From Eubacteriaceae bacterium CHKCI004 (GTDB taxonomy: Bacteria > Bacillota > Clostridia > Lachnospirales > Lachnospiraceae), in the NCBI GenBank assembly GCA_900016875.1, contig FCNR01000024.1, positions 1 through 50,862 on the forward strand: DNA of 50,862 nt. Direction: 5' to 3'. Below the pieces are notes generated by a model that saw nothing but the letters and a program-made list of their open reading frames with translations, was not told the DNA's origin and ran no database searches. Both the position numbers and the translations under genes were made by a program. Shown here one piece after another: positions 1-50,862 of the stretch (positions within the stretch are counted from its first letter, which is position 1; each line of letters begins with the position of its first letter).

Positions 1-65
1 ATGCCGAACTTTTTTTCCTGTCTGCTGTCTGTTACTGTGCTTACATAATCTAAAAGTGCTTTCAT
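1..65 (-). CDS. N-terminus of a probable ISAs1-family transposase (cut by window edge)
   Basis: Reading the minus strand from an ATG at 65 gives an open frame starting MKALLDYVSTVTDSR that leaves the window after about 21 codons. A GGAG ribosome binding site lies just upstream, and an extended -10 (TGGTATACT) lies at about 96-104. The opening LLDY-ST-x-DxR resembles the start of ISAs1 / H-repeat-associated transposases. Only 21 residues are visible, so family assignment is tentative and an intact element cannot be claimed. Confidence 0.45.
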   Translation of the reverse strand, partial: MKALLDYVSTVTDSRQEKKFG

Positions 66-169
66 AGAAGAACTCCTATCCTTTTTTCTTTGAGTATACC
101 AGAAAATCAGGATGGATGTTCACAATTTATTCATTCATGCGTTTGTCGTGAGTGAGGAGGAGGGAGTTT

Positions 170-1999
170 ATGAGGAAACTCAAATCATCAGGTGTAACAT
201 GGATATTTGCTTTTGTATTTATATTAGCAGGAGCGTTCTTTGTGGTTCCGGAGGCAGTGGAAGCTGCGGAGGGAGATGTGTCGATTAATGAAGCTAATTT
301 TCCGGATGAAGTGTTTCGGGGGTATGTAGAAGATTCTTTTGATAAAAATCAGGATAAGGTTTTGTCACATTCAGAAATTGCAGCAGCGACAGAAATTGAT
401 TTTTATGAATATTTTTATGTACTTGATAATGAAGGTGAAATAAAATCATTAGAGGGTATTGAATTCTTTAAACATTTGAAATATTTATCCTGTGAAATAA
501 ATAACAAATTAACAGAATTAGACTTATCAAATAATATAGAATTGGAAAAATTGGCTTGTGGACAAAATCTTTTTACTCATTTGGATTTATCTAAAAATAT
601 CAATTTGATCAGTTTAAATTGTAATAGTGGTAATTTAACGTCTCTGGATGTGTCAAAAAATACGAAGTTGGAATCTTTGGTATGTTCTTATAATGAAATT
701 AGTACATTAGATGTCAGTAAGAATATAAATTTAACAGAGTTGAGCTGTAACAATAATGAATTACAATTTTTAGATACAAGCCATAATATTCAATTAGACT
801 ATTTAGATTGTTCAGGCAATCTGTTATCCTCATTGGACGTTAGCAAAAATTCAAATTTAACAGAACTGTGGTGTGCAGACAATCAATTGAAAGTCTTGGA
901 TTTGAATAAGAATACGGGGTTGACAGGATTATACTGTTCGAACAATGCGTTGGACAAGATAGATGTCTCCAATTGCCCGGAACTAGGGACTATTTCATGT
1001 GGATATAATAATTTAAAACAGCTTGATGTAACGAAGAATACTAAATTAGGTGGTGTGAGCTGTGAGTATAATCAGATAGAGGTGCTGGATCTCTCCCGCA
1101 ATCCAGAATTGGGATTAATAAGCTGCACTGGTAATAAACTGAAAGTACTGTACATTTTCCCAGAAGCCGTATTAAATAATCTGTGGTGCAGCGAAAATCA
1201 ACTGACATCTTTAAGCTTTGGTGAGGTTGCCGACTTCTCCTGTGAAGACAATCAAGCAGAAGTTGTAGTGACTGATGAGAATACATTGGATTTAACCACC
1301 TTACCGGGGCACTTCGATGTGAGCAAGGCGAACAATTGGCAGGGAGGAACACTCAACGGAAACATCTTAACATTTACAGATAAAAAGGTAACCTATACCT
1401 ACAATGTTGGAACATGGCAAAGTGCAGAATTTACGCTTATACCAGTGAAAAAGGCATCTGACCCAATCAATCCGCAGCCTTCCACCCCATCCACTCAGAC
1501 TCCAGCTCCGCAGACCCCGGCAACTTCATCCGCCCCATCTGCCCCGGCAGCAACAGAGAAGATTTCCGCTGACACGACAGTGACGGACGCCAAGAGCAAC
1601 TCCATCTACAAGGTGGCAGGTAATGCAGCTTCCGGTTATACAGTGACTTATGTGCGTCCGACTTCCAAAAAGGCTAAATCAGTAACGATTCCGGCAACGG
1701 TGACAGTGAACGGAGTGTCCTACAAGGTAACATCCATTGCTAACAATGCGTTTAAGGGACAGAAGAAGCTTAAAAAAGTAACAATTGGAGCAAATGTAAC
1801 GACCATTGGAAAGAAAGCGTTCATCGGCTGCAAGAGTCTCAAGAAAGTGATTGTGAAATCGAAAAAGCTCAAAAAAGTTGGTGCCAAAGCATTTGTAAAA
1901 ATCAATCCGAAAGCAAAAATTAAAGTGCCGAAGAATAAGAAAAAAGCATACAAGAAAGTATTTAAGAAAAACACAGGTGTGAAGGCTTCCATGTGGTAA
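170..1999 (+). CDS. Secreted leucine-rich-repeat surface protein with BspA-like C-terminal module
   Basis: This is a 609-residue exported protein. The ATG at 170 is preferred over the in-frame GTG at 152 because a purine-rich AGGAGGAGGG lies directly before it. Order of parts: signal peptide (about 1-33, ending VEAAEG); an EF-hand/dockerin-like segment with FPDEVFRGYV and DKNQDK (about 35-80); about a dozen 21-residue leucine-rich repeats of the type LDVSKN-x-x-L-x-x-L-x-C (about 95-390); a Pro/Thr/Ser-rich linker (about 430-463); and a lysine-rich BspA-like LRR_5 module (TSIANNAF, TTIGKKAF, VGAKAF) to the end. The same C-terminal module ends the proteins at 42905 and 48844. No LPXTG, SLH or other classical anchor is seen. 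The likely role is extracellular adhesion or ligand binding. The ligand is unknown. Confidence 0.85.
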   Translation: MRKLKSSGVTWIFAFVFILAGAFFVVPEAVEAAEGDVSINEANFPDEVFRGYVEDSFDKNQDKVLSHSEIAAATEIDFYEYFYVLDNEGEIKSLEGIEFFKHLKYLSCEINNKLTELDLSNNIELEKLACGQNLFTHLDLSKNINLISLNCNSGNLTSLDVSKNTKLESLVCSYNEISTLDVSKNINLTELSCNNNELQFLDTSHNIQLDYLDCSGNLLSSLDVSKNSNLTELWCADNQLKVLDLNKNTGLTGLYCSNNALDKIDVSNCPELGTISCGYNNLKQLDVTKNTKLGGVSCEYNQIEVLDLSRNPELGLISCTGNKLKVLYIFPEAVLNNLWCSENQLTSLSFGEVADFSCEDNQAEVVVTDENTLDLTTLPGHFDVSKANNWQGGTLNGNILTFTDKKVTYTYNVGTWQSAEFTLIPVKKASDPINPQPSTPSTQTPAPQTPATSSAPSAPAATEKISADTTVTDAKSNSIYKVAGNAASGYTVTYVRPTSKKAKSVTIPATVTVNGVSYKVTSIANNAFKGQKKLKKVTIGANVTTIGKKAFIGCKSLKKVIVKSKKLKKVGAKAFVKINPKAKIKVPKNKKKAYKKVFKKNTGVKASMW

Positions 2000-2036
2000 A
2001 GAGACTAATTAAATCTAGTAAAAATATAGTTTCCAA

Positions 2037-2076
2037 CCGGGGACAGGAACGGATGAGTTTCTGTCCCCGGCCTTTT
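2037..2076 (+). terminator. Rho-independent terminator of the LRR gene
   Basis: A perfect 10-bp stem (CCGGGGACAG at 2037-2046 with CTGTCCCCGG at 2061-2070) is followed by CCTTTTA. It ends the LRR transcript and isolates it from the kinase module downstream. Confidence 0.85.
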
Positions 2077-2120
2077 ATGGATGGAGAATGAGAAAATGTT
2101 ATCCTAAAAGATTGAAAAAC

Positions 2121-2129
2121 TGTTATAAT
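2121..2129 (+). promoter_or_regulatory. Extended -10 promoter for the two-gene kinase module
   Basis: TGTTATAAT at 2121-2129 is an extended -10 element with a perfect TATAAT. No convincing -35 is visible, as usual for TGn promoters. It lies about 140 bases before the first gene of the HipA-like pair. Confidence 0.45.
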
Positions 2130-2270
2130 AATGATAAATTATTCTGAGAAGATAATGAAAGAAGCTGGCCGCAGAAGTAAATAAAGTTGAAAATATAACA
2201 AAAAATCAAAGATTTGCTGCTGGCGGTCAACTATTGGCAGCGCATTGTCCAGGATAGCGGGGTGTCAGAA

Positions 2271-2951
2271 ATGAAAAGAATAGAAGAGTATTACAGAAAA
2301 TGTTCCAAAGAGCTAAGCAAGATAGAAGGACGCCTCACTCAAATTGAGGAACGGCTGCAAGAACTTCCCACAGAGACAATTCTTATCAAAAAGGTGAAGG
2401 GAAAACCATATTATTATCGGCAGTTTCGTGAGGAAGGGAGAACGAAGAGTAAGTCGCTGGGGGCTGTGAAGCCGGGAAGTGCTGCGGCGGAGGAACGTCA
2501 GATTCTGGAACGCAGGCAGCTTCTGGAGGAAAGGAAAGAACTGCTGGCTTTGCGTGATGCTTTCCGGAAAGCAGAGAGGGGATTAAAAAAAGAGATAGAT
2601 AAAAAGCCGATGCTGGAAGATTATTCCTTTGAGGTATATTGGAAGGATGAACTGACGGCGAAGGTGAGGGTAAAAGGGAAAGACGTTTATGTTTCCAGCT
2701 ATTCGGACCAGCCTGGGAAGCGGCTGTTTCCGGCCGGAAAAATCAGCCGGTTCCAGTTAAATGAAATACTGAAAACGAGATGCTGGGATGAGGGCAGGCC
2801 GGATATCAATGAATTGCTTCGTGTCCGGGGCATAAAGGAATATAATCCGCTGGAGATTGTCAGGAAAACCCACGGCGTCAGCTGGAATGACTTTATCTGG
2901 CTGCGGTTTCCGGGAGAGCAGATTACGGCGAAAGATGTGCTGGTGAGGTGA
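2271..2951 (+). CDS. Coiled-coil partner protein of a HipA/CtkA-like kinase
   Basis: This 226-residue cytosolic protein has no recognised enzymatic motif. The reading frame is open from 2214, but ATG 2271 (MKRIEEYYRK) fits the coiled coil best. Its Shine-Dalgarno is weak, so the start is uncertain. Visible parts: a charged helical/coiled-coil segment (1-45); a YYYRQFREEGRTKSKSLG motif like those in small DNA-associated DUF6788-type proteins; a second helical stretch (about 85-120); and a C-terminal part with YNPLEIVRKTHGVSWNDFIW and DVLVR, which reads like the N-terminal accessory segment of HipA-like kinases. The next gene starts 3 bases after its stop, so the two are almost certainly co-translated and probably function together. 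Confidence 0.6.
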   Translation: MKRIEEYYRKCSKELSKIEGRLTQIEERLQELPTETILIKKVKGKPYYYRQFREEGRTKSKSLGAVKPGSAAAEERQILERRQLLEERKELLALRDAFRKAERGLKKEIDKKPMLEDYSFEVYWKDELTAKVRVKGKDVYVSSYSDQPGKRLFPAGKISRFQLNEILKTRCWDEGRPDINELLRVRGIKEYNPLEIVRKTHGVSWNDFIWLRFPGEQITAKDVLVR

Positions 2952-2954
2952 GAG

Positions 2955-3704
2955 ATGTTTCGGGAATATTTGAGTGAAGATAATATTGTGCTGATTGACG
3001 GCACCAGCGAGGGAACGCAGGTTAAATACAGGAAAGGTGATTACTGGTATAAAGAAGATAACCGGGGCAGAGAAGGACTGGCGGAATATCTGGTGTCACA
3101 TTTTCTGACATTTACTGATTTGCGGCCGGAGGAGTACATTTTATATGAACAGGGCTATATTAATGAGAAAAGAGGCTGCCGAAGTAAAAATTTTCTGGAA
3201 GAAAATGAATCTCTCGTTACATTTTATCGCCTGTACTATTCAGAATTTGGAGGCAATCTGGCAGAACGACTGGCTAAGATATCGACTATGGAAGAACGGA
3301 TTGCTTTTGCGCTCAAAATGATTCGCAGTCTGACAGGACTGGATGTAACGGATTATCTCAAAAAAATATTTATGCTAGATATGATTGTTTTGAATGAGGA
3401 TCGCCATGTGAATAACCTGGCTGTTATTTTTGATGGGACAGAGTTCAGGCCAGCGCCGATTTTTGATAACGGAGTTTCTCTCTTGACAGCTAATCTTAGT
3501 GTGAATTGGCATTTTTCCATGGAAGAAAATGTAAAGCGAGTGATAGCCAGACCATTTTCCGGTTCCCATGAAAAAATGTATGAATATTTTGGAAAGGGAT
3601 TTTCGGTGGATTGGAACGAATTTCTGCGTTGGCTCGATGAACAGGAAGATACGAAAGAAAAAGAAGTATTTCGTTATCAGGCAGAGCGCTATGCGAAAAT
3701 ATGA
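2955..3704 (+). CDS. HipA-like / CtkA-like Ser/Thr protein kinase
   Basis: At 249 residues this matches the compact CtkA-like branch of the HipA_C kinase fold rather than full-length HipA (about 440). The catalytic loop NEDRHVNN lies at about residue 147 and a metal-binding IFDNG at about 172, followed by the C-terminal helices. GREGLAEYLVS near residue 35 fits the N-lobe helix of the family. Known HipA-type kinases phosphorylate targets such as GltX and act as toxins; H. pylori CtkA is a proinflammatory kinase. Here the partner gene upstream supplies what looks like the missing N-terminal segment. A toxin-antitoxin role is possible but not shown. Confidence 0.7.
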   Translation: MFREYLSEDNIVLIDGTSEGTQVKYRKGDYWYKEDNRGREGLAEYLVSHFLTFTDLRPEEYILYEQGYINEKRGCRSKNFLEENESLVTFYRLYYSEFGGNLAERLAKISTMEERIAFALKMIRSLTGLDVTDYLKKIFMLDMIVLNEDRHVNNLAVIFDGTEFRPAPIFDNGVSLLTANLSVNWHFSMEENVKRVIARPFSGSHEKMYEYFGKGFSVDWNEFLRWLDEQEDTKEKEVFRYQAERYAKI

Positions 3705-3774
3705 TTTTAAAACGGAACTGCCAGTTAAATATAGCACCAAATAAATTTTTGCAAAAAATGTAATGGAGATAAGC

Positions 3775-4344
3775 ATGAACGAAAAAGAACGTATGTTATC
3801 CGGCCGTCTCTATCATCCCCTGAAGATGAATGACGGGCAATGGGAGCGGAGCCGGGGAGTGTTAAGAAAGTTTAATGACATGCCTTTTGATCAGGCGAAG
3901 GAGCGGATGGAGCTGCTGCGGGGAATCTTCGGGCACATGGGAGAGGACGTTTATATTGAGCCGCCCTTTTATTGTGATAAGGGCGGGCAGATTTATATTG
4001 GCGATCATTTTTATGCCAACACCGGTTTTCTTGCGTTGGATGAGGCAAAAGTGACTATCGGGAATCACGTTATGCTGGGACCAAGAGTGTGTATTTATAC
4101 GGCCTGTCATCCGGTGGACGCGCAGATTCGCAACATGCATCTGGAATTTTCCAAACCGGTGACCATTGGAGACGATGTTTGGGTTGGCGGAAATGTGGTG
4201 ATTAATCCCGGAGTGACTATTGGAAATAACGTGGTCATCGGCTCCGGCTCGGTGGTCACAAAAGATATCCCTGACGGAGTCATTGCGGCGGGCAATCCCT
4301 GCCGGGTAATCAGGAAGATTACTAATGAGGACCGGCGGTACTGA
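3775..4344 (+). CDS. Sugar O-acetyltransferase, maltose/galactoside acetyltransferase family
   Basis: A 189-residue left-handed beta-helix (hexapeptide repeat) acetyl-CoA-dependent acetyltransferase. The ATG at 3775 is preferred because GGAGAT lies 5 bases before it; an in-frame ATG 12 bases upstream lacks a good site. The N-terminus has the family signature (ERMLSGRLYHP), followed by hexapeptide repeats such as IYIGDHFYAN, VTIGNHVMLGP, VTIGDDVWVGG and VTIGNNVVIGSGSVV. The catalytic histidine is in TACHPVDA. Length and layout match Maa/LacA enzymes, which acetylate glucose, maltose or galactosides at C6. It stands alone, about 70 bases after the kinase gene. The substrate cannot be read from the sequence. 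Confidence 0.85.
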   Translation: MNEKERMLSGRLYHPLKMNDGQWERSRGVLRKFNDMPFDQAKERMELLRGIFGHMGEDVYIEPPFYCDKGGQIYIGDHFYANTGFLALDEAKVTIGNHVMLGPRVCIYTACHPVDAQIRNMHLEFSKPVTIGDDVWVGGNVVINPGVTIGNNVVIGSGSVVTKDIPDGVIAAGNPCRVIRKITNEDRRY

Positions 4345-4363
4345 CAGGAGCAGGCGGATGAAT

Positions 4364-4443
4364 ATTTTGCTGATGAAAATGTCAGGGAATAAAAATAGGC
4401 AGAGAATTACTTTGCCGATGAAGATGTCAGGATTTAAAAATAT
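4364..4443 (+). repeat. Imperfect tandem repeat before the small exported protein
   Basis: Two related blocks, TTTGCTGATGAAAATGTCAG (about 4365) and TTTGCCGATGAAGATGTCAG (about 4410), are each followed by an A-rich tract. They are about 45 bases apart. The function is unknown. It could be a duplicated leader segment. Confidence 0.45.
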
Positions 4444-4458
4444 GGGAGGGAAAATGTT

Positions 4459-5154
4459 ATGGGAAGATTAAAAAAGTCTGTGGCTGGAGCAACATTGTGT
4501 GCTGGCGTAGTTTTCGGATGTATGGCTATGGCATTTCCGACTTCTGCGGCAGATGCAGCGAGTACATCGCTTCAGGATATTGGGACACAGAAAGTTTCTG
4601 TTCAGGCAAAGAAAATGAATAAAAAGAACTGGTACAAAAAGGTGCTGAAGCGGCAGAAGGGCAGCTATAAAGTGCGCTGCTGGAATTATCAGTATAGTTA
4701 TGCGTATAAAACAATTCGAACAAATGTGTCGTCGTACTCTTATTACAAAGTAGCGGATATCAATAAGGATGGCACCAAGGAACTTTTGCTGTCCACCAAT
4801 TCTACGGGAAGAGGGTTTGAGTCCCGGGTGCTCGTTCTTACATTTCGCAAGGGAAAGGTGAAGCCGCTGATTGCTTTTGAGGAACTGAGGAACGGCCTTT
4901 TCCTGCGGGGAAAGAAAATGTACGCGCAGGTGGGCGGAAGTACCGAGAGTATCATCACCGGATATAAGGTCAATAAAGGAAAAGTCAGACAGTTTGTGAA
5001 GCTGGAGCGGCTCAGAAGATGGCCGAATGGAAGTTCTGATGCGGTTACAACTTACTGGAAGAACGGCGCGCAGATTACGGAGACGCAGTATAATGCAGAG
5101 TGTATGAAAAGCGTGGCTTACAGAACGCCGCTTAGTTTCAGCAGATTTAATTAA
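4459..5154 (+). CDS. Small exported protein with a DxNxDG calcium-type loop
   Basis: A 231-residue protein with a clear signal peptide (1 to about 31, ending TSAADA), expected to be secreted. It has a basic segment (KKMNKKNWYKKVLKRQKG), then ADINKDGTKELLLSTN, the DxNxDGxxE loop seen in FG-GAP/VCBS-like and EF-hand-like repeats of small Firmicute lipoproteins. The rest looks like a beta-propeller blade or SH3-like fold. There is no lipobox and no anchor. I do not recognise a named family. It has its own ribosome binding site (GGGAGGG) and a convergent neighbour, so it is probably monocistronic. Confidence 0.6.
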   Translation: MGRLKKSVAGATLCAGVVFGCMAMAFPTSAADAASTSLQDIGTQKVSVQAKKMNKKNWYKKVLKRQKGSYKVRCWNYQYSYAYKTIRTNVSSYSYYKVADINKDGTKELLLSTNSTGRGFESRVLVLTFRKGKVKPLIAFEELRNGLFLRGKKMYAQVGGSTESIITGYKVNKGKVRQFVKLERLRRWPNGSSDAVTTYWKNGAQITETQYNAECMKSVAYRTPLSFSRFN

Positions 5155-5256
5155 TTGTGTGTGAAACAGTAAAACAATTAAGGTGGGTTATACTGCTAAA
5201 GTAAAGAGTTTCAGGTGATGATGTTATGCTAACGTCTAAATAAATAATGAAAAAAT

Positions 5257-5300
5257 GAAATGCAGCCCGGACAGAAAAATTTGTCGTTGGGCTGCATTTC
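5257..5300 (-). terminator. Terminator between convergent genes
   Basis: Perfect 12-bp stem: GAAATGCAGCCC (5257-5268) with GGGCTGCATTTC (5289-5300). On the minus strand it is followed by a T-rich tract (ATTTTTTCATTATTT), so it terminates the amino-acid symporter gene. It may also stop reading from 4459 on the plus strand. Confidence 0.85.
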
Positions 5301-5302
5301 TA

Positions 5303-6691
5303 TTATTGTTCTCTCTTGCTCTCATAATCCTTCAACGCTGCCAGTGCCTTCTTTGATAACGGATAGAGCATAAAAATATTAAAAATCGTCATAAGTCCGA
5401 CGCCCACGTCACCCAGATCCCAGACAACGGAATAGGCGGCGAGACCGCCGATAAACAGCATCACAAGCGCCAGAATCTTGTAAATGGTCTGGGACGTCCA
5501 GTTATCTCCGAACAGGTACGCCACGTTGGAGCGGGCGTAGAACAGCACGCCGATAAACGTGGAGAAGCTGAACAGGAAGATGATAAGGGCGATGAATATA
5601 ACGCCGAACTCTCCCAGATGGTACTGCATGGAAGTCTGCAGCAGATCCATACCCTGAAGGCCGTTTGTGATGCTTTCCGGGGTGAGAAGCATGATCATGG
5701 CGGTACAGCTGCAGATCAGGATGGTGTCGATGAAGACGCCCAATGCCTGAGACAGACCAACCTTGGCCGGGTGGTCTGTCTCCGCAGTGGCAGCGGCACA
5801 CGGAGCGGAGCCGGAGCCTGCCTCATTGGAGAAAAGACCTCGCTTAACGCCGTTCATCACCACTGCGCCGAAGCCGCCGGCGGCAACCTGACGCAGACCA
5901 AAGGCTTCAGAAAAAATTCTTCCGAATACCGATGGGAGAAGCTGTATATTTACGATTATCAAAATGATCGTCATCAGCAGATAGATGCCGGCCATGATCG
6001 GAACCATAATATCCAGCACCCGAACGGTAGCATTTTTGCGAAGAACGATAACCGCACCCAGGATTACAAGGACGATAGTGGTATACAGCGGCGGAATATG
6101 GAACGCATTCTCAAAGGCGGAGGTCACAGAGTTGCTGACCACCTGGCTGATGCCGAACCAGCAGATGAGGCCGGACAGGGCAAACAGCACAGACAGTGGC
6201 ACGTAACGGCGTTTCTTTCCGCTGCGTTCCTCAAAATATTTGTGAATGTAGTAGGCAGGGCCGCCGCGCCAGCCGCCGTAGAGCGGGTCTTTTTCTTTGT
6301 AAAGCTGGGCGAGGGTGGCCTCGATGAAAGCGGTGGATGAGCCGATGATGGCCGTGACCCACATCCAGAATACCGCGCCGGCGCCGCCGGCAGAGATAGC
6401 CGCTACCACTCCGACCAGATTGCCCATGCCAACCCGGGTTGCAGTGGATACGATCAGTGTCTGAAGTACTGACAGAGCGCTGTTTTTTTCATTTTTTTTG
6501 CCAAGGACGGCCCCGACCATATCCTTAAACAGGCGTACCGGAAGCACCCGCGTCCGGATGGTAAAATAAATGCCGGTGGGAATCAGCAGTATCACCAGGA
6601 TAGAAAGAGGGAGTGATCCGCCTCCGGGAAGAGGGAGAACAAACAGGTCTCCCCATAAAAAATTGTAAACTGTTTCGATTAATGTAACCAT
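5303..6691 (-). CDS. Alanine/glycine:cation symporter (AGCS family)
   Basis: A 462-residue polytopic membrane protein importing alanine and/or glycine with Na+ or H+. The start at 6691 (MVTLIETVYNFLWG) is set by GGAGG 6 bases upstream; the open frame extends further but without a ribosome binding site. Family motifs are clear: GMGNLVGVVAAISAGG and FWMWVTAIIGSSTAF with EATLAQLYK, PLYGGWRGGPAYYI, and GLFSNEAGSGSAPCAAA. Length is typical of the family. It is divergent from larC with the terminator at 5257-5300. Exact amino-acid preference is not readable. Confidence 0.93.
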   Translation of the reverse strand: MVTLIETVYNFLWGDLFVLPLPGGGSLPLSILVILLIPTGIYFTIRTRVLPVRLFKDMVGAVLGKKNEKNSALSVLQTLIVSTATRVGMGNLVGVVAAISAGGAGAVFWMWVTAIIGSSTAFIEATLAQLYKEKDPLYGGWRGGPAYYIHKYFEERSGKKRRYVPLSVLFALSGLICWFGISQVVSNSVTSAFENAFHIPPLYTTIVLVILGAVIVLRKNATVRVLDIMVPIMAGIYLLMTIILIIVNIQLLPSVFGRIFSEAFGLRQVAAGGFGAVVMNGVKRGLFSNEAGSGSAPCAAATAETDHPAKVGLSQALGVFIDTILICSCTAMIMLLTPESITNGLQGMDLLQTSMQYHLGEFGVIFIALIIFLFSFSTFIGVLFYARSNVAYLFGDNWTSQTIYKILALVMLFIGGLAAYSVVWDLGDVGVGLMTIFNIFMLYPLSKKALAALKDYESKREQ

Positions 6692-6803
6692 AATTTCCTC
6701 CATAATAAAGAGCCGTGGGAACAAAAACACCCGGGCGGCTCCGTGTTGAAAATTCATTTCTTTGCAGCTACGATTCTTTAAATGTAAAAAGCGTATAATA
6801 TGA

Positions 6804-6832
6804 AGTATATAATTTCTGTCGCTATTTGTAAA
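6804..6832 (-). promoter_or_regulatory. Promoter of the AGCS symporter gene
   Basis: Minus-strand -35 TTTACA (6827-6832) and -10 TATACT (6804-6809) are separated by exactly 17 bases, about 110 bases upstream of the ATG at 6691. The resulting leader shows no obvious attenuator. Confidence 0.6.
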
Positions 6833-6871
6833 GAAAATAGTGAAAAGGAAAGAAATTTTCCGAATGACTGC

Positions 6872-6900
6872 TTGCGTTCCGGAAAAATAAGAAATATAAT
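6872..6900 (+). promoter_or_regulatory. Promoter of larC in the divergent intergenic region
   Basis: TTGCGT (6872-6877), a 17-base spacer and TATAAT (6895-6900), about 120 bases upstream of the larC ATG. The octamer TGCGTTCC occurs at 6873-6880 and again at about 6911-6918, a possible operator pair. The rest of the 327-base gap (6692-7018) holds the divergent promoter and no gene I can support. Confidence 0.6.
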
Positions 6901-7018
6901 AAAAAAAGAATGCGTTCCATTTTTTCTGAAAATGCATCAAAATGAGACTGTATATGCAGTCATCTTGTCGATCAATTCTTAAATGTCAATTTTGATTTAC
7001 GGAAAGGAAATATACATA

Positions 7019-8434
7019 ATGGCAAATATACTTTATCTGGAATGTAATTCCGGCATCAGCGGGGATATGACAGTTGCCGCCCTTCTTGATCTGGGCGCCA
7101 GTGAGGAAGTTCTGATGAGAGCGCTGGACAGCATACCGGCGGACGGATTCTCCGTGGAGGTGACCCGGGTAAAAAAAGCAGGGATTGACTGCTGTGATTT
7201 TGCGGTGCTGCTGGACGCCGATCATGAAAACCACGACCATGATATGGAATACCTTCATGGGCGTCCGCATGAGGACGGCCATGAGCACACACATGCCCAT
7301 CACCATGGAGACGGCCATGAGCACACACATGCCCATCACCATGGAGACGACCATGAGCACACACATGCCCATCACCATGGAGGCGGCCATGAGCACACGC
7401 ACGCCCATCACCATGGAGACGACCATGGGCACACACATGAACACCATCATCATCACGAACACCGCGGCATGCCGGAGATCCGGAAGATTATTGATGCCGT
7501 GAAGATGACAGATGGCGCCAAAGAAATCGCACTGCGCATTTTTAATATCATCGCGGAAGCGGAGGCGAAAGCTCACGCTGTTCCGGTGGAGCAGGTGCAT
7601 TTTCATGAGGTGGGGGCCATTGACTCCATTGTGGATGTGGTGGCGGCGGCGGTCTGCCTGGATGATCTTCATATTGATGAGGTTGTGATTCCGAAGCTCT
7701 GCGAGGGAACGGGAACTGTGCGCTGCCAGCACGGCGTGCTGCCGGTACCAGTGCCGGCGGTAGCTAATATCGTGGAAAAGAGCGGTCTGAATCTGGAGAT
7801 CATGGATATAAAAGGTGAGTTTGTGACGCCGACAGGAGCGGCTATTGCGGCTGCAGTGCAAACTACTGATGCGCTGCCAAAATCTTTCCGGATTACACGG
7901 ACCGGAATAGGAGCGGGAAAACGTACCTACGAACGGCCGAGTATTCTGCGCGCCATGCTTATAGAACCGGCGGCGCCGAAAAATGCTGCTTTAAAGGATG
8001 TCATCTGGAAGCTTGAGACCAATATTGATGACTGCGCCGGAGAAGTACTGGGATATGTGATGGAGTTATTATTTGACGCCGGAGCGAGAGATGTGCATTA
8101 TCATCCGGTCTATATGAAGAAAAACCGCCCGGCATGGCAGTTGAATGTGATTTGCGATGAGAAGGACATTTCCCGCATGGAAGAAATTATTTTCCGGGAG
8201 ACGACGACCATCGGTATCCGAAGAGTGTGCATGGAGCGGACGGTTCTTGCCAGAGAGAGCCGGGAGGTCATGACCGCCAGCGGCCCGGTGCAGGTGAAGA
8301 TCTGCCGTTTCGGGGCGGAGACAAAGTACTATCCGGAGTTTGAGAGCGTGAAGGCGCTCAGTCTGGCTGCCGGACGCAGCTACAGGGATATTTATCAGGA
8401 AGCGGTTTCCGCGTGCAGAGAGAAAGTACAGTAG
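7019..8434 (+). CDS. larC: LarC, nickel-inserting enzyme for the nickel-pincer cofactor (single-frame form)
   Basis: A 471-residue protein that, in the lar pathway, uses CTP to insert nickel into pyridinium-3,5-bisthiocarboxylate mononucleotide, giving the cofactor of lactate racemase and related enzymes. The ATG at 7019 (MANILYLECNSGISGDM) has AAAGGA upstream. LarC1-like motifs: SGISGDM near the start, VHFHEVGAIDSIVDVV and FVTPTGAAIA. The LarC2-like half begins near WKLETNIDDCAGE. In L. plantarum the two halves are joined by ribosomal frameshifting; here they are in one frame. Residues about 73-148 form a very His-rich insert encoded by 36-base tandem repeats. No larA, larB or larE lies nearby. 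Confidence 0.9.
   Translation: MANILYLECNSGISGDMTVAALLDLGASEEVLMRALDSIPADGFSVEVTRVKKAGIDCCDFAVLLDADHENHDHDMEYLHGRPHEDGHEHTHAHHHGDGHEHTHAHHHGDDHEHTHAHHHGGGHEHTHAHHHGDDHGHTHEHHHHHEHRGMPEIRKIIDAVKMTDGAKEIALRIFNIIAEAEAKAHAVPVEQVHFHEVGAIDSIVDVVAAAVCLDDLHIDEVVIPKLCEGTGTVRCQHGVLPVPVPAVANIVEKSGLNLEIMDIKGEFVTPTGAAIAAAVQTTDALPKSFRITRTGIGAGKRTYERPSILRAMLIEPAAPKNAALKDVIWKLETNIDDCAGEVLGYVMELLFDAGARDVHYHPVYMKKNRPAWQLNVICDEKDISRMEEIIFRETTTIGIRRVCMERTVLARESREVMTASGPVQVKICRFGAETKYYPEFESVKALSLAAGRSYRDIYQEAVSACREKVQ
7274..7450 (+). repeat. 36-bp tandem repeats encoding the LarC His-rich insert
   Basis: Four near-perfect 36-bp units (7274-7309, 7310-7345, 7346-7381, 7382-7417) plus a degenerate fifth. Units 1 and 2 are identical. 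Each encodes 12 residues of the pattern HEHTHAHHHGDG. The repeat keeps the frame, so copy-number change would only alter the length of the metal-binding loop. Confidence 0.92.
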
Positions 8435-8497
8435 TTGACAGAGAGCTGCGCTGTCGCCGCCAACCAATACATTTACTGAGAGACAGGAGGAAATGAT

Positions 8498-9616
8498 ATG
8501 GCATATTTGGGAGAAGAAATCAAAAAACTGGGATTTGGGCTGATGCGTCTGCCGATGAAAGGCGAGGCGATCGATGTGGAACAGACTAAGGCAATGGTCG
8601 ACCGGTTTATGGAAGAAGGATTTACTTATTTTGATACAGCGTGGGCTTATGCGGGAAGCGAGGACGCCATCCGCCAGGCGCTGGTGGAGCGGTATCCTAG
8701 AGAGTCTTTCCAGCTGGCTACGAAAAACGCCGCGTGGATCAACTGTAAGACGAGAGAGGAAGCCATCGCACAGTTTGAGACTTCTTTAAAACAGACCGGC
8801 GCCGGATATTTTGACTTTTATCTGCTGCACAATCTGGGCGAACACCGGACAAAATTCTTTGATGATTTTGATATGTGGAGCTTTGTGAAGGAGAAAAAAG
8901 AAGAAGGTCTGATTAAGCATATCGGCTTTTCTTTCCATTCCACACCGGAAGAACTGGAAGAAATACTGACCAATCACCCGGAGATGGAATTTGTGCAGCT
9001 GCAGATTAATTACGGCGACTGGGAGAATCCGGCCATCCAGTCAAGAGCCTGCTATGAGGTGGCAAGGGCTCACAACAAACCGGTTATCATCATGGAGCCG
9101 GTCAAGGGCGGTATGCTTGCCAATCCGCCGGAATCTGTGCAGGAGATTTTTAAGAAAGCAGAGCCGAACGCGTCCTGCGCCTCCTGGGCCATTCGTTTTG
9201 CGGCAGATCTGGACGGCATCATCACGGTGCTTTCCGGCATGAGCAATATGGAACAGATGGAAGATAACCTTTCTTATATGAAGGATTTTACCGGATTATC
9301 CAAAGAAGAAAAGCAGACGCTCGACGAGGCAAGAGAGGCGCTCAACAGGATTCCTCTGATTCCGTGTACCACCTGCAATTACTGCGCTAAAGTCTGTCCG
9401 ATGGATATCGGCATCTCCGGTTCCTTTACGGCTTTGAATTATCTGACATTATACAAGGATAAGGACGCTGCGAAGCACCAGGAAGACTGGCTGGTAGGCG
9501 GCCATGGAAGAAAGCTGGCGTCCGAATGCATTAAGTGCGGCAAATGCGAAGAGGTATGTCCGCAGCATATCAGTATTCGGGACGAACTGGTACGGGTAAC
9601 GGAGAGTCTGGCATAA
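8498..9616 (+). CDS. Aldo/keto reductase with C-terminal 2x[4Fe-4S] ferredoxin domain
   Basis: A 372-residue cytosolic oxidoreductase. Residues 1 to about 270 form the AKR barrel, with catalytic-tetrad candidates Asp and Tyr in FDTAWAYAGSE, Lys in LATKNAAW and His in LLHNLGEH. The C-terminal part has two ferredoxin-type clusters: CTTCNYCAKVCP (about 290-301) and CIKCGKCEEVCP (about 344-355). This fusion is common in anaerobic Firmicutes, where reduction is probably coupled to ferredoxin-type iron-sulfur clusters. It lies 63 bases after larC and has its own ACAGGAGG site, so it may be co-transcribed. Substrate unknown. Confidence 0.92.
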   Translation: MAYLGEEIKKLGFGLMRLPMKGEAIDVEQTKAMVDRFMEEGFTYFDTAWAYAGSEDAIRQALVERYPRESFQLATKNAAWINCKTREEAIAQFETSLKQTGAGYFDFYLLHNLGEHRTKFFDDFDMWSFVKEKKEEGLIKHIGFSFHSTPEELEEILTNHPEMEFVQLQINYGDWENPAIQSRACYEVARAHNKPVIIMEPVKGGMLANPPESVQEIFKKAEPNASCASWAIRFAADLDGIITVLSGMSNMEQMEDNLSYMKDFTGLSKEEKQTLDEAREALNRIPLIPCTTCNYCAKVCPMDIGISGSFTALNYLTLYKDKDAAKHQEDWLVGGHGRKLASECIKCGKCEEVCPQHISIRDELVRVTESLA

Positions 9617-9697
9617 TCCGTCTGTATGGACAACTGACATCATAGAGTATGACATAAGTCCCAGCCGTGGGCCGGGACAGAGGAAAGGATGAAAAAA

Positions 9698-10381
9698 ATG
9701 AAAAAACAATGCTGGTGTTTCCGCATTTTGTTTTACATACTATCACTGGTGATTCTTGCACTGGGGATTACACTGAACACAAAGACAGGGCTGGGGGTAT
9801 CTCCGATTATTTCTGTTTCCTACAGTGTATCCCAGGTGCTTCATCTGAACTTTGGAAATGTAACGCTGATCTGGTATACAATCTTTGTGGCTGCCCAGCT
9901 TATCATCCGCGGAAAAAACCGGCGCTGGTATGACCTGCTGCAGATTCCTCTCAGTATTGTTTTTACGAGATTTCTGAATCTGTTCGATGCGGCGATTCAA
10001 TGGGAGTCGGAATCCTTTGCCGCCAATCTGCTCCTGCTTCTGGCAGCGATCATCCTCACAGGAGCAGGTGCAGCCATGTCGGTTAATATGCGCCTTGTGC
10101 CAAATCCCGGAGACGGTATCGTCGCAGCCATTGCGGATTTCATCCACAGGGATATGGGATTTGCCAAGAACCTGTTTGATCTGATGAATATCTGTATGAC
10201 ATTTATCATCGGTATTGTGTCAGGACATTTCCTTCTGGGTATCGGTATCGGAACAGTGTTTGCAGTCATAGGAGTAGGCCGGGCGGTCGCAGCCTTTAAT
10301 TATCTTTGTAAAGAAAAGATGGATGTTCTGGCAGGAATATCTGAAGAAACAGTTTCTGAGGCAGAGGTCTGTACGGAATAA
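9698..10381 (+). CDS. YczE/YyaS-type (DUF6198) five-to-six-helix membrane protein
   Basis: A 227-residue integral membrane protein. ATG 9698 has AGGAAAGG 9 bases upstream; an in-frame ATG at 9689 would add three residues. It has about five hydrophobic helices. Family-like motifs are NTKTGLGVSPIISVSYS in the first loop and VPNPGDGIVAAIAD after the fourth helix. Members are related to YitT/YczE; some act with regulators or transport thiol or amino-acid compounds, but no function is established. The MATE gene follows 24 bases later and is probably in the same transcript. Confidence 0.75.
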   Translation: MKKQCWCFRILFYILSLVILALGITLNTKTGLGVSPIISVSYSVSQVLHLNFGNVTLIWYTIFVAAQLIIRGKNRRWYDLLQIPLSIVFTRFLNLFDAAIQWESESFAANLLLLLAAIILTGAGAAMSVNMRLVPNPGDGIVAAIADFIHRDMGFAKNLFDLMNICMTFIIGIVSGHFLLGIGIGTVFAVIGVGRAVAAFNYLCKEKMDVLAGISEETVSEAEVCTE

Positions 10382-10405
10382 TTATAGTAACACAGGAGAG
10401 AAAGT

Positions 10406-11812
10406 ATGAATGAAGAGAAAAATTCGAGGGAGCCGCAGATGGAAAATCCTCTGGGAGTGGAGCCGGTCTCCAGCCTGATGGTGCGGTTCGCGGTGCCGAG
10501 TATCGTCGCTATGCTGGTCAGCGCTCTTTATAATATTGTCGATCAGCTATTTATCGGGCAGGCGGTGGGAACTCTGGGAAATGCGGCTACCAACGTGGCG
10601 TTTCCATTGACCACTTCCTGTGTGGCGCTGTCGCTGCTGTTCGGCGTCGGCGGTGCTTCCTGCTTTAATCTGACCATGGGAAGAGGAAAGAAAGATGAGG
10701 CCGTTTATTTTGTAGGAAATGCACTGGTATGCCTGGCGGGCAGCGGGCTGATTTTGTGTGTGCTGGCACAGGTTTTCATGGTGCCGCTGCTAAAGCTGTT
10801 CGGCGCGCCGGCGGATGTGCTGCCTCTGGCGGAGACCTATGTGCGCATCACCGCCGTGGGATTTCCGTTTTTGATTCTTACGACCGGAGGCTGTCATCTG
10901 ATCCGTGCCGACGGCAGTCCGCAGATGGCGATGATATGTAACCTGACAGGCGCAGTCATCAATACGATTCTCGACGCGCTTTTTGTGATGGGATTCCACT
11001 GGGGAATGGCGGGAGCGGCCATTGCCACCGTCATCGGACAGGTAGTTTCCGCCATTATCGTCATCCGTTATCTGCTGCATTTTAAGACGGTGCCTCTGCT
11101 GCCGAAGCATTTGAAGCTGCAGGCCGCCTGCGTAAAACGGACAGCGCAGATTGGGCTGGCATCTTTTTTTAATCAGATAGCAATGATGATCGTGCAGGTG
11201 GTACTGAACAATACTCTGACTTATTACGGTGCTTTGTCAGTGTATGGGGAAGCGATTCCTCTGGCATGCGCCGGAATCGTCATTAAGGTTAATCAGGTAT
11301 TCTTTTCCGTGGTAATCGGATTGGCTCAGGGAAGCCAGCCGGTGGAAAGTTTTAACTACGGAGCGGAAAAATATGACCGGGTGCGGAAGGCTTATCGCCT
11401 GGCAGCCACAGCGGGTGTGATCATTTCGGTCCTGTCCTTTGCGCTGTTCCAGATTTTTCCACGGCAGGTACTCTCTCTTTTTGGCACGGGCGAGCCGGAA
11501 TACTTTGAATTTGGAGTGCGGTTCTTCCGAATTTACCTGTTTTTTATCTGGCTGGACGCACTGCAGCCGATCACTTCCACATTTTTTACATCTATTGGAA
11601 AACCGGCCAAGGGTATCTTTCTGTCGCTTACCAGACAGATTATTTTCTTCGTGCCGCTTCTGCTTATACTGCCGCGGTTCTTCGGGGTGGACGGATGTAT
11701 CTACACAGGGCCGATCGCGGACTTTATGGCGGCTGCGGTGACTATTATTATGGCGTTTTTTGAATTTCGGAAAATGCCGAAATATGCGGTGCAGCATGAA
11801 AATGCGGTGTAA
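10406..11812 (+). CDS. MATE family multidrug/Na+ antiporter (first of three)
   Basis: A 468-residue protein with 12 expected membrane helices and the family's duplicated half structure. SLYNIVDQ-type signatures appear early (VSALYNIVDQLFIGQAVG), GGASCFNLTMGRG after the second helix, and GLAQGSQPVESFNYGAEK in the second half. It exports cationic drugs or metabolites using Na+ or H+. It lies directly after the YczE-like gene, with the terminator at 11827-11875 ending the transcript. It is clearly distinct in sequence from the MATE proteins at 19680 and 22890. Confidence 0.92.
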   Translation: MNEEKNSREPQMENPLGVEPVSSLMVRFAVPSIVAMLVSALYNIVDQLFIGQAVGTLGNAATNVAFPLTTSCVALSLLFGVGGASCFNLTMGRGKKDEAVYFVGNALVCLAGSGLILCVLAQVFMVPLLKLFGAPADVLPLAETYVRITAVGFPFLILTTGGCHLIRADGSPQMAMICNLTGAVINTILDALFVMGFHWGMAGAAIATVIGQVVSAIIVIRYLLHFKTVPLLPKHLKLQAACVKRTAQIGLASFFNQIAMMIVQVVLNNTLTYYGALSVYGEAIPLACAGIVIKVNQVFFSVVIGLAQGSQPVESFNYGAEKYDRVRKAYRLAATAGVIISVLSFALFQIFPRQVLSLFGTGEPEYFEFGVRFFRIYLFFIWLDALQPITSTFFTSIGKPAKGIFLSLTRQIIFFVPLLLILPRFFGVDGCIYTGPIADFMAAAVTIIMAFFEFRKMPKYAVQHENAV

Positions 11813-11826
11813 CGGCGAAACATACG

Positions 11827-11875
11827 GCAGCTCTTTTGATGATGATTTAATCAGCGGAAGAGCTGCTGTTTTTTT
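11827..11875 (+). terminator. Terminator of the first MATE gene, overlapping the end of the AraC gene
   Basis: GCAGCTCTT (11827-11835) pairs perfectly with AAGAGCTGC (11858-11866), followed by TGTTTTTTT. The right arm lies within the last codons of the convergent AraC-type gene. Confidence 0.85.
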
Positions 11876-12821
11876 GTGCCGTCCGATATTCTTTCGGAGT
11901 GCATCCGTACCATCTCCGGAAATACCGGATGTAGGAGCTGGCGGAGGCGAAACCGGTTTCGGAAGAAATCTCCGTGACGGAAAGCTCTGTATCTTTCAGA
12001 AGAGCCTCGCTCATATGCAGCCGGTATTTTATGAGATACTGATACGGCGATTCTCCCACATATCTGTGAAAACAACGGAGACATTCTGTTTTGCTGATGT
12101 GGGCGGCAGCGGCGATGGATTCTACGGAAAGATTTTCCCGGTAATGGCTGTGCAGATAAGTGAGAAGCTCCCGGATGCGAAGATGCTCTCTGGATGGCGC
12201 CGCCGCAGCCGTCGGAAGCGGCGGCAGAGCGGAAATAAACGCCAGCCACAGAGAGACGAGAGACGTACTCAACAGGTATTCGTAATGTGGTTTCGTTTTC
12301 TGTGAAGAAGAAAAATAAAGGTTGTCCAGAGTTTTAAGTTCATTGAGCGCAGCGCTGTGGGAGGGCTCCGCTTTTTTTATAAGAAAATGTGTGAAGCCCG
12401 GATGATAGAGAAAAGATTTCACATCCTTTTTTTCCATGATGCTGCCGGGAAAGAATCCGAGCATCTGCTCCGGAATGATAAAGCTGTGATAGCGGCAGTC
12501 TTCCTTTTCTATGGTTTTATGGGGAACCATCCGGTTAATAAACAGACAATCGCCTGCATGAACCTCAATCTCTTCCTCATAAACCCGGGTCTGAATCACA
12601 CCCTGAAGTACCCGGATAAATTGCACTTCCTCATGCCAGTGAAGTACCCGGAACCCTTCATTGGAAGGCGTGCATACCTGCCTTGCCACGTCAAGAACCA
12701 GGAGAGGAAAGGCCCCGCCTTCAAGGGGGTTATGGGAGTAAATGGGAGATCTGCCGTTCTCCGGCTGCGGATTTCCACCGGTATTTTTTAAATGGCGCTG
12801 ACCGCCGGCGGTTTGTGACAT
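11847..12821 (-). CDS. AraC-family regulator with N-terminal cupin sensor
   Basis: A 324-residue transcription factor. Start at 12821, with AAAGGAGG upstream. Residues about 50-140 form a cupin-type ligand domain (FRVLHWHEEVQFIRVLQG, VHAGDCLFINRMVPHK); residues about 210-320 form the paired AraC HTH (LSVESIAAAAHISKTEC and TEISSETGFASASSYIRYFR followed by GCTPKEYR). Such proteins usually activate sugar or stress genes next to them. The inducer is unknown. Its 5' side faces the Cys-rich small gene at 12990, about 170 bases away, so that gene is a possible target. Confidence 0.9.
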   Translation of the reverse strand: MSQTAGGQRHLKNTGGNPQPENGRSPIYSHNPLEGGAFPLLVLDVARQVCTPSNEGFRVLHWHEEVQFIRVLQGVIQTRVYEEEIEVHAGDCLFINRMVPHKTIEKEDCRYHSFIIPEQMLGFFPGSIMEKKDVKSFLYHPGFTHFLIKKAEPSHSAALNELKTLDNLYFSSSQKTKPHYEYLLSTSLVSLWLAFISALPPLPTAAAAPSREHLRIRELLTYLHSHYRENLSVESIAAAAHISKTECLRCFHRYVGESPYQYLIKYRLHMSEALLKDTELSVTEISSETGFASASSYIRYFRRWYGCTPKEYRTAQKNSSSSAD

Positions 12822-12989
12822 AAGATTCCTCCTTTAAAATAGTTTTTGGCTCTTTTTTTCTATATTATAGGTGTAAAAACGCTATTTTACAAGATGTCAG
12901 GGCGTTATTATTATATTGCATGGAACAGTTGTTACCATTGCACCTGACTTATAATAAGCAACCACGAATCAAAGAAAAGGAGTACAAAT

Positions 12990-13322
12990 ATGATCATCGA
13001 CGGAAATGAAATCGAAAAAGCAGCCATGAAAGAGTTTCACAAAGGCAACAGGAAAGAAGGTCTTCGCATCCAGGAAGAATTTGCCTCGGCATTTCGGGAA
13101 GAATACAAAGACAAAGACCATTGCCCCTGTAAAAAAGCCTGTCGTTACCACGGCAACTGTAAAGAATGCGTGGCTATCCACCGGGCCCACCAGGAACACG
13201 TGCCAAACTGTATGCGGCCGATGCTGAATAAAAAGATCCGGATGTTGTCAGAGTTGACAGAACACACCATTGCCAATGAAATTGAGGCGCCGAAAGAGGT
13301 GACGGTGAAGAAGGGCTTGTGA
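12990..13322 (+). CDS. Small Cys/His-rich protein (DUF6485-like, probable metal binder)
   Basis: A 110-residue soluble protein with GGAG 7 bases before the ATG. The central segment CPCKKACRYHGNCKECVAIH (residues 45-64), with C74 in VPNC, gives six cysteines and several histidines and suggests a zinc or Fe-S site. This arrangement recurs in small anaerobe proteins annotated DUF6485. The flanks are charged helices. No partner is obvious apart from the divergent AraC regulator. Confidence 0.6.
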   Translation: MIIDGNEIEKAAMKEFHKGNRKEGLRIQEEFASAFREEYKDKDHCPCKKACRYHGNCKECVAIHRAHQEHVPNCMRPMLNKKIRMLSELTEHTIANEIEAPKEVTVKKGL

Positions 13323-13413
13323 ATCTGCATGCATAAAGATTTACGGATAATTTCAAAACCTATAGATTCAAATCGGCAAATCCCCATTTCAGTGATAAAT
13401 CTCTGTGCATTTA

Positions 13414-13480
13414 TGGTATAATAATCCCGGTGCCTTTTCGGACGCCGCAGGCGGAGAATCCTGCTCTGCAGGATTCTTTC
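13414..13480 (+). promoter_or_regulatory. Promoter and leader hairpin of the nhaC-like gene
   Basis: An extended -10 (TGGTATAAT, 13414-13422) starts a leader of about 140 bases. Within it, a 9-bp hairpin (AGAATCCTG 13455-13463 with CAGGATTCT 13469-13477) is followed by TTCTT, so it looks like an intrinsic terminator placed before the gene. This implies attenuation. No known riboswitch was recognised here. Confidence 0.5.
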
Positions 13481-13571
13481 TTAAATAAAGTATTTCGACG
13501 GAAAACTTTGTTTTTTTTCGAAAAATGCCGTGCTACTTTTAAATTTATTTGCAAGAGAGGAAAGTATTATT

Positions 13572-14900
13572 ATGAAGAAAGAAAACTGGAAAGCACTGTT
13601 GCCTATCGGGGTATTTCTGGTGCTGTATCTGGGCCTGGGGATTTTGTTTGAGTATGTGATGAAGATACCGATGGGATTTTATAATGTTCCTATTGTGGTT
13701 TCATTTCTGGCGGCATTGCTGGTGGCCTGTATACAGAATCCGAAGCTTAATTTTGATAAAAAGCTGGCAATTATGGCAAAGGGTGTGGGTGATAAAAATA
13801 TCGTGACAATGATTCTTATTTTCCTGGCTGCCGGCGTTTTTGTGGGCGTTGTGGGAAGAAGCAGCGCGGAGAGTGTGGCCTATTGCCTTCTGTCACTGAT
13901 TCCGGCGCAGTATGCGGTAGTTGTGCTGTTTGTGGTCAGTGCTTTTGTATCGCTGGCTATGGGAACCTCGGTGGGAACCATCACCCTGCTTACGCCGATT
14001 GCCGTGGCTGTATCAGAAGCGTCCGGATTCGGAGCGGCTGCCTGTGTAGGTGCTGTGGTAGGTGGAGCCATGTTCGGAGATAACCTGTCCTTCATTTCTG
14101 ATACGACCATTGCGGCCTGTAACGGGCAGGGCTGTGCCATGAGAGATAAGTTCCGGGCTAACTTCAAGATTGCGCTGCCGGCAGCGCTGGCGGCCATGGT
14201 GGTGATTTTTCTTATGACTTCCGGAAATGTTCCGGAAGGGCGGATTGTACAGGATTATAATCTGATTCAGGTGATTCCTTATCTGCTTGTTCTGGTGGGA
14301 GGAATCATCGGCATCAACGTCTTTGTGGTGCTGCTCATTGGAATTGTATCGGGAGCTTTCATCATGCTGGTGACGGGCAATGTTTCCGGTGTGGATCTGC
14401 TGACCAACATGGGTTCAGGAGCGGCCGGTATGTATGAGACGATCATGGTGACTATTCTGGTGTCAGCTATCGGAGGCCTGATTGGAGAATACGGGGGATT
14501 TGATGCGCTGCTGCATTTTATAAAAAGAGTTTTCCGGAGCCGGAACGGCGGAAAGCTGGGGATCGGTCTACTTGTGGGGGCGCTTGATATCGCAACTGCC
14601 AATAATACGGTGGCTATCGTTATGGCCAATCCCATAGCAAAGGATATGGCGGAAGATTATGGAATCAGTCCACAGAATACGGCGTCAATTCTTGATACAT
14701 TTTCCTGCATCTTTCAGGGAGTGATTCCTTACGGAGCCCAGATGCTCATCGCTCTGTCTGCATCGGCGGAGCTGGGCAGTGAATTATCGGCTTTTGATGT
14801 GATGCCTAATCTGATTTATCCATATATGCTGCTGATCAGTTCATTGATTTTTATGTTTTTAGTGCCGGATAAAAAGAGACCGGAAAAGGCTGAGAAATAA
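13572..14900 (+). CDS. NhaC-type Na+/H+ antiporter family protein
   Basis: A 442-residue polytopic membrane protein. ATG 13572 (MKKENWKALLPIG) has AGAGGAAAG upstream; the open frame begins earlier without a good site. The signature GGAMFGDNLSFISDTTIAA (about 170-188) matches the NhaC / YuiF-like conserved loop with the ion-binding Asp. A second half-motif, ALDIATANNTVAIV, lies near residue 340. It is expected to exchange Na+ (or another cation or amine) for protons. It stands directly before the thiamin operon but has a separate promoter. Confidence 0.85.
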   Translation: MKKENWKALLPIGVFLVLYLGLGILFEYVMKIPMGFYNVPIVVSFLAALLVACIQNPKLNFDKKLAIMAKGVGDKNIVTMILIFLAAGVFVGVVGRSSAESVAYCLLSLIPAQYAVVVLFVVSAFVSLAMGTSVGTITLLTPIAVAVSEASGFGAAACVGAVVGGAMFGDNLSFISDTTIAACNGQGCAMRDKFRANFKIALPAALAAMVVIFLMTSGNVPEGRIVQDYNLIQVIPYLLVLVGGIIGINVFVVLLIGIVSGAFIMLVTGNVSGVDLLTNMGSGAAGMYETIMVTILVSAIGGLIGEYGGFDALLHFIKRVFRSRNGGKLGIGLLVGALDIATANNTVAIVMANPIAKDMAEDYGISPQNTASILDTFSCIFQGVIPYGAQMLIALSASAELGSELSAFDVMPNLIYPYMLLISSLIFMFLVPDKKRPEKAEK

Positions 14901-14918
14901 GAATTGTCTGAAAAACAG

Positions 14919-14946
14919 TTGCAAAACCGGTAAAAAGTAGTATAAT
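14919..14946 (+). promoter_or_regulatory. Promoter of the thiamin salvage operon
   Basis: TTGCAA (14919-14924), a 16-base spacer and TATAAT (14941-14946). Transcription would begin around 14953, just upstream of the TPP riboswitch. Confidence 0.75.
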
Positions 14947-14969
14947 AAAAATGTTTGTAATAATAAAAA

Positions 14970-15056
14970 CGGGGAGCTTGCGTATCAAGCAGGCTGAGAG
15001 GAGACTGAATCGTCTCGACCCTTTACCTGATTTGGATAATGCCAACGTAGGGATAT
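14970..15056 (+). promoter_or_regulatory. TPP (THI-box) riboswitch
   Basis: All conserved THI-box parts are present in order: CGGGGAGC, GCAGGCTGAGA (about 14989-14999), a short variable hairpin, GACCCTTTACCTGATTTGGA (15017-15036), and TAATGCCAACGTAGGGA (15037-15053). It senses thiamin pyrophosphate and represses the downstream salvage and uptake genes when TPP is plentiful. Confidence 0.97.
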
Positions 15057-15074
15057 ACAGGCACGAAGAATTTC

Positions 15075-15107
15075 GGCGGATATGTCAGTTTGGCATATCC
15101 GCCTTTT
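15075..15107 (+). terminator. Expression-platform terminator of the TPP riboswitch
   Basis: A perfect 10-bp stem (GGCGGATATG 15075-15084 with CATATCCGCC 15094-15103) followed by TTTT lies 20 bases after the aptamer and before thiM. It is the expected OFF-state terminator. Confidence 0.9.
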
Positions 15108-15155
15108 GGCGTCCCGGAGGGCAATCAGGCATATCAGAGAACAGGAGGAAATGTA

Positions 15156-15977
15156 ATGCTTGGAAAATGTTTTGACAATGTGAGAAAGACCGTTCCGCTG
15201 GTTCACAATATTACCAATTATGTGACGGTCAATGATGTGGCGAATGTACTGCTGGCATGCGGAGGCAGCCCGATCATGTCTGATGAACCGAGGGATGTGG
15301 TGGATATCACTTCCATCTGCGGCGGTCTGAACATCAATATCGGTACCCTGAATGAAAGAAGTATTCAGGGAATGTTTGCTGCCGGAAAACGGGCAAATGC
15401 TCTTGATCATGTGGTTCTGCTGGACCCGGTGGGCGCCGGAGCCAGCGCGCTTCGTACTGATACTGCGGTGGAACTGATGAAGGAGCTGGAACTTAGCGCC
15501 ATTCGGGGAAATATTTCAGAAATCAAGACGCTGGCCCATGGCAGCGGAACTACAAAAGGAGTGGACGCCGATGTGGCGGATGCTGTGACGGAAGATAATC
15601 TTGAAGAAGCGGTGGCATTTGTCAAAGAATTTGCGAAAAAGGCGGAATGTATCGTGGCGATCACCGGCGCCATCGATCTGGTCAGCGATGGCGAAGTCTG
15701 CTATGTGATTCGAAACGGCCGCCCGGAAATGGGCAGAATCACCGGAACCGGATGCCAGCTTTCCGGCATGATGACCGCATTTCTGGTAGCAAATCCGGAT
15801 AACCAGACAGAAGCAGCTGCAGCTGCCGTCTGCGCCATGGGAATGGCCGGGGAGATTGGATGGAGCCGGATGCAGGAAGGGGATGGAAATTCCACTTACC
15901 GTAACCGGATTATCGACGCCATCTACAATATGAACGGAGACACCCTGGATAAAGGCGCCCGTTTTGAAATCAGATAG
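15156..15977 (+). CDS. thiM: Hydroxyethylthiazole kinase
   Basis: A 273-residue ribokinase-fold enzyme phosphorylating 4-methyl-5-(2-hydroxyethyl)thiazole for thiamin salvage. ATG 15156 has AGGAGG 8 bases upstream; the frame is open from 15090 but without a site. Motifs: PLVHNITNYVTVNDVAN with GGSPIM (substrate site), LDPVGAGAS, RGNISEI, and ITGTGCQLSG (anion hole and catalytic Cys region). First gene after the TPP riboswitch; thiE follows 11 bases later. Confidence 0.97.
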   Translation: MLGKCFDNVRKTVPLVHNITNYVTVNDVANVLLACGGSPIMSDEPRDVVDITSICGGLNINIGTLNERSIQGMFAAGKRANALDHVVLLDPVGAGASALRTDTAVELMKELELSAIRGNISEIKTLAHGSGTTKGVDADVADAVTEDNLEEAVAFVKEFAKKAECIVAITGAIDLVSDGEVCYVIRNGRPEMGRITGTGCQLSGMMTAFLVANPDNQTEAAAAAVCAMGMAGEIGWSRMQEGDGNSTYRNRIIDAIYNMNGDTLDKGARFEIR

Positions 15978-15988
15978 GGAGGACAGCT

Positions 15989-16642
15989 ATGAGATTCGAT
16001 AAAAAAGACCTGCTTTTATATGCGGTTACCGACAGAAGCTGGCTGGGAGGCCGCACGCTGTATCAGGATGTGGAAGCAGCAATAAAAGGAGGGGCTACAT
16101 TTATTCAGCTTCGTGAGAAAAATCTGGATGAGGCGCATTTTCTGGAAGAAGCCAAAGAAATTAAAGAACTTTGCAAGAAATATCAGGTTCCTTTTGTGAT
16201 CAATGATAATGTGGACATTGCTCTGGCTATGGATGCCGACGGCGTTCATGTGGGGCAGAGCGATATGGAAGCGGGAGCAGTGAGGGAAAAACTCGGTCCT
16301 GACAAGATTATCGGCGTGTCTGCCCAGACGGTGGAACAGGCACTTCTGGCGGAGCAAAAAGGCGCGGACTATCTGGGCGTGGGCGCGGTATTTCCGACCG
16401 GTTCCAAAGATGACGCCGTGGAGGTCAGTCACGAGACATTGAAGGCCATCTGTGAGGCGGTGAAGATTCCGGTCATTGCTATCGGCGGAATCAGCACAGG
16501 AAATGTGATGGAATTGTCCGGCAGCGGTATCTGCGGCATAGCGGTGATCAGCGCTATATTTGCAAAACCGGATATCGAGGCGGCGGCAAAAGAGTTGAAG
16601 GAACAGATGGAGAAGATGTTAAATGACAGGAGCAATATTTGA
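15989..16642 (+). CDS. thiE: Thiamin-phosphate synthase
   Basis: A 217-residue TIM barrel joining HMP-PP and thiazole phosphate into thiamin phosphate. AGGGAGG precedes the ATG. Hallmarks: FIQLREKNLDE, VPFVINDNVDIALA, DGVHVGQSD, GVSAQTVEQA, YLGVGAVFPTGSK and IPVIAIGGIS. Length and order are standard. It overlaps the next gene by 20 bases, implying translational coupling with the HAD phosphatase. Confidence 0.97.
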   Translation: MRFDKKDLLLYAVTDRSWLGGRTLYQDVEAAIKGGATFIQLREKNLDEAHFLEEAKEIKELCKKYQVPFVINDNVDIALAMDADGVHVGQSDMEAGAVREKLGPDKIIGVSAQTVEQALLAEQKGADYLGVGAVFPTGSKDDAVEVSHETLKAICEAVKIPVIAIGGISTGNVMELSGSGICGIAVISAIFAKPDIEAAAKELKEQMEKMLNDRSNI

Positions 16643-17270
16643 TGTGGATGGTACTCTGCTTGATTCCATGCCTATCTGGGAAGACGTCAGCGTCCGCTAT
16701 CTGAAGAGTCTCGGCGTGGAGGCGGAGAGTAATCTCCCGCAGAAACTGGAACGGATGTCCGTGGAGGAAGGAGCGGCCTACATAAAAGAAAATTATGGGC
16801 TTAGCGAGACGGAAGAAGAAATCGCAGCCGCCACATTAAAAATCGTGGAAGATTTTTATTATAACGAGGCTCCTCTGAAGCCGGGAGTGAGAGAATATCT
16901 GGACAGGCTGAGGGCGGAAAATATTCCCATGGTGATCGCCACTTCCAGCGGGAGACCCCATGTGGAAGCGGCTTTGCGGCGTCTGGGAGTCCTTGACTAT
17001 TTTGGCAAAATATTTACCTGCTCAGAGGTGGGCGAAGGAAAGACCCGCCCGCTGATTTATGAGAAAGCAGGAGAATACATCGGCGGAGACTTCAAAGATA
17101 TTTATGTGTTTGAAGACGCGATCCACGCACTGGAGACAGCGAAGCAGGCGGGGTTTTACACGGTGGCGGTGTATGATCCTTCTGCTGATAAGGACTGGAA
17201 ACAGCTTCAGGAGGAAGCCGATATTTCAGTGACAGACATGCGCCAGCTGATAGCAGATAAAGAAATTTGA
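16623..17270 (+). CDS. HAD-superfamily phosphatase embedded in the thiamin operon
   Basis: A 215-residue HAD hydrolase of the beta-phosphoglucomutase-like (cap C1) type. Motif I is FDVDGTLLDS (nucleophile D7, acid D9), motif II ATSSGRP, motif III the Lys in GEGKTRPL, and motif IV VFEDAIHA. It begins inside thiE, so it is translated with it. This context suggests a role in thiamin metabolism, for example dephosphorylating thiamin phosphate or an HMP or thiazole phosphate. The sequence alone does not show the substrate, and a general housekeeping HAD enzyme is the alternative. Confidence 0.85.
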   Translation: MTGAIFDVDGTLLDSMPIWEDVSVRYLKSLGVEAESNLPQKLERMSVEEGAAYIKENYGLSETEEEIAAATLKIVEDFYYNEAPLKPGVREYLDRLRAENIPMVIATSSGRPHVEAALRRLGVLDYFGKIFTCSEVGEGKTRPLIYEKAGEYIGGDFKDIYVFEDAIHALETAKQAGFYTVAVYDPSADKDWKQLQEEADISVTDMRQLIADKEI

Positions 17271-17459
17271 TGAAAAAAATGCGGTATGAAGTGTGAGCAA
17301 AAAATGCCCTCAGATTCCGCATAAAGAAAATAAAAAACGGCGGCACATTGGGGGCACCACCTTGTGTCGCTGCCTGTATCCGGCTGAGCGGTGGCTTTAA
17401 AACAGCGCCGGCAGCCGGAAATGCAGGGAATAAAATTAATGCGAAAGAAGGAATGAAAA

Positions 17460-18317
17460 ATGAGAACAGCATTAACAATCGCCGGAAGTGATTCCAGCGG
17501 AGGCGCCGGCATTCAGGCAGATATCAAGACAATGATCTGTAATGGGGTATATGCCATGAGTGCGGTCACTGCTCTGACCGCACAGAATACCACCGGCGTA
17601 ACAGGAATTATGGAAGTAACTCCGGAATTTCTCGGAGAACAGCTTGACAACATTTTTAGAGATATCCGCCCGGATGCAGTAAAAATCGGGATGGTTTCTT
17701 CTGCGGCTCTGATTAAAATGATCGCAGAAAAATTGAAGGAATATCATGCAGATAATATTGTGGTGGATCCGGTGATGGTTGCCACCAGCGGCGCAAAGCT
17801 CATTGAAGACGACGCCGTGTCTGCTCTGAAAGAATACCTGCTTCCCATGGCCGCTGTGCTGACTCCAAATATCCCGGAGACGGAAGTGCTTTCCGGCACA
17901 CCGGTAAAAACGGAGAAAGATATGATTACGGCGGCAAAGACCATCAGCGAAATCTATCACTGTGCCGTCCTCTGTAAAGGCGGCCATCAGTTAAATGACG
18001 CCAATGATCTTCTGTACCGGGACGGCTCCTGTCAGTGGTTTTATGGAAAACGGATTGACAATCCGAATACTCACGGTACGGGGTGTACTCTGTCCAGCGC
18101 TATCGCGTCCAATCTGGCAAAAGGATTCTCTCTGGATGAGTCCGTGGAGAGAGCGAAACAATATATTTCAGGCGCGCTGGCGGCGATGCTTGATCTGGGG
18201 AAAGGCAGCGGGCCGATGCATCACGGATTTGATCTGAGGAGCGCATTTATTGAAGAAAGCACAGAAAATGTTGCCAAAGGTAACGCAAATCAGAAAACGA
18301 CAGGAGGGCAGCAGTGA
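17460..18317 (+). CDS. thiD: Hydroxymethylpyrimidine / HMP-phosphate kinase
   Basis: A 285-residue ribokinase-family enzyme making HMP-PP in two steps. Motifs: TIAGSDSSGGAGIQADIKT at the start, NTTGVTGI, KIGMVSSA, VVDPVMVATSG, LTPNIPETEVLSG, CKGGH, and NTHGTGCTLSSAIA near the C-terminus. A gap of 189 bases separates it from the HAD gene. That gap contains G+C-rich inverted repeats (for example CCGGCTG with CAGCCGG, about 17378-17422) but no gene I can support. It ends by overlapping the cytX start. Confidence 0.97.
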   Translation: MRTALTIAGSDSSGGAGIQADIKTMICNGVYAMSAVTALTAQNTTGVTGIMEVTPEFLGEQLDNIFRDIRPDAVKIGMVSSAALIKMIAEKLKEYHADNIVVDPVMVATSGAKLIEDDAVSALKEYLLPMAAVLTPNIPETEVLSGTPVKTEKDMITAAKTISEIYHCAVLCKGGHQLNDANDLLYRDGSCQWFYGKRIDNPNTHGTGCTLSSAIASNLAKGFSLDESVERAKQYISGALAAMLDLGKGSGPMHHGFDLRSAFIEESTENVAKGNANQKTTGGQQ

Positions 18318-19498
18318 TGGAAACAAAACGAACGGGAATTTTTGAAAATGGTTTGATCTGGTTTGGAGCGGCGGTCTCTCTGGCGGAGATTCTCACCGGG
18401 ACTTATATCGCTCCGCTGGGCTTTCAGAAAGGGCTGGCAGCCATCATCGTTGGCCATGTTATCGGCTGCGCGCTGCTGTTTTTCTCCGGCGTCATCGGAG
18501 GAACAGTACGAAAAAGCGCCATGGAGAGCGTAAAAATGAGTTTCGGACAAAAAGGAAGTCTGCTGTTTGCGGCATTGAATGTGCTGCAGCTGGTAGGGTG
18601 GACGGCCATTATGATCTATGATGGCGCCATTGCGGCAGACGGTATCATGCACACCGGCCGCTGGGTGTGGTGTCTGGTCATTGGAGCTCTGATTATTCTC
18701 TGGATTCTGGTGGGCGTCACCAATCTGGGAAAAATCAATACAATCGCCATGGCAGCGCTGTTCATTTTAACTATTGTGCTGTGCAAGGTGATTTTCTTTG
18801 ACAGCGGGATGGCAGGAGCCGCCGTGGACGACGGTTCCATGAGTTTTGGAGCTGCGGTGGAATTATCGGTGGCAATGCCGTTGTCCTGGCTGCCGCTGAT
18901 CAGCGATTACACAAGAGAGGCCGAAAAACCGGTGAAGGCAACGGCGGCCAGCGCCATTGTCTATGGACTTGTGAGCTGCTGGATGTACATAATCGGCATG
19001 GGCGCCGCTATTTTTACCGGGGAATATGACATTGCGCTTATTATGGTAAAAGCTGGTCTTGGTATTGCGGGTCTGATTATTGTCATTTTCTCCACTGTGA
19101 CCACCACATTTCTGGACGCCTACTCTGCCGGCGTATCTTCGGAGACGATTTTTTCAGGAGTCAGAGGAAAATATGCGGCAGTGCTGGTGACGATCATCGG
19201 TATCATCGGAGCCATCGTATATCCCATGGATAACATTACCGACTTTCTCTATCTCATCGGCTCTGTATTTGCTCCAATGATCGCTGTGCAGATTGCAGAT
19301 TTCTTCTTTCTGAAAAGAAATGCGGAGGCAAAAACTGTGCAGACCGCAAATCTCATAGTCTGGGCAGTCGGATTTATTGTATACAGAATACTTATGCGCA
19401 TTGATCTGCCTCTGGGCAACACGCTGCCGGACATGGTGATCACGATTCTGCTCTGCCTGATCGCAGCAAAATGTACGGACAGACGCCGGGAAAAATAA
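18317..19498 (+). CDS. cytX: Putative hydroxymethylpyrimidine transporter, NCS1 family
   Basis: A 393-residue membrane protein with about 11-12 helices. The ATG at 18317 overlaps the thiD stop (TGATG) and follows CAGGAGGGCAG, so it is translationally coupled. It belongs to the nucleobase:cation symporter-1 group (ENGLIWFGAAVSLAEILTGTY, VGWTAIMIYDGAIAADG, PLSWLPLISDYTREA). Family members under TPP-riboswitch control are annotated CytX and thought to import the HMP moiety. With thiM, thiE and thiD this makes a pure salvage operon; no thiC or thiG is present in the window. Confidence 0.9.
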   Translation: METKRTGIFENGLIWFGAAVSLAEILTGTYIAPLGFQKGLAAIIVGHVIGCALLFFSGVIGGTVRKSAMESVKMSFGQKGSLLFAALNVLQLVGWTAIMIYDGAIAADGIMHTGRWVWCLVIGALIILWILVGVTNLGKINTIAMAALFILTIVLCKVIFFDSGMAGAAVDDGSMSFGAAVELSVAMPLSWLPLISDYTREAEKPVKATAASAIVYGLVSCWMYIIGMGAAIFTGEYDIALIMVKAGLGIAGLIIVIFSTVTTTFLDAYSAGVSSETIFSGVRGKYAAVLVTIIGIIGAIVYPMDNITDFLYLIGSVFAPMIAVQIADFFFLKRNAEAKTVQTANLIVWAVGFIVYRILMRIDLPLGNTLPDMVITILLCLIAAKCTDRRREK

Positions 19499-19508
19499 GA
19501 AAATGTTC

Positions 19509-19538
19509 TTGACGGCGGCAGAATATCTATATTATAAT
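19509..19538 (+). promoter_or_regulatory. Promoter of the second MATE gene
   Basis: TTGACG (19509-19514), an 18-base spacer and TATAAT (19533-19538). It lies upstream of the hairpin at 19601-19641, so that hairpin falls within the MATE leader. Confidence 0.75.
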
Positions 19539-19589
19539 AAATACCGGAAATAACATATTGCTAAAACCTACTGTGGATTTTTCTGGATT

Positions 19590-19625
19590 ATGCCATTTTT
19601 CGCCACACAATCATTGAGAGGATGA
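19590..19625 (+). CDS. Possible 11-codon leader peptide before the second MATE gene
   Basis: ATG at 19590 opens an 11-codon frame (MPFFATQSLRG) whose stop lies in the right arm of the terminator hairpin at 19601-19641. Such placement is typical of ribosome-controlled attenuators of antibiotic-response genes. The Shine-Dalgarno is poor, so translation is uncertain. Confidence 0.25.
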   Translation: MPFFATQSLRG

Positions 19626-19641
19626 TTGTGTGGCGTTTTCT
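19601..19641 (+). terminator. Strong terminator/attenuator hairpin in the MATE leader
   Basis: A perfect 14-bp stem (CGCCACACAATCAT 19601-19614 with ATGATTGTGTGGCG 19622-19635), loop of 7, then TTTTCT. It could end read-through from the thi operon. Because a promoter lies between cytX and this hairpin, it probably also works as an attenuator for the MATE gene. Confidence 0.85.
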
Positions 19642-19679
19642 ATTGTAAGGATATCCATACAAAGAGGAGGAGATGAAAG

Positions 19680-21056
19680 ATGAACGAAACATTTATGAAA
19701 GAAAAACCAGTGCTTCCACTGCTGCTATCCATGTCCCTGCCTATGGTCATTTCCATGCTGGTCAACTCTCTTTATAATATCGTGGACAGCTTTTTTGTGG
19801 CACAGATCAGTGAGGATGCCATGACGGCATTATCGCTGGTTTATCCGGTACAGAACTTCATCAATGCCGTGGCCATCGGTTTTGGTGTCGGCATCAATGC
19901 AGTGATCGCCTATCACCTGGGGGCACAGGAACACGAGAAAGCAAACCGTGCCGCCACCTGGGGATTTGTTCTGTCTCTGGCACACGGGGCGGTGATGATG
20001 GTCGGATGTATCGCCATCATGCCGGCGTTCCTTCGGATGTTCACCACGCAGGAACAGGTCATCGATTATGGGATCCGTTATTCACGGATTGCGTTTGCAT
20101 TTTCTCTTATTATTGTTACCAGTCTTGCCTTTGAGAAAGTATTTCAGTCTGTAGGCCGGATGAAAGTAACCATGGGAGGTATGCTGGCAGGCTGTGTGAC
20201 CAACATCATCCTGGACCCGGTGCTGATTTTCGGAATCGGGCCGTTTCCGGCCATGGGCATTGAGGGCGCGGCTCTGGCTACGGGTATCGGTCAGGTGCTG
20301 ACAGTGGTTATTTATCTGGTCATTTATCTGGTTCGTCCGATACCGGTTCGCCTTGGCCGGCAGTACCTGACCCGCGAAAATGGACTGTTTATGCGCCTGT
20401 ATTCCATCGGAATTCCGGCTACGCTGAACCTGGCGCTGCCGTCTCTGCTGATCTCTGCCCTCAACGCCATCCTGGCGGCCTACGGACAGATTTATGTGGT
20501 GATCCTCGGCATTTATTATAAACTGCAGACTTTCCTGTATCTTCCGGTCAACGGCATTGTGCAGGGAATGCGGCCGATCATCGGCTACAATTACGGAGCA
20601 AAAGAACATAAGCGTGTCAGCCAGATCTACCGGATCACGCTGACCATCAGCGCCGGCATTATGCTCGTCGGCACGATTATCTGCCTGGCGGTGCCGGGAC
20701 AGCTCATCGCCATCTATACCACAAATCCGGAAACCATTGCGGCCGGCAAGATCGCGCTTCGCGTCATTTGCGCCGGATTTATCGTATCCGCTGTTTCCGT
20801 GACTTCCTCCGGCGCCCTGGAAGGACTGGGTAAAGGAGTGCCGTCCTTCATCATCTCCCTGTTCCGTTATGTAGTTGTCATCATTCCGGTGGCCTTCCTG
20901 CTGAGCCGCGTCTTCGGTCCGGCCGGCGTGTGGAACGCATTCTGGATCGCCGAAGCCATCACAGCGGCCATTGCCTTTGTGGTGTACAGGAAGGCGCTGC
21001 GGGGAAGCGGCGTGAGGGAAGCTGCCGCTTCCAAGGGAGAAGATGTACAGAAATAA
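19680..21056 (+). CDS. MATE family multidrug/Na+ antiporter (second of three)
   Basis: A 458-residue, 12-helix exporter. Family signatures are LVNSLYNIVDSFFVAQISEDAM, an early VYPVQNFINAVAIGFGVG, and GIVQGMRPIIGYNYGAKEHKR in the second half. AGAGGAGGAG precedes the ATG. It sits in its own unit behind a promoter and a leader terminator (19509-19641), suggesting inducible expression, possibly by the compound exported. The minus-strand terminator at 21089-21119 follows closely. Confidence 0.92.
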   Translation: MNETFMKEKPVLPLLLSMSLPMVISMLVNSLYNIVDSFFVAQISEDAMTALSLVYPVQNFINAVAIGFGVGINAVIAYHLGAQEHEKANRAATWGFVLSLAHGAVMMVGCIAIMPAFLRMFTTQEQVIDYGIRYSRIAFAFSLIIVTSLAFEKVFQSVGRMKVTMGGMLAGCVTNIILDPVLIFGIGPFPAMGIEGAALATGIGQVLTVVIYLVIYLVRPIPVRLGRQYLTRENGLFMRLYSIGIPATLNLALPSLLISALNAILAAYGQIYVVILGIYYKLQTFLYLPVNGIVQGMRPIIGYNYGAKEHKRVSQIYRITLTISAGIMLVGTIICLAVPGQLIAIYTTNPETIAAGKIALRVICAGFIVSAVSVTSSGALEGLGKGVPSFIISLFRYVVVIIPVAFLLSRVFGPAGVWNAFWIAEAITAAIAFVVYRKALRGSGVREAAASKGEDVQK

Positions 21057-21088
21057 GGTGCCAAAGAATGAAGACAAGAAATGAAAAA

Positions 21089-21119
21089 TCCGCCAGACAA
21101 GAAGAAAACTGTCTGGCGG
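21089..21119 (-). terminator. Terminator of the small minus-strand membrane-protein gene
   Basis: A perfect 10-bp stem (CCGCCAGACA 21090-21099 with TGTCTGGCGG 21110-21119). The T-rich tract (ATTTTTCATTTC) lies on the minus-strand side, so it serves the 59-codon gene at 21144-21323. It may also stop the convergent MATE transcript. Confidence 0.8.
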
Positions 21120-21143
21120 AAGTGAAAGGAGGAGAAAAAATAT

Positions 21144-21323
21144 CTAAGTTTCTTTATTTTTCAAAAAAAGAAGGATTTCCTTCAATATATACCCTATGAA
21201 TAATAGTAATATGCTTGTACTAATCTTGAAAAATAAATCATTTAGAACGTTTGTTATGCTCAAAGCTACTAATATTATTGTAATTGTCAGCACTATTTGA
21301 AATAAAGAATTGATATCTTTCAT
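21144..21323 (-). CDS. 59-residue membrane protein of unknown function
   Basis: A complete small frame on the minus strand: ATG at 21323 preceded by AGGAG with good spacing, stop at 21144-21146, own terminator immediately after. The product starts MKDINSLFQIVLTITIILVA and has two hydrophobic helices separated by SITNVLNDLFFKIS, ending with a lysine-containing tail (LKNKET). It is strongly AT-rich, unlike its neighbours. It resembles small membrane peptides such as immunity or accessory proteins only in a general way; no family recognised. Confidence 0.6.
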   Translation of the reverse strand: MKDINSLFQIVLTITIILVALSITNVLNDLFFKISTSILLLFIGYILKEILLFLKNKET

Positions 21324-21722
21324 ATATTATCTCCTGGTATATTCTTTACCATGTTAAACTCAACATTTCTGTGACGGTGTCTACTTTACCCAATTCACCA
21401 GAATATGAAATATTTAATGCGTCAAATATAATATAAATTATCTGATTTTAAATGTCAACAAGAATATGGTTCGTTATTAGATGAAAATAATTCCAATTAT
21501 TTACAAATTATAGTTTGGAGCAGACCTCTTTATCGGTCAGGCCGAGTGAGGGCCGAGTCGGGCGAATCTGTCTGTGGTCCTACGTCATCGTCTGTGTATA
21601 TTCCTTACCACCTCGACCAATTCCCACTTTTCGATTTTCTTAAAATTTCGTGAAACCCATTGAGTTTTCCGCGGCAATCCGTCATAATAAAACTATCATA
21701 AAAAGAAAGCAGGTGATTGCCG
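21324..21722. other. Gene-free AT-rich gap with a repeated 15-mer
   Basis: No coding frame is supported in this 399-base stretch. A 15-mer GTATATTCTTTACCA (21337-21351) recurs with one mismatch at 21596-21610. The sequence after the first copy (GTCTACTTTACCCAATTCACC) has the look of an insertion-sequence end, and a GC-rich patch (about 21540-21580) sits in otherwise AT-rich DNA. It may be a scar of a lost mobile element; this is weakly supported. Confidence 0.35.
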
Positions 21723-22223
21723 ATGGGCCTTCAGATTTCTGAAGAAGTGCCGCAGGACTACCTGTCGGAGGTGGAGCACATTCTCTCCCATGAAGACTTT
21801 ATGGCGTTGGAACAGTTTACCCAGCATCAGTGGACGACGCGGTTTATGCACAGTGTGAACGTGTCATATCTGTCCTGGATTCTGGCCAGAAAGTTCGGGT
21901 GCGATGAGAAAGCTGCAGCGAGGGCAGGACTTCTTCATGACTTTTGCCTTTATGATTTCAGTGAGGAGACGCCGACCGGTGAACATCAGGCGTTTTATCA
22001 TCCAAAGGCCGCCGCTGAGAACAGCACCCGGCTTTTTGATATCAGTGAAAGAGAAGAGGCAGCCATCAGAAGCCACATGTTTCCGCTGGGACCCCTTCCG
22101 AAGAATAAGGAAGCGTGGATTATAACTCTTGCAGATAAGATTTGCGCCACCATGGAATTTTGTCATGTGGCGATTGCACTGGCAAGGAAGAACCGGCTGG
22201 TAGTCAAGAGAGCTTCTGCGTGA
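21723..22223 (+). CDS. HD-domain phosphohydrolase-like protein
   Basis: A 166-residue cytosolic protein. The ATG at 21723 is preferred over an upstream TTG; AGGTG lies 9 bases before it. The HD signature is H43 (TTRFMHSVNVS), H72-D73 (AGLLHDFCLYDF) and D138 (LADKICATMEF), enough for a metal-dependent phosphohydrolase site as in the YqeK-like/uncharacterised HD families. Substrate unknown. It is flanked by a gene-free gap and the terminator at 22250-22293, so it is monocistronic. Confidence 0.8.
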   Translation: MGLQISEEVPQDYLSEVEHILSHEDFMALEQFTQHQWTTRFMHSVNVSYLSWILARKFGCDEKAAARAGLLHDFCLYDFSEETPTGEHQAFYHPKAAAENSTRLFDISEREEAAIRSHMFPLGPLPKNKEAWIITLADKICATMEFCHVAIALARKNRLVVKRASA

Positions 22224-22249
22224 AACAAGGTGAAGAGAATAATAGTGTC

Positions 22250-22293
22250 AGCCGTCAGTGTAATGTATTTTGATACAGCGCTGACGGCTTTTA
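22250..22293 (+). terminator. Terminator of the HD-domain gene
   Basis: AGCCGTCAG (22250-22258) pairs with CTGACGGCT (22281-22289), followed by TTTTAT. Confidence 0.85.
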
Positions 22294-22334
22294 TATTATA
22301 GGAAATTCCGCTGGAATTCCTAGTATACTTTTTC

Positions 22335-22385
22335 TTGACAAATAAAAACAGCGGTCTATAATAGTTTCTGAAAGAACAGTTCTTT
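22335..22385 (+). promoter_or_regulatory. Consensus promoter with overlapping palindromic operator for marR-MATE
   Basis: A perfect TTGACA (22335-22340), a 16-base spacer and a perfect TATAAT (22357-22362). Just after the -10, across the expected start point, lies a 15-bp perfect palindrome AAAGAACAGTTCTTT (22371-22385). This is the size and place expected for autorepression by the MarR protein encoded next. An imperfect palindrome (AGGAAATTCC...GGAATTCCT, 22300-22321) lies upstream of the -35. Confidence 0.75.
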
Positions 22386-22416
22386 TTATAACTATTTTAA
22401 AGCGGGAGGTCTTAGT

Positions 22417-22863
22417 GTGAATCGGACAACGGAATATCTGGGAAATATCCGTCGGATCATTAAGCTGCATGAAAGTATGCTGAAGGAGTATGTTTGTCAG
22501 GAGTATGCGATGACACTGACGGAAGCAGCAGTCATCAGCTTTCTTTACAATAACCCGGGGAAGGATACGGCTGCGGATATCGTGGAGCTTCGTATGCTGC
22601 AGAAGAGTAATGTGTCGCAGGCCGTGGAGTCATTGGTGAAAAAATCGCTTCTGGTCAGAAAGCAGGATGCCGGAGACAGAAGGAAGATTCATCTGTCTCT
22701 CACAGAGAAGGCGGAGCCTGTTGTGGAGACGGTGGAGAAGGTATGCCGGGAATTTCATGAGGAAGTATTTTGTGGAATCAGTCCGGAGAAACTTGACACA
22801 TTTTCAGAGGTAAATGAACGGATAGGAGAAAATGTGCAGAAGGCCATTGAGAGAAGAGGTTAG
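22417..22863 (+). CDS. MarR-family transcriptional regulator
   Basis: A 148-residue winged-helix regulator starting at GTG 22417 after CGGGAGG. The DNA-binding part includes LTEAAVISFLYNNPGKDTAADIVELRMLQKSNVSQAVESLVKKSLL (read here in pieces, about 30-75) and the wing RKQDAGDRRKIHLSLTEKA. It probably represses its own operon through the palindrome at 22371-22385 and is relieved by a drug or metabolite, since a MATE exporter follows 26 bases downstream. Confidence 0.92.
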   Translation: MNRTTEYLGNIRRIIKLHESMLKEYVCQEYAMTLTEAAVISFLYNNPGKDTAADIVELRMLQKSNVSQAVESLVKKSLLVRKQDAGDRRKIHLSLTEKAEPVVETVEKVCREFHEEVFCGISPEKLDTFSEVNERIGENVQKAIERRG

Positions 22864-22889
22864 CGTACTAGTGGAAGGAGAAAAAAGAA

Positions 22890-24275
22890 ATGAGTGAAGA
22901 GAAAGATTTTCTTGGGACGGAACCCATTGGGAAGCTTCTGGCAAAATTAGCGGTGCCGACAGTTGCCGCGCAGATCATCAATATGTTATATAATATCGTA
23001 GACAGAATTTACATCGGTCACATCCCGAAAGAGGGCGCGCTCGCACTGACCGGAGTCGGCGTCTGCATGCCGCTTATTATGATCGTGACGGCGTTTGCCG
23101 CCTTTGTTGCCTACGGAGGCGCACCGAGAGCAACGATTTTCATGGGAAAGGGAGATAATAAAACAGCGGAAAAAATATTGGGAAACTGCTTTATCGTGCA
23201 GATTATTATATCCGTGCTGCTCACAGCGGCGCTGCTTCTGTGGAACCGTGATTTCCTGCTGGCATTCGGCGCCAGTGAAAATACCATAGATTACGGCGTG
23301 GCATATATGAATATTTACGCGCTGGGAACCATTTTCGTGCAGCTTACGCTTGGTATGAACGCCTTTATCACAGCGCAGGGATTTGCCAAAACGGGGATGC
23401 TTTCCGTATTGATCGGAGCGGTCATCAATATCGTTCTCGATCCGGTATTTATTTTCGGATTTCATATGGGCGTGAGAGGCGCTGCTCTGGCAACTATCAT
23501 GTCTCAGGCAGTATCCTGTGTATGGGTACTCGTGTTCCTGTTTGGGAAGAAAACACATTTGAAGATTAAAAAGGATAATATGAAGCTGGAAAAAGCTATC
23601 GTCCTGCCATGTCTGGCGCTGGGACTGTCCAACTTCGTCATGCAAGCCAGCGAGAGCGTCATCTCCGTCTGCTTCAATTCTTCCCTGCTTCGCTACGGCG
23701 GCGATATCGCCGTGGGAGCCATGACCATCCTCACAAGCGTTATGCAGTTTGCCATGCTGCCGATGCAGGGGCTGGGACAGGGCGCGCAGCCGATTATCAG
23801 CTATAACTATGGCGCAGGAAATGTAAAAAGAGTCAAAGGCGCTTTTAAGCTGCTCTTAAAATGCAGTCTCATCTATTCCTGCCTGCTGTGGCTGTTCGTG
23901 ATGATCTTCCCGCAGGGGTTCGCATCAATGTTTACCTCAGACGCCGACTTGCTTTCTTACACACAGATGGCGCTGCGTATTTACATGGGCAGCATGCTTC
24001 TCTTTGGTATCCAGATGGCGTGCCAGATGACTTTTATCGCCATTGGAAATGCAAAAGCCTCCATTCTGGTAGCAGTTATGCGGAAGTTTATCCTTCTTAT
24101 CCCGCTCATTTATATCATGCCGCACATTTTCACGGCAGATAAGGCAAGAGCGGTCTACATGGCAGAGCCGGTGGCAGATTTCTTTGCAGTATGTTTTACT
24201 GCTGTGTTGTTTTACTTCCAGTTTAGAAAAGCGCTGCGGAAGATGGAGAAAAAGGGGCCGGCGGTTCAGGTTTGA
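22890..24275 (+). CDS. MATE family multidrug/Na+ antiporter (third of three)
   Basis: A 461-residue 12-helix exporter. Signatures: NMLYNIVDRIYIGHIP at the first helix, YGGAPRATIFMGKGDNKTA, VLIGAVINIVLDPVFIFGF, and GLGQGAQPIISYNYGAGN in the second half. It has an AAGGAGAAAAAAGAA ribosome site and is co-transcribed with the MarR gene, so it is the likely target of MarR control. The double-HTH regulator at 24324 follows 48 bases later and may belong to the same transcript. Confidence 0.93.
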   Translation: MSEEKDFLGTEPIGKLLAKLAVPTVAAQIINMLYNIVDRIYIGHIPKEGALALTGVGVCMPLIMIVTAFAAFVAYGGAPRATIFMGKGDNKTAEKILGNCFIVQIIISVLLTAALLLWNRDFLLAFGASENTIDYGVAYMNIYALGTIFVQLTLGMNAFITAQGFAKTGMLSVLIGAVINIVLDPVFIFGFHMGVRGAALATIMSQAVSCVWVLVFLFGKKTHLKIKKDNMKLEKAIVLPCLALGLSNFVMQASESVISVCFNSSLLRYGGDIAVGAMTILTSVMQFAMLPMQGLGQGAQPIISYNYGAGNVKRVKGAFKLLLKCSLIYSCLLWLFVMIFPQGFASMFTSDADLLSYTQMALRIYMGSMLLFGIQMACQMTFIAIGNAKASILVAVMRKFILLIPLIYIMPHIFTADKARAVYMAEPVADFFAVCFTAVLFYFQFRKALRKMEKKGPAVQV

Positions 24276-24323
24276 TAAGAACGGAGGCCGGCGGACTGCT
24301 TAAAAAGAACAGGAGAATATATT

Positions 24324-26036
24324 ATGAATCAGCATCAGAAAATGGAAGTGGTACTGAAGTATATAACCGACCATTTTTATGAAAAGATCACCCTGGAAAA
24401 TGCTGCGAAAAAAACCGGGTACAGTCAGAGCGTGTTCAGCAACGCATTTAGCAGCTACACAGGAATGTCTTTTACAAAGTTTCTGAAGAAATACCGGCTT
24501 CGCCAGGCGGCGCAGGAGATTCACTGTGGTTATGGAACGCTGGAAATCGTGGGAAGAAGGAATGGATTTCAGTCGAAAAAATTCTACGAAGCATTCAGGG
24601 AAGAGTTCGGTATCACGCCGAAAAACTTCAGGGACAGTGACATTATCCCGGATATGCCGCTGGCTCCTGAGATCAACGGACATTCATTTTTCATGGAATA
24701 TAAGAAGCTGCCAGATGTCGTCATAGAGGGATATCCCATGCGCGCTGTAAATGGAGACGAGACAGATCTTCTCGATGAAGTGGCGTACCCCTTCCGGCAT
24801 CCCGGCAGCAGAGCAGATCTCCACTGTAAAGAAAAGCACTGGGGCGTCTGGTGGCATGACAGGGAGAGGGGGAATCATCTCTGTTATGTCTTGGGAATCC
24901 GGGCGGACGAGACGAAAGAGCCGGAAAAAGGCTGCGTCCGGGTAAAGATTACGGGAGGCGATTACGCGGTCTTTTCTGTAGAACGGGGAAGGGACTATTT
25001 TGATATAGCCAATACCTCCCGGGAGATGGCGTGGTACGTTTTCCATGTATGGCAGATGATTAATCACAAACAGACTGATAAGATGGGATTTACCTATGAG
25101 GCATTTGACAGTGAGAGATCCTATCTGTTCGTGCCGCTGCTGAAAGGCTTTGGCGGTATCGAGATTGAGAAGGATATGGGCGGCAATATGATCGAGGAGC
25201 TGGCCCGCTATGTGGATGAACACATTCTGGAGGATATTGATATCGACACGGTCATCTCTCATTTCGGACGCTCCTCCTTCTACTGCAGAGACCGGTTCCA
25301 GTCCTGCTATAAGATTTCCCTGCCGAATTATATCCGGCGGAAGAGGCTGTACGTCCTCTGTCAGAAAATGGAGGACGGGGAGATTACCGGGGAGGATCTG
25401 ATTCAGAACTATGGTTTTCTGTCAGTGGAGCAGTACCGCAGAGAGTTTTATAAAGAGTTCGGGGTGGAGCCGGAACAATACAAATCGGTCACCCTGGAAT
25501 TGATCGATCTGAAAGAATACTATACTTTTAACTTCCGGCGTCTGAAAAAGTCCGAGCGGATGCTGGAGAGCTTCCGGATCGCCGGAAAGATCATCAAATC
25601 CGGGGAAAATAAACAGGAGCTCGACCTGGACGTGCCGGGCATCGCGGAGTTCTGGATGGAAAATGATTTTCCGGGTCTGGGTGGTGGAAAAGCAGCCCTC
25701 TACGAATCGGAAATCATTGCCAGCGGCCGGCAGGATACTTACGAAGAGAAGATTGTATATAATTATGTGCTGGGGCCGGTGGTCACGGGGGAAGAGAACC
25801 TTCCGGAAGATATGCATCCGGTCACGGTTCCCGGCGGAAAATATGCTGTATTTGAGAATACAGAGGCAGATATCGAGGGGGAGAGCCTTGCGGAGAGAAT
25901 CCGTCTGATGATGCGGTGTATCGACCATGTGTGGATTTATGACAATTGGATGCGGACTGATTTTCAGAGCAGAGTTTCTTTCCTGTATTATGAAGATAAC
26001 AGGCTGTATTATTTTGTTCCGATATACGGAAAATAA
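24324..26036 (+). CDS. Double AraC-HTH / double GyrI-like regulator (paralogue A)
   Basis: A 570-residue protein with an unusual duplicated layout: AraC-type HTH (about 1-105, ITLENAAKKTGYSQSVFSNAF and EIVGRRNGFQSKKFYEAFR); GyrI-like effector domain (about 120-275, including HWGVWWHD and ADETKEPEKGCV); a second HTH (about 285-390, FYCRDRFQ, EDLIQNYGFLSVEQYRREFYKEFG); and a second GyrI-like domain (about 400-570). Its closest relative in the window is the minus-strand protein at 46873, with the same order and length. GyrI-like domains bind hydrophobic or cationic small molecules in MDR regulators. A conserved promoter element begins 5 bases after its stop (26041), so the corrinoid locus is a candidate target. 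Confidence 0.85.
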   Translation: MNQHQKMEVVLKYITDHFYEKITLENAAKKTGYSQSVFSNAFSSYTGMSFTKFLKKYRLRQAAQEIHCGYGTLEIVGRRNGFQSKKFYEAFREEFGITPKNFRDSDIIPDMPLAPEINGHSFFMEYKKLPDVVIEGYPMRAVNGDETDLLDEVAYPFRHPGSRADLHCKEKHWGVWWHDRERGNHLCYVLGIRADETKEPEKGCVRVKITGGDYAVFSVERGRDYFDIANTSREMAWYVFHVWQMINHKQTDKMGFTYEAFDSERSYLFVPLLKGFGGIEIEKDMGGNMIEELARYVDEHILEDIDIDTVISHFGRSSFYCRDRFQSCYKISLPNYIRRKRLYVLCQKMEDGEITGEDLIQNYGFLSVEQYRREFYKEFGVEPEQYKSVTLELIDLKEYYTFNFRRLKKSERMLESFRIAGKIIKSGENKQELDLDVPGIAEFWMENDFPGLGGGKAALYESEIIASGRQDTYEEKIVYNYVLGPVVTGEENLPEDMHPVTVPGGKYAVFENTEADIEGESLAERIRLMMRCIDHVWIYDNWMRTDFQSRVSFLYYEDNRLYYFVPIYGK

Positions 26037-26040
26037 TACC

Positions 26041-26094
26041 TATAAAAATGGACCGGTTTTCCGTTTTGCAAAATGGAGCTGCCGGCATTACAAT
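26041..26094 (+). promoter_or_regulatory. Promoter P1 with the TATAAAAATGGACCG element (copy 1)
   Basis: TTGCAA (26066-26071), a 17-base spacer and TACAAT (26089-26094). Immediately upstream lies TATAAAAATGGACCG (26041-26055), then a T-rich GTTTTCCGTTTTG. The same element starts exactly 25 bases before the -35 of the promoter at 48781-48809. Position abutting the -35 suggests an activator site. Between P1 and P2 no gene is seen. Confidence 0.65.
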
Positions 26095-26196
26095 AAATAG
26101 AAAGGGGAGCGGTTTTTACCCGGAAGCCTGCAAACAGTCAGGCCGCCGAAAATAAGAAGCCCATTTGGTTTCAAATAAAATAAAATGTAAAATAAT

Positions 26197-26261
26197 GGGA
26201 AAAAGTCAGTGGAAACAGGAACCCTTTTTGTGTTGAAATATAGTGGAAACTATATTAAAAT
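26197..26261 (+). promoter_or_regulatory. Promoter P2 with the GGGAAAAAGTCA element (copy 1)
   Basis: TTGAAA (26233-26238), a 17-base spacer and TAAAAT (26256-26261). A conserved block beginning GGGAAAAAGTCA at 26197 and ending TTTTTGTG at the -35 matches the promoter at 36029-36093 at about 31 of 40 positions with no gaps. The spacer holds a palindrome, ATATAGT-GGAA-ACTATAT (26238-26255), absent from the other copy. It drives the first corrinoid unit. Confidence 0.75.
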
Positions 26262-26288
26262 ATTATTTAGGAATTGCGTACACAATGT

Positions 26289-26413
26289 AGGCTCGTTTTC
26301 ATTCTGGATTGTCAACGCAGTTTTCTGCGCGGCCCCACAGTTGCTGCCGGGCCGTGCAGACAAAGGCAGAAAAGATGCAGAATGAGAAACGAGTCTTATT
26401 TTTGTATTTTTTT
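26289..26413 (+). promoter_or_regulatory. Structured leader RNA, copy 1 (unrecognised motif; terminator-like)
   Basis: The leader of the first corrinoid unit folds into a long closing helix (26289-26306 with 26378-26396, about 17 bp and one bulged G), inside which ATTGTCAACGC (26308-26318) is followed by a small GCAG/CTGC hairpin and an 8-bp hairpin (26328-26335 with 26349-26356). The loop of the latter carries GTTG (26340-26343), complementary to CAAC (26313-26316): a possible pseudoknot. A T-rich run (26394-26413) follows the closing helix, so the fold can act as a terminator. A matching structure occurs at 36471-36562. I do not recognise the class. Confidence 0.55.
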
Positions 26414-26556
26414 AATGGAAAAATAAGGAGAAACAACAAAATATTTCCTGAACAACTGAGAAAATATTGTACAAACAAGAAGATTTGTTGGTGAGAAGGC
26501 CGGCAGGATTCCTGAATGGGAGAAGCAAAAGTATAGAAGAAATGAGGCGTGGACGG

Positions 26557-28470
26557 ATGAAACAGTATTTTGAGAGAAACAGACAAAAGAGAAGAGGCCG
26601 GGCAGCGGCATGCTTTTTTATGATATGCCTGCTGCTTTTTAGTATGTCTATCCCCGCTGCGCTGAGTCCTGTAACGGCAAATGTAACGGAGGTCCGGGCG
26701 GCAGAGACGGCGGAGACGCTGAATCCTTCTGTGGATACGGTGTTGAATTCTGTCCGTTCCTATATGCTCAGTGTGGATACGGATCCGGATTATAACAGCA
26801 TCTGGAATGTGATCGGGCTGACCAGAAGCGGACTGTCCGTTCCATCCTCTTACATACAGACATTTTATGAGAATATATACGCCTATCTGGTGGAGAACGA
26901 CTGGGTGCTGACCAGAACGAAATACTCCGATTACTCGAAGCTGATCGTGGGACTGACGGCCATCGGAAAGGATGCACAGAATATCGGCGGTCATAATCTG
27001 CTGGCATATCTCTCTGATTTTACCGATGTGAAACGGCAGGGCTTTAACGGCCCCATCTGGGCGCTCATCGCGCTGAACTCCCATCCGTCCTACACGATTC
27101 CGACCGACGCCAGTGCACAGGAGCAGACCACGGAAGAAGGGCTGATCACTTATCTGCTGAATGGTGAGACCGCCTACGGGGGATGGACCCTGGCGGGAAC
27201 GGAACCGGACGCGGATATCACGGGTATGACCATTCAGGCGCTGTCACCGTATTACGGCGAGCGCGACGACGTGACGGGAGCCATCGACCGGGCCCTTGAC
27301 TGGCTCTCGGAAACGCAGCTGGCCAGCGGCGGATACGGGACCATGGGAGCGGAAACGTCCGAGAGTGCGGCGCAGGTTATCGTGGCGCTCAGTTCGGTGG
27401 GCATTGACTGTGCGAAGGACAGTCGGTTTATCAAGAACGGCAAATGGCCGATGACCGGACTGTTTCAGTATTATCTGCCGGAGGGAGGCTTCATGCATGT
27501 GGCGGCGGGCGCTGCCAACAACGGAGGCGGCGAGGCCGGAACCTTAAACGGCATGGCGACGGAGCAGGGCATGTACGCTACGGCGGCTTATAAACGGCTG
27601 CTGGACGGCAAAACGGCTCTTTATGATATGAGTGATACTACACTGTCGGCAGGTGAAGTGGTGGATGTATCCACGAGCAATACCGGTGGCGTTGATGCTT
27701 CCGGCAGTACCCGGGCCGCTTCCTCCTCCGGAGCCGTTACGGTGAAGGTCTCCAATGTGAAGCTGGATTACAGCCAGATCACTGTGGAAGTGGGGAAGAC
27801 CCGCAAGTTAAAGGCCACAGTGACGCCGGACAGCGCTTCCGATAAGGAAGTCAAATGGTCGTCCTCCAACAAAAAGATTGTTACCGTAAATCAGAATGGA
27901 AAGGTAAAGGGCGTCAAAGAAGGCACTGCCAGGATCAAAGTAAAAGCCAAAGACGGAAGCGGTAAGAAAGCAGTCTGCATTGTCAAGGTGACAGATACTT
28001 CCTCCAATTCCGAATCGTCATCCGCAGGCGGAAGCTCCCGTTCCTCCGGGGCCTCCTCCTCCGGTTCGGCGGGAGCCGGAACAACCGGCAGTACCTCCGG
28101 CGGCAGCGCTGCCACAACGGCTGCCGGAGGAGCATCGACAGCTTCCGCGCAGGCGGCGGGTACCGGACAGAATACCGCGCAGCAGACGGCGGATGGAAGT
28201 ACGGAGAGCGGCGGCTGGTCCTTTGACGGAGCGGCTTACGTGCCGGAAAGCTCCGCTTCTGCGGACTCCGGCGACAACACATCCGGAACGGCGGAAGGCA
28301 ATGGCGCCGACGGCAGTGCGGGGAAAGGAACCATCACCATAGAGATTCCGGTGGAAGTCGCTTATACGTTATCCGGCGCCGCCGGTCTGGGCGCGCTGGA
28401 AGGACTGCTCTGGCTGCTGAAGAAAAAGGGCGTGCTGGGACTGCTGCTGGGGGTTCTGCGCCGGAGATGA
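26557..28470 (+). CDS. Secreted alpha/alpha-toroid (transcobalamin alpha-domain-like) protein with Big_2 domain and C-terminal membrane anchor
   Basis: A 637-residue exported protein. The frame is open from 26467; ATG 26557 (MKQYFERNRQ) or 26542 are both possible, with weak ribosome sites. Parts: long signal peptide (to about 48, ending VRAAET); a helical toroid of the prenyltransferase/terpene-cyclase fold (about 50-345, with YGGWTLAGTEPDADITGMTI, ASGGYG, ESAAQVIVAL and ATEQGMYATAAYKRL, the pattern of intrinsic-factor-like alpha domains); a Big_2 Ig-like domain (about 395-478); a Ser/Gly/Ala linker; and a hydrophobic C-terminus (about 601-637) with basic end. The DUF4430 lipoprotein follows. 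Together they mirror the two domains of animal cobalamin carriers. Corrinoid binding is inferred. Confidence 0.75.
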   Translation: MKQYFERNRQKRRGRAAACFFMICLLLFSMSIPAALSPVTANVTEVRAAETAETLNPSVDTVLNSVRSYMLSVDTDPDYNSIWNVIGLTRSGLSVPSSYIQTFYENIYAYLVENDWVLTRTKYSDYSKLIVGLTAIGKDAQNIGGHNLLAYLSDFTDVKRQGFNGPIWALIALNSHPSYTIPTDASAQEQTTEEGLITYLLNGETAYGGWTLAGTEPDADITGMTIQALSPYYGERDDVTGAIDRALDWLSETQLASGGYGTMGAETSESAAQVIVALSSVGIDCAKDSRFIKNGKWPMTGLFQYYLPEGGFMHVAAGAANNGGGEAGTLNGMATEQGMYATAAYKRLLDGKTALYDMSDTTLSAGEVVDVSTSNTGGVDASGSTRAASSSGAVTVKVSNVKLDYSQITVEVGKTRKLKATVTPDSASDKEVKWSSSNKKIVTVNQNGKVKGVKEGTARIKVKAKDGSGKKAVCIVKVTDTSSNSESSSAGGSSRSSGASSSGSAGAGTTGSTSGGSAATTAAGGASTASAQAAGTGQNTAQQTADGSTESGGWSFDGAAYVPESSASADSGDNTSGTAEGNGADGSAGKGTITIEIPVEVAYTLSGAAGLGALEGLLWLLKKKGVLGLLLGVLRRR

Positions 28471-28598
28471 CGGAAGTGGGGCGAAGGATAGCAGATAAGA
28501 ATACCCGAAACATATACAGTTTGAGATAAATGCAATCGGAAATCATACAATCAAAAACGTTGAGATAAATGAGGATAAGAAACGAGGAGGAAGATAAC

Positions 28599-30038
28599 AT
28601 GCATCTACATATTCCTACTGGAAAGAGATTAAAAATAAAATACCGGCTGGCGGCACTGCTCATGACCGTCTGTCTCGTGCTGCTCACCGCCTGCGGCGGA
28701 AATGGCAGCAGCGCGCCGGAGGGGAGCAGTGGGGGATCTTCTGTGGAGGCTCTCGGCGATGTGAATCCGATCCCGGAAAACGGCATCATCACCAAGGAGC
28801 AGTTTGAGACCGTGGCAGGAGAGAACAGGGAGATTCAGTTCACCGGAGAGAGCGACGGCATCTCCTATGTCTGGACGTTCAACGCCAGTCAGATTCAGAA
28901 TCCGGAAGACCAGAATCTGAAGGTCACATTTACAACGGAAGGGCTTGACGATATCAAGACCGCAGCCAACAACGCCAATGACGCGCTCAAGATGACCATG
29001 GAAGGACAGGGACTCATCTGTGTGCCGACCCTCACGGTAACTCTGCCGGAGAGCTGGCAGTCAGACACGGGGCTTCTCCTTAAGGAGCAGAACGGCAGTC
29101 TGGCTACTATGAGTGATGTGACCATCGACAGCCAGCCGCAGGAGGCGGCGGACGACAATGCGGCCGATGCCGCCAACAGTAACGCCGAAGAAAGCACAGA
29201 CGAGGCCGGTACAACAGCCGCTGCGGATAATAACGCCGCCACGGCGGCCGGCACGGCTCCCGTGGCCGGAACCACAACCCTGACCATGACAGTGACTTCC
29301 CTGGACGGTGACTGTTACATCGTGGGCGGCATCACCGGCGCGCAGAATAAAGGGGCCGACGCGGCCAACAGTGCGTCCGGCGGCAGTACGACAGCCGGCG
29401 GAGAAACAGGAGCGGCGGGAAGTTCCGCATCGGGAAGCGCAGCAGCCAACAGTGCCTCCGGCAGCGGTTCCGGTACGGATGATGCGTCCGGCAATGGTTC
29501 CGTGTCCGGCGATAGTAGCGGCAGCGACGCTTCTGCACAGAATGACATTTCCTCGGGAAATGATTCTTCCGGCAGCGATTCCTCGGGCAGCGGAGACATC
29601 AAGAATGATGATGTGGCCAACGATACGTCCACACTGACCTGTACGATTTCCATCAGCTGCGCCACGATTCTCAATAATATGGATAACCTGACCAAAGGCA
29701 AGGAAGAGTTCGTTCCTTCGGACGGCTGGATTCTCCCGGCGACCACCGTGGAATTCTCCGAGGGCGATTCCGTCCATGACGTGCTGCAGGCTGTCTGCAA
29801 GGCCAACGGTATCCATATGGAATCCACCTACACGCCGATGTATGACTCCGCCTATGTGGAAGGCATCAACCAGCTCTATGAATTTGACTGCGGCGAGCTC
29901 TCCGGATGGATGTACAACGTAAACGGCTGGTTCCCGAATTACGGCTGCAGCAAATATACCGTTTCTGACGGCGATGTTATCAACTGGGTATATACCTGCG
30001 ACCTGGGCAAGGATGTGGGCGACAACTCCATGTACTAA
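28599..30038 (+). CDS. DUF4430 (transcobalamin beta-domain-like) lipoprotein
   Basis: A 479-residue lipoprotein. ATG 28599 has GAGGAGG upstream; an in-frame ATG at 28569 lacks one. A lipobox (VLLTACGG) near residue 25 predicts membrane anchoring by lipidated Cys. After an Ig-like N-terminal region (about 45-180) comes a Ser/Gly/Ala/Asp-rich linker, then a DUF4430 domain (about 350-479): SVHDVLQAVCKANGI, CGELSGWMYNVNGWFPN, YTVSDGDVINWVY. DUF4430 corresponds to the beta domain of intrinsic factor/transcobalamin. Two copies of TTGAGATAAATG lie in the upstream gap. It is followed by ecfT, so it may deliver corrinoid to the ECF transporter. Confidence 0.8.
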   Translation: MHLHIPTGKRLKIKYRLAALLMTVCLVLLTACGGNGSSAPEGSSGGSSVEALGDVNPIPENGIITKEQFETVAGENREIQFTGESDGISYVWTFNASQIQNPEDQNLKVTFTTEGLDDIKTAANNANDALKMTMEGQGLICVPTLTVTLPESWQSDTGLLLKEQNGSLATMSDVTIDSQPQEAADDNAADAANSNAEESTDEAGTTAAADNNAATAAGTAPVAGTTTLTMTVTSLDGDCYIVGGITGAQNKGADAANSASGGSTTAGGETGAAGSSASGSAAANSASGSGSGTDDASGNGSVSGDSSGSDASAQNDISSGNDSSGSDSSGSGDIKNDDVANDTSTLTCTISISCATILNNMDNLTKGKEEFVPSDGWILPATTVEFSEGDSVHDVLQAVCKANGIHMESTYTPMYDSAYVEGINQLYEFDCGELSGWMYNVNGWFPNYGCSKYTVSDGDVINWVYTCDLGKDVGDNSMY

Positions 30039-30098
30039 AAAGGAACGGCCCGGCGGACAGCTGTCGGCACAACGACGTAAGACGATTGGAGACAACAT

Positions 30099-31037
30099 AT
30101 GAAAGACACATTTTCCACCTACCATCCCATACTGAATATGCTGTATTTTGTGGGAACCATCGGGGTGACCGTGTTTGTGACCCACCCGGTTCTGCTGGGC
30201 ATTTCCTTCGTGACGGGAATCGCGTACTCCTTTCTGCTGAAAGGCGTGAAGCACACCCTGCGGTTTAATCTGCTGTTTTCCCTGCCGGCCATGGTCATCG
30301 TGGCATTGATTAATCCCATGTTCAATCATTACGGTGTGACGATCATCGGATACCTGTATAACGGCAATCCGTTCACGCTGGAGAGCTGCGTGTACGGCGT
30401 CATCATGGCACTGATGCTGGCCTGCACCCTCATTTGGTTCTCCTGCTATACGGAAGTCATGACCTCGGATAAGTTTATCTACCTGTTTGGAAGGATTATC
30501 CCGGCGCTGTCGCTGGTCCTGTCCATGTGCCTGCGCTTCGTGCCGAAGTTCATCCGGCAGATGGGGGTCATCTCCGACGGGCAGAAATGTATCGGCAGAA
30601 GCGTGTCAAACGGCAGCGTCATCAAACGCGCCAGACACGGCATCACTATTTTTTCCATCCTTGTGACCTGGGCGCTGGAAAACGCCATCGAGACGGCGGA
30701 TTCCATGAAGTGCCGGGGATACGGTGAGAAGGGAAGAACGGCATTTTCCCTCTACCGGTTTGACAAGAGGGATCAGATTTGCCTGGTGTTCATGGCTGTG
30801 ACCTTCGGCGTGACGTTATACGGAGCGTCGCAGGGCTTCGCCTTCGCGCAGTATAATCCGAAGATCATTATAGAAGGACTCCCGCTTACGCCGGGAAGCG
30901 CCCTGGTATTTTTCTCATACCTGGCATTTTGTCTGATGCCTGTGGCGCTGGAGCTTGTGGACCGGCAGATGTGGAAGCTCAGAAGAAGAGACATAAGAAA
31001 AGAAGTAGCGGGAGGATACCGTTTATGGGAAGTTTAG
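30099..31037 (+). CDS. ecfT: ECF transporter transmembrane (T) component
   Basis: A 312-residue protein with about 6-7 membrane helices. The coupling-helix signature ADSMKCRGYG (about 203-212) is the EcfT Ala-Arg-Gly motif that docks on the ATPases; a first related motif is near CLRFVPKFIRQM. It is followed, with 13 bases of overlap, by the fused ATPase gene, so this is a dedicated (group I-like) ECF module rather than the shared housekeeping one. Substrate specificity comes from the S component downstream. Confidence 0.9.
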   Translation: MKDTFSTYHPILNMLYFVGTIGVTVFVTHPVLLGISFVTGIAYSFLLKGVKHTLRFNLLFSLPAMVIVALINPMFNHYGVTIIGYLYNGNPFTLESCVYGVIMALMLACTLIWFSCYTEVMTSDKFIYLFGRIIPALSLVLSMCLRFVPKFIRQMGVISDGQKCIGRSVSNGSVIKRARHGITIFSILVTWALENAIETADSMKCRGYGEKGRTAFSLYRFDKRDQICLVFMAVTFGVTLYGASQGFAFAQYNPKIIIEGLPLTPGSALVFFSYLAFCLMPVALELVDRQMWKLRRRDIRKEVAGGYRLWEV

Positions 31038-32734
31038 ATACATTTTTACAAATCCGTGAGCTGACCTTCGCCTATCCCGGCGAGGAGAAACGGGCGCTCA
31101 ATCATGTGAATCTCACCGTGGAGGAGGGCGAGTTTCTCGTCTTATGCGGCAGGAGCGGCTGCGGCAAAAGTACGCTGCTCACCCATCTGAAGACTCCGCT
31201 TACGCCCCACGGAAAGAGAAAGGGCGAGGTGCTTTTTAAGGGGACGCCGCTTCAGGAGATGAGCAACCGGGAGCAGAGCAGCAAGATCGGCTATGTACTC
31301 CAGAATCCGGATAATCAGATCGTGACGGATAAGGTCTGGCATGAGCTGGCCTTCGGACTGGAAAGCCTGGGCTGTCCCAATCAGGAGATACGCATCCGGG
31401 TGGCGGAGATGGCAAGCTATTTTGGAATTCAGGACTGGTTCTACAAAAATGTGGCGGATCTGTCCGGCGGACAGAAGCAGCTTTTAAATCTCGCCTCCAT
31501 CATGGCCATGCATCCGGAGCTTTTGGTACTTGACGAGCCCACCTCCCAGCTTGATCCCATCGCTGCCTCAGACTTTCTGGAGACGGTCAAGAAGATCAAC
31601 CGGGATCTGGGAACCACCATCATCATGACGGAACACCGTCTGGAAGAAGTCTTTCCGTCGGCGGACCGGGTCGTTGTGATGGAGGAGGGGACTATCTTTG
31701 CGGAAGGGACTCCCGACCACATCGGGCAGGTGCTGAAAGAAAGCAATCATGAGATGTTCCTTTCCATGCCGGTGCCGATGCAGATCTATGCCAGGGTGGA
31801 TACGAGGCAGGCTCTTGCCTGTCCGATCACCGTCCGCGACGGGCGCAAATGGCTGGATGCTGTCTGCGCGGAGCGGAAGATACCGAAAGCAGCCGGGAGA
31901 CACGACACGGAAAATGTACCGGCGGGCAGCAAAACGCCTCTGCTGGAGTGTAAGGACGTCTGGTTCCGCTATGAAAAAGAACTGCCGGATGTGGTGAAGG
32001 GACTAAATCTTTCCATCAGGGAAGGCGAATTCTACTGTCTTCTGGGAGGAAACGGCACAGGTAAGACCACGACGCTCTCCATGCTTTGCCGTCTCAGAAA
32101 GCCGTACCGGGGGAAGATCCTCCTGAAAGGGAAAGATATCCGCAGGTACAGCGACAAAGAACTGTTCCGGGGAATGCTGGGCGTCCTGCCGCAGAATCCC
32201 CAGTCTCTTTTTGTGAAAAAGACCGTGGAGAAAGAGCTTTTTGAGATGGTCGGCGGCACGAAGGAAAAGAAAAATGAAGAGTATCATCTGTCCATGGATA
32301 AGCGGGAGGCGGTGGACGGCATCGTGGAGGTGACTCATCTGCACGGCCTTCTGCACAGACATCCTTATGACCTTTCCGGCGGCGAACAGCAGCGGCTGGC
32401 CCTGGCAAAGATTCTGCTTCTGCGGCCCAGGATTTTGCTGATGGATGAGCCGACCAAGGGCATGGACAGTTATTTTAAGGAAGAATTCGCGGACATTTTG
32501 AAGCTGCTCAAAGAGCAGGGGGTGACCATTTTTATGATCTCCCACGACATTGAGTTCTGCGCCAGTCACGGAGACCGGTGCGGCCTGTTTTTTGACGGAA
32601 ATATCGCCGCCTCCGGCACTCCGGAAGAGTTCTTTGCCGGCAATAACTTCTACACCACGGCGGCCAACCGCATGGCGAGAACGTATTTTCCGCGAGCGGT
32701 GACCGGAAAGGATGTGATCCGATGTCTCACATGA
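31025..32734 (+). CDS. Fused ECF transporter ATPase (EcfA1-EcfA2 in one chain)
   Basis: A 569-residue double ABC ATPase. ATG 31025 has GGGAGG 8 bases before it and overlaps the ecfT end. First domain: Walker A GRSGCGKST (about 41-49), signature LSGGQ (about 147), Walker B LLVLDEPTS, H-loop MTEHR. Second domain: Walker A GGNGTGKTT (about 341), signature LSGGEQQ (about 449), Walker B ILLMDEPTKG, H-loop ISHD. Most Firmicutes encode the two ATPases separately, so the fusion marks this as a self-contained importer. It overlaps the S-component start by 13 bases. Confidence 0.92.
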   Translation: MGSLDTFLQIRELTFAYPGEEKRALNHVNLTVEEGEFLVLCGRSGCGKSTLLTHLKTPLTPHGKRKGEVLFKGTPLQEMSNREQSSKIGYVLQNPDNQIVTDKVWHELAFGLESLGCPNQEIRIRVAEMASYFGIQDWFYKNVADLSGGQKQLLNLASIMAMHPELLVLDEPTSQLDPIAASDFLETVKKINRDLGTTIIMTEHRLEEVFPSADRVVVMEEGTIFAEGTPDHIGQVLKESNHEMFLSMPVPMQIYARVDTRQALACPITVRDGRKWLDAVCAERKIPKAAGRHDTENVPAGSKTPLLECKDVWFRYEKELPDVVKGLNLSIREGEFYCLLGGNGTGKTTTLSMLCRLRKPYRGKILLKGKDIRRYSDKELFRGMLGVLPQNPQSLFVKKTVEKELFEMVGGTKEKKNEEYHLSMDKREAVDGIVEVTHLHGLLHRHPYDLSGGEQQRLALAKILLLRPRILLMDEPTKGMDSYFKEEFADILKLLKEQGVTIFMISHDIEFCASHGDRCGLFFDGNIAASGTPEEFFAGNNFYTTAANRMARTYFPRAVTGKDVIRCLT

Positions 32735-33747
32735 ATACAGACGCTGCGGCGGACAGAGAAAAAGGAACGAAATTTTTGCGGCGGTTTTATGAATCGGAGA
32801 CGGTGGAATGCGATAATCTGGGAAGAAAGCTGGCGTCCGCCGTGCTGCCGGAGAGTGTTGTCAACCGGAAACGGCGGACGGGCAGACTGGCCGGGATAAA
32901 AGATATGGCGGCGGAGCTTAAGGAAGAAGGCGGCGCGGGCGATCAGGTGCTCTACGACGATATTTTCGAGGTGGATTCGGAGGCGTTCATCACCACGGAG
33001 AAACGCAAACTGTCCAAGAGGACGAAGGTCAGCCTGTTGCTTCTTCTGGTGCTGATTCCCCTTACCATCGCCTTGGGCGTCTATCTGTTCCGGGGAACCA
33101 GTTACGCGCCGCAGAACATTTTGCAGACTATTTTCGGAAGCCGGGTCTACTACTTTATCAGCCTGGTCATCATGATCTACGCCATGATTCCATTTTTCAT
33201 GGTTTTTGAGGGAAGAAAACCCCAGGCCAGAGAGATGATCGTGTTGGCGTCGCTGGCGGCTCTCGCCTGCGCCGGGCGGGCGGCGTTTTTCATGCTGCCA
33301 AGCTTCAAGCCCATCGTGGCCATCGTCATTATCAGCGGCATCGCTTTCGGAGGCGAAGCGGGCTTCCTGGTGGGAGCGGTGACCATGCTGGTCAGCAACT
33401 TTCTGTTCGGACAGGGACCGTGGACGCCGTGGCAGATGTTCGCCATGGGATTCATCGGTTTTCTCACGGGGGTCCTTCACCAGAAAGGCCTGCTGCCGGC
33501 CAGACGGCTGACCCTGTGCATTTACGGCTTCCTTGTGACATTTTTTATCTACGGCGGCATCATGAATCCGGCGGCGCTCTTCATGAGCGTGTACGAATTT
33601 ACATGGAGCGGTCTGCTGGCAATCTACATATCCGGCGTGCCGGTGGATCTGGTGCATGCCACCTCCACATTTATCTTTTTGTGGCTGGGTGCGCGGCCGC
33701 TCCTTGAGAAACTGCAGAGGATTAAGATAAAGTACGGATTACTGTAA
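32722..33747 (+). CDS. ECF transporter substrate-binding (S) component, probably corrinoid-specific
   Basis: A 341-residue protein. Residues 1 to about 100 are hydrophilic and charged, an unusual cytosolic extension. The rest has about six helices with the conserved segment GRAAFFMLPSFKPIVAIVII followed by GEAGFLVGAVTMLVSNFLFG and QGPWTPWQMFAMG. This signature is shared with CbrT-like S components annotated for cobalamin. Position between the ATPase gene and cbiR/cbiZ genes supports corrinoid uptake. Specificity is inferred from context and family resemblance. Confidence 0.8.
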   Translation: MSHMNTDAAADREKGTKFLRRFYESETVECDNLGRKLASAVLPESVVNRKRRTGRLAGIKDMAAELKEEGGAGDQVLYDDIFEVDSEAFITTEKRKLSKRTKVSLLLLLVLIPLTIALGVYLFRGTSYAPQNILQTIFGSRVYYFISLVIMIYAMIPFFMVFEGRKPQAREMIVLASLAALACAGRAAFFMLPSFKPIVAIVIISGIAFGGEAGFLVGAVTMLVSNFLFGQGPWTPWQMFAMGFIGFLTGVLHQKGLLPARRLTLCIYGFLVTFFIYGGIMNPAALFMSVYEFTWSGLLAIYISGVPVDLVHATSTFIFLWLGARPLLEKLQRIKIKYGLL

Positions 33748-33822
33748 GCCGCGAAGCCTGAGGCGCCAGAGCGGAACGGACGGCAGTGCGAAAACCGCGC
33801 GCGGCACGAGAAGGAGGGAAAC

Positions 33823-34833
33823 GTGAAACAGATACCAAAATACCGGTCCATGAATTTTTCCGTGTACTCGGGAATGCTGGACCGTTATAAAGACAGCGAA
33901 GACATTCGGAACGCATATACGAAAGGCGGTCTCAATGGCCTCGAAGTGATCCTGGCCGGAGAACCGGACCAGGGCAAGATCCTGCCGGACATGGTCAACG
34001 GTGTACATTTATATTTCCATATTTTCTGGATGGATTACTGGCTGGGCAATTACGAACGGCTGGACGAGGAATTTGACTCCCGGGAGCAGTGGGTGGAATA
34101 CTACGGAGGCATGGACAGGGAAGCGTACCTGGACTGCCTGCGGCATGATCTGGCCTACGCCGAGTCGGTGGGGGCGAAATATGTGGTCTTTCATGTGTCG
34201 GAGACGACCCTGCGGGAAAGTTATGTTTATCAGTACCGGTACAGCGATGAGGAGGTCATCGACGCCGCCCTGGAGGTCATCAACACCCTCCTTGACGAAA
34301 GAGAATATTCTTTTGATTTTCTCGTGGAAAATCTCTGGTGGAGCGGCCTGAATCTGAAAGACCCCGCTCTCACAAGAAAGATGCTAGAGGGAATCCACAG
34401 CGAGAAAAAAGGTATCATGCTGGATACCGGACATTATATGAACACCAGCAGCGAACTGAAGACCCCGGAGGACGCAGTGGCGTATGTACACGCCATGCTG
34501 GACGCCCATGAGGCGGCAGGGGTTCCCATTACCCGGTGGGTGAAAGGAGTACATCTTCAGATGTCTCTGAGCGGCGATTATGTCAGGAAACAGAAAGAAG
34601 ACTGGAAGAAGCATCCCATGGACTTTCAACAATATTCTTTTTACGAGCTCTTCGGGCTCGCCTATGAACATGCCTGCAAAATTGACCTCCATCAGCCTTT
34701 TATCGGAAAAGGGGTAAAAGAGCTGATGGAGAGAATCAATCCTATATATATTACAGAAGAATTTGATCAGAAAAGCAGAGAAGAATACGAGGCCTTCGTG
34801 GACGCGCAGAGCCGTCTGCTGGGCTATATCTGA
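33823..34833 (+). CDS. CbiR-like TIM-barrel protein (AP_endonuc_2 superfamily), probable cobamide-remodelling hydrolase
   Basis: A 336-residue cytosolic protein starting at GTG 33823 after a strong AAGGAGGG. It has the xylose-isomerase-like TIM barrel with candidate metal ligands in VVFHVSE, VENLWW, LDTGHYM, KGVHLQMS and ITEEFD. CbiR, described in Akkermansia, belongs to this superfamily and hydrolyses the phosphoribosyl bond of cobamides so that the lower ligand can be exchanged. Placement between a corrinoid-type ECF transporter and cbiZ fits that role well. Assignment as CbiR rests on fold plus context; another sugar-phosphate isomerase-like activity is the alternative. Confidence 0.6.
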   Translation: MKQIPKYRSMNFSVYSGMLDRYKDSEDIRNAYTKGGLNGLEVILAGEPDQGKILPDMVNGVHLYFHIFWMDYWLGNYERLDEEFDSREQWVEYYGGMDREAYLDCLRHDLAYAESVGAKYVVFHVSETTLRESYVYQYRYSDEEVIDAALEVINTLLDEREYSFDFLVENLWWSGLNLKDPALTRKMLEGIHSEKKGIMLDTGHYMNTSSELKTPEDAVAYVHAMLDAHEAAGVPITRWVKGVHLQMSLSGDYVRKQKEDWKKHPMDFQQYSFYELFGLAYEHACKIDLHQPFIGKGVKELMERINPIYITEEFDQKSREEYEAFVDAQSRLLGYI

Positions 34834-34894
34834 ATCGGCCTGCACCGTATGCGGACGCAGAAAAGAGCATATGGTGCCAGAGAAAGGAGCACAG

Positions 34895-36004
34895 ATGAAA
34901 CTATGTCAGTTATCCAACGGCGATGAACTGCACCGCTACAAAAAAGCGCTGGTCCTGCAATTTGCCGGGCCGCGCCATGTGCTCGGGACCGGACCCGATA
35001 ACGGCGGCTGCCAGGAGAACCTGACAGCCGTTTTTAACGTGGACATCAATCCGGGCGCGGGTATGGGCTGCGTCATGCGCGGGGATACCTACGAGGAACA
35101 CATGAACATCATCGCGAAAGAAGATCTGGGACTGCGACCGGAGAAATGTACCGGCCTGTGCACGGCGGCCAGCATGGAAAATGTATCCATACAGACGAAA
35201 GTCTACGAAGACTTCACCGTCACTGCCATCGTCACCGCCGGCATCGAACACAACGGCGGCCGCGCCGGCGACCAGGCCCTCTGGCATGAGCACGGCGATA
35301 CATTCGATCCCGCCGGGCCGGGAACCATCAACATCCTGCTGCACATTGACGCGAATCTGACCCCGGGCGCCATGGCCCGCAGTCTGGTCACCTGCACGGA
35401 AGCCAAGGCTGCCGCCATCCAGGAACTCCAGGCGCCCAGCCATTCCTCCAACGGTATCGCCACCGGCTCCGGCACCGACGGAGTCATCGTCGTCAGCAAC
35501 CCGCAGTCGCCAACCCGCCTGACCAACGCAGGCAAAAATACCAAACTGGGTGAATACATCGGCGTCACCGTGAAAGCCGCCGTCAAAGAAGCCCTCGCCC
35601 GCCAGTCCGGCCTCACCCCGGCCCATCAGCACAATGTTCTGCACCGCCTGGGCCGCTTCGGCGTCACAGAGGACGCCCTCTGGGAGCTCTGCCGGGACAA
35701 ATCCCCTACCCGGGCGGAATTCACCCGCCGTCTGGAAATCCTCGCCGCCGACAGCAGGCTGGTGACCTGGGCGGCTCTCTACGCCCACCTTCTTGACGAA
35801 ACGGAATGGGGACTGCTGAGTGGCGGGGAAGCCTGCGTGGCGGCAAAGGAGCTGCTGGCGCTGTCCGGCCTGCCGGAACAGGAAAGCGATGCATCCAACG
35901 CGCGCGGCAGAGCCGGGAAAGCCTCTGAGACGACCGTCAACATCCTCAGCCGCCGGTATCTCGATGCATTTGCCCGTAAAATCATCTGCACAGCGGACGA
36001 ATAG
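34895..36004 (+). CDS. cbiZ: Adenosylcobinamide amidohydrolase with C-terminal extension
   Basis: A 369-residue enzyme. ATG 34895 has AAAGGAG 8 bases upstream; the frame is open from 34763. Residues 1 to about 225 match CbiZ, which cleaves adenosylcobinamide to adenosylcobyric acid and thereby salvages or remodels corrinoids: HVLGTGPDNGGCQENLTAVF, VTAGIEHNGGRAGDQALW, INILLHIDANLTPGAMAR, and SNGIATGSGTDGV. The remaining 145 residues are mostly helical (LLDETEWGLLSGGEACVA) and not obviously part of the catalytic domain. Codon use is distinctly C-ending and GC-rich here compared with the AT-rich genes after 36701. Last gene of the first unit. Confidence 0.88.
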   Translation: MKLCQLSNGDELHRYKKALVLQFAGPRHVLGTGPDNGGCQENLTAVFNVDINPGAGMGCVMRGDTYEEHMNIIAKEDLGLRPEKCTGLCTAASMENVSIQTKVYEDFTVTAIVTAGIEHNGGRAGDQALWHEHGDTFDPAGPGTINILLHIDANLTPGAMARSLVTCTEAKAAAIQELQAPSHSSNGIATGSGTDGVIVVSNPQSPTRLTNAGKNTKLGEYIGVTVKAAVKEALARQSGLTPAHQHNVLHRLGRFGVTEDALWELCRDKSPTRAEFTRRLEILAADSRLVTWAALYAHLLDETEWGLLSGGEACVAAKELLALSGLPEQESDASNARGRAGKASETTVNILSRRYLDAFARKIICTADE

Positions 36005-36028
36005 ATAAAAAAATAATTTACAAAAATT

Positions 36029-36093
36029 GGGAAAAAGTCAAGAGAAAAGGTAACTACTTTTGTGTTGATTTTATGAATGCAGTGAGCTACAAT
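36029..36093 (+). promoter_or_regulatory. Promoter with the GGGAAAAAGTCA element (copy 2)
   Basis: TTGATT (36065-36070), a 17-base spacer and TACAAT (36088-36093). The upstream block starts GGGAAAAAGTCA at 36029, exactly 36 bases before the -35, as in copy 1 (26197 to 26233). It drives the riboswitch-controlled second corrinoid unit. Confidence 0.75.
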
Positions 36094-36112
36094 ATAAGCA
36101 GTGGTAAACATT

Positions 36113-36330
36113 GGATACGCTCCGTCAGGTCAGAACAACTCCCCTCCTGAGGAGCATTCCGATGACGATTGCAAAGATAGCATTGCAAAGAAAAAGGAAT
36201 CCGGTGAGAATCCGGAGCAGGCTTACCCCTACTGTGAGGCAGACGAGGGCGGCAGGGATGCGTTCCATCCCGGTCACTGGAAGAGATTCCGGGAAGACGC
36301 CGTCCCAAGGAAGAAGCCGAGCCAGGATAC
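36113..36330 (+). promoter_or_regulatory. Adenosylcobalamin riboswitch
   Basis: The core elements are present in order: AAAGGAAT then CCGGTGAGAATCCGG (36201-36215) and AGCAGGC, ACTGTGAGGC (36231-36240), GGTCACTGGAAGA (about 36271-36283), CGGGAAGACG, and the B12 box GAGCCAGGATAC (36319-36330). It begins about 15 bases after the predicted transcription start. It should respond to adenosylcobalamin or a related cobamide and control at least the gene at 36701. Confidence 0.95.
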
Positions 36331-36427
36331 TTTTAACATTTCTTCGGAAGTTTTGGGAAGAGACTGACGACTATACTCCCCACCCTTCGCAGAGCTCTTC
36401 TGTCGAAATTTCCCTGAAATGTTAAAA
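36331..36427 (+). promoter_or_regulatory. Long inverted repeat after the cobalamin riboswitch
   Basis: TTTTAACATTTC (36331-36342) is perfectly complementary to GAAATGTTAAAA (36416-36427), enclosing smaller pairable segments (GGAAGAG with CTCTTC). No T-run follows, so it is not a plain terminator. It is probably the expression platform or a spacer helix between the riboswitch and the second RNA motif. Confidence 0.6.
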
Positions 36428-36470
36428 TAACACAAAAACTTACGTTTACTTTTCAAGCTCAACACCTTGT

Positions 36471-36562
36471 TTCATTTCATCTTGAATTGTCGACGCGTTC
36501 TGTATTCTCTCCGGCAAAGTTGAGCCGGAGGGAGTGACAGGTAAAAAAACGAAGGAAATGAG
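36471..36562 (+). promoter_or_regulatory. Structured leader RNA, copy 2 (same unrecognised motif as 26289-26396)
   Basis: The closing helix is 36471-36478 with 36555-36562, plus CTT/AAG pairs at 36481-36483/36552-36554. Inside: ATTGTCGACGC (36486-36496), then an 11-bp hairpin (36505-36515 with 36524-36534) whose loop AAAGTTGA carries GTTG (36519-36522), complementary to CGAC (36491-36494) with one G-U pair. The arrangement and conserved strings match copy 1 while the helix sequences differ. No T-run follows; a GC-rich hairpin (about 36595-36627) and then the ribosome binding site of the 36701 gene lie downstream. Confidence 0.55.
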
Positions 36563-36700
36563 CGCTCATCCTTTGGTATAGAACATGTCAACCAGGCCGC
36601 TCTCCCCGTTCCCGCGGGACGGGCGGCAGCAAGAAACCTTCTCCGGATTCCGGGGAAAGACACAAAAGTTTTCTAAATTTCCAGAAAAGGAGGAGATTAC

Positions 36701-37273
36701 ATGAAACGTTTTAGAAAGTTTACAGCTTTATTGATGGCTATGGTCATGGTGCTGGCGATGGGTGTGACATCGTTTGCGGCGGAGAAGACGCAGCCGACCT
36801 TAACAATTGGCGGAGAGGAAGTAAGTTATACCATGCCTTCGACCAATCTTTATCCGGATATTCCAGATAATGCGGAGAATAAGGGTGAGATCACGGCGGC
36901 GGATATCTTGTTAGAGTATGCGGTGGAGAATTATGGACAGTCTGTTGCGGACCAGATGGCAAGCGGACTTCTGGCGTGCGATTATGACCAGAATTATGTG
37001 AATGAGGAGGGAGAAGCCGGACTGTATATCAGTAAATATCTGGGTCAGGATACGGTTAATAACTATACCTTTATCAGCTACGATGAGATAACCGGTCTCT
37101 ATACCTATCAATGGACCGGCGCCTACTGGTCTCTGACGATTGATGGTGAATATGCGTCCAGCTATGCGACAGCTTACAAGGCCAGCGATATCGACAGCAT
37201 TGATTTTACTCATGTGGAAGATAATGTTGGATACACTTTCACAACTCCATACGAGATTCCGGATGCGAACTGA
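36701..37273 (+). CDS. Small secreted DUF4430 (transcobalamin beta-domain-like) protein
   Basis: A 190-residue exported protein: signal peptide (1-26, ending TSFAAE) followed by a single DUF4430-like domain. GEITAADILLEYAVENYGQ matches the helix that pairs with the beta sheet, and YWSLTIDGEYASSYATAYKA with IDFTHVEDN matches the W-x-NG and closing strands of the family. No lipobox or anchor is present, so it is probably free or bound to a partner. AAGGAGGAG precedes the ATG. It is the first gene behind the cobalamin riboswitch and structured RNA, and is separated from the giant gene by a terminator. Confidence 0.75.
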   Translation: MKRFRKFTALLMAMVMVLAMGVTSFAAEKTQPTLTIGGEEVSYTMPSTNLYPDIPDNAENKGEITAADILLEYAVENYGQSVADQMASGLLACDYDQNYVNEEGEAGLYISKYLGQDTVNNYTFISYDEITGLYTYQWTGAYWSLTIDGEYASSYATAYKASDIDSIDFTHVEDNVGYTFTTPYEIPDAN

Positions 37274-37340
37274 TCATCAGGCTTTATATGATTTATCGTG
37301 AAAACGAATAATTTTTAGCAGGTAAGAGTATAAGGCGAAT

Positions 37341-37383
37341 GGGCTGCGTCCTGCATATCAAATTGCGGGACGCGGCTCTTTTT
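37341..37383 (+). terminator. Terminator between the DUF4430 gene and the giant surface-protein gene
   Basis: A stem of about 14-15 bp (GGGCTGCGTCCTGCA 37341-37355 with TGCGGGACGCGGCTC 37364-37378, two G-U pairs) is followed by TTTTTAT. It should limit expression of the larger genes to read-through or a promoter I could not place. Confidence 0.85.
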
Positions 37384-37414
37384 ATAAAAGAGGAAGAAAG
37401 TAGGAAGACGTAGT

Positions 37415-40400
37415 ATGAAAAAATTTTTTTTGTGTATTACCGGATTGCTGCTGGGGTTGCTGCTGGGAGCGGGGATTCAGGTGGAAGCGGAGGAGAACCG
37501 TTCAACAGAGTTTGAACATCTGGAAATATTTCATTATAGCGGTAATTTTACAGTTTATGATGAAGAGACACATGACAACACGCTGACCCGTGCGTCGTGG
37601 AATCAATGGTCTGATGTGACATTGATGGACGAGAAAGAACATATATACTGCGCCATGCCGCATTTCATAGGCTACCAAGGCACTTATATTATTTTGACAG
37701 GCAAATTAGAATCGGATACTGCGCGTATTGTGTCCGTTTCAGATTCCATTGATGATTTTGATGGGAGCAGCCTGCTCGCCGTGGAGATCGATACTTCCGT
37801 AGGGTATTATCATCTGGAAAAGGAGGGTGAGGTTCAGATTGACACGGAGGGAAGTGTGTTTACCACTTCGCCGGGAAGCCTTTTGACAGAGACGCCAGCC
37901 AAAGTCCTATATGTTACGGTGCAGGATGGAGAGTTGTCAACGGTACATAAAATTTTATTGGATGAGGTGAATCCTGCCTCAAGCAGTATCCAGTACAGAA
38001 GCAGTGAGATTACTCTATATGACGGGACAGAAGGGAAAAGCGAGAAGTTAGAAGGGTTTAGTGAGATATTTAATGAGGAAAAGAATTCCTGTATTTATGG
38101 AGTAAATACAGAGATTTCCACAGAACCAAATGGCAGTTTTGGTACGAGGGATTACGTATCGTCGGTTTCGCTGGGCGATAAAGAAAAATATTCTGTTCCG
38201 GATGGAGTAGAATCCATAAGAATACAGCGGGTGTCGGATGAAGAGATGCCGGAAGGAGGAGATGCTTTCTGCCCGGATATGGAGGTTTACTATACAGATG
38301 GAAAAAATGCGCTCCACAGGGATAGTTATTATTACTACCGGCAGAGGACCTACTGTGTAAAGATGAATGATGGGGAATGGATAGAACTGGATGACGGCGC
38401 TATCAGTCCGGAACTCCCCCTCAAAGAAGGTTGGAATATTCTCACTGTGCAGAGTATGTCCGACGATTGGATGAAGAGTAATGAGAGAATCCGTTCCGCA
38501 TGCTCCGGAAGTGTAGATAAGAAGAGTGCCTTTACAAAAATCTTTTTGATTTATAAAGAATCTTCATCGGAATATACGTTGGCGGCGGAGAGTGAAAATA
38601 CCGGAATTGATTCCATTGAAGTTTATAAAGCATTGGATAATATAACGGATGCGAAGTTTCAGTTCTGTCAGTATGAAGTGTATGAAAAGGATGGCACATC
38701 GGGAGAAAAATGGGTGGATTTATACTCCAGCAGCCCTTGCGTCTGGATGAAGGTGTTCAGAGAGGAACAGTCAAGCACAGTAGACATATCGGATTCTGAA
38801 CGGATTCACGGCGGTTTTTATATGGAGCTGAATCCGGAGACACAGAAAGAGATTTCGATAGTGGTTACAGCGCAAAACGGAGAAAGCAGAACGGAGTTAC
38901 TGCATATTAACTGGATTGAGAGCGATGTACAGCTTCAAAGATTATATCCTTCCCAGGGCGGTTCGTTTACGCAGGATTATGACCGGGAGACCCAATACTA
39001 TTATCTGAAAAAAGATGATTCTGATACAATTACCCTAAATTATCAGGGCTCTCCAAATACCACTCTGGATATTTATGTGGAGAGAAAAAAAGAAGAAAGT
39101 GTTTCCGATGCCGATTTACATTCGATCAACATTGCGTCTTCTGTTCATAATGTCCAGTTTAAAATTACGGCGCCGAACGGCGATACGAATACCTACACAG
39201 TGGCCATAGAGAGAACGGATACGGGTATTGGAAATGAAACCAGAAATCGCGCGAAAAAGATGATAGATAAGATGGTCAGCGGGGGTTATCTTGAAGAGAT
39301 TCGCAATTCACAGCCGGTGGACTCTTATTGGGGAACGTTCCGGGCAGCCAGTCTTGGAGAAGACTATCTGGAGGGAACACTGGCAGGTGATGTAACTTCT
39401 TATAACTATACCCAGGCGACTTCCTATGCAGCTGTTATTCTCCAGCTTGTGATGTCGGGAGAGAATCCATACAATTACCTTGGAGTGAACTACGTAGAGG
39501 CTCTGGCAAATATGGGGCCGGGATATTATGGGCCTTATGCTAATAACATCTGGACTCTTCTTGCGCTGGATGCAGCCGGATATCCGTTGGACAGCATACT
39601 TCTGGATACTGTTCTCAGTCAGGCCTGTGATACAGGTTTTGATCTGGATATGCGGGGTTGGGCTTTTGCTGCACTATCGAACCATCTGAATGAAGAAGGC
39701 GTAAAAGAAAAGCTGGGTATGGCAGTGGAAACAATAAAAGAAGTTCAGCTGGCCGAAGCGACCGAAGTAAATGGTTATGAAGTCACCGGCGCTTTTGAGA
39801 ATTTCTATTATACCAACCGGAATATTAATTCTCATGCCTGCGTGGTATCTGGTTTGACATCCCTTGGGGTGGATGTCGGTACGGAAGAATGGCAGGTGGA
39901 AGGACTGCATGGACTGGTAGACGGTATTTCACTGCTTGAGGAATATCAGCAGGATGATGGAACGTTCCTGCGATCGCCATCGGAAGGTAGAGTCGGCTAT
40001 AATAAGGATGCGGTGATTGCTGTCGGAGACCTGTATAATGGCGCCAATGTATGGCAAAGATATGCGCTGACCAACGACCGATTCAATGAATTACTGGATG
40101 AAGCGGAACGATTATTGGAGTCTGATAACACAGATGAGGAGCTGAAGACGGTTCTGGCCGACGCATATTGCGAGGCGGCACAATACAGGACAGAAGAACA
40201 GGGCGTCAGTGAACATGGCGAGGAGTATTACGCGCTTCAGGAAGCTGTTTACGCCATAAATGGCGAGAAACCGGATGTATTCCAGGGAACAGCGGAAGAA
40301 AGAACGCAGGTGCGCGATATTATTGCTGTGATTGATACTCTTCCGGAGGCTGATTCTGTCGCTTATAAGGACAGGGATGTTATTCTGAAAGCGCAGGAGG

Positions 40401-42847
40401 CTTACGAGGCTCTGAATGGAGATGAAAGGCTGGAACATTATGTGACCAACTATCGTGTACTCGCAAAAGAATATGATTACATTCATCAGATTGATGTTTT
40501 TCTCGATGCCGTAAAAGAGATTGAAGAGGTCGATCTGTCAAAGGCCGCTAGGGTGCAGGAGGCAAGAGACGCATATAACGCACTGAATGACAGGCAGAGA
40601 GAAGAAGAAGCTGTGAAGGAAAGGCTGGAGATACTTCTGAAAGCGGAAGAAACGATCGAAGCCATCAAAACAGCGGACAGCGTAATTGCGGTCATTGATA
40701 CGATAGGAGACATCATTACATTAGACAGTCAGGAGAGCATTGAAACGGCGCGGGCTGCTTATGAGATATTGGATGAAGAACAGAAAGCACATGTCACAAA
40801 TTACGATAAGCTGCTCAATGCTGAGGAAGAACTGAAACGCCTGACCAGTTTGAACGAAGCAAAGGAAGCTGCTGAAACGGTGATCGCCCTGATTGACCAG
40901 ATAGGAACAGTAAATCATAACAGCGGCAATGCCATAGAATCTGCGGAAGAAGCATATAATGCGCTGCCGGAAGGAGAAGCCCGACAGCTGGTCAGCAATC
41001 TGCCGGAACTTCTGGAAGCACGGAGAGTTTATGATAATCTGGTATCGGAAGAAAACCGACAGTACATTGCGGATCAGGCGATGTATTATATCTCACAGAT
41101 AGAAGATACCCTGGGCGCTGATTATGAAATAACAGCAGATAATATAGCTTCTGTAAAAGAGGCGGCAGGCGCGGCAAGGGCATTTTATGATGAAAACATC
41201 ACCGGAGATCTTCCGGAGGCGTCGTCATATGTAACGAATTATCCGGAACTTCTCCACGTGGAGGCGCTGATAACCATCTACGAATGGAGTATATCCGGAG
41301 AAGAGTTTACCCAGGAGGATTTTACGGAGAAAGTACAGTCGATCACAATACCGGTAAATCTGGAATCGGAAGCGGATATTCAGATAGCATTTCTCATGTA
41401 TGAAGCTCTGAGTCAGGAAGGCCTTCTTGGAGAAGATGCACAGGATGTGTATGAGAATCTTTGCAGCCGTCAACAGGAATGGGAACAGCTGCAGCAATCC
41501 TATGACAGCATACAGGAACTGGAGCGAAAGATAATTGCGCTGGGAACAGTGGGAGCGAACAGCGGAGAAGAGCTTGATGCAATCTCTCAGTTGTATGATT
41601 CCATGGATGATGCGCTGCAAGCTTATCTTAAGGAAGAGTCAGTCGCTGCATGGCAGGACGCCCGTGAACAGTACCAGTCTATTCTGGATGGAATGGGTAC
41701 AGTGACGTCTGTGATGACTGAGATTAACGCCATTGGCAGTGTAACTCTGGACTCGGAGGAAACCATACAGGCGGCAAGAGAGTCATATGATGCCCTGAGT
41801 GATGAAGAAAAGAAACAGGTCACAAATTACCGTACTCTTGTGGAAGCGGAATATACGCTTCTGGAGCTCAAAAAAGCGGAAGAAGATATGCCGATAGCTT
41901 CTGTTGTAATTGAAAGAATCCAGTCGCTGGGAACAGTGCAGTTGAGCGATGAATATAAAGTCGTTTCAGCCCGGAAAGCTTATGAAGCCCTCACTGCCAC
42001 GCAGAAAAAATGTGTGAACAATCTTTCCAATCTGGAAGCCGCAGAAAAACGGATAGAAGCCCTGAAAATGGCTACAATTACCATTGAACCGACGGGCATG
42101 CGTGTAAAGACCGGGGAGACACAGACGCTTAAAGCTGTGACAAGTGTGGACAATGCCAGGATCACATGGACAGTGAGTGATACGACTGTCGCAGATTTTG
42201 ACGAAAAGACAGGAGGTGTCACAGGGAAAAATGCCGGAACAGTGACGATCACGGGAACGCTGGAGAACGGAAATCAGGCAGTATGCAGCATAACCGTTTA
42301 CAGAGCCGCGGCAGACTCCTCTGCAACCGGTACCGACGCGCAGAAAGATATGACTAACACATCTTCTTTGAATCAGACAAAGGCTGTTTTATACACCAAA
42401 GGCAGTGGAAAATCAACCAAATTGATTCTGACATATAACGGACAGAAAGTCAGCGGAAAACAGGTAAAATGGAAATCCAGCAAAACGTCTGTTGTGAAAG
42501 TGACAAAGAATGGAAAGATAACTGCAAAAAAGAAAGGGAGCGCGAAGATTACGGCGACGTATCAGGGGCAGACCTTTATCTGTAAAGTAAAAGTTAAAAA
42601 ACCATCTTTGAAACTGGAGCAGAAAAAAGTAGTTCTTTCTTTAAAAACTGCAAAAACCTATAAGTTGAAAGCAGTTGCCAACGGAAGAAGTATTTCAGGG
42701 AAAAAAGTAAAATGGAGTTCCGGCGATAAAAGTGTGGCAGTGGTCTCCAAAAAGGGAAAAGTGAATGCCAGAAGTAAAGGAATCACCCAAATTACCGTCT
42801 GGAAGGATGGAAAAAAAGCGACGGTAAAAATCGTGGTAAAACAATAA
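37415..42847 (+). CDS. Giant (1810-residue) secreted toroid / helical-repeat / Big_2 protein
   Basis: A multi-domain surface protein. Signal peptide (1-25); a large N-terminal beta-rich region (about 30-600, cadherin/Ig-like pieces ending in SVHNVQFKITAPNGDTNTYT); an alpha/alpha-toroid domain (about 605-890: YNYTQATSYAAVILQLVMSG, NNIWTLLALDAAGYP, DMRGWAFAALSNH) as in transcobalamin alpha domains; about nine helical repeats of roughly 55-65 residues with the pattern I-x-x-IG-V-x-LDS-x-x-I-x-x-AR-x-x-YDAL (about 970-1550); then three Big_2 domains (about 1555-1810). The C-terminus is lysine-rich without LPXTG. It likely presents the toroid far from the cell wall. Two of the helical repeats recur in the 45314 protein. 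Confidence 0.75.
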   Translation: MKKFFLCITGLLLGLLLGAGIQVEAEENRSTEFEHLEIFHYSGNFTVYDEETHDNTLTRASWNQWSDVTLMDEKEHIYCAMPHFIGYQGTYIILTGKLESDTARIVSVSDSIDDFDGSSLLAVEIDTSVGYYHLEKEGEVQIDTEGSVFTTSPGSLLTETPAKVLYVTVQDGELSTVHKILLDEVNPASSSIQYRSSEITLYDGTEGKSEKLEGFSEIFNEEKNSCIYGVNTEISTEPNGSFGTRDYVSSVSLGDKEKYSVPDGVESIRIQRVSDEEMPEGGDAFCPDMEVYYTDGKNALHRDSYYYYRQRTYCVKMNDGEWIELDDGAISPELPLKEGWNILTVQSMSDDWMKSNERIRSACSGSVDKKSAFTKIFLIYKESSSEYTLAAESENTGIDSIEVYKALDNITDAKFQFCQYEVYEKDGTSGEKWVDLYSSSPCVWMKVFREEQSSTVDISDSERIHGGFYMELNPETQKEISIVVTAQNGESRTELLHINWIESDVQLQRLYPSQGGSFTQDYDRETQYYYLKKDDSDTITLNYQGSPNTTLDIYVERKKEESVSDADLHSINIASSVHNVQFKITAPNGDTNTYTVAIERTDTGIGNETRNRAKKMIDKMVSGGYLEEIRNSQPVDSYWGTFRAASLGEDYLEGTLAGDVTSYNYTQATSYAAVILQLVMSGENPYNYLGVNYVEALANMGPGYYGPYANNIWTLLALDAAGYPLDSILLDTVLSQACDTGFDLDMRGWAFAALSNHLNEEGVKEKLGMAVETIKEVQLAEATEVNGYEVTGAFENFYYTNRNINSHACVVSGLTSLGVDVGTEEWQVEGLHGLVDGISLLEEYQQDDGTFLRSPSEGRVGYNKDAVIAVGDLYNGANVWQRYALTNDRFNELLDEAERLLESDNTDEELKTVLADAYCEAAQYRTEEQGVSEHGEEYYALQEAVYAINGEKPDVFQGTAEERTQVRDIIAVIDTLPEADSVAYKDRDVILKAQEAYEALNGDERLEHYVTNYRVLAKEYDYIHQIDVFLDAVKEIEEVDLSKAARVQEARDAYNALNDRQREEEAVKERLEILLKAEETIEAIKTADSVIAVIDTIGDIITLDSQESIETARAAYEILDEEQKAHVTNYDKLLNAEEELKRLTSLNEAKEAAETVIALIDQIGTVNHNSGNAIESAEEAYNALPEGEARQLVSNLPELLEARRVYDNLVSEENRQYIADQAMYYISQIEDTLGADYEITADNIASVKEAAGAARAFYDENITGDLPEASSYVTNYPELLHVEALITIYEWSISGEEFTQEDFTEKVQSITIPVNLESEADIQIAFLMYEALSQEGLLGEDAQDVYENLCSRQQEWEQLQQSYDSIQELERKIIALGTVGANSGEELDAISQLYDSMDDALQAYLKEESVAAWQDAREQYQSILDGMGTVTSVMTEINAIGSVTLDSEETIQAARESYDALSDEEKKQVTNYRTLVEAEYTLLELKKAEEDMPIASVVIERIQSLGTVQLSDEYKVVSARKAYEALTATQKKCVNNLSNLEAAEKRIEALKMATITIEPTGMRVKTGETQTLKAVTSVDNARITWTVSDTTVADFDEKTGGVTGKNAGTVTITGTLENGNQAVCSITVYRAAADSSATGTDAQKDMTNTSSLNQTKAVLYTKGSGKSTKLILTYNGQKVSGKQVKWKSSKTSVVKVTKNGKITAKKKGSAKITATYQGQTFICKVKVKKPSLKLEQKKVVLSLKTAKTYKLKAVANGRSISGKKVKWSSGDKSVAVVSKKGKVNARSKGITQITVWKDGKKATVKIVVKQ

Positions 42848-42904
42848 CGATTCAATAAGGCGTCACATAAAATAATATTCGCCGCAGCAGGAAAGGAGAA
42901 ACTT

Positions 42905-45247
42905 ATGAATAATATAATGACAAAAACAATGGCAATCTTTATGTCAGCTCTTGTAGCGACAGCATCGCTTCCGACAGCTTTTTTGCCGGGTTCCGCCATT
43001 ACAGTACAGGCAGGGGAGGCGGATGTGCAGCCGGCAACAGACTGGTATTCAGAGGATGCTGAAAGCTACGAGATAAGTACGGCAGCAGATTTAATGGGAT
43101 TGGCACAGCTTGTAAATGAAGGAAATGATTTTTCAGGAAAAACGATCAAGATGACCGGGAATATTGATTTGTCAGGGATTGATAACTGGACGCCCATAGG
43201 AAAATTTCCGGGAGTACCAGCGGATAATCGTTCATTTAATGGGACTTTTGACGGTAATGGATACACGATTCGGAATTTTAGGATTCATGACGAGACGGAT
43301 TATACAGATGTCAATAATGTGAATTTTATAGACGATAATTATGCCTTGTTCAGTTATATTTATAATGCTACGATTAAGAATCTTACGGTGGAAGGAAATA
43401 TAAATCTGATTGATCCTGTAAATGATATAAAAGTAACCAATAGGGGCTTTACAGGCGGAATTATCGGATATTCTTTTAATTCTACGGTAGAGAATTGCAG
43501 CTTTAGTGGAACCATAAACGGCGGCTATGAAGTTGGTGGAATCATAGGAAGAGGGATGACGACGACAATCAAAAACTGCCATTTAAAAAAAGGAAGCACA
43601 GTAGAAGGATCTTATAATGTGGGCGGAATTGCAGGAAGAATTACCAGCTCCCATGTTAATATGACACCATCTTATATTATTGATTGTAGCGTAGATGGGA
43701 CAGTGCAAGCAAATATACAACACAGCGGTGGAATTGTCGGAAGTACAAGAAACATATCAGAATTGGCTATGTTGGACGCGGCATGCATCTCCTACATAGA
43801 TGGCTGCCGGACATTGTCGGGAAGTAAAGTGCTTAGCCCAGATTCATCAGCAGGTATTGTTGCAGATTCCTGTTCAGAAATAAAGAATTGTGCGAATTTT
43901 GCGGCAGTGGAAAAAAATAGTACGCAAGCATCTGACGACCGGGGCGCTGCAGGAATTGTAGAGCGCCAGAGAGTAAATGTGGGAGAGGGTATTGTAAACT
44001 GCATGAATTATGGTTCCGTTTCTACAGATGATGAAACGACCGCAGTGGGAATTGCAAATGCACCGGCGAATCTTGCACTGCAAGTAAAGAATGTGGGAAA
44101 CATTGCCCGGATATCTTCAGAAGGAGGACAGACATGTGGACTGGTCTTGGGTGGTAATGCCAGTGCCGCGTTAGAGAATAGTTTTAATATCGGAGAAGTA
44201 TCTGGAACGAATTCTTCTATCATCTCCAATCGGATTACGGATTGTACCAATGTTTACTATGATTCCTCTCTGGGTGAATCTGAGGTCGGTGAAGGCAGAT
44301 TGACAGAAGAATTTGCAAACCGTACCGTAGTGGATCTGTTGAACACAGTAAATATTTCAGAAGAGGCAGAGGATACCGCAGAAATGATGGTTTGGTACCA
44401 GAATATCAGTTATCCTGATCTGGCTTCCAATATGGTGCTGGTTGATGACATTACAACAACAGAGAATGTGGTTATTAATCTGACCAAAGAAGATAAAACG
44501 GCAGAGATCAACGCCGTTATCTCTCCGGAAAACGCGACAAATCAGAGTATATACTATACGTCAAGCGATACGGAAACGGCAACTGTCGATAATAATGGAA
44601 TTGTTACCGGAGTAAGCGAGGGACAGGCTGTGATTTCAGTTTATGCCCTGGACAGCGGCAGAGAGATGGCAACAGTAAATGTTACGGTTACAAATGTACC
44701 GGAGGAACCGGAAGAGCCGTCGACAAGTACGCAGACTCCGGAAGAGACACAGCCGTCAACGAGTACGCAGACTCCGGAAGAGACACAGCCGTCAACAAGT
44801 ACGCAGACCCCGGCAACTGCCACGGTCGGTGAGAAAGTTTCTGTTGGAGCAAATGAATATGTTGTAACAAGTGTGTCAGCAAAGACAGTGGCATATACAG
44901 ATTCCGTAAAGAAAAAAACATCCAAGATTACTATACCTGCAACAATAAAGATTGGAAATGATACTTATAAGGTAACCTCTGTTTCCAAAAATGCACTGAA
45001 AAACAATAAAAAGTTAAAAACTGTGGTTATCGGTAAGAATGTGACATCCATAGGCAAAAAAGCTTTCTTTGGCTGTAAAAATCTGAAAAAAATAACCGTA
45101 AAATCAAAGATTTTGAAAAAAGTCGGCGCAAAAGCATTTAAAGGCATAAATAAAAAAGCGGTTATCAAAGTTCCGAAAAAGCAGTTGAAAAAATATAAAA
45201 AGCTTTTTAAAAATAAAGGACAGGCAAGTTCTGTTGTGATTCGATAA
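42905..45247 (+). CDS. Secreted GLUG-repeat / Big_2 / BspA-like surface protein
   Basis: A 780-residue protein with signal peptide (1 to about 36, ending VQAGEA), a GLUG-type beta-helix (about 55-480; repeated GGIIGYSFNSTVENCSFSGT-like units), a Big_2 domain (about 512-598, VTGVSEGQAVISVYA), a Pro/Thr/Glu linker built of 12-residue repeats (about 603-640), and the lysine-rich BspA-like C-terminal module (TSVSKNALKNNKKL, TSIGKKAFFGCKNL, VGAKAFKGINKKA). This module is nearly the same as in the proteins at 170 and 48844. It starts 57 bases after the giant gene with its own GGAAAGGAG. Adhesin-like; ligand unknown. Confidence 0.8.
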   Translation: MNNIMTKTMAIFMSALVATASLPTAFLPGSAITVQAGEADVQPATDWYSEDAESYEISTAADLMGLAQLVNEGNDFSGKTIKMTGNIDLSGIDNWTPIGKFPGVPADNRSFNGTFDGNGYTIRNFRIHDETDYTDVNNVNFIDDNYALFSYIYNATIKNLTVEGNINLIDPVNDIKVTNRGFTGGIIGYSFNSTVENCSFSGTINGGYEVGGIIGRGMTTTIKNCHLKKGSTVEGSYNVGGIAGRITSSHVNMTPSYIIDCSVDGTVQANIQHSGGIVGSTRNISELAMLDAACISYIDGCRTLSGSKVLSPDSSAGIVADSCSEIKNCANFAAVEKNSTQASDDRGAAGIVERQRVNVGEGIVNCMNYGSVSTDDETTAVGIANAPANLALQVKNVGNIARISSEGGQTCGLVLGGNASAALENSFNIGEVSGTNSSIISNRITDCTNVYYDSSLGESEVGEGRLTEEFANRTVVDLLNTVNISEEAEDTAEMMVWYQNISYPDLASNMVLVDDITTTENVVINLTKEDKTAEINAVISPENATNQSIYYTSSDTETATVDNNGIVTGVSEGQAVISVYALDSGREMATVNVTVTNVPEEPEEPSTSTQTPEETQPSTSTQTPEETQPSTSTQTPATATVGEKVSVGANEYVVTSVSAKTVAYTDSVKKKTSKITIPATIKIGNDTYKVTSVSKNALKNNKKLKTVVIGKNVTSIGKKAFFGCKNLKKITVKSKILKKVGAKAFKGINKKAVIKVPKKQLKKYKKLFKNKGQASSVVIR
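44717..44815 (+). repeat. 36-bp tandem repeat encoding the linker of the GLUG protein
   Basis: Two full 36-bp units (44717-44752, 44753-44788) and a partial third encode PSTSTQTPEETQ. The frame is preserved, so copy number can vary and lengthen the stalk. Confidence 0.85.
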
Positions 45248-45261
45248 CGACAAGAGAATGG

Positions 45262-45294
45262 TTTCAATGAGAGGGGATTCCCCTCTCATTGAAA
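45262..45294. repeat. 15-bp perfect hairpin in the intergenic space
   Basis: TTTCAATGAGAGGGG (45262-45276) and CCCCTCTCATTGAAA (45280-45294) with a 3-base loop. There is no T-run on either strand, so it may be an mRNA-processing or stability hairpin between the two surface-protein genes rather than a terminator. Confidence 0.8.
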
Positions 45295-45313
45295 TAGAAT
45301 GAGGTGAACCGAC

Positions 45314-46822
45314 ATGAGAAAAAAAATTACATGGAAGAAAAATATTATAGCTTTTATGCTCATGTTTCTGTTTTGTGTTTTCTGGCATACGGATAGTATG
45401 GCAGCAGAAAAGGCAGGAGATATTTATATCAGTGTAGAGAAATTTACAATAGGGCAGGGATATTTGGTTGAACCGTCTGTTGTTCCTTTTTACGAAGGAG
45501 AGAAGTTTTCTGATGTGTTGCTGCGTGTGCTGGAAGAAAATGGATATGAAGGTATAACAGATAATGGTTCTGGGTATTTTTATCTCTCGGGAATAACCAA
45601 TGCGGACACTGGTGTTTATCGGGTGCCTGCGTGTATTACTACAATGGGAGATATGACTACCGCATCGGGAGAAGGGCTGACAGCTCCGACAGGACGAGAG
45701 ACAAATGTAACATACCCGGATTTGGAAGAATTTTCTTATATGTCTTCGGCCGGATGGATGTACAGCCAAAATGGTGTATTTCCGGAATTTTCCATGGGTG
45801 ACTGCCAGCTTTCAGATGGAGATATAATGCGCGTGCAGTTCACTCTGTATGGATACGGCGCCGATTTGGGATCGGCGTATAAGAACAGTGATCTGGCGCT
45901 GGATCTTCCGGATAGGGATGCGATAACAAAGAGACTTGCTTTGATTAATGAAAATAAAGCGGCATGTTTTATGGATGATGCATGCAGGACAGCTTATAGA
46001 AATGCTTATGAGGCAGTCGTAGATTTAGATACAGGAAAAAGGAAAATGAATTCTGTGTTTAATGAGCTTCCAACAGAAGAACAGATTGCTGCGTATGTTG
46101 ATAATTATAATACCTCTTTAGCTCAGTCGGTTATGGATCGTATTGAGGCGATTGGAGAGGTAACATTAGCGAAAGAACAACAGATCAGAGAAGTGCGTAA
46201 TATTTATAATACATTAAATGACGCACAAAAGCAAAAAGTGACGCAGGAATTCCTGAAAAAACTGGAAGATGCGGAAAATACCATCGTTTATTTGAAAAAT
46301 GAGCAAGCAGCCAATGCTGTTATAGATGCAATCAACAGTATAGGAAACGTGGATTTATCTAAAGAAGATCAGATTAAAGCTGCCAGAGTAGCATACAATG
46401 CCTTAACAAATGAACAAAGAGCGTTCATACCGTCGGCAACGGTAAATGTACTCACACAAGCAGAGAATACATTAACTGTGTTAAAGGCACAAAAGCAGCA
46501 AGAGCAACTGACAGCATCTGATGTGCAGTACACCCCATCCAAAACCAAACTGAAATCCGCCAAAAAGCAGAGCGCCAAATCCGTCCGTCTCATCTGGAAG
46601 AAGGTAAAGGGATGCACCGGCTATGAAGTCTACATGTCGAAGAAGAAAAACTCCGGCTACAAGAAAATAGCCACCCTGAAAAAAGCCAAGAAGGTCACCT
46701 ACACAAAGAAAAAGCTCAAGAAGAAAAAGACCTATTACTTCAAGGTGCGGACTTACAAGACCGTCAACGGTAAGAAATATTACAGTACATTTTCCAATGT
46801 GAAGAAAGTGAAGATGAAATAA
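45314..46822 (+). CDS. Secreted DUF4430 protein with helical repeats and fn3 domain
   Basis: A 502-residue exported protein. Signal peptide (1 to about 33, ending SMAAEK); a DUF4430-like domain (about 38-205: EGEKFSDVLLRVLEENGYEG, SSAGWMYSQNGVFPE, CQLSDGDIMRVQFTLYG), that is, a third transcobalamin beta-domain in the locus; two helical repeats (about 270-390, IEAIGEVTLAKEQQIREVR and INSIGNVDLSKEDQIKAAR) matching those of the giant protein; and a lysine-rich fibronectin-III domain (about 410-502, SVRLIWKKVKGCTGYEVYMS). GAGGTGA precedes the ATG. It ends the second unit at the convergent terminator. Confidence 0.8.
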   Translation: MRKKITWKKNIIAFMLMFLFCVFWHTDSMAAEKAGDIYISVEKFTIGQGYLVEPSVVPFYEGEKFSDVLLRVLEENGYEGITDNGSGYFYLSGITNADTGVYRVPACITTMGDMTTASGEGLTAPTGRETNVTYPDLEEFSYMSSAGWMYSQNGVFPEFSMGDCQLSDGDIMRVQFTLYGYGADLGSAYKNSDLALDLPDRDAITKRLALINENKAACFMDDACRTAYRNAYEAVVDLDTGKRKMNSVFNELPTEEQIAAYVDNYNTSLAQSVMDRIEAIGEVTLAKEQQIREVRNIYNTLNDAQKQKVTQEFLKKLEDAENTIVYLKNEQAANAVIDAINSIGNVDLSKEDQIKAARVAYNALTNEQRAFIPSATVNVLTQAENTLTVLKAQKQQEQLTASDVQYTPSKTKLKSAKKQSAKSVRLIWKKVKGCTGYEVYMSKKKNSGYKKIATLKKAKKVTYTKKKLKKKKTYYFKVRTYKTVNGKKYYSTFSNVKKVKMK

Positions 46823-46827
46823 TCGGC

Positions 46828-46871
46828 AGCCGCGGTTCCGGAATCCCCTGTGGGGGACCGGGGCTGCGGCT
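46828..46871. terminator. GC-rich bidirectional terminator between convergent genes
   Basis: AGCCGC (46828-46833) pairs with GCGGCT (46866-46871), continuing inward through imperfect pairs to CCCC-TGT-GGGG. It separates the DUF4430/fn3 gene from the convergent regulator gene. Confidence 0.65.
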
Positions 46872-46872
46872 A

Positions 46873-48594
46873 TCATTCATAAATCGGCACATAGGTGTAT
46901 AGCTTGTTGTGGCGGTAGCGCATAAACGTGATTTTGTCCAGGTCCACGCGGACGCGGAATTCTTTGACCCAGCCGTACAGGACGCAGATAGTCATCATTT
47001 TGTAGACACTTTCCAGATGGAGTTTATCGGAAGAATGTTCTGTCTCAAAGACAGCGTATTTCCCTCCGGCGATGGTGATCTCCTGCATGTTTGCCGGTAC
47101 AGCGTCGACATTTTTTACGACAGGTCCCAGCATATAAAGATGACGGAAGCTCTGAGAAGACTCGTCGTAGACAGTGTTCCACAGGCCGATTTTATCCTCC
47201 TTGCCCTCGGAAGGACAGGCGTAGGCGGTGCCTTTGACGTCCGGAAAGTCATGACGGAAATAAAAGGCGCACAGACCCGGGATGTCGGCGGCGTCTTCTT
47301 TCTTCGTCTGCTGAGACTTGATCTCCATGCCGAGCATGGTAAAGTCTTCCAGATAAGTATAGGAGACCTTCAGATTATTTTTGTTGCTGGAATAATATTC
47401 GGGAAGATCCGGAATCTGAAACTGGATATCTCCGTACTGCTCCGGTTTCATGTGGAATTCTTCAAAAAATGCCTCGGAAAAATGTTCATAAGATTTGAAA
47501 TGATATTTTTCCGCGATGTTTCTCGCATCGGCCGCATCACTTTTCAGCTCCCGCGCGATCTGATAGAGCTTGCGCTTCTGGATATATTCCAGCAGATCCA
47601 CATTGTAGTACATTTGAAAGATATCGGAAAAATGATTCGGAGAGTAATGAAAATGGCTGGCGATTTTCCGGATGGTGATATCCTCCAGTATATGATTGTC
47701 AATGTAATGAATCCAGGTGTCGATACCGTTGCCGGTATTGTAGTCCATCTTCATGCCTCCCATGCCTTTGAGCAGAGGAACGTAGATGCAGCATTCCTTC
47801 TCTTCAAACACTTCAAAAAGATAGCTCATGTAATTGATGACCTTTCCGTTGAGCGGCGCCCATTCGGCAGCAATGTACTGTGCCAGCGCTCTGGAAGCTT
47901 CCACGATATCCTGAGAATCCTTAGCTGCTTCGATATGAAAGACCGCGTAATTATCCGATGGGATAGTCAGAGGAATGAAAGGTTTCTGTACATTTGCTTC
48001 ATCTTGCACGACAGATCCCAGCAGATAGTACAGTTTCTCGTCGGTATTACACCACCAGACGCCGGCGAGAGTCCGACTCTCCGGCCAGAATGGATATTTC
48101 TCCGGGTGTTCATGAGCGTATGCGAGGTCCTGAAATGTATTGAGCAGACCTTCTTCCTCACGCTGAATGGGATATCCAGCGAGTGTTAATGGCATGCTCC
48201 GGACGTATTCCATGGAAATTCTTCTTCCGCAGACGGAAGACTTCAGCGGCATATCAGGGACAAGGGTTCCTCTTTTGAAGAACTCTCTCGGAGAGACGCC
48301 GAACTCTTTGCGGAAGGCTTTGGAGAATCCTCCGGTTGTCGCGTATCCATACTCTTCCGCAATACTTTTCAGTTCCCGGTGCTCATGGAGAGCCTCCGCC
48401 GCTTTCCTCAGTTTAATCTTATTCACATATTTCTGAAAAGGCAGTTCAAAATACTCTTCAAATATTTTTGCAAAATAGATGGGATTGTTGCCAAAACAGG
48501 AAGCTGTTTCTTCCACAGATATATCCTGGCTGATATGTTCCAGCAGATAATGCAGAACCTTTCTCATCTTATCGGCTTGCCGGTCTTGTTTCAT
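46873..48594 (-). CDS. Double AraC-HTH / double GyrI-like regulator (paralogue B)
   Basis: A 573-residue paralogue of the regulator at 24324 with the same layout: HTH (about 5-110, ISVEETASCFGNNPIYFAKIF and SIAEEYGYATTGGFSKAFR), GyrI-like domain (about 125-285, LAGVWWCNTDEKLYYLLGS), second HTH (about 295-395, ITIRKIASHFHYSPNHFSDIF), second GyrI-like domain (about 405-573). GAAAGGAG precedes the ATG at 48594. It is divergent from the surface-protein gene at 48844. The shared 249-base gap holds the TATAAAAATGGACCG element, so it probably controls that gene and perhaps itself. The effector is unknown; a hydrophobic or corrinoid-like ligand would fit the locus but is speculation. Confidence 0.85.
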   Translation of the reverse strand: MKQDRQADKMRKVLHYLLEHISQDISVEETASCFGNNPIYFAKIFEEYFELPFQKYVNKIKLRKAAEALHEHRELKSIAEEYGYATTGGFSKAFRKEFGVSPREFFKRGTLVPDMPLKSSVCGRRISMEYVRSMPLTLAGYPIQREEEGLLNTFQDLAYAHEHPEKYPFWPESRTLAGVWWCNTDEKLYYLLGSVVQDEANVQKPFIPLTIPSDNYAVFHIEAAKDSQDIVEASRALAQYIAAEWAPLNGKVINYMSYLFEVFEEKECCIYVPLLKGMGGMKMDYNTGNGIDTWIHYIDNHILEDITIRKIASHFHYSPNHFSDIFQMYYNVDLLEYIQKRKLYQIARELKSDAADARNIAEKYHFKSYEHFSEAFFEEFHMKPEQYGDIQFQIPDLPEYYSSNKNNLKVSYTYLEDFTMLGMEIKSQQTKKEDAADIPGLCAFYFRHDFPDVKGTAYACPSEGKEDKIGLWNTVYDESSQSFRHLYMLGPVVKNVDAVPANMQEITIAGGKYAVFETEHSSDKLHLESVYKMMTICVLYGWVKEFRVRVDLDKITFMRYRHNKLYTYVPIYE

Positions 48595-48722
48595 ATAGCA
48601 AGGCTCCTTTCTTCGAGTAATTCATCTGTATAGATACTGTTTTACACCAAAGCTCGGTGGAAAAGGCAGTGTGTATGCAGTTATTTTTCCAATGGATTTT
48701 ACATAATGGTTTTTCACTATTG

Positions 48723-48809
48723 TATACAAAAATGGAGATGAGCGCAAGCGAAATGTATAAAAATGGACCGTTTTTCTGATTTGTTTTGCCTGTCTCTTGT
48801 TTATATAAT
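48723..48809 (+). promoter_or_regulatory. Promoter with the TATAAAAATGGACCG element (copy 2, with upstream half repeat)
   Basis: TTGTTT (48781-48786), a 17-base spacer and TATAAT (48804-48809). TATAAAAATGGACCG (48756-48770) starts 25 bases before the -35, as at 26041. A partial copy, TATACAAAAATGGA (48723-48736), lies 33 bases further upstream, giving a direct-repeat arrangement typical for AraC-type activators. The rest of the gap holds the 5' region of the divergent regulator. Confidence 0.65.
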
Positions 48810-48843
48810 TAAAATTAGAAAAACAAATGTAAGGAGGTTTGCT

Positions 48844-50751
48844 ATGCAACAATTAAAAACACACAAATGTATGGTTTCTTTGGTTCTGTTTTTTTCGCTG
48901 ATGCTGTTCTCTTTTCAGGTACAGGCAGCTGAGAATGAATTTCGTTTCGGTACGGAAAAGGTTGCTTTACAGGAAGGAAGCTACTTAGTTTCGGTTTATT
49001 TAAAATCTTCGGTGCATCTGGATACAGATTCTGCTATGAAAGATGGTGTTGAAAAATATGGACTACTCACTGTAAAAAATACAGGAGAAGTTTCTATGGA
49101 GATTACACTGCGTAAAGCATCGATTGGAACAACGGATGTTTATATTGAGCAACCGGCAATATATCAAACTAATGCAACTTCCGGGGCGACGGTACCGGCC
49201 AAAGTAATATCCTGGCAAAAAAATGCCAACAATCAGGAGGTACCTGAAAGAATTTCGTTTTCAATCCCGTCTGATACTTATTCGACCAATGGAGTTTTTC
49301 TTTCTGTATATATTGACGCTATTCAAAACAATGTGAATTCGTTCCTGTACATTGATTATAGTAGTGCAAAACTCACAACGGATTCTTCATTGGATTATAC
49401 CAAAACAGGGTCGGCTGAGCAGACGCATTATGGTTATGGAGTGGATGTATCCGTAACGGTTTCAGATGGCAGGATTTCCAATGTTGACATCACCGGAAGA
49501 GATTTTACAGGTGCCTACATCGAAGAGAATCAGCGAAGGCTGAATATGGCAATTGAAGGAATGAAAGATAAGTTTAATGGCATTGCTGATAAGGATGATA
49601 CGGCTATTAATCAATTGGATGCAGTGTCTGGCGCGACAGGTTCCTCCAGAACGATTCGCAAAGCAGTTCTGAATGCTTTGGAATTGGATTCTCAGCCGCA
49701 GGAAAATAATCCGGAACCGCCGGATACCATTCCGTCAAAAGGAACCTATTCCGTTAAGATCAGTAATACAACAGATGTTGTTGATTATTCTTTATTGTCA
49801 GAGAATATCAGTGATGCCCGTTTGACTGTTGCCGATGATTCTTCCATGTTGTTGACTTACGAGATGGAATCTGGCAGACCGGCAGAACCTGTATATGTTT
49901 TGGACTTCAACGGCTACTATAAAGATAATGATATCTCCTCGCCGTATAATTATACGAAAAAGGGAGTTTCACTTAAGAATGAAACGAAAGATGGTTTTTC
50001 TGTAGTGAAAGAAGTGAGCATGCCGTTAAGCGGGCTCTCAGCCAATTATTATACAAATAATTATTTGTATGCTCCTATTTTAAAAAATATTGCATTCGGG
50101 TCGATTTCAGGTATTCCGATCAGAGCAGGGAAATTCGATATCATGTCAACAATCACTGTATATTGGGATACTTTACAGAAGATAGATGACGATTCGGATG
50201 ACAATACAGGTTCTTCACAAAATAAACCCGATACAGATGTGTCAAAGGATTCGGGAGGCAAACTTTCTGGAGGAAATTCAGATATAACATTTATAGGTGC
50301 ATCTTTACAAAAAGGGCAAAGATACCGTTATGGAAAAAATGTATATGAAATCACATCCGTAGGAAAAACAAATACTGTGCAACTGGATAAGGTTTCTGCA
50401 AAGACAAAGAAAGTGACCATACCGTCCACGATTGAAATAAACGGGCAGACATGTAAAGTGACGTCCATCGGGAAAAAGGCTTTTTATAAGAAAAAAAGGC
50501 TAAGATCCATTATAATTCCAGAATCTGTCCAAACTGTTGGAGCCAATGCTTTTCGGGGTTGCAAGAACTTGAAAAAGGTTACGATTCGTTCTTCCCGTCT
50601 GAAGATTGGAAAAAACGCATTTTCTTCCATTAACAAAAATGCAGTGTTTAAGATAAACAAAAAGCTGAAGAAAAAACAGGAGAAATCACTCATTACTGCT
50701 ATTAAAAAATCCGGAGTTTCTAAGAATATCAAAATGGTTCCGTCGCAGTAA
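48844..50751 (+). CDS. Secreted surface protein with NEAT-like and FMN-binding-like domains and BspA-like C-terminus
   Basis: A 635-residue protein. ATG 48844 with AAGGAGG upstream; the frame is open from 48763. Parts: signal peptide (1-27, ending VQAAEN); a NEAT-like beta domain (about 28-185: LQEGSYLVSVYLKSS, SFLYIDYSSAKL); an FMN_bind-type domain (about 196-285: GVDVSVTVSDGRISNVDI) with LDAVSGATGSS near residue 259; a second NEAT-like region (about 300-440); an acidic linker; and the lysine-rich BspA-like module (TSIGKKAFYKKKRL, VGANAFRGCKNL). The flavinylation motif normally ends in Thr; here it is Ser. NEAT domains bind haem and FMN_bind proteins carry covalent flavin, so a redox or tetrapyrrole-capture role is plausible. 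Domain calls are by eye. Confidence 0.7.
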   Translation: MQQLKTHKCMVSLVLFFSLMLFSFQVQAAENEFRFGTEKVALQEGSYLVSVYLKSSVHLDTDSAMKDGVEKYGLLTVKNTGEVSMEITLRKASIGTTDVYIEQPAIYQTNATSGATVPAKVISWQKNANNQEVPERISFSIPSDTYSTNGVFLSVYIDAIQNNVNSFLYIDYSSAKLTTDSSLDYTKTGSAEQTHYGYGVDVSVTVSDGRISNVDITGRDFTGAYIEENQRRLNMAIEGMKDKFNGIADKDDTAINQLDAVSGATGSSRTIRKAVLNALELDSQPQENNPEPPDTIPSKGTYSVKISNTTDVVDYSLLSENISDARLTVADDSSMLLTYEMESGRPAEPVYVLDFNGYYKDNDISSPYNYTKKGVSLKNETKDGFSVVKEVSMPLSGLSANYYTNNYLYAPILKNIAFGSISGIPIRAGKFDIMSTITVYWDTLQKIDDDSDDNTGSSQNKPDTDVSKDSGGKLSGGNSDITFIGASLQKGQRYRYGKNVYEITSVGKTNTVQLDKVSAKTKKVTIPSTIEINGQTCKVTSIGKKAFYKKKRLRSIIIPESVQTVGANAFRGCKNLKKVTIRSSRLKIGKNAFSSINKNAVFKINKKLKKKQEKSLITAIKKSGVSKNIKMVPSQ

Positions 50752-50785
50752 CGGTCTAACGACCGTAACTGCTGACGGACTTTTT
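50739..50785 (+). terminator. Terminator overlapping the end of the last gene
   Basis: TCCGTCGCAGT then ACGGTC (50739-50756) pairs with GACCGT and ACTGCTGACGGA (50761-50779) with one mismatch and one bulge, loop TAAC, followed by CTTTTT. The stop codon lies inside the left arm. Confidence 0.85.
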
Positions 50786-50855
50786 GTGCGCATTTTCAGC
50801 AGAATCTGTTTGCTTTGGCTACAATTACAGCGCTTGCGCTGCTGAAAAAGCGCAC
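50786..50855. repeat. 17-bp inverted repeat at the right edge
   Basis: GTGCGCATTTTCAGCAG (50786-50802) and CTGCTGAAAAAGCGCAC (50839-50855) match in inverted orientation at 16 of 17 positions. The enclosed 36 bases have no gene. It may be a terminator or a short mobile/REP-like unit; the window ends 7 bases later. Confidence 0.6.
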
Positions 50856-50862
50856 TGATCTA

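Follow-up and report, generated by a model that had tools for sequence, protein, structure and literature searches.

The leaders of the two corrinoid units in the window, which is the whole stretch of 50,862 nucleotides analyzed, share a conserved RNA hairpin of 50-68 nt (Table 1) that covaries among its seven copies, is located at corrinoid-uptake loci and matches no Rfam family. On present sampling it is probably a lineage-specific cis-acting RNA confined to one genus. The copies are designated W1 (copy 1, unit 1), W2 (copy 2, unit 2) and, for the five further copies, L018 to L022 after the homologous loci in which they lie. The hairpin consists of a basal stem that is variable in sequence and compensating, a conserved upper stem and an apical loop of 10-29 nt, CUCA...UCAU. 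Both loop strands are retained in W2 and L019 despite the insertion between them of 12 and 18 nt, respectively, which in W2 follows CTCA. The motif ATTGTC-R-ACGC, which the first-pass annotation had noticed in both leaders, is present (ATTGTCAACGC at 26308 in copy 1 and ATTGTCGACGC at 36486 in copy 2), and the seven-copy alignment identifies it as the 3' arm of the covarying hairpin. Relative to the leader boundaries that had been drawn, the start of the conserved unit lies further upstream, by 19 nt in copy 1 and by 33 nt in copy 2. Taken alone and with at most one mismatch, ATTGTCRACGC has five matches in the window versus 1.55 expected, which is near chance.

In the seven-copy alignment, 85.8% of the cells of the 19 pairs are standard pairs, as compared with 25.9-43.3% when the partners are slid. 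Nine of the 19 pairs are altered on both sides, a number equaled by 1 of 500 shuffles, and the slid controls contain at most three such pairs. The covarying helices among homologues that define a structured cis-acting RNA were thus found, and with them the proposal that both units are preceded by a common structured leader RNA, which had been made dependent on such covariation, is supported. Among the five closest copies, four pairs are doubly changed, which is not above the shuffles (96 of 500 as high), and the covariation score is matched by 1 of 500 shuffles. The common hairpin is the minimum-energy structure in all seven copies, and the folding of the W1, L020, L021 and L022 leaders relative to shuffles reaches z values of -6.5 to -7.8. 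One to four G-U pairs occur in six copies and six in L020, which favors an RNA over a DNA palindrome. When the copies were held out from the model, W2 reached 25.1 bits, little more than the 22.5 bits of an unrelated stretch, and L019 reached 13.4 bits, which does not exceed the 13.5 bits that W1 gives on its wrong strand; the membership of L019 is therefore based on position, motif and fold rather than on score.

Table 1. Features of the two corrinoid units and their leaders (positions in the window)
Feature	Position	Strand	Basis or remark
Unit 1 promoter, sigma-70-like, TTGAAA, 17 nt, TAAAAT	26233-26261	+	consensus scan, 10/12 matches
Copy 1 of the conserved hairpin	26270-26325	+	RNA model, 67.3 bits; alignment; folding
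Copy 1 basal stem, AATTGCGT/ACGCAGTT	26272-26279 / 26315-26322	+	
Copy 1 upper stem, ACAATGTAGG/TCTGGATTGT, one G-G mismatch; apical loop CTCGTTTTCAT	within 26270-26325	+	
Copy 1 competing long terminator fold	26289-26413	+	folding, shuffle test
Copy 1 terminator, 5' strands, AGGCTCGTTTT and TTTTCATTCTG	26289-26299 and 26296-26306	+	
Copy 1 terminator, 3' partners, GAAACGAGTCT and CAGAATGAGAA	26386-26396 and 26378-26388	+	T-run follows, 26397-26413
P3, second hairpin of copy 1, 12-bp stem, AGTTG in loop	26324-26360	+	folding
Unit 1 first gene, Big_2 domain protein	26557-28470	+	signal-peptide-like N-terminus (by eye)
DUF4430 protein	28569-30038	+	
ECF-type transporter	30099-33747	+	
ECF putative T subunit	30099-31037	+	position only; no informative family match
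ECF duplicated ATPase	30929-32734	+	
ECF S component	32722-33747	+	matches PDB chain 6fnp_A, E 8.3e-9
TIM-barrel protein (AP_endonuc_2)	33823-34833	+	
CbiZ, adenosylcobinamide amidohydrolase	34763-36004	+	PF01955, E 1.5e-57
Unit 2 promoter, sigma-70-like, TTGATT, 17 nt, TACAAT	36065-36093	+	consensus scan, 9/12
Cobalamin riboswitch aptamer, RF00174	36156-36352	+	Rfam scan
Domain after aptamer 3' end, 12-pair closing helix	36331-36342 / 36416-36427	+	single-sequence folding
Copy 2 of the conserved hairpin	36438-36500	+	RNA model, 56.9 bits; alignment; folding
Copy 2 stems, CGTT/GACG, AC/GT, UU.UU, TTCAAG/CTTGAA	within 36438-36500	+	
P3, second hairpin of copy 2, 13 bp, AGTTG in loop	36503-36536	+	folding
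Copy 2 8-bp pairing, apical loop TTCATTTC (36471-36478) with GAAATGAG (36555-36562)	36471-36562	+	
Unit 2 first gene, 190-aa protein	36701-37273	+	DUF4430 below family cut-off, E 0.00082

When 24 genomes of the genus were searched with the RNA model, five of them proved to contain strong copies, seven in total. All seven are at corrinoid-uptake loci, and the linkage of homologues to corrinoid genes anticipated by the first-pass annotation thus holds. With a model built from these very copies they score 53.7-70.4 bits, the next match being 22.1 bits, and genus searches that were independent of genes returned, without mismatch or at high score, these copies only. L078 (22.1 bits), located between a DnaB-like and a MerR-like open reading frame as judged by eye, was excluded from the members, as were the weak genus matches L079 (21.8 bits), L080 (19.6 bits) and L081 (19.1 bits), L078 and L079 having been inspected as sequences and L080 and L081 as alignments. 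L027:589-639, scoring 19.1 bits with model R1 and 22.5 bits with model R2, was also excluded from the count. Outside the genus, the RNA model found no credible copy in 392 genomes of the order; the match L154 (28.8 bits) is antisense to promoter-like sequence preceding a 16S gene, and L155 (21.4 bits), inspected as an alignment, was not counted. In a family sample of 397 genomes the element occurs in 1 of 334 genera; homologues of the N-terminal domain of the first protein of unit 1 occur in 66 of these genomes and 59 of the genera. Among the homologues listed, a subset of 29 loci was fetched, 28 of these loci being from other genera, and none contains an element match. The pattern ATTGTCRACGC..GTTG..GACA matched three of 200 family genomes outside its own and the backward control five, which is chance. 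Of 14 exact-pattern records in genome_contigs, three fit the model, all of them copies already known; the other 11, from other groups, had no model match at E 1 or better and are likewise chance. A viral_contigs search with the ECF S component found no relative.

Rfam 15 at the gathering score detects in the window cobalamin and TPP riboswitches only and in nine homologous stretches cobalamin aptamers only, and scans of the leaders of W1, W2 and L020 at permissive settings yield only sub-threshold matches of unrelated families. Neither leader matches above the gathering score, which agrees with the earlier impression that no known class is involved. Neither element matches RF00174 at its cut-off of 31.5 bits, and the match to this family upstream of copy 2 ends before the start of the copy. 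This canonical cobalamin riboswitch had been omitted from the first-pass annotation. Copy 2 begins 86 nt behind it and 10 nt behind the closing helix of the domain that follows the aptamer. L018 and L022 are arranged likewise, such that three copies start 86-92 nt behind a same-strand RF00174 match, and the other four of the seven have no adjacent riboswitch. The 5' arm of W2, L018 and L022 reads GCGTTTACTTTTT, GCGTTCACTTTTT or ACGTTTACTTTTC and includes a U-tract, at the place of which the stand-alone copies W1, L020 and L021 contain ACAATG. L022 has a weak-tailed, terminator-like hairpin that overlaps the 5' arm; none is reported at this place in W2 and L018. The spacing, the U-tract and the L022 hairpin would fit if the element were a mere expression platform of the cobalamin riboswitch and the stand-alone copies leftovers after loss of the aptamer. 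This is rather unlikely, as only three of the 30 loci with a cobalamin riboswitch that were fetched from the genus have the element, which hence is not the usual platform, and as the four copies without an adjacent riboswitch keep a fold that leftovers should lose.

The promoter match of unit 1 ends 8 nt before the hairpin, which places the predicted transcript start at the hairpin foot. In L019 the predicted start is also at or near the foot (promoter read by eye), and in W2 the element lies approximately 345 nt downstream of the promoter match. In both window leaders the motif is followed by a strong second hairpin, P3, with AGTTG in its loop, as had been noticed in the first pass. The pseudoknot postulated from it, GTTG with CAAC in copy 1 or CGAC in copy 2, is rejected because AGTTG follows the hairpin in only two of the seven copies (W1 and W2) and because CAAC overlaps the basal stem, for which it is needed. 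The closing helix postulated for both leaders is long in copy 1 and there runs into the T-run, and the presumed terminator of this copy is probable; in copy 2 it is reduced to 8 bp that are not followed by a T-run. These 8 bp are compatible with the hairpin stem and would amount to a pseudoknot between the loop and a downstream strand (p 0.0555 in the loop/downstream test). Pairing of the apical loop with a downstream strand is suggested in five of the seven copies (p 0.0045 to 0.086); L022 (p 0.91) and L019 (p 0.50) fail the test, and a copy's own loop and own strand are not always the top combination.

To examine the terminator, the 5' 32 nt were paired with the 30 nt that precede the T-run, and 1000 dinucleotide shuffles per copy served for comparison. 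Shuffles as good numbered 0 for L022, 3 for L021, 53 for W1 and 77 for L020; L018 (784) and L019 (408) were no better than shuffles. From these computations a competing terminator appears well supported in two copies (L021 and L022), borderline in two others (W1 and L020), and unproven in L018, L019 and W2. When successively longer prefixes were folded, the hairpin of L020 and L021 persisted until the strand before the T-run emerged. In W1, L018 and L022 it disappeared about 13-31 nt ahead of the T-run and for short intervals earlier as well; in W2 it survived most folds, to the end. Given the weak terminator or loop results in some copies, these data do not establish one mode of switching common to the seven.

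We give about even chances to the view that the leader is a lineage-specific transcription-attenuation element, shared by both units, in which the hairpin is displaced by a terminator; the folding order and the competing terminator are computed and do not hold in every copy. The hairpin, with its basal stem, upper stem and CUCA...UCAU loop, would fold immediately on transcription, followed by P3. The strand that emerges next would pair with the apical loop and extend into the 5' arm, thereby forming the long hairpin that ends at the T-run. The intact hairpin would be the antiterminated state, with the operon on, and the loop-invaded hairpin the terminated state, with the operon off, and some factor would stabilize or destabilize the hairpin. 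Where a cobalamin riboswitch precedes the hairpin in the same transcript, as in three copies, its output could be passed on to the hairpin; for the four stand-alone copies the input would have to be a protein, a small molecule or the speed of transcription or translation. A protein or another trans-acting factor seems more likely to be the trigger than a metabolite.

A metabolite would be the trigger if the element were a new riboswitch aptamer for a corrinoid precursor, such as cobinamide, acting alone or stacked as a two-input gate. We regard this as improbable. One irregular hairpin offers little room for a corrinoid pocket, pairing with the downstream strand may explain the conserved loop, and the narrow distribution (1 of 334 sampled family genera) is a moderate argument against a new class of metabolite riboswitches; metabolite aptamers are usually spread over many genera, although this is no strict requirement. 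At copy 2, corrinoid sensing already has a known sensor in the cobalamin riboswitch. The lack of an Rfam match, the association with CbiZ, the ECF S component and DUF4430 proteins, and the loop strands kept in W2 and L019 are consistent with an aptamer, and so is the tandem with a cobalamin aptamer. Two-input tandem riboswitches with AdoCbl-class aptamers exist according to excerpts of PMC9481103. Doubtful to the same degree is a new genus-restricted class of RNA sensors for a corrinoid precursor or scavenging signal, which would control one salvage operon by itself and another in series with a preceding cobalamin riboswitch, through loop-initiated strand invasion by the terminator.

Unit 1 and the orthologous operons in L020, L021 and L022 are immediately preceded by AraC-type genes that encode two HTH and two GyrI-like halves, and such a gene also lies upstream of the L018 copy. 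The element might then act as DNA, its 45-bp conserved arm being an operator for the neighboring tandem AraC/GyrI-type regulator. This is very improbable in view of the compensatory changes and G-U pairs across the whole hairpin and the location of the element downstream of the promoter match, far downstream in W2; moreover, L024 and L027 have an araC neighbor but no credible element. An antisense promoter was rejected as well: on visual inspection, TTGACA is present on the reverse complement of W1, L020, L021, L018 and L022 but not of W2 (TCGACA) or L019 (TGGCAA), and promoter scans of the two leaders in the window gave no minus-strand match there. Only a slight chance is left for a constitutive 5' stabilizer or processing element of the mRNA that does not switch, which would suit the predicted transcript starts of W1 and L019, the weak or absent competing terminator in L018, L019 and W2 and the persistent W2 hairpin, but not the conserved loop, the way in which it pairs in W1, L020 and L021 with the strand ahead of the T-run, or the three copies that lie behind a riboswitch instead of at the 5' end.

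Several known systems come close to the element. BglG/LicT RAT hairpins, GlpP and ANTAR dual hairpins are protein-controlled antiterminator leaders of Firmicutes in which, as predicted here for some copies, a conserved leader hairpin overlaps a terminator. Unlike BglG/LicT and ANTAR leaders, the element has a longer stem, a large loop and neither the RAT consensus nor ANTAR hexaloops, as judged by eye. The cobalamin riboswitch belongs to the same kind of operon and directly precedes W2, L018 and L022; the element differs in lying outside the aptamer. In two-input tandem riboswitches, as excerpted, a second RNA element also lies behind an AdoCbl-class aptamer in one leader, but for the element described here no ligand is known. 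The LoaP leader hairpin of the Bacillus velezensis dfn/mln operons is located, as predicted for some copies of the element, before a terminator and governs read-through of long operons; in the excerpts of that report (PMC12691694) it is small and of the UNCG type, in contrast to the large CUCA...UCAU loop. A LoaP antitermination leader was rejected, as NF033641 exceeded its curated cut-off in 0 of 12 genomes (11 have a sub-threshold NusG-like match) and no small UNCG-type hairpin is present. The excerpts on DUF4430/cobalamin/intrinsic factor, tandem cobalamin riboswitches and LoaP contain no description of the element (PMC4350170, PMC9481103, PMC12452182, PMC12691694). A search combining orphan riboswitch, cobalamin and Lachnospiraceae found no literature.

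Bacteria compete for corrinoids, and the uptake genes are widely under the control of cobalamin riboswitches. A second RNA element shared by corrinoid operons, whether or not a riboswitch precedes it, would add a layer of control, and its two natural arrangements among close relatives render it testable. If the sensor-class reading were true, one cell would possess a one-input and a two-input version. Even as an ordinary attenuator, the element would illustrate clearly how a leader module can be used both alone and behind a riboswitch.

The leaders of the two corrinoid units share an RNA element, as the first-pass annotation had claimed, and the two common motifs it listed, ATTGTCAACGC at 26308 and ATTGTCGACGC at 36486, are real. 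The claim of a shared leader RNA is largely right and goes beyond chance similarity, but the boundary, the fold and the pseudoknot proposed for it were wrong. The conserved unit begins 19 nt (W1, the copy of unit 1) and 33 nt (W2, the copy of unit 2) further upstream and forms a single hairpin, the minimum-energy structure in seven of seven copies: W1, W2 and one in each of the stretches L018–L022 from the same genus. The basal stem is variable (GGATTGCGT/ACGTAATCC in L021, GGAGCGTT/AATGCTTT in L022, ATGGCT/AGCCAT in L019); above it lie an AC/GT step (GC/GC in L019) and two positions that are either A-U pairs or U-U mismatches. The upper stem is conserved (TTTAGG/CCTGAA in L018 and L022, TTCAAG/CTTGAA in W2) and carries an apical loop CUCA...UCAU with insertions of 12 nt in W2 and 18 nt in L019. 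Shuffled hairpins were as stable in 27/200 cases for L018, 15/200 for W2 and 0–3/200 for the other copies.

Covariation among homologues, proposed earlier as a check, was found. In the alignment of all copies (seven rows, 127 cells) 85.8% of pairs are standard, both sides are changed in 9 of 19 pairs (equalled in 1/500 shuffles) and the covariation score is 0.388, compared with 0.224 after shuffling (0/500 as high); slid-partner controls gave 25.9–43.3% pairing and at most three doubly changed pairs. With W2 and L019 left out, pairing is 91.3%, with four doubly changed pairs (96/500 shuffles as high) and a score of 0.300 (1/500). The model built from these five copies assigned 25.1 bits (E 0.0019) to the held-out W2 and just 13.4 bits (E 1.9) to the held-out L019; an unrelated stretch (22.5 bits) and the wrong strand of W1 (13.5 bits) fall between the two. 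Based on the pairing counts and held-out scores, the hairpin is well supported in W1, W2, L018, L020, L021 and L022, and L019 is counted as a member for its position, motif and fold. On the minus strand, L070 (1692-1741, 20.9 bits) and L071 (2677-2726, 12.1 bits) gave weak scores for the hairpin's reverse complement, as expected since the hairpin is near-palindromic.

Compared with shuffles, whole leaders fold with z values of -7.8 (W1), -6.5 (L020), -7.8 (L021), -7.2 (L022) and -4.7 (L018); the values are -3.9 for W2, in the extent given by the first-pass annotation, and -1.1 for L019. Forcing the conserved hairpin costs 1.7–10.8 kcal/mol above the minimum. In prefix folds of L020 and L021 the hairpin persists up to the point where the strand preceding the T-run has been transcribed. 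W1, L018 and L022 lose it sooner, when interior portions of the long fold become possible; L019 loses most of it early, and most W2 prefixes, up to the last, still contain it. The 5' 32 nt were examined for pairing with the final 30 nt ahead of the T-run in six copies, W2 having no T-run there. Dinucleotide shuffles did as well in 0/1000 cases for L022, 3/1000 for L021, 53/1000 for W1 and 77/1000 for L020; L018 (784/1000) and L019 (408/1000) were no better than shuffles. On these results, displacement of the hairpin by a terminator is the likely mechanism for L021 and L022 and a probable one for W1 and L020; for L018, L019 and W2 it is unproven. A second, clear intrinsic-terminator-like hairpin lies between element and first gene in L022 (6292-6316).

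A second hairpin of 12–17 bp, P3, follows the conserved hairpin in six copies; in its place L019 has a 13-bp hairpin that uses the conserved 3' arm. The AGTTG assigned to a pseudoknot lies within P3 in W1 and W2 only, hence that pseudoknot is not conserved. Alternatively, the apical loop (GCUC...) may pair with a strand 3' of P3, ending in GAAACGAGUC (W1), UAUGGGUC (L020, L021), AUAUUGGGUG (L018) or GAAAUGAGC (W2), which lies immediately 5' of the T-run in W1, L020 and L021 and about 40 nt before it in L018. With the downstream 50 nt shuffled 2000 times, p values uncorrected for several tests were 0.013 (W1), 0.086 (L020), 0.0045 (L021, a close relative of L020), 0.042 (L018) and 0.056 (W2); L022 (0.91) and L019 (0.50) did not exceed shuffles. 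A loop and its own strand are sometimes beaten by other combinations, and the pairing in five of seven copies is suggestive.

The cobalamin riboswitch RF00174 has 31 matches in 19 of 24 genus genomes. The element follows it in 3 of the 30 loci searched with the model, starting 86–92 nt past the aptamer match; the 31st locus is in L019, some 5 kb 5' of that stretch's copy. No riboswitch adjoins the remaining four of the seven copies. In W2, a domain at the riboswitch 3' end is closed by a 12-pair helix, which stops 10 nt 5' of the hairpin. The three riboswitch-linked copies carry a T-tract in the 5' arm, where W1, L020 and L021 have pairing bases instead. The module may serve the riboswitch as its platform.

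Features of the window's corrinoid units and neighboring genes
Feature	Position	Remark
TPP riboswitch	14960-15070	precedes thiamin salvage cluster (hydroxyethylthiazole kinase, ThiE, HAD hydrolase, ThiD, cytosine/purine-type permease)
AraC-type regulators	24324-26036 and 46873-48594 (-)	each an internal duplication: 570-aa chain, two HTH and two GyrI-like/Cass2 halves; relatives adjoin the genus's corrinoid operons
W1 hairpin	26270-26325	leader of unit 1
Unit 1	26557-36004	Big_2 protein, DUF4430 protein, ECF-type transporter, TIM-barrel protein, CbiZ
Unit 1 first protein	26557-28470	N-terminal domain, residues ~44-382
Unit 1 ECF-type transporter		putative T subunit, duplicated ATPase, S component
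RF00174 riboswitch, unit 2	36156-36352	70.4 bits
Riboswitch-domain helix	36331-36342 / 36416-36427	12 pairs
W2 hairpin	36438-36500	leader of unit 2
Unit 2 first gene	start 36701	small protein, sub-threshold DUF4430 match
Unit 2 1810-aa protein	37415-42847	Big_2 domains; LRR/GLUG and DUF4430/fn3 proteins next

The sole solved relative found for the unit 1 S component is chain 6fnp_A (E 8.3e-9), which we take to be the cobalamin ECF transporter CbrT. Homologues of the N-terminal domain of the first unit 1 protein occur in 66 of the 397 family genomes, often within very long ORFs, and its matches to squalene-hopene cyclase structures are faint (E 0.048 and 0.088); together with DUF4430 it is reminiscent of the two-domain make-up of animal transcobalamin/intrinsic factor. 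PMC4350170 describes DUF4430 in transcobalamin/intrinsic factor-type proteins. The first protein is possibly a surface corrinoid binder.

The S component was matched in 11 of 24 genus genomes, and around matches outside the own genome 11 stretches were fetched, their genes mapped by tblastn and their leaders read. The element precedes an ortholog of the unit 1 first gene in L020, L021, L022 and, as a diverged copy, L019; in L018 it lies 3' of a cobalamin riboswitch and 5' of a gene, at ~18472 (-), which has a start like that of the unit 2 gene but looks interrupted after about 26 codons. The operon lacks a credible element in L023, L024, L026, L027 and the second operon copy of L018; the L025 and L028 stretches contain no leader. 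Since these searches began at corrinoid genes, the linkage might be circular. This concern is answered by two gene-independent searches of the 24 genomes that recovered known copies: a degenerate motif (≤2 mismatches) gave six 0-mismatch matches, all known, and the RNA model gave seven matches of 53.7–70.4 bits in five genomes, all known, and four further ones of 19.1–22.1 bits. The seven high-scoring copies are all among those found at corrinoid loci, in agreement with the proposed corrinoid link.

Across 397 family genomes from 334 genera, a sample size at which the filters are strict, only G000 and G203, the genome of L018, match the model. In 392 order genomes, own genome aside, L154 (28.8 bits) and L155 (21.4 bits) matched; L154 was rejected as antisense to promoter-like sequence ahead of a 16S gene. 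The element is absent from 29 loci around homologues of the gene that opens unit 1, of which 28 come from other genera. An exact pattern, strict enough to miss W2- and L019-like copies, returned 14 records from genome_contigs. Three correspond to copies already known from G209, G208 and G211, and the remaining 11 did not match the model. As none of these searches found a credible outside copy, the element is lineage-specific as far as searched. It belongs to no Rfam family and is not proven as a riboswitch; we class it as an orphan leader RNA, lineage-specific and covarying, that is most likely part of a transcription attenuator.
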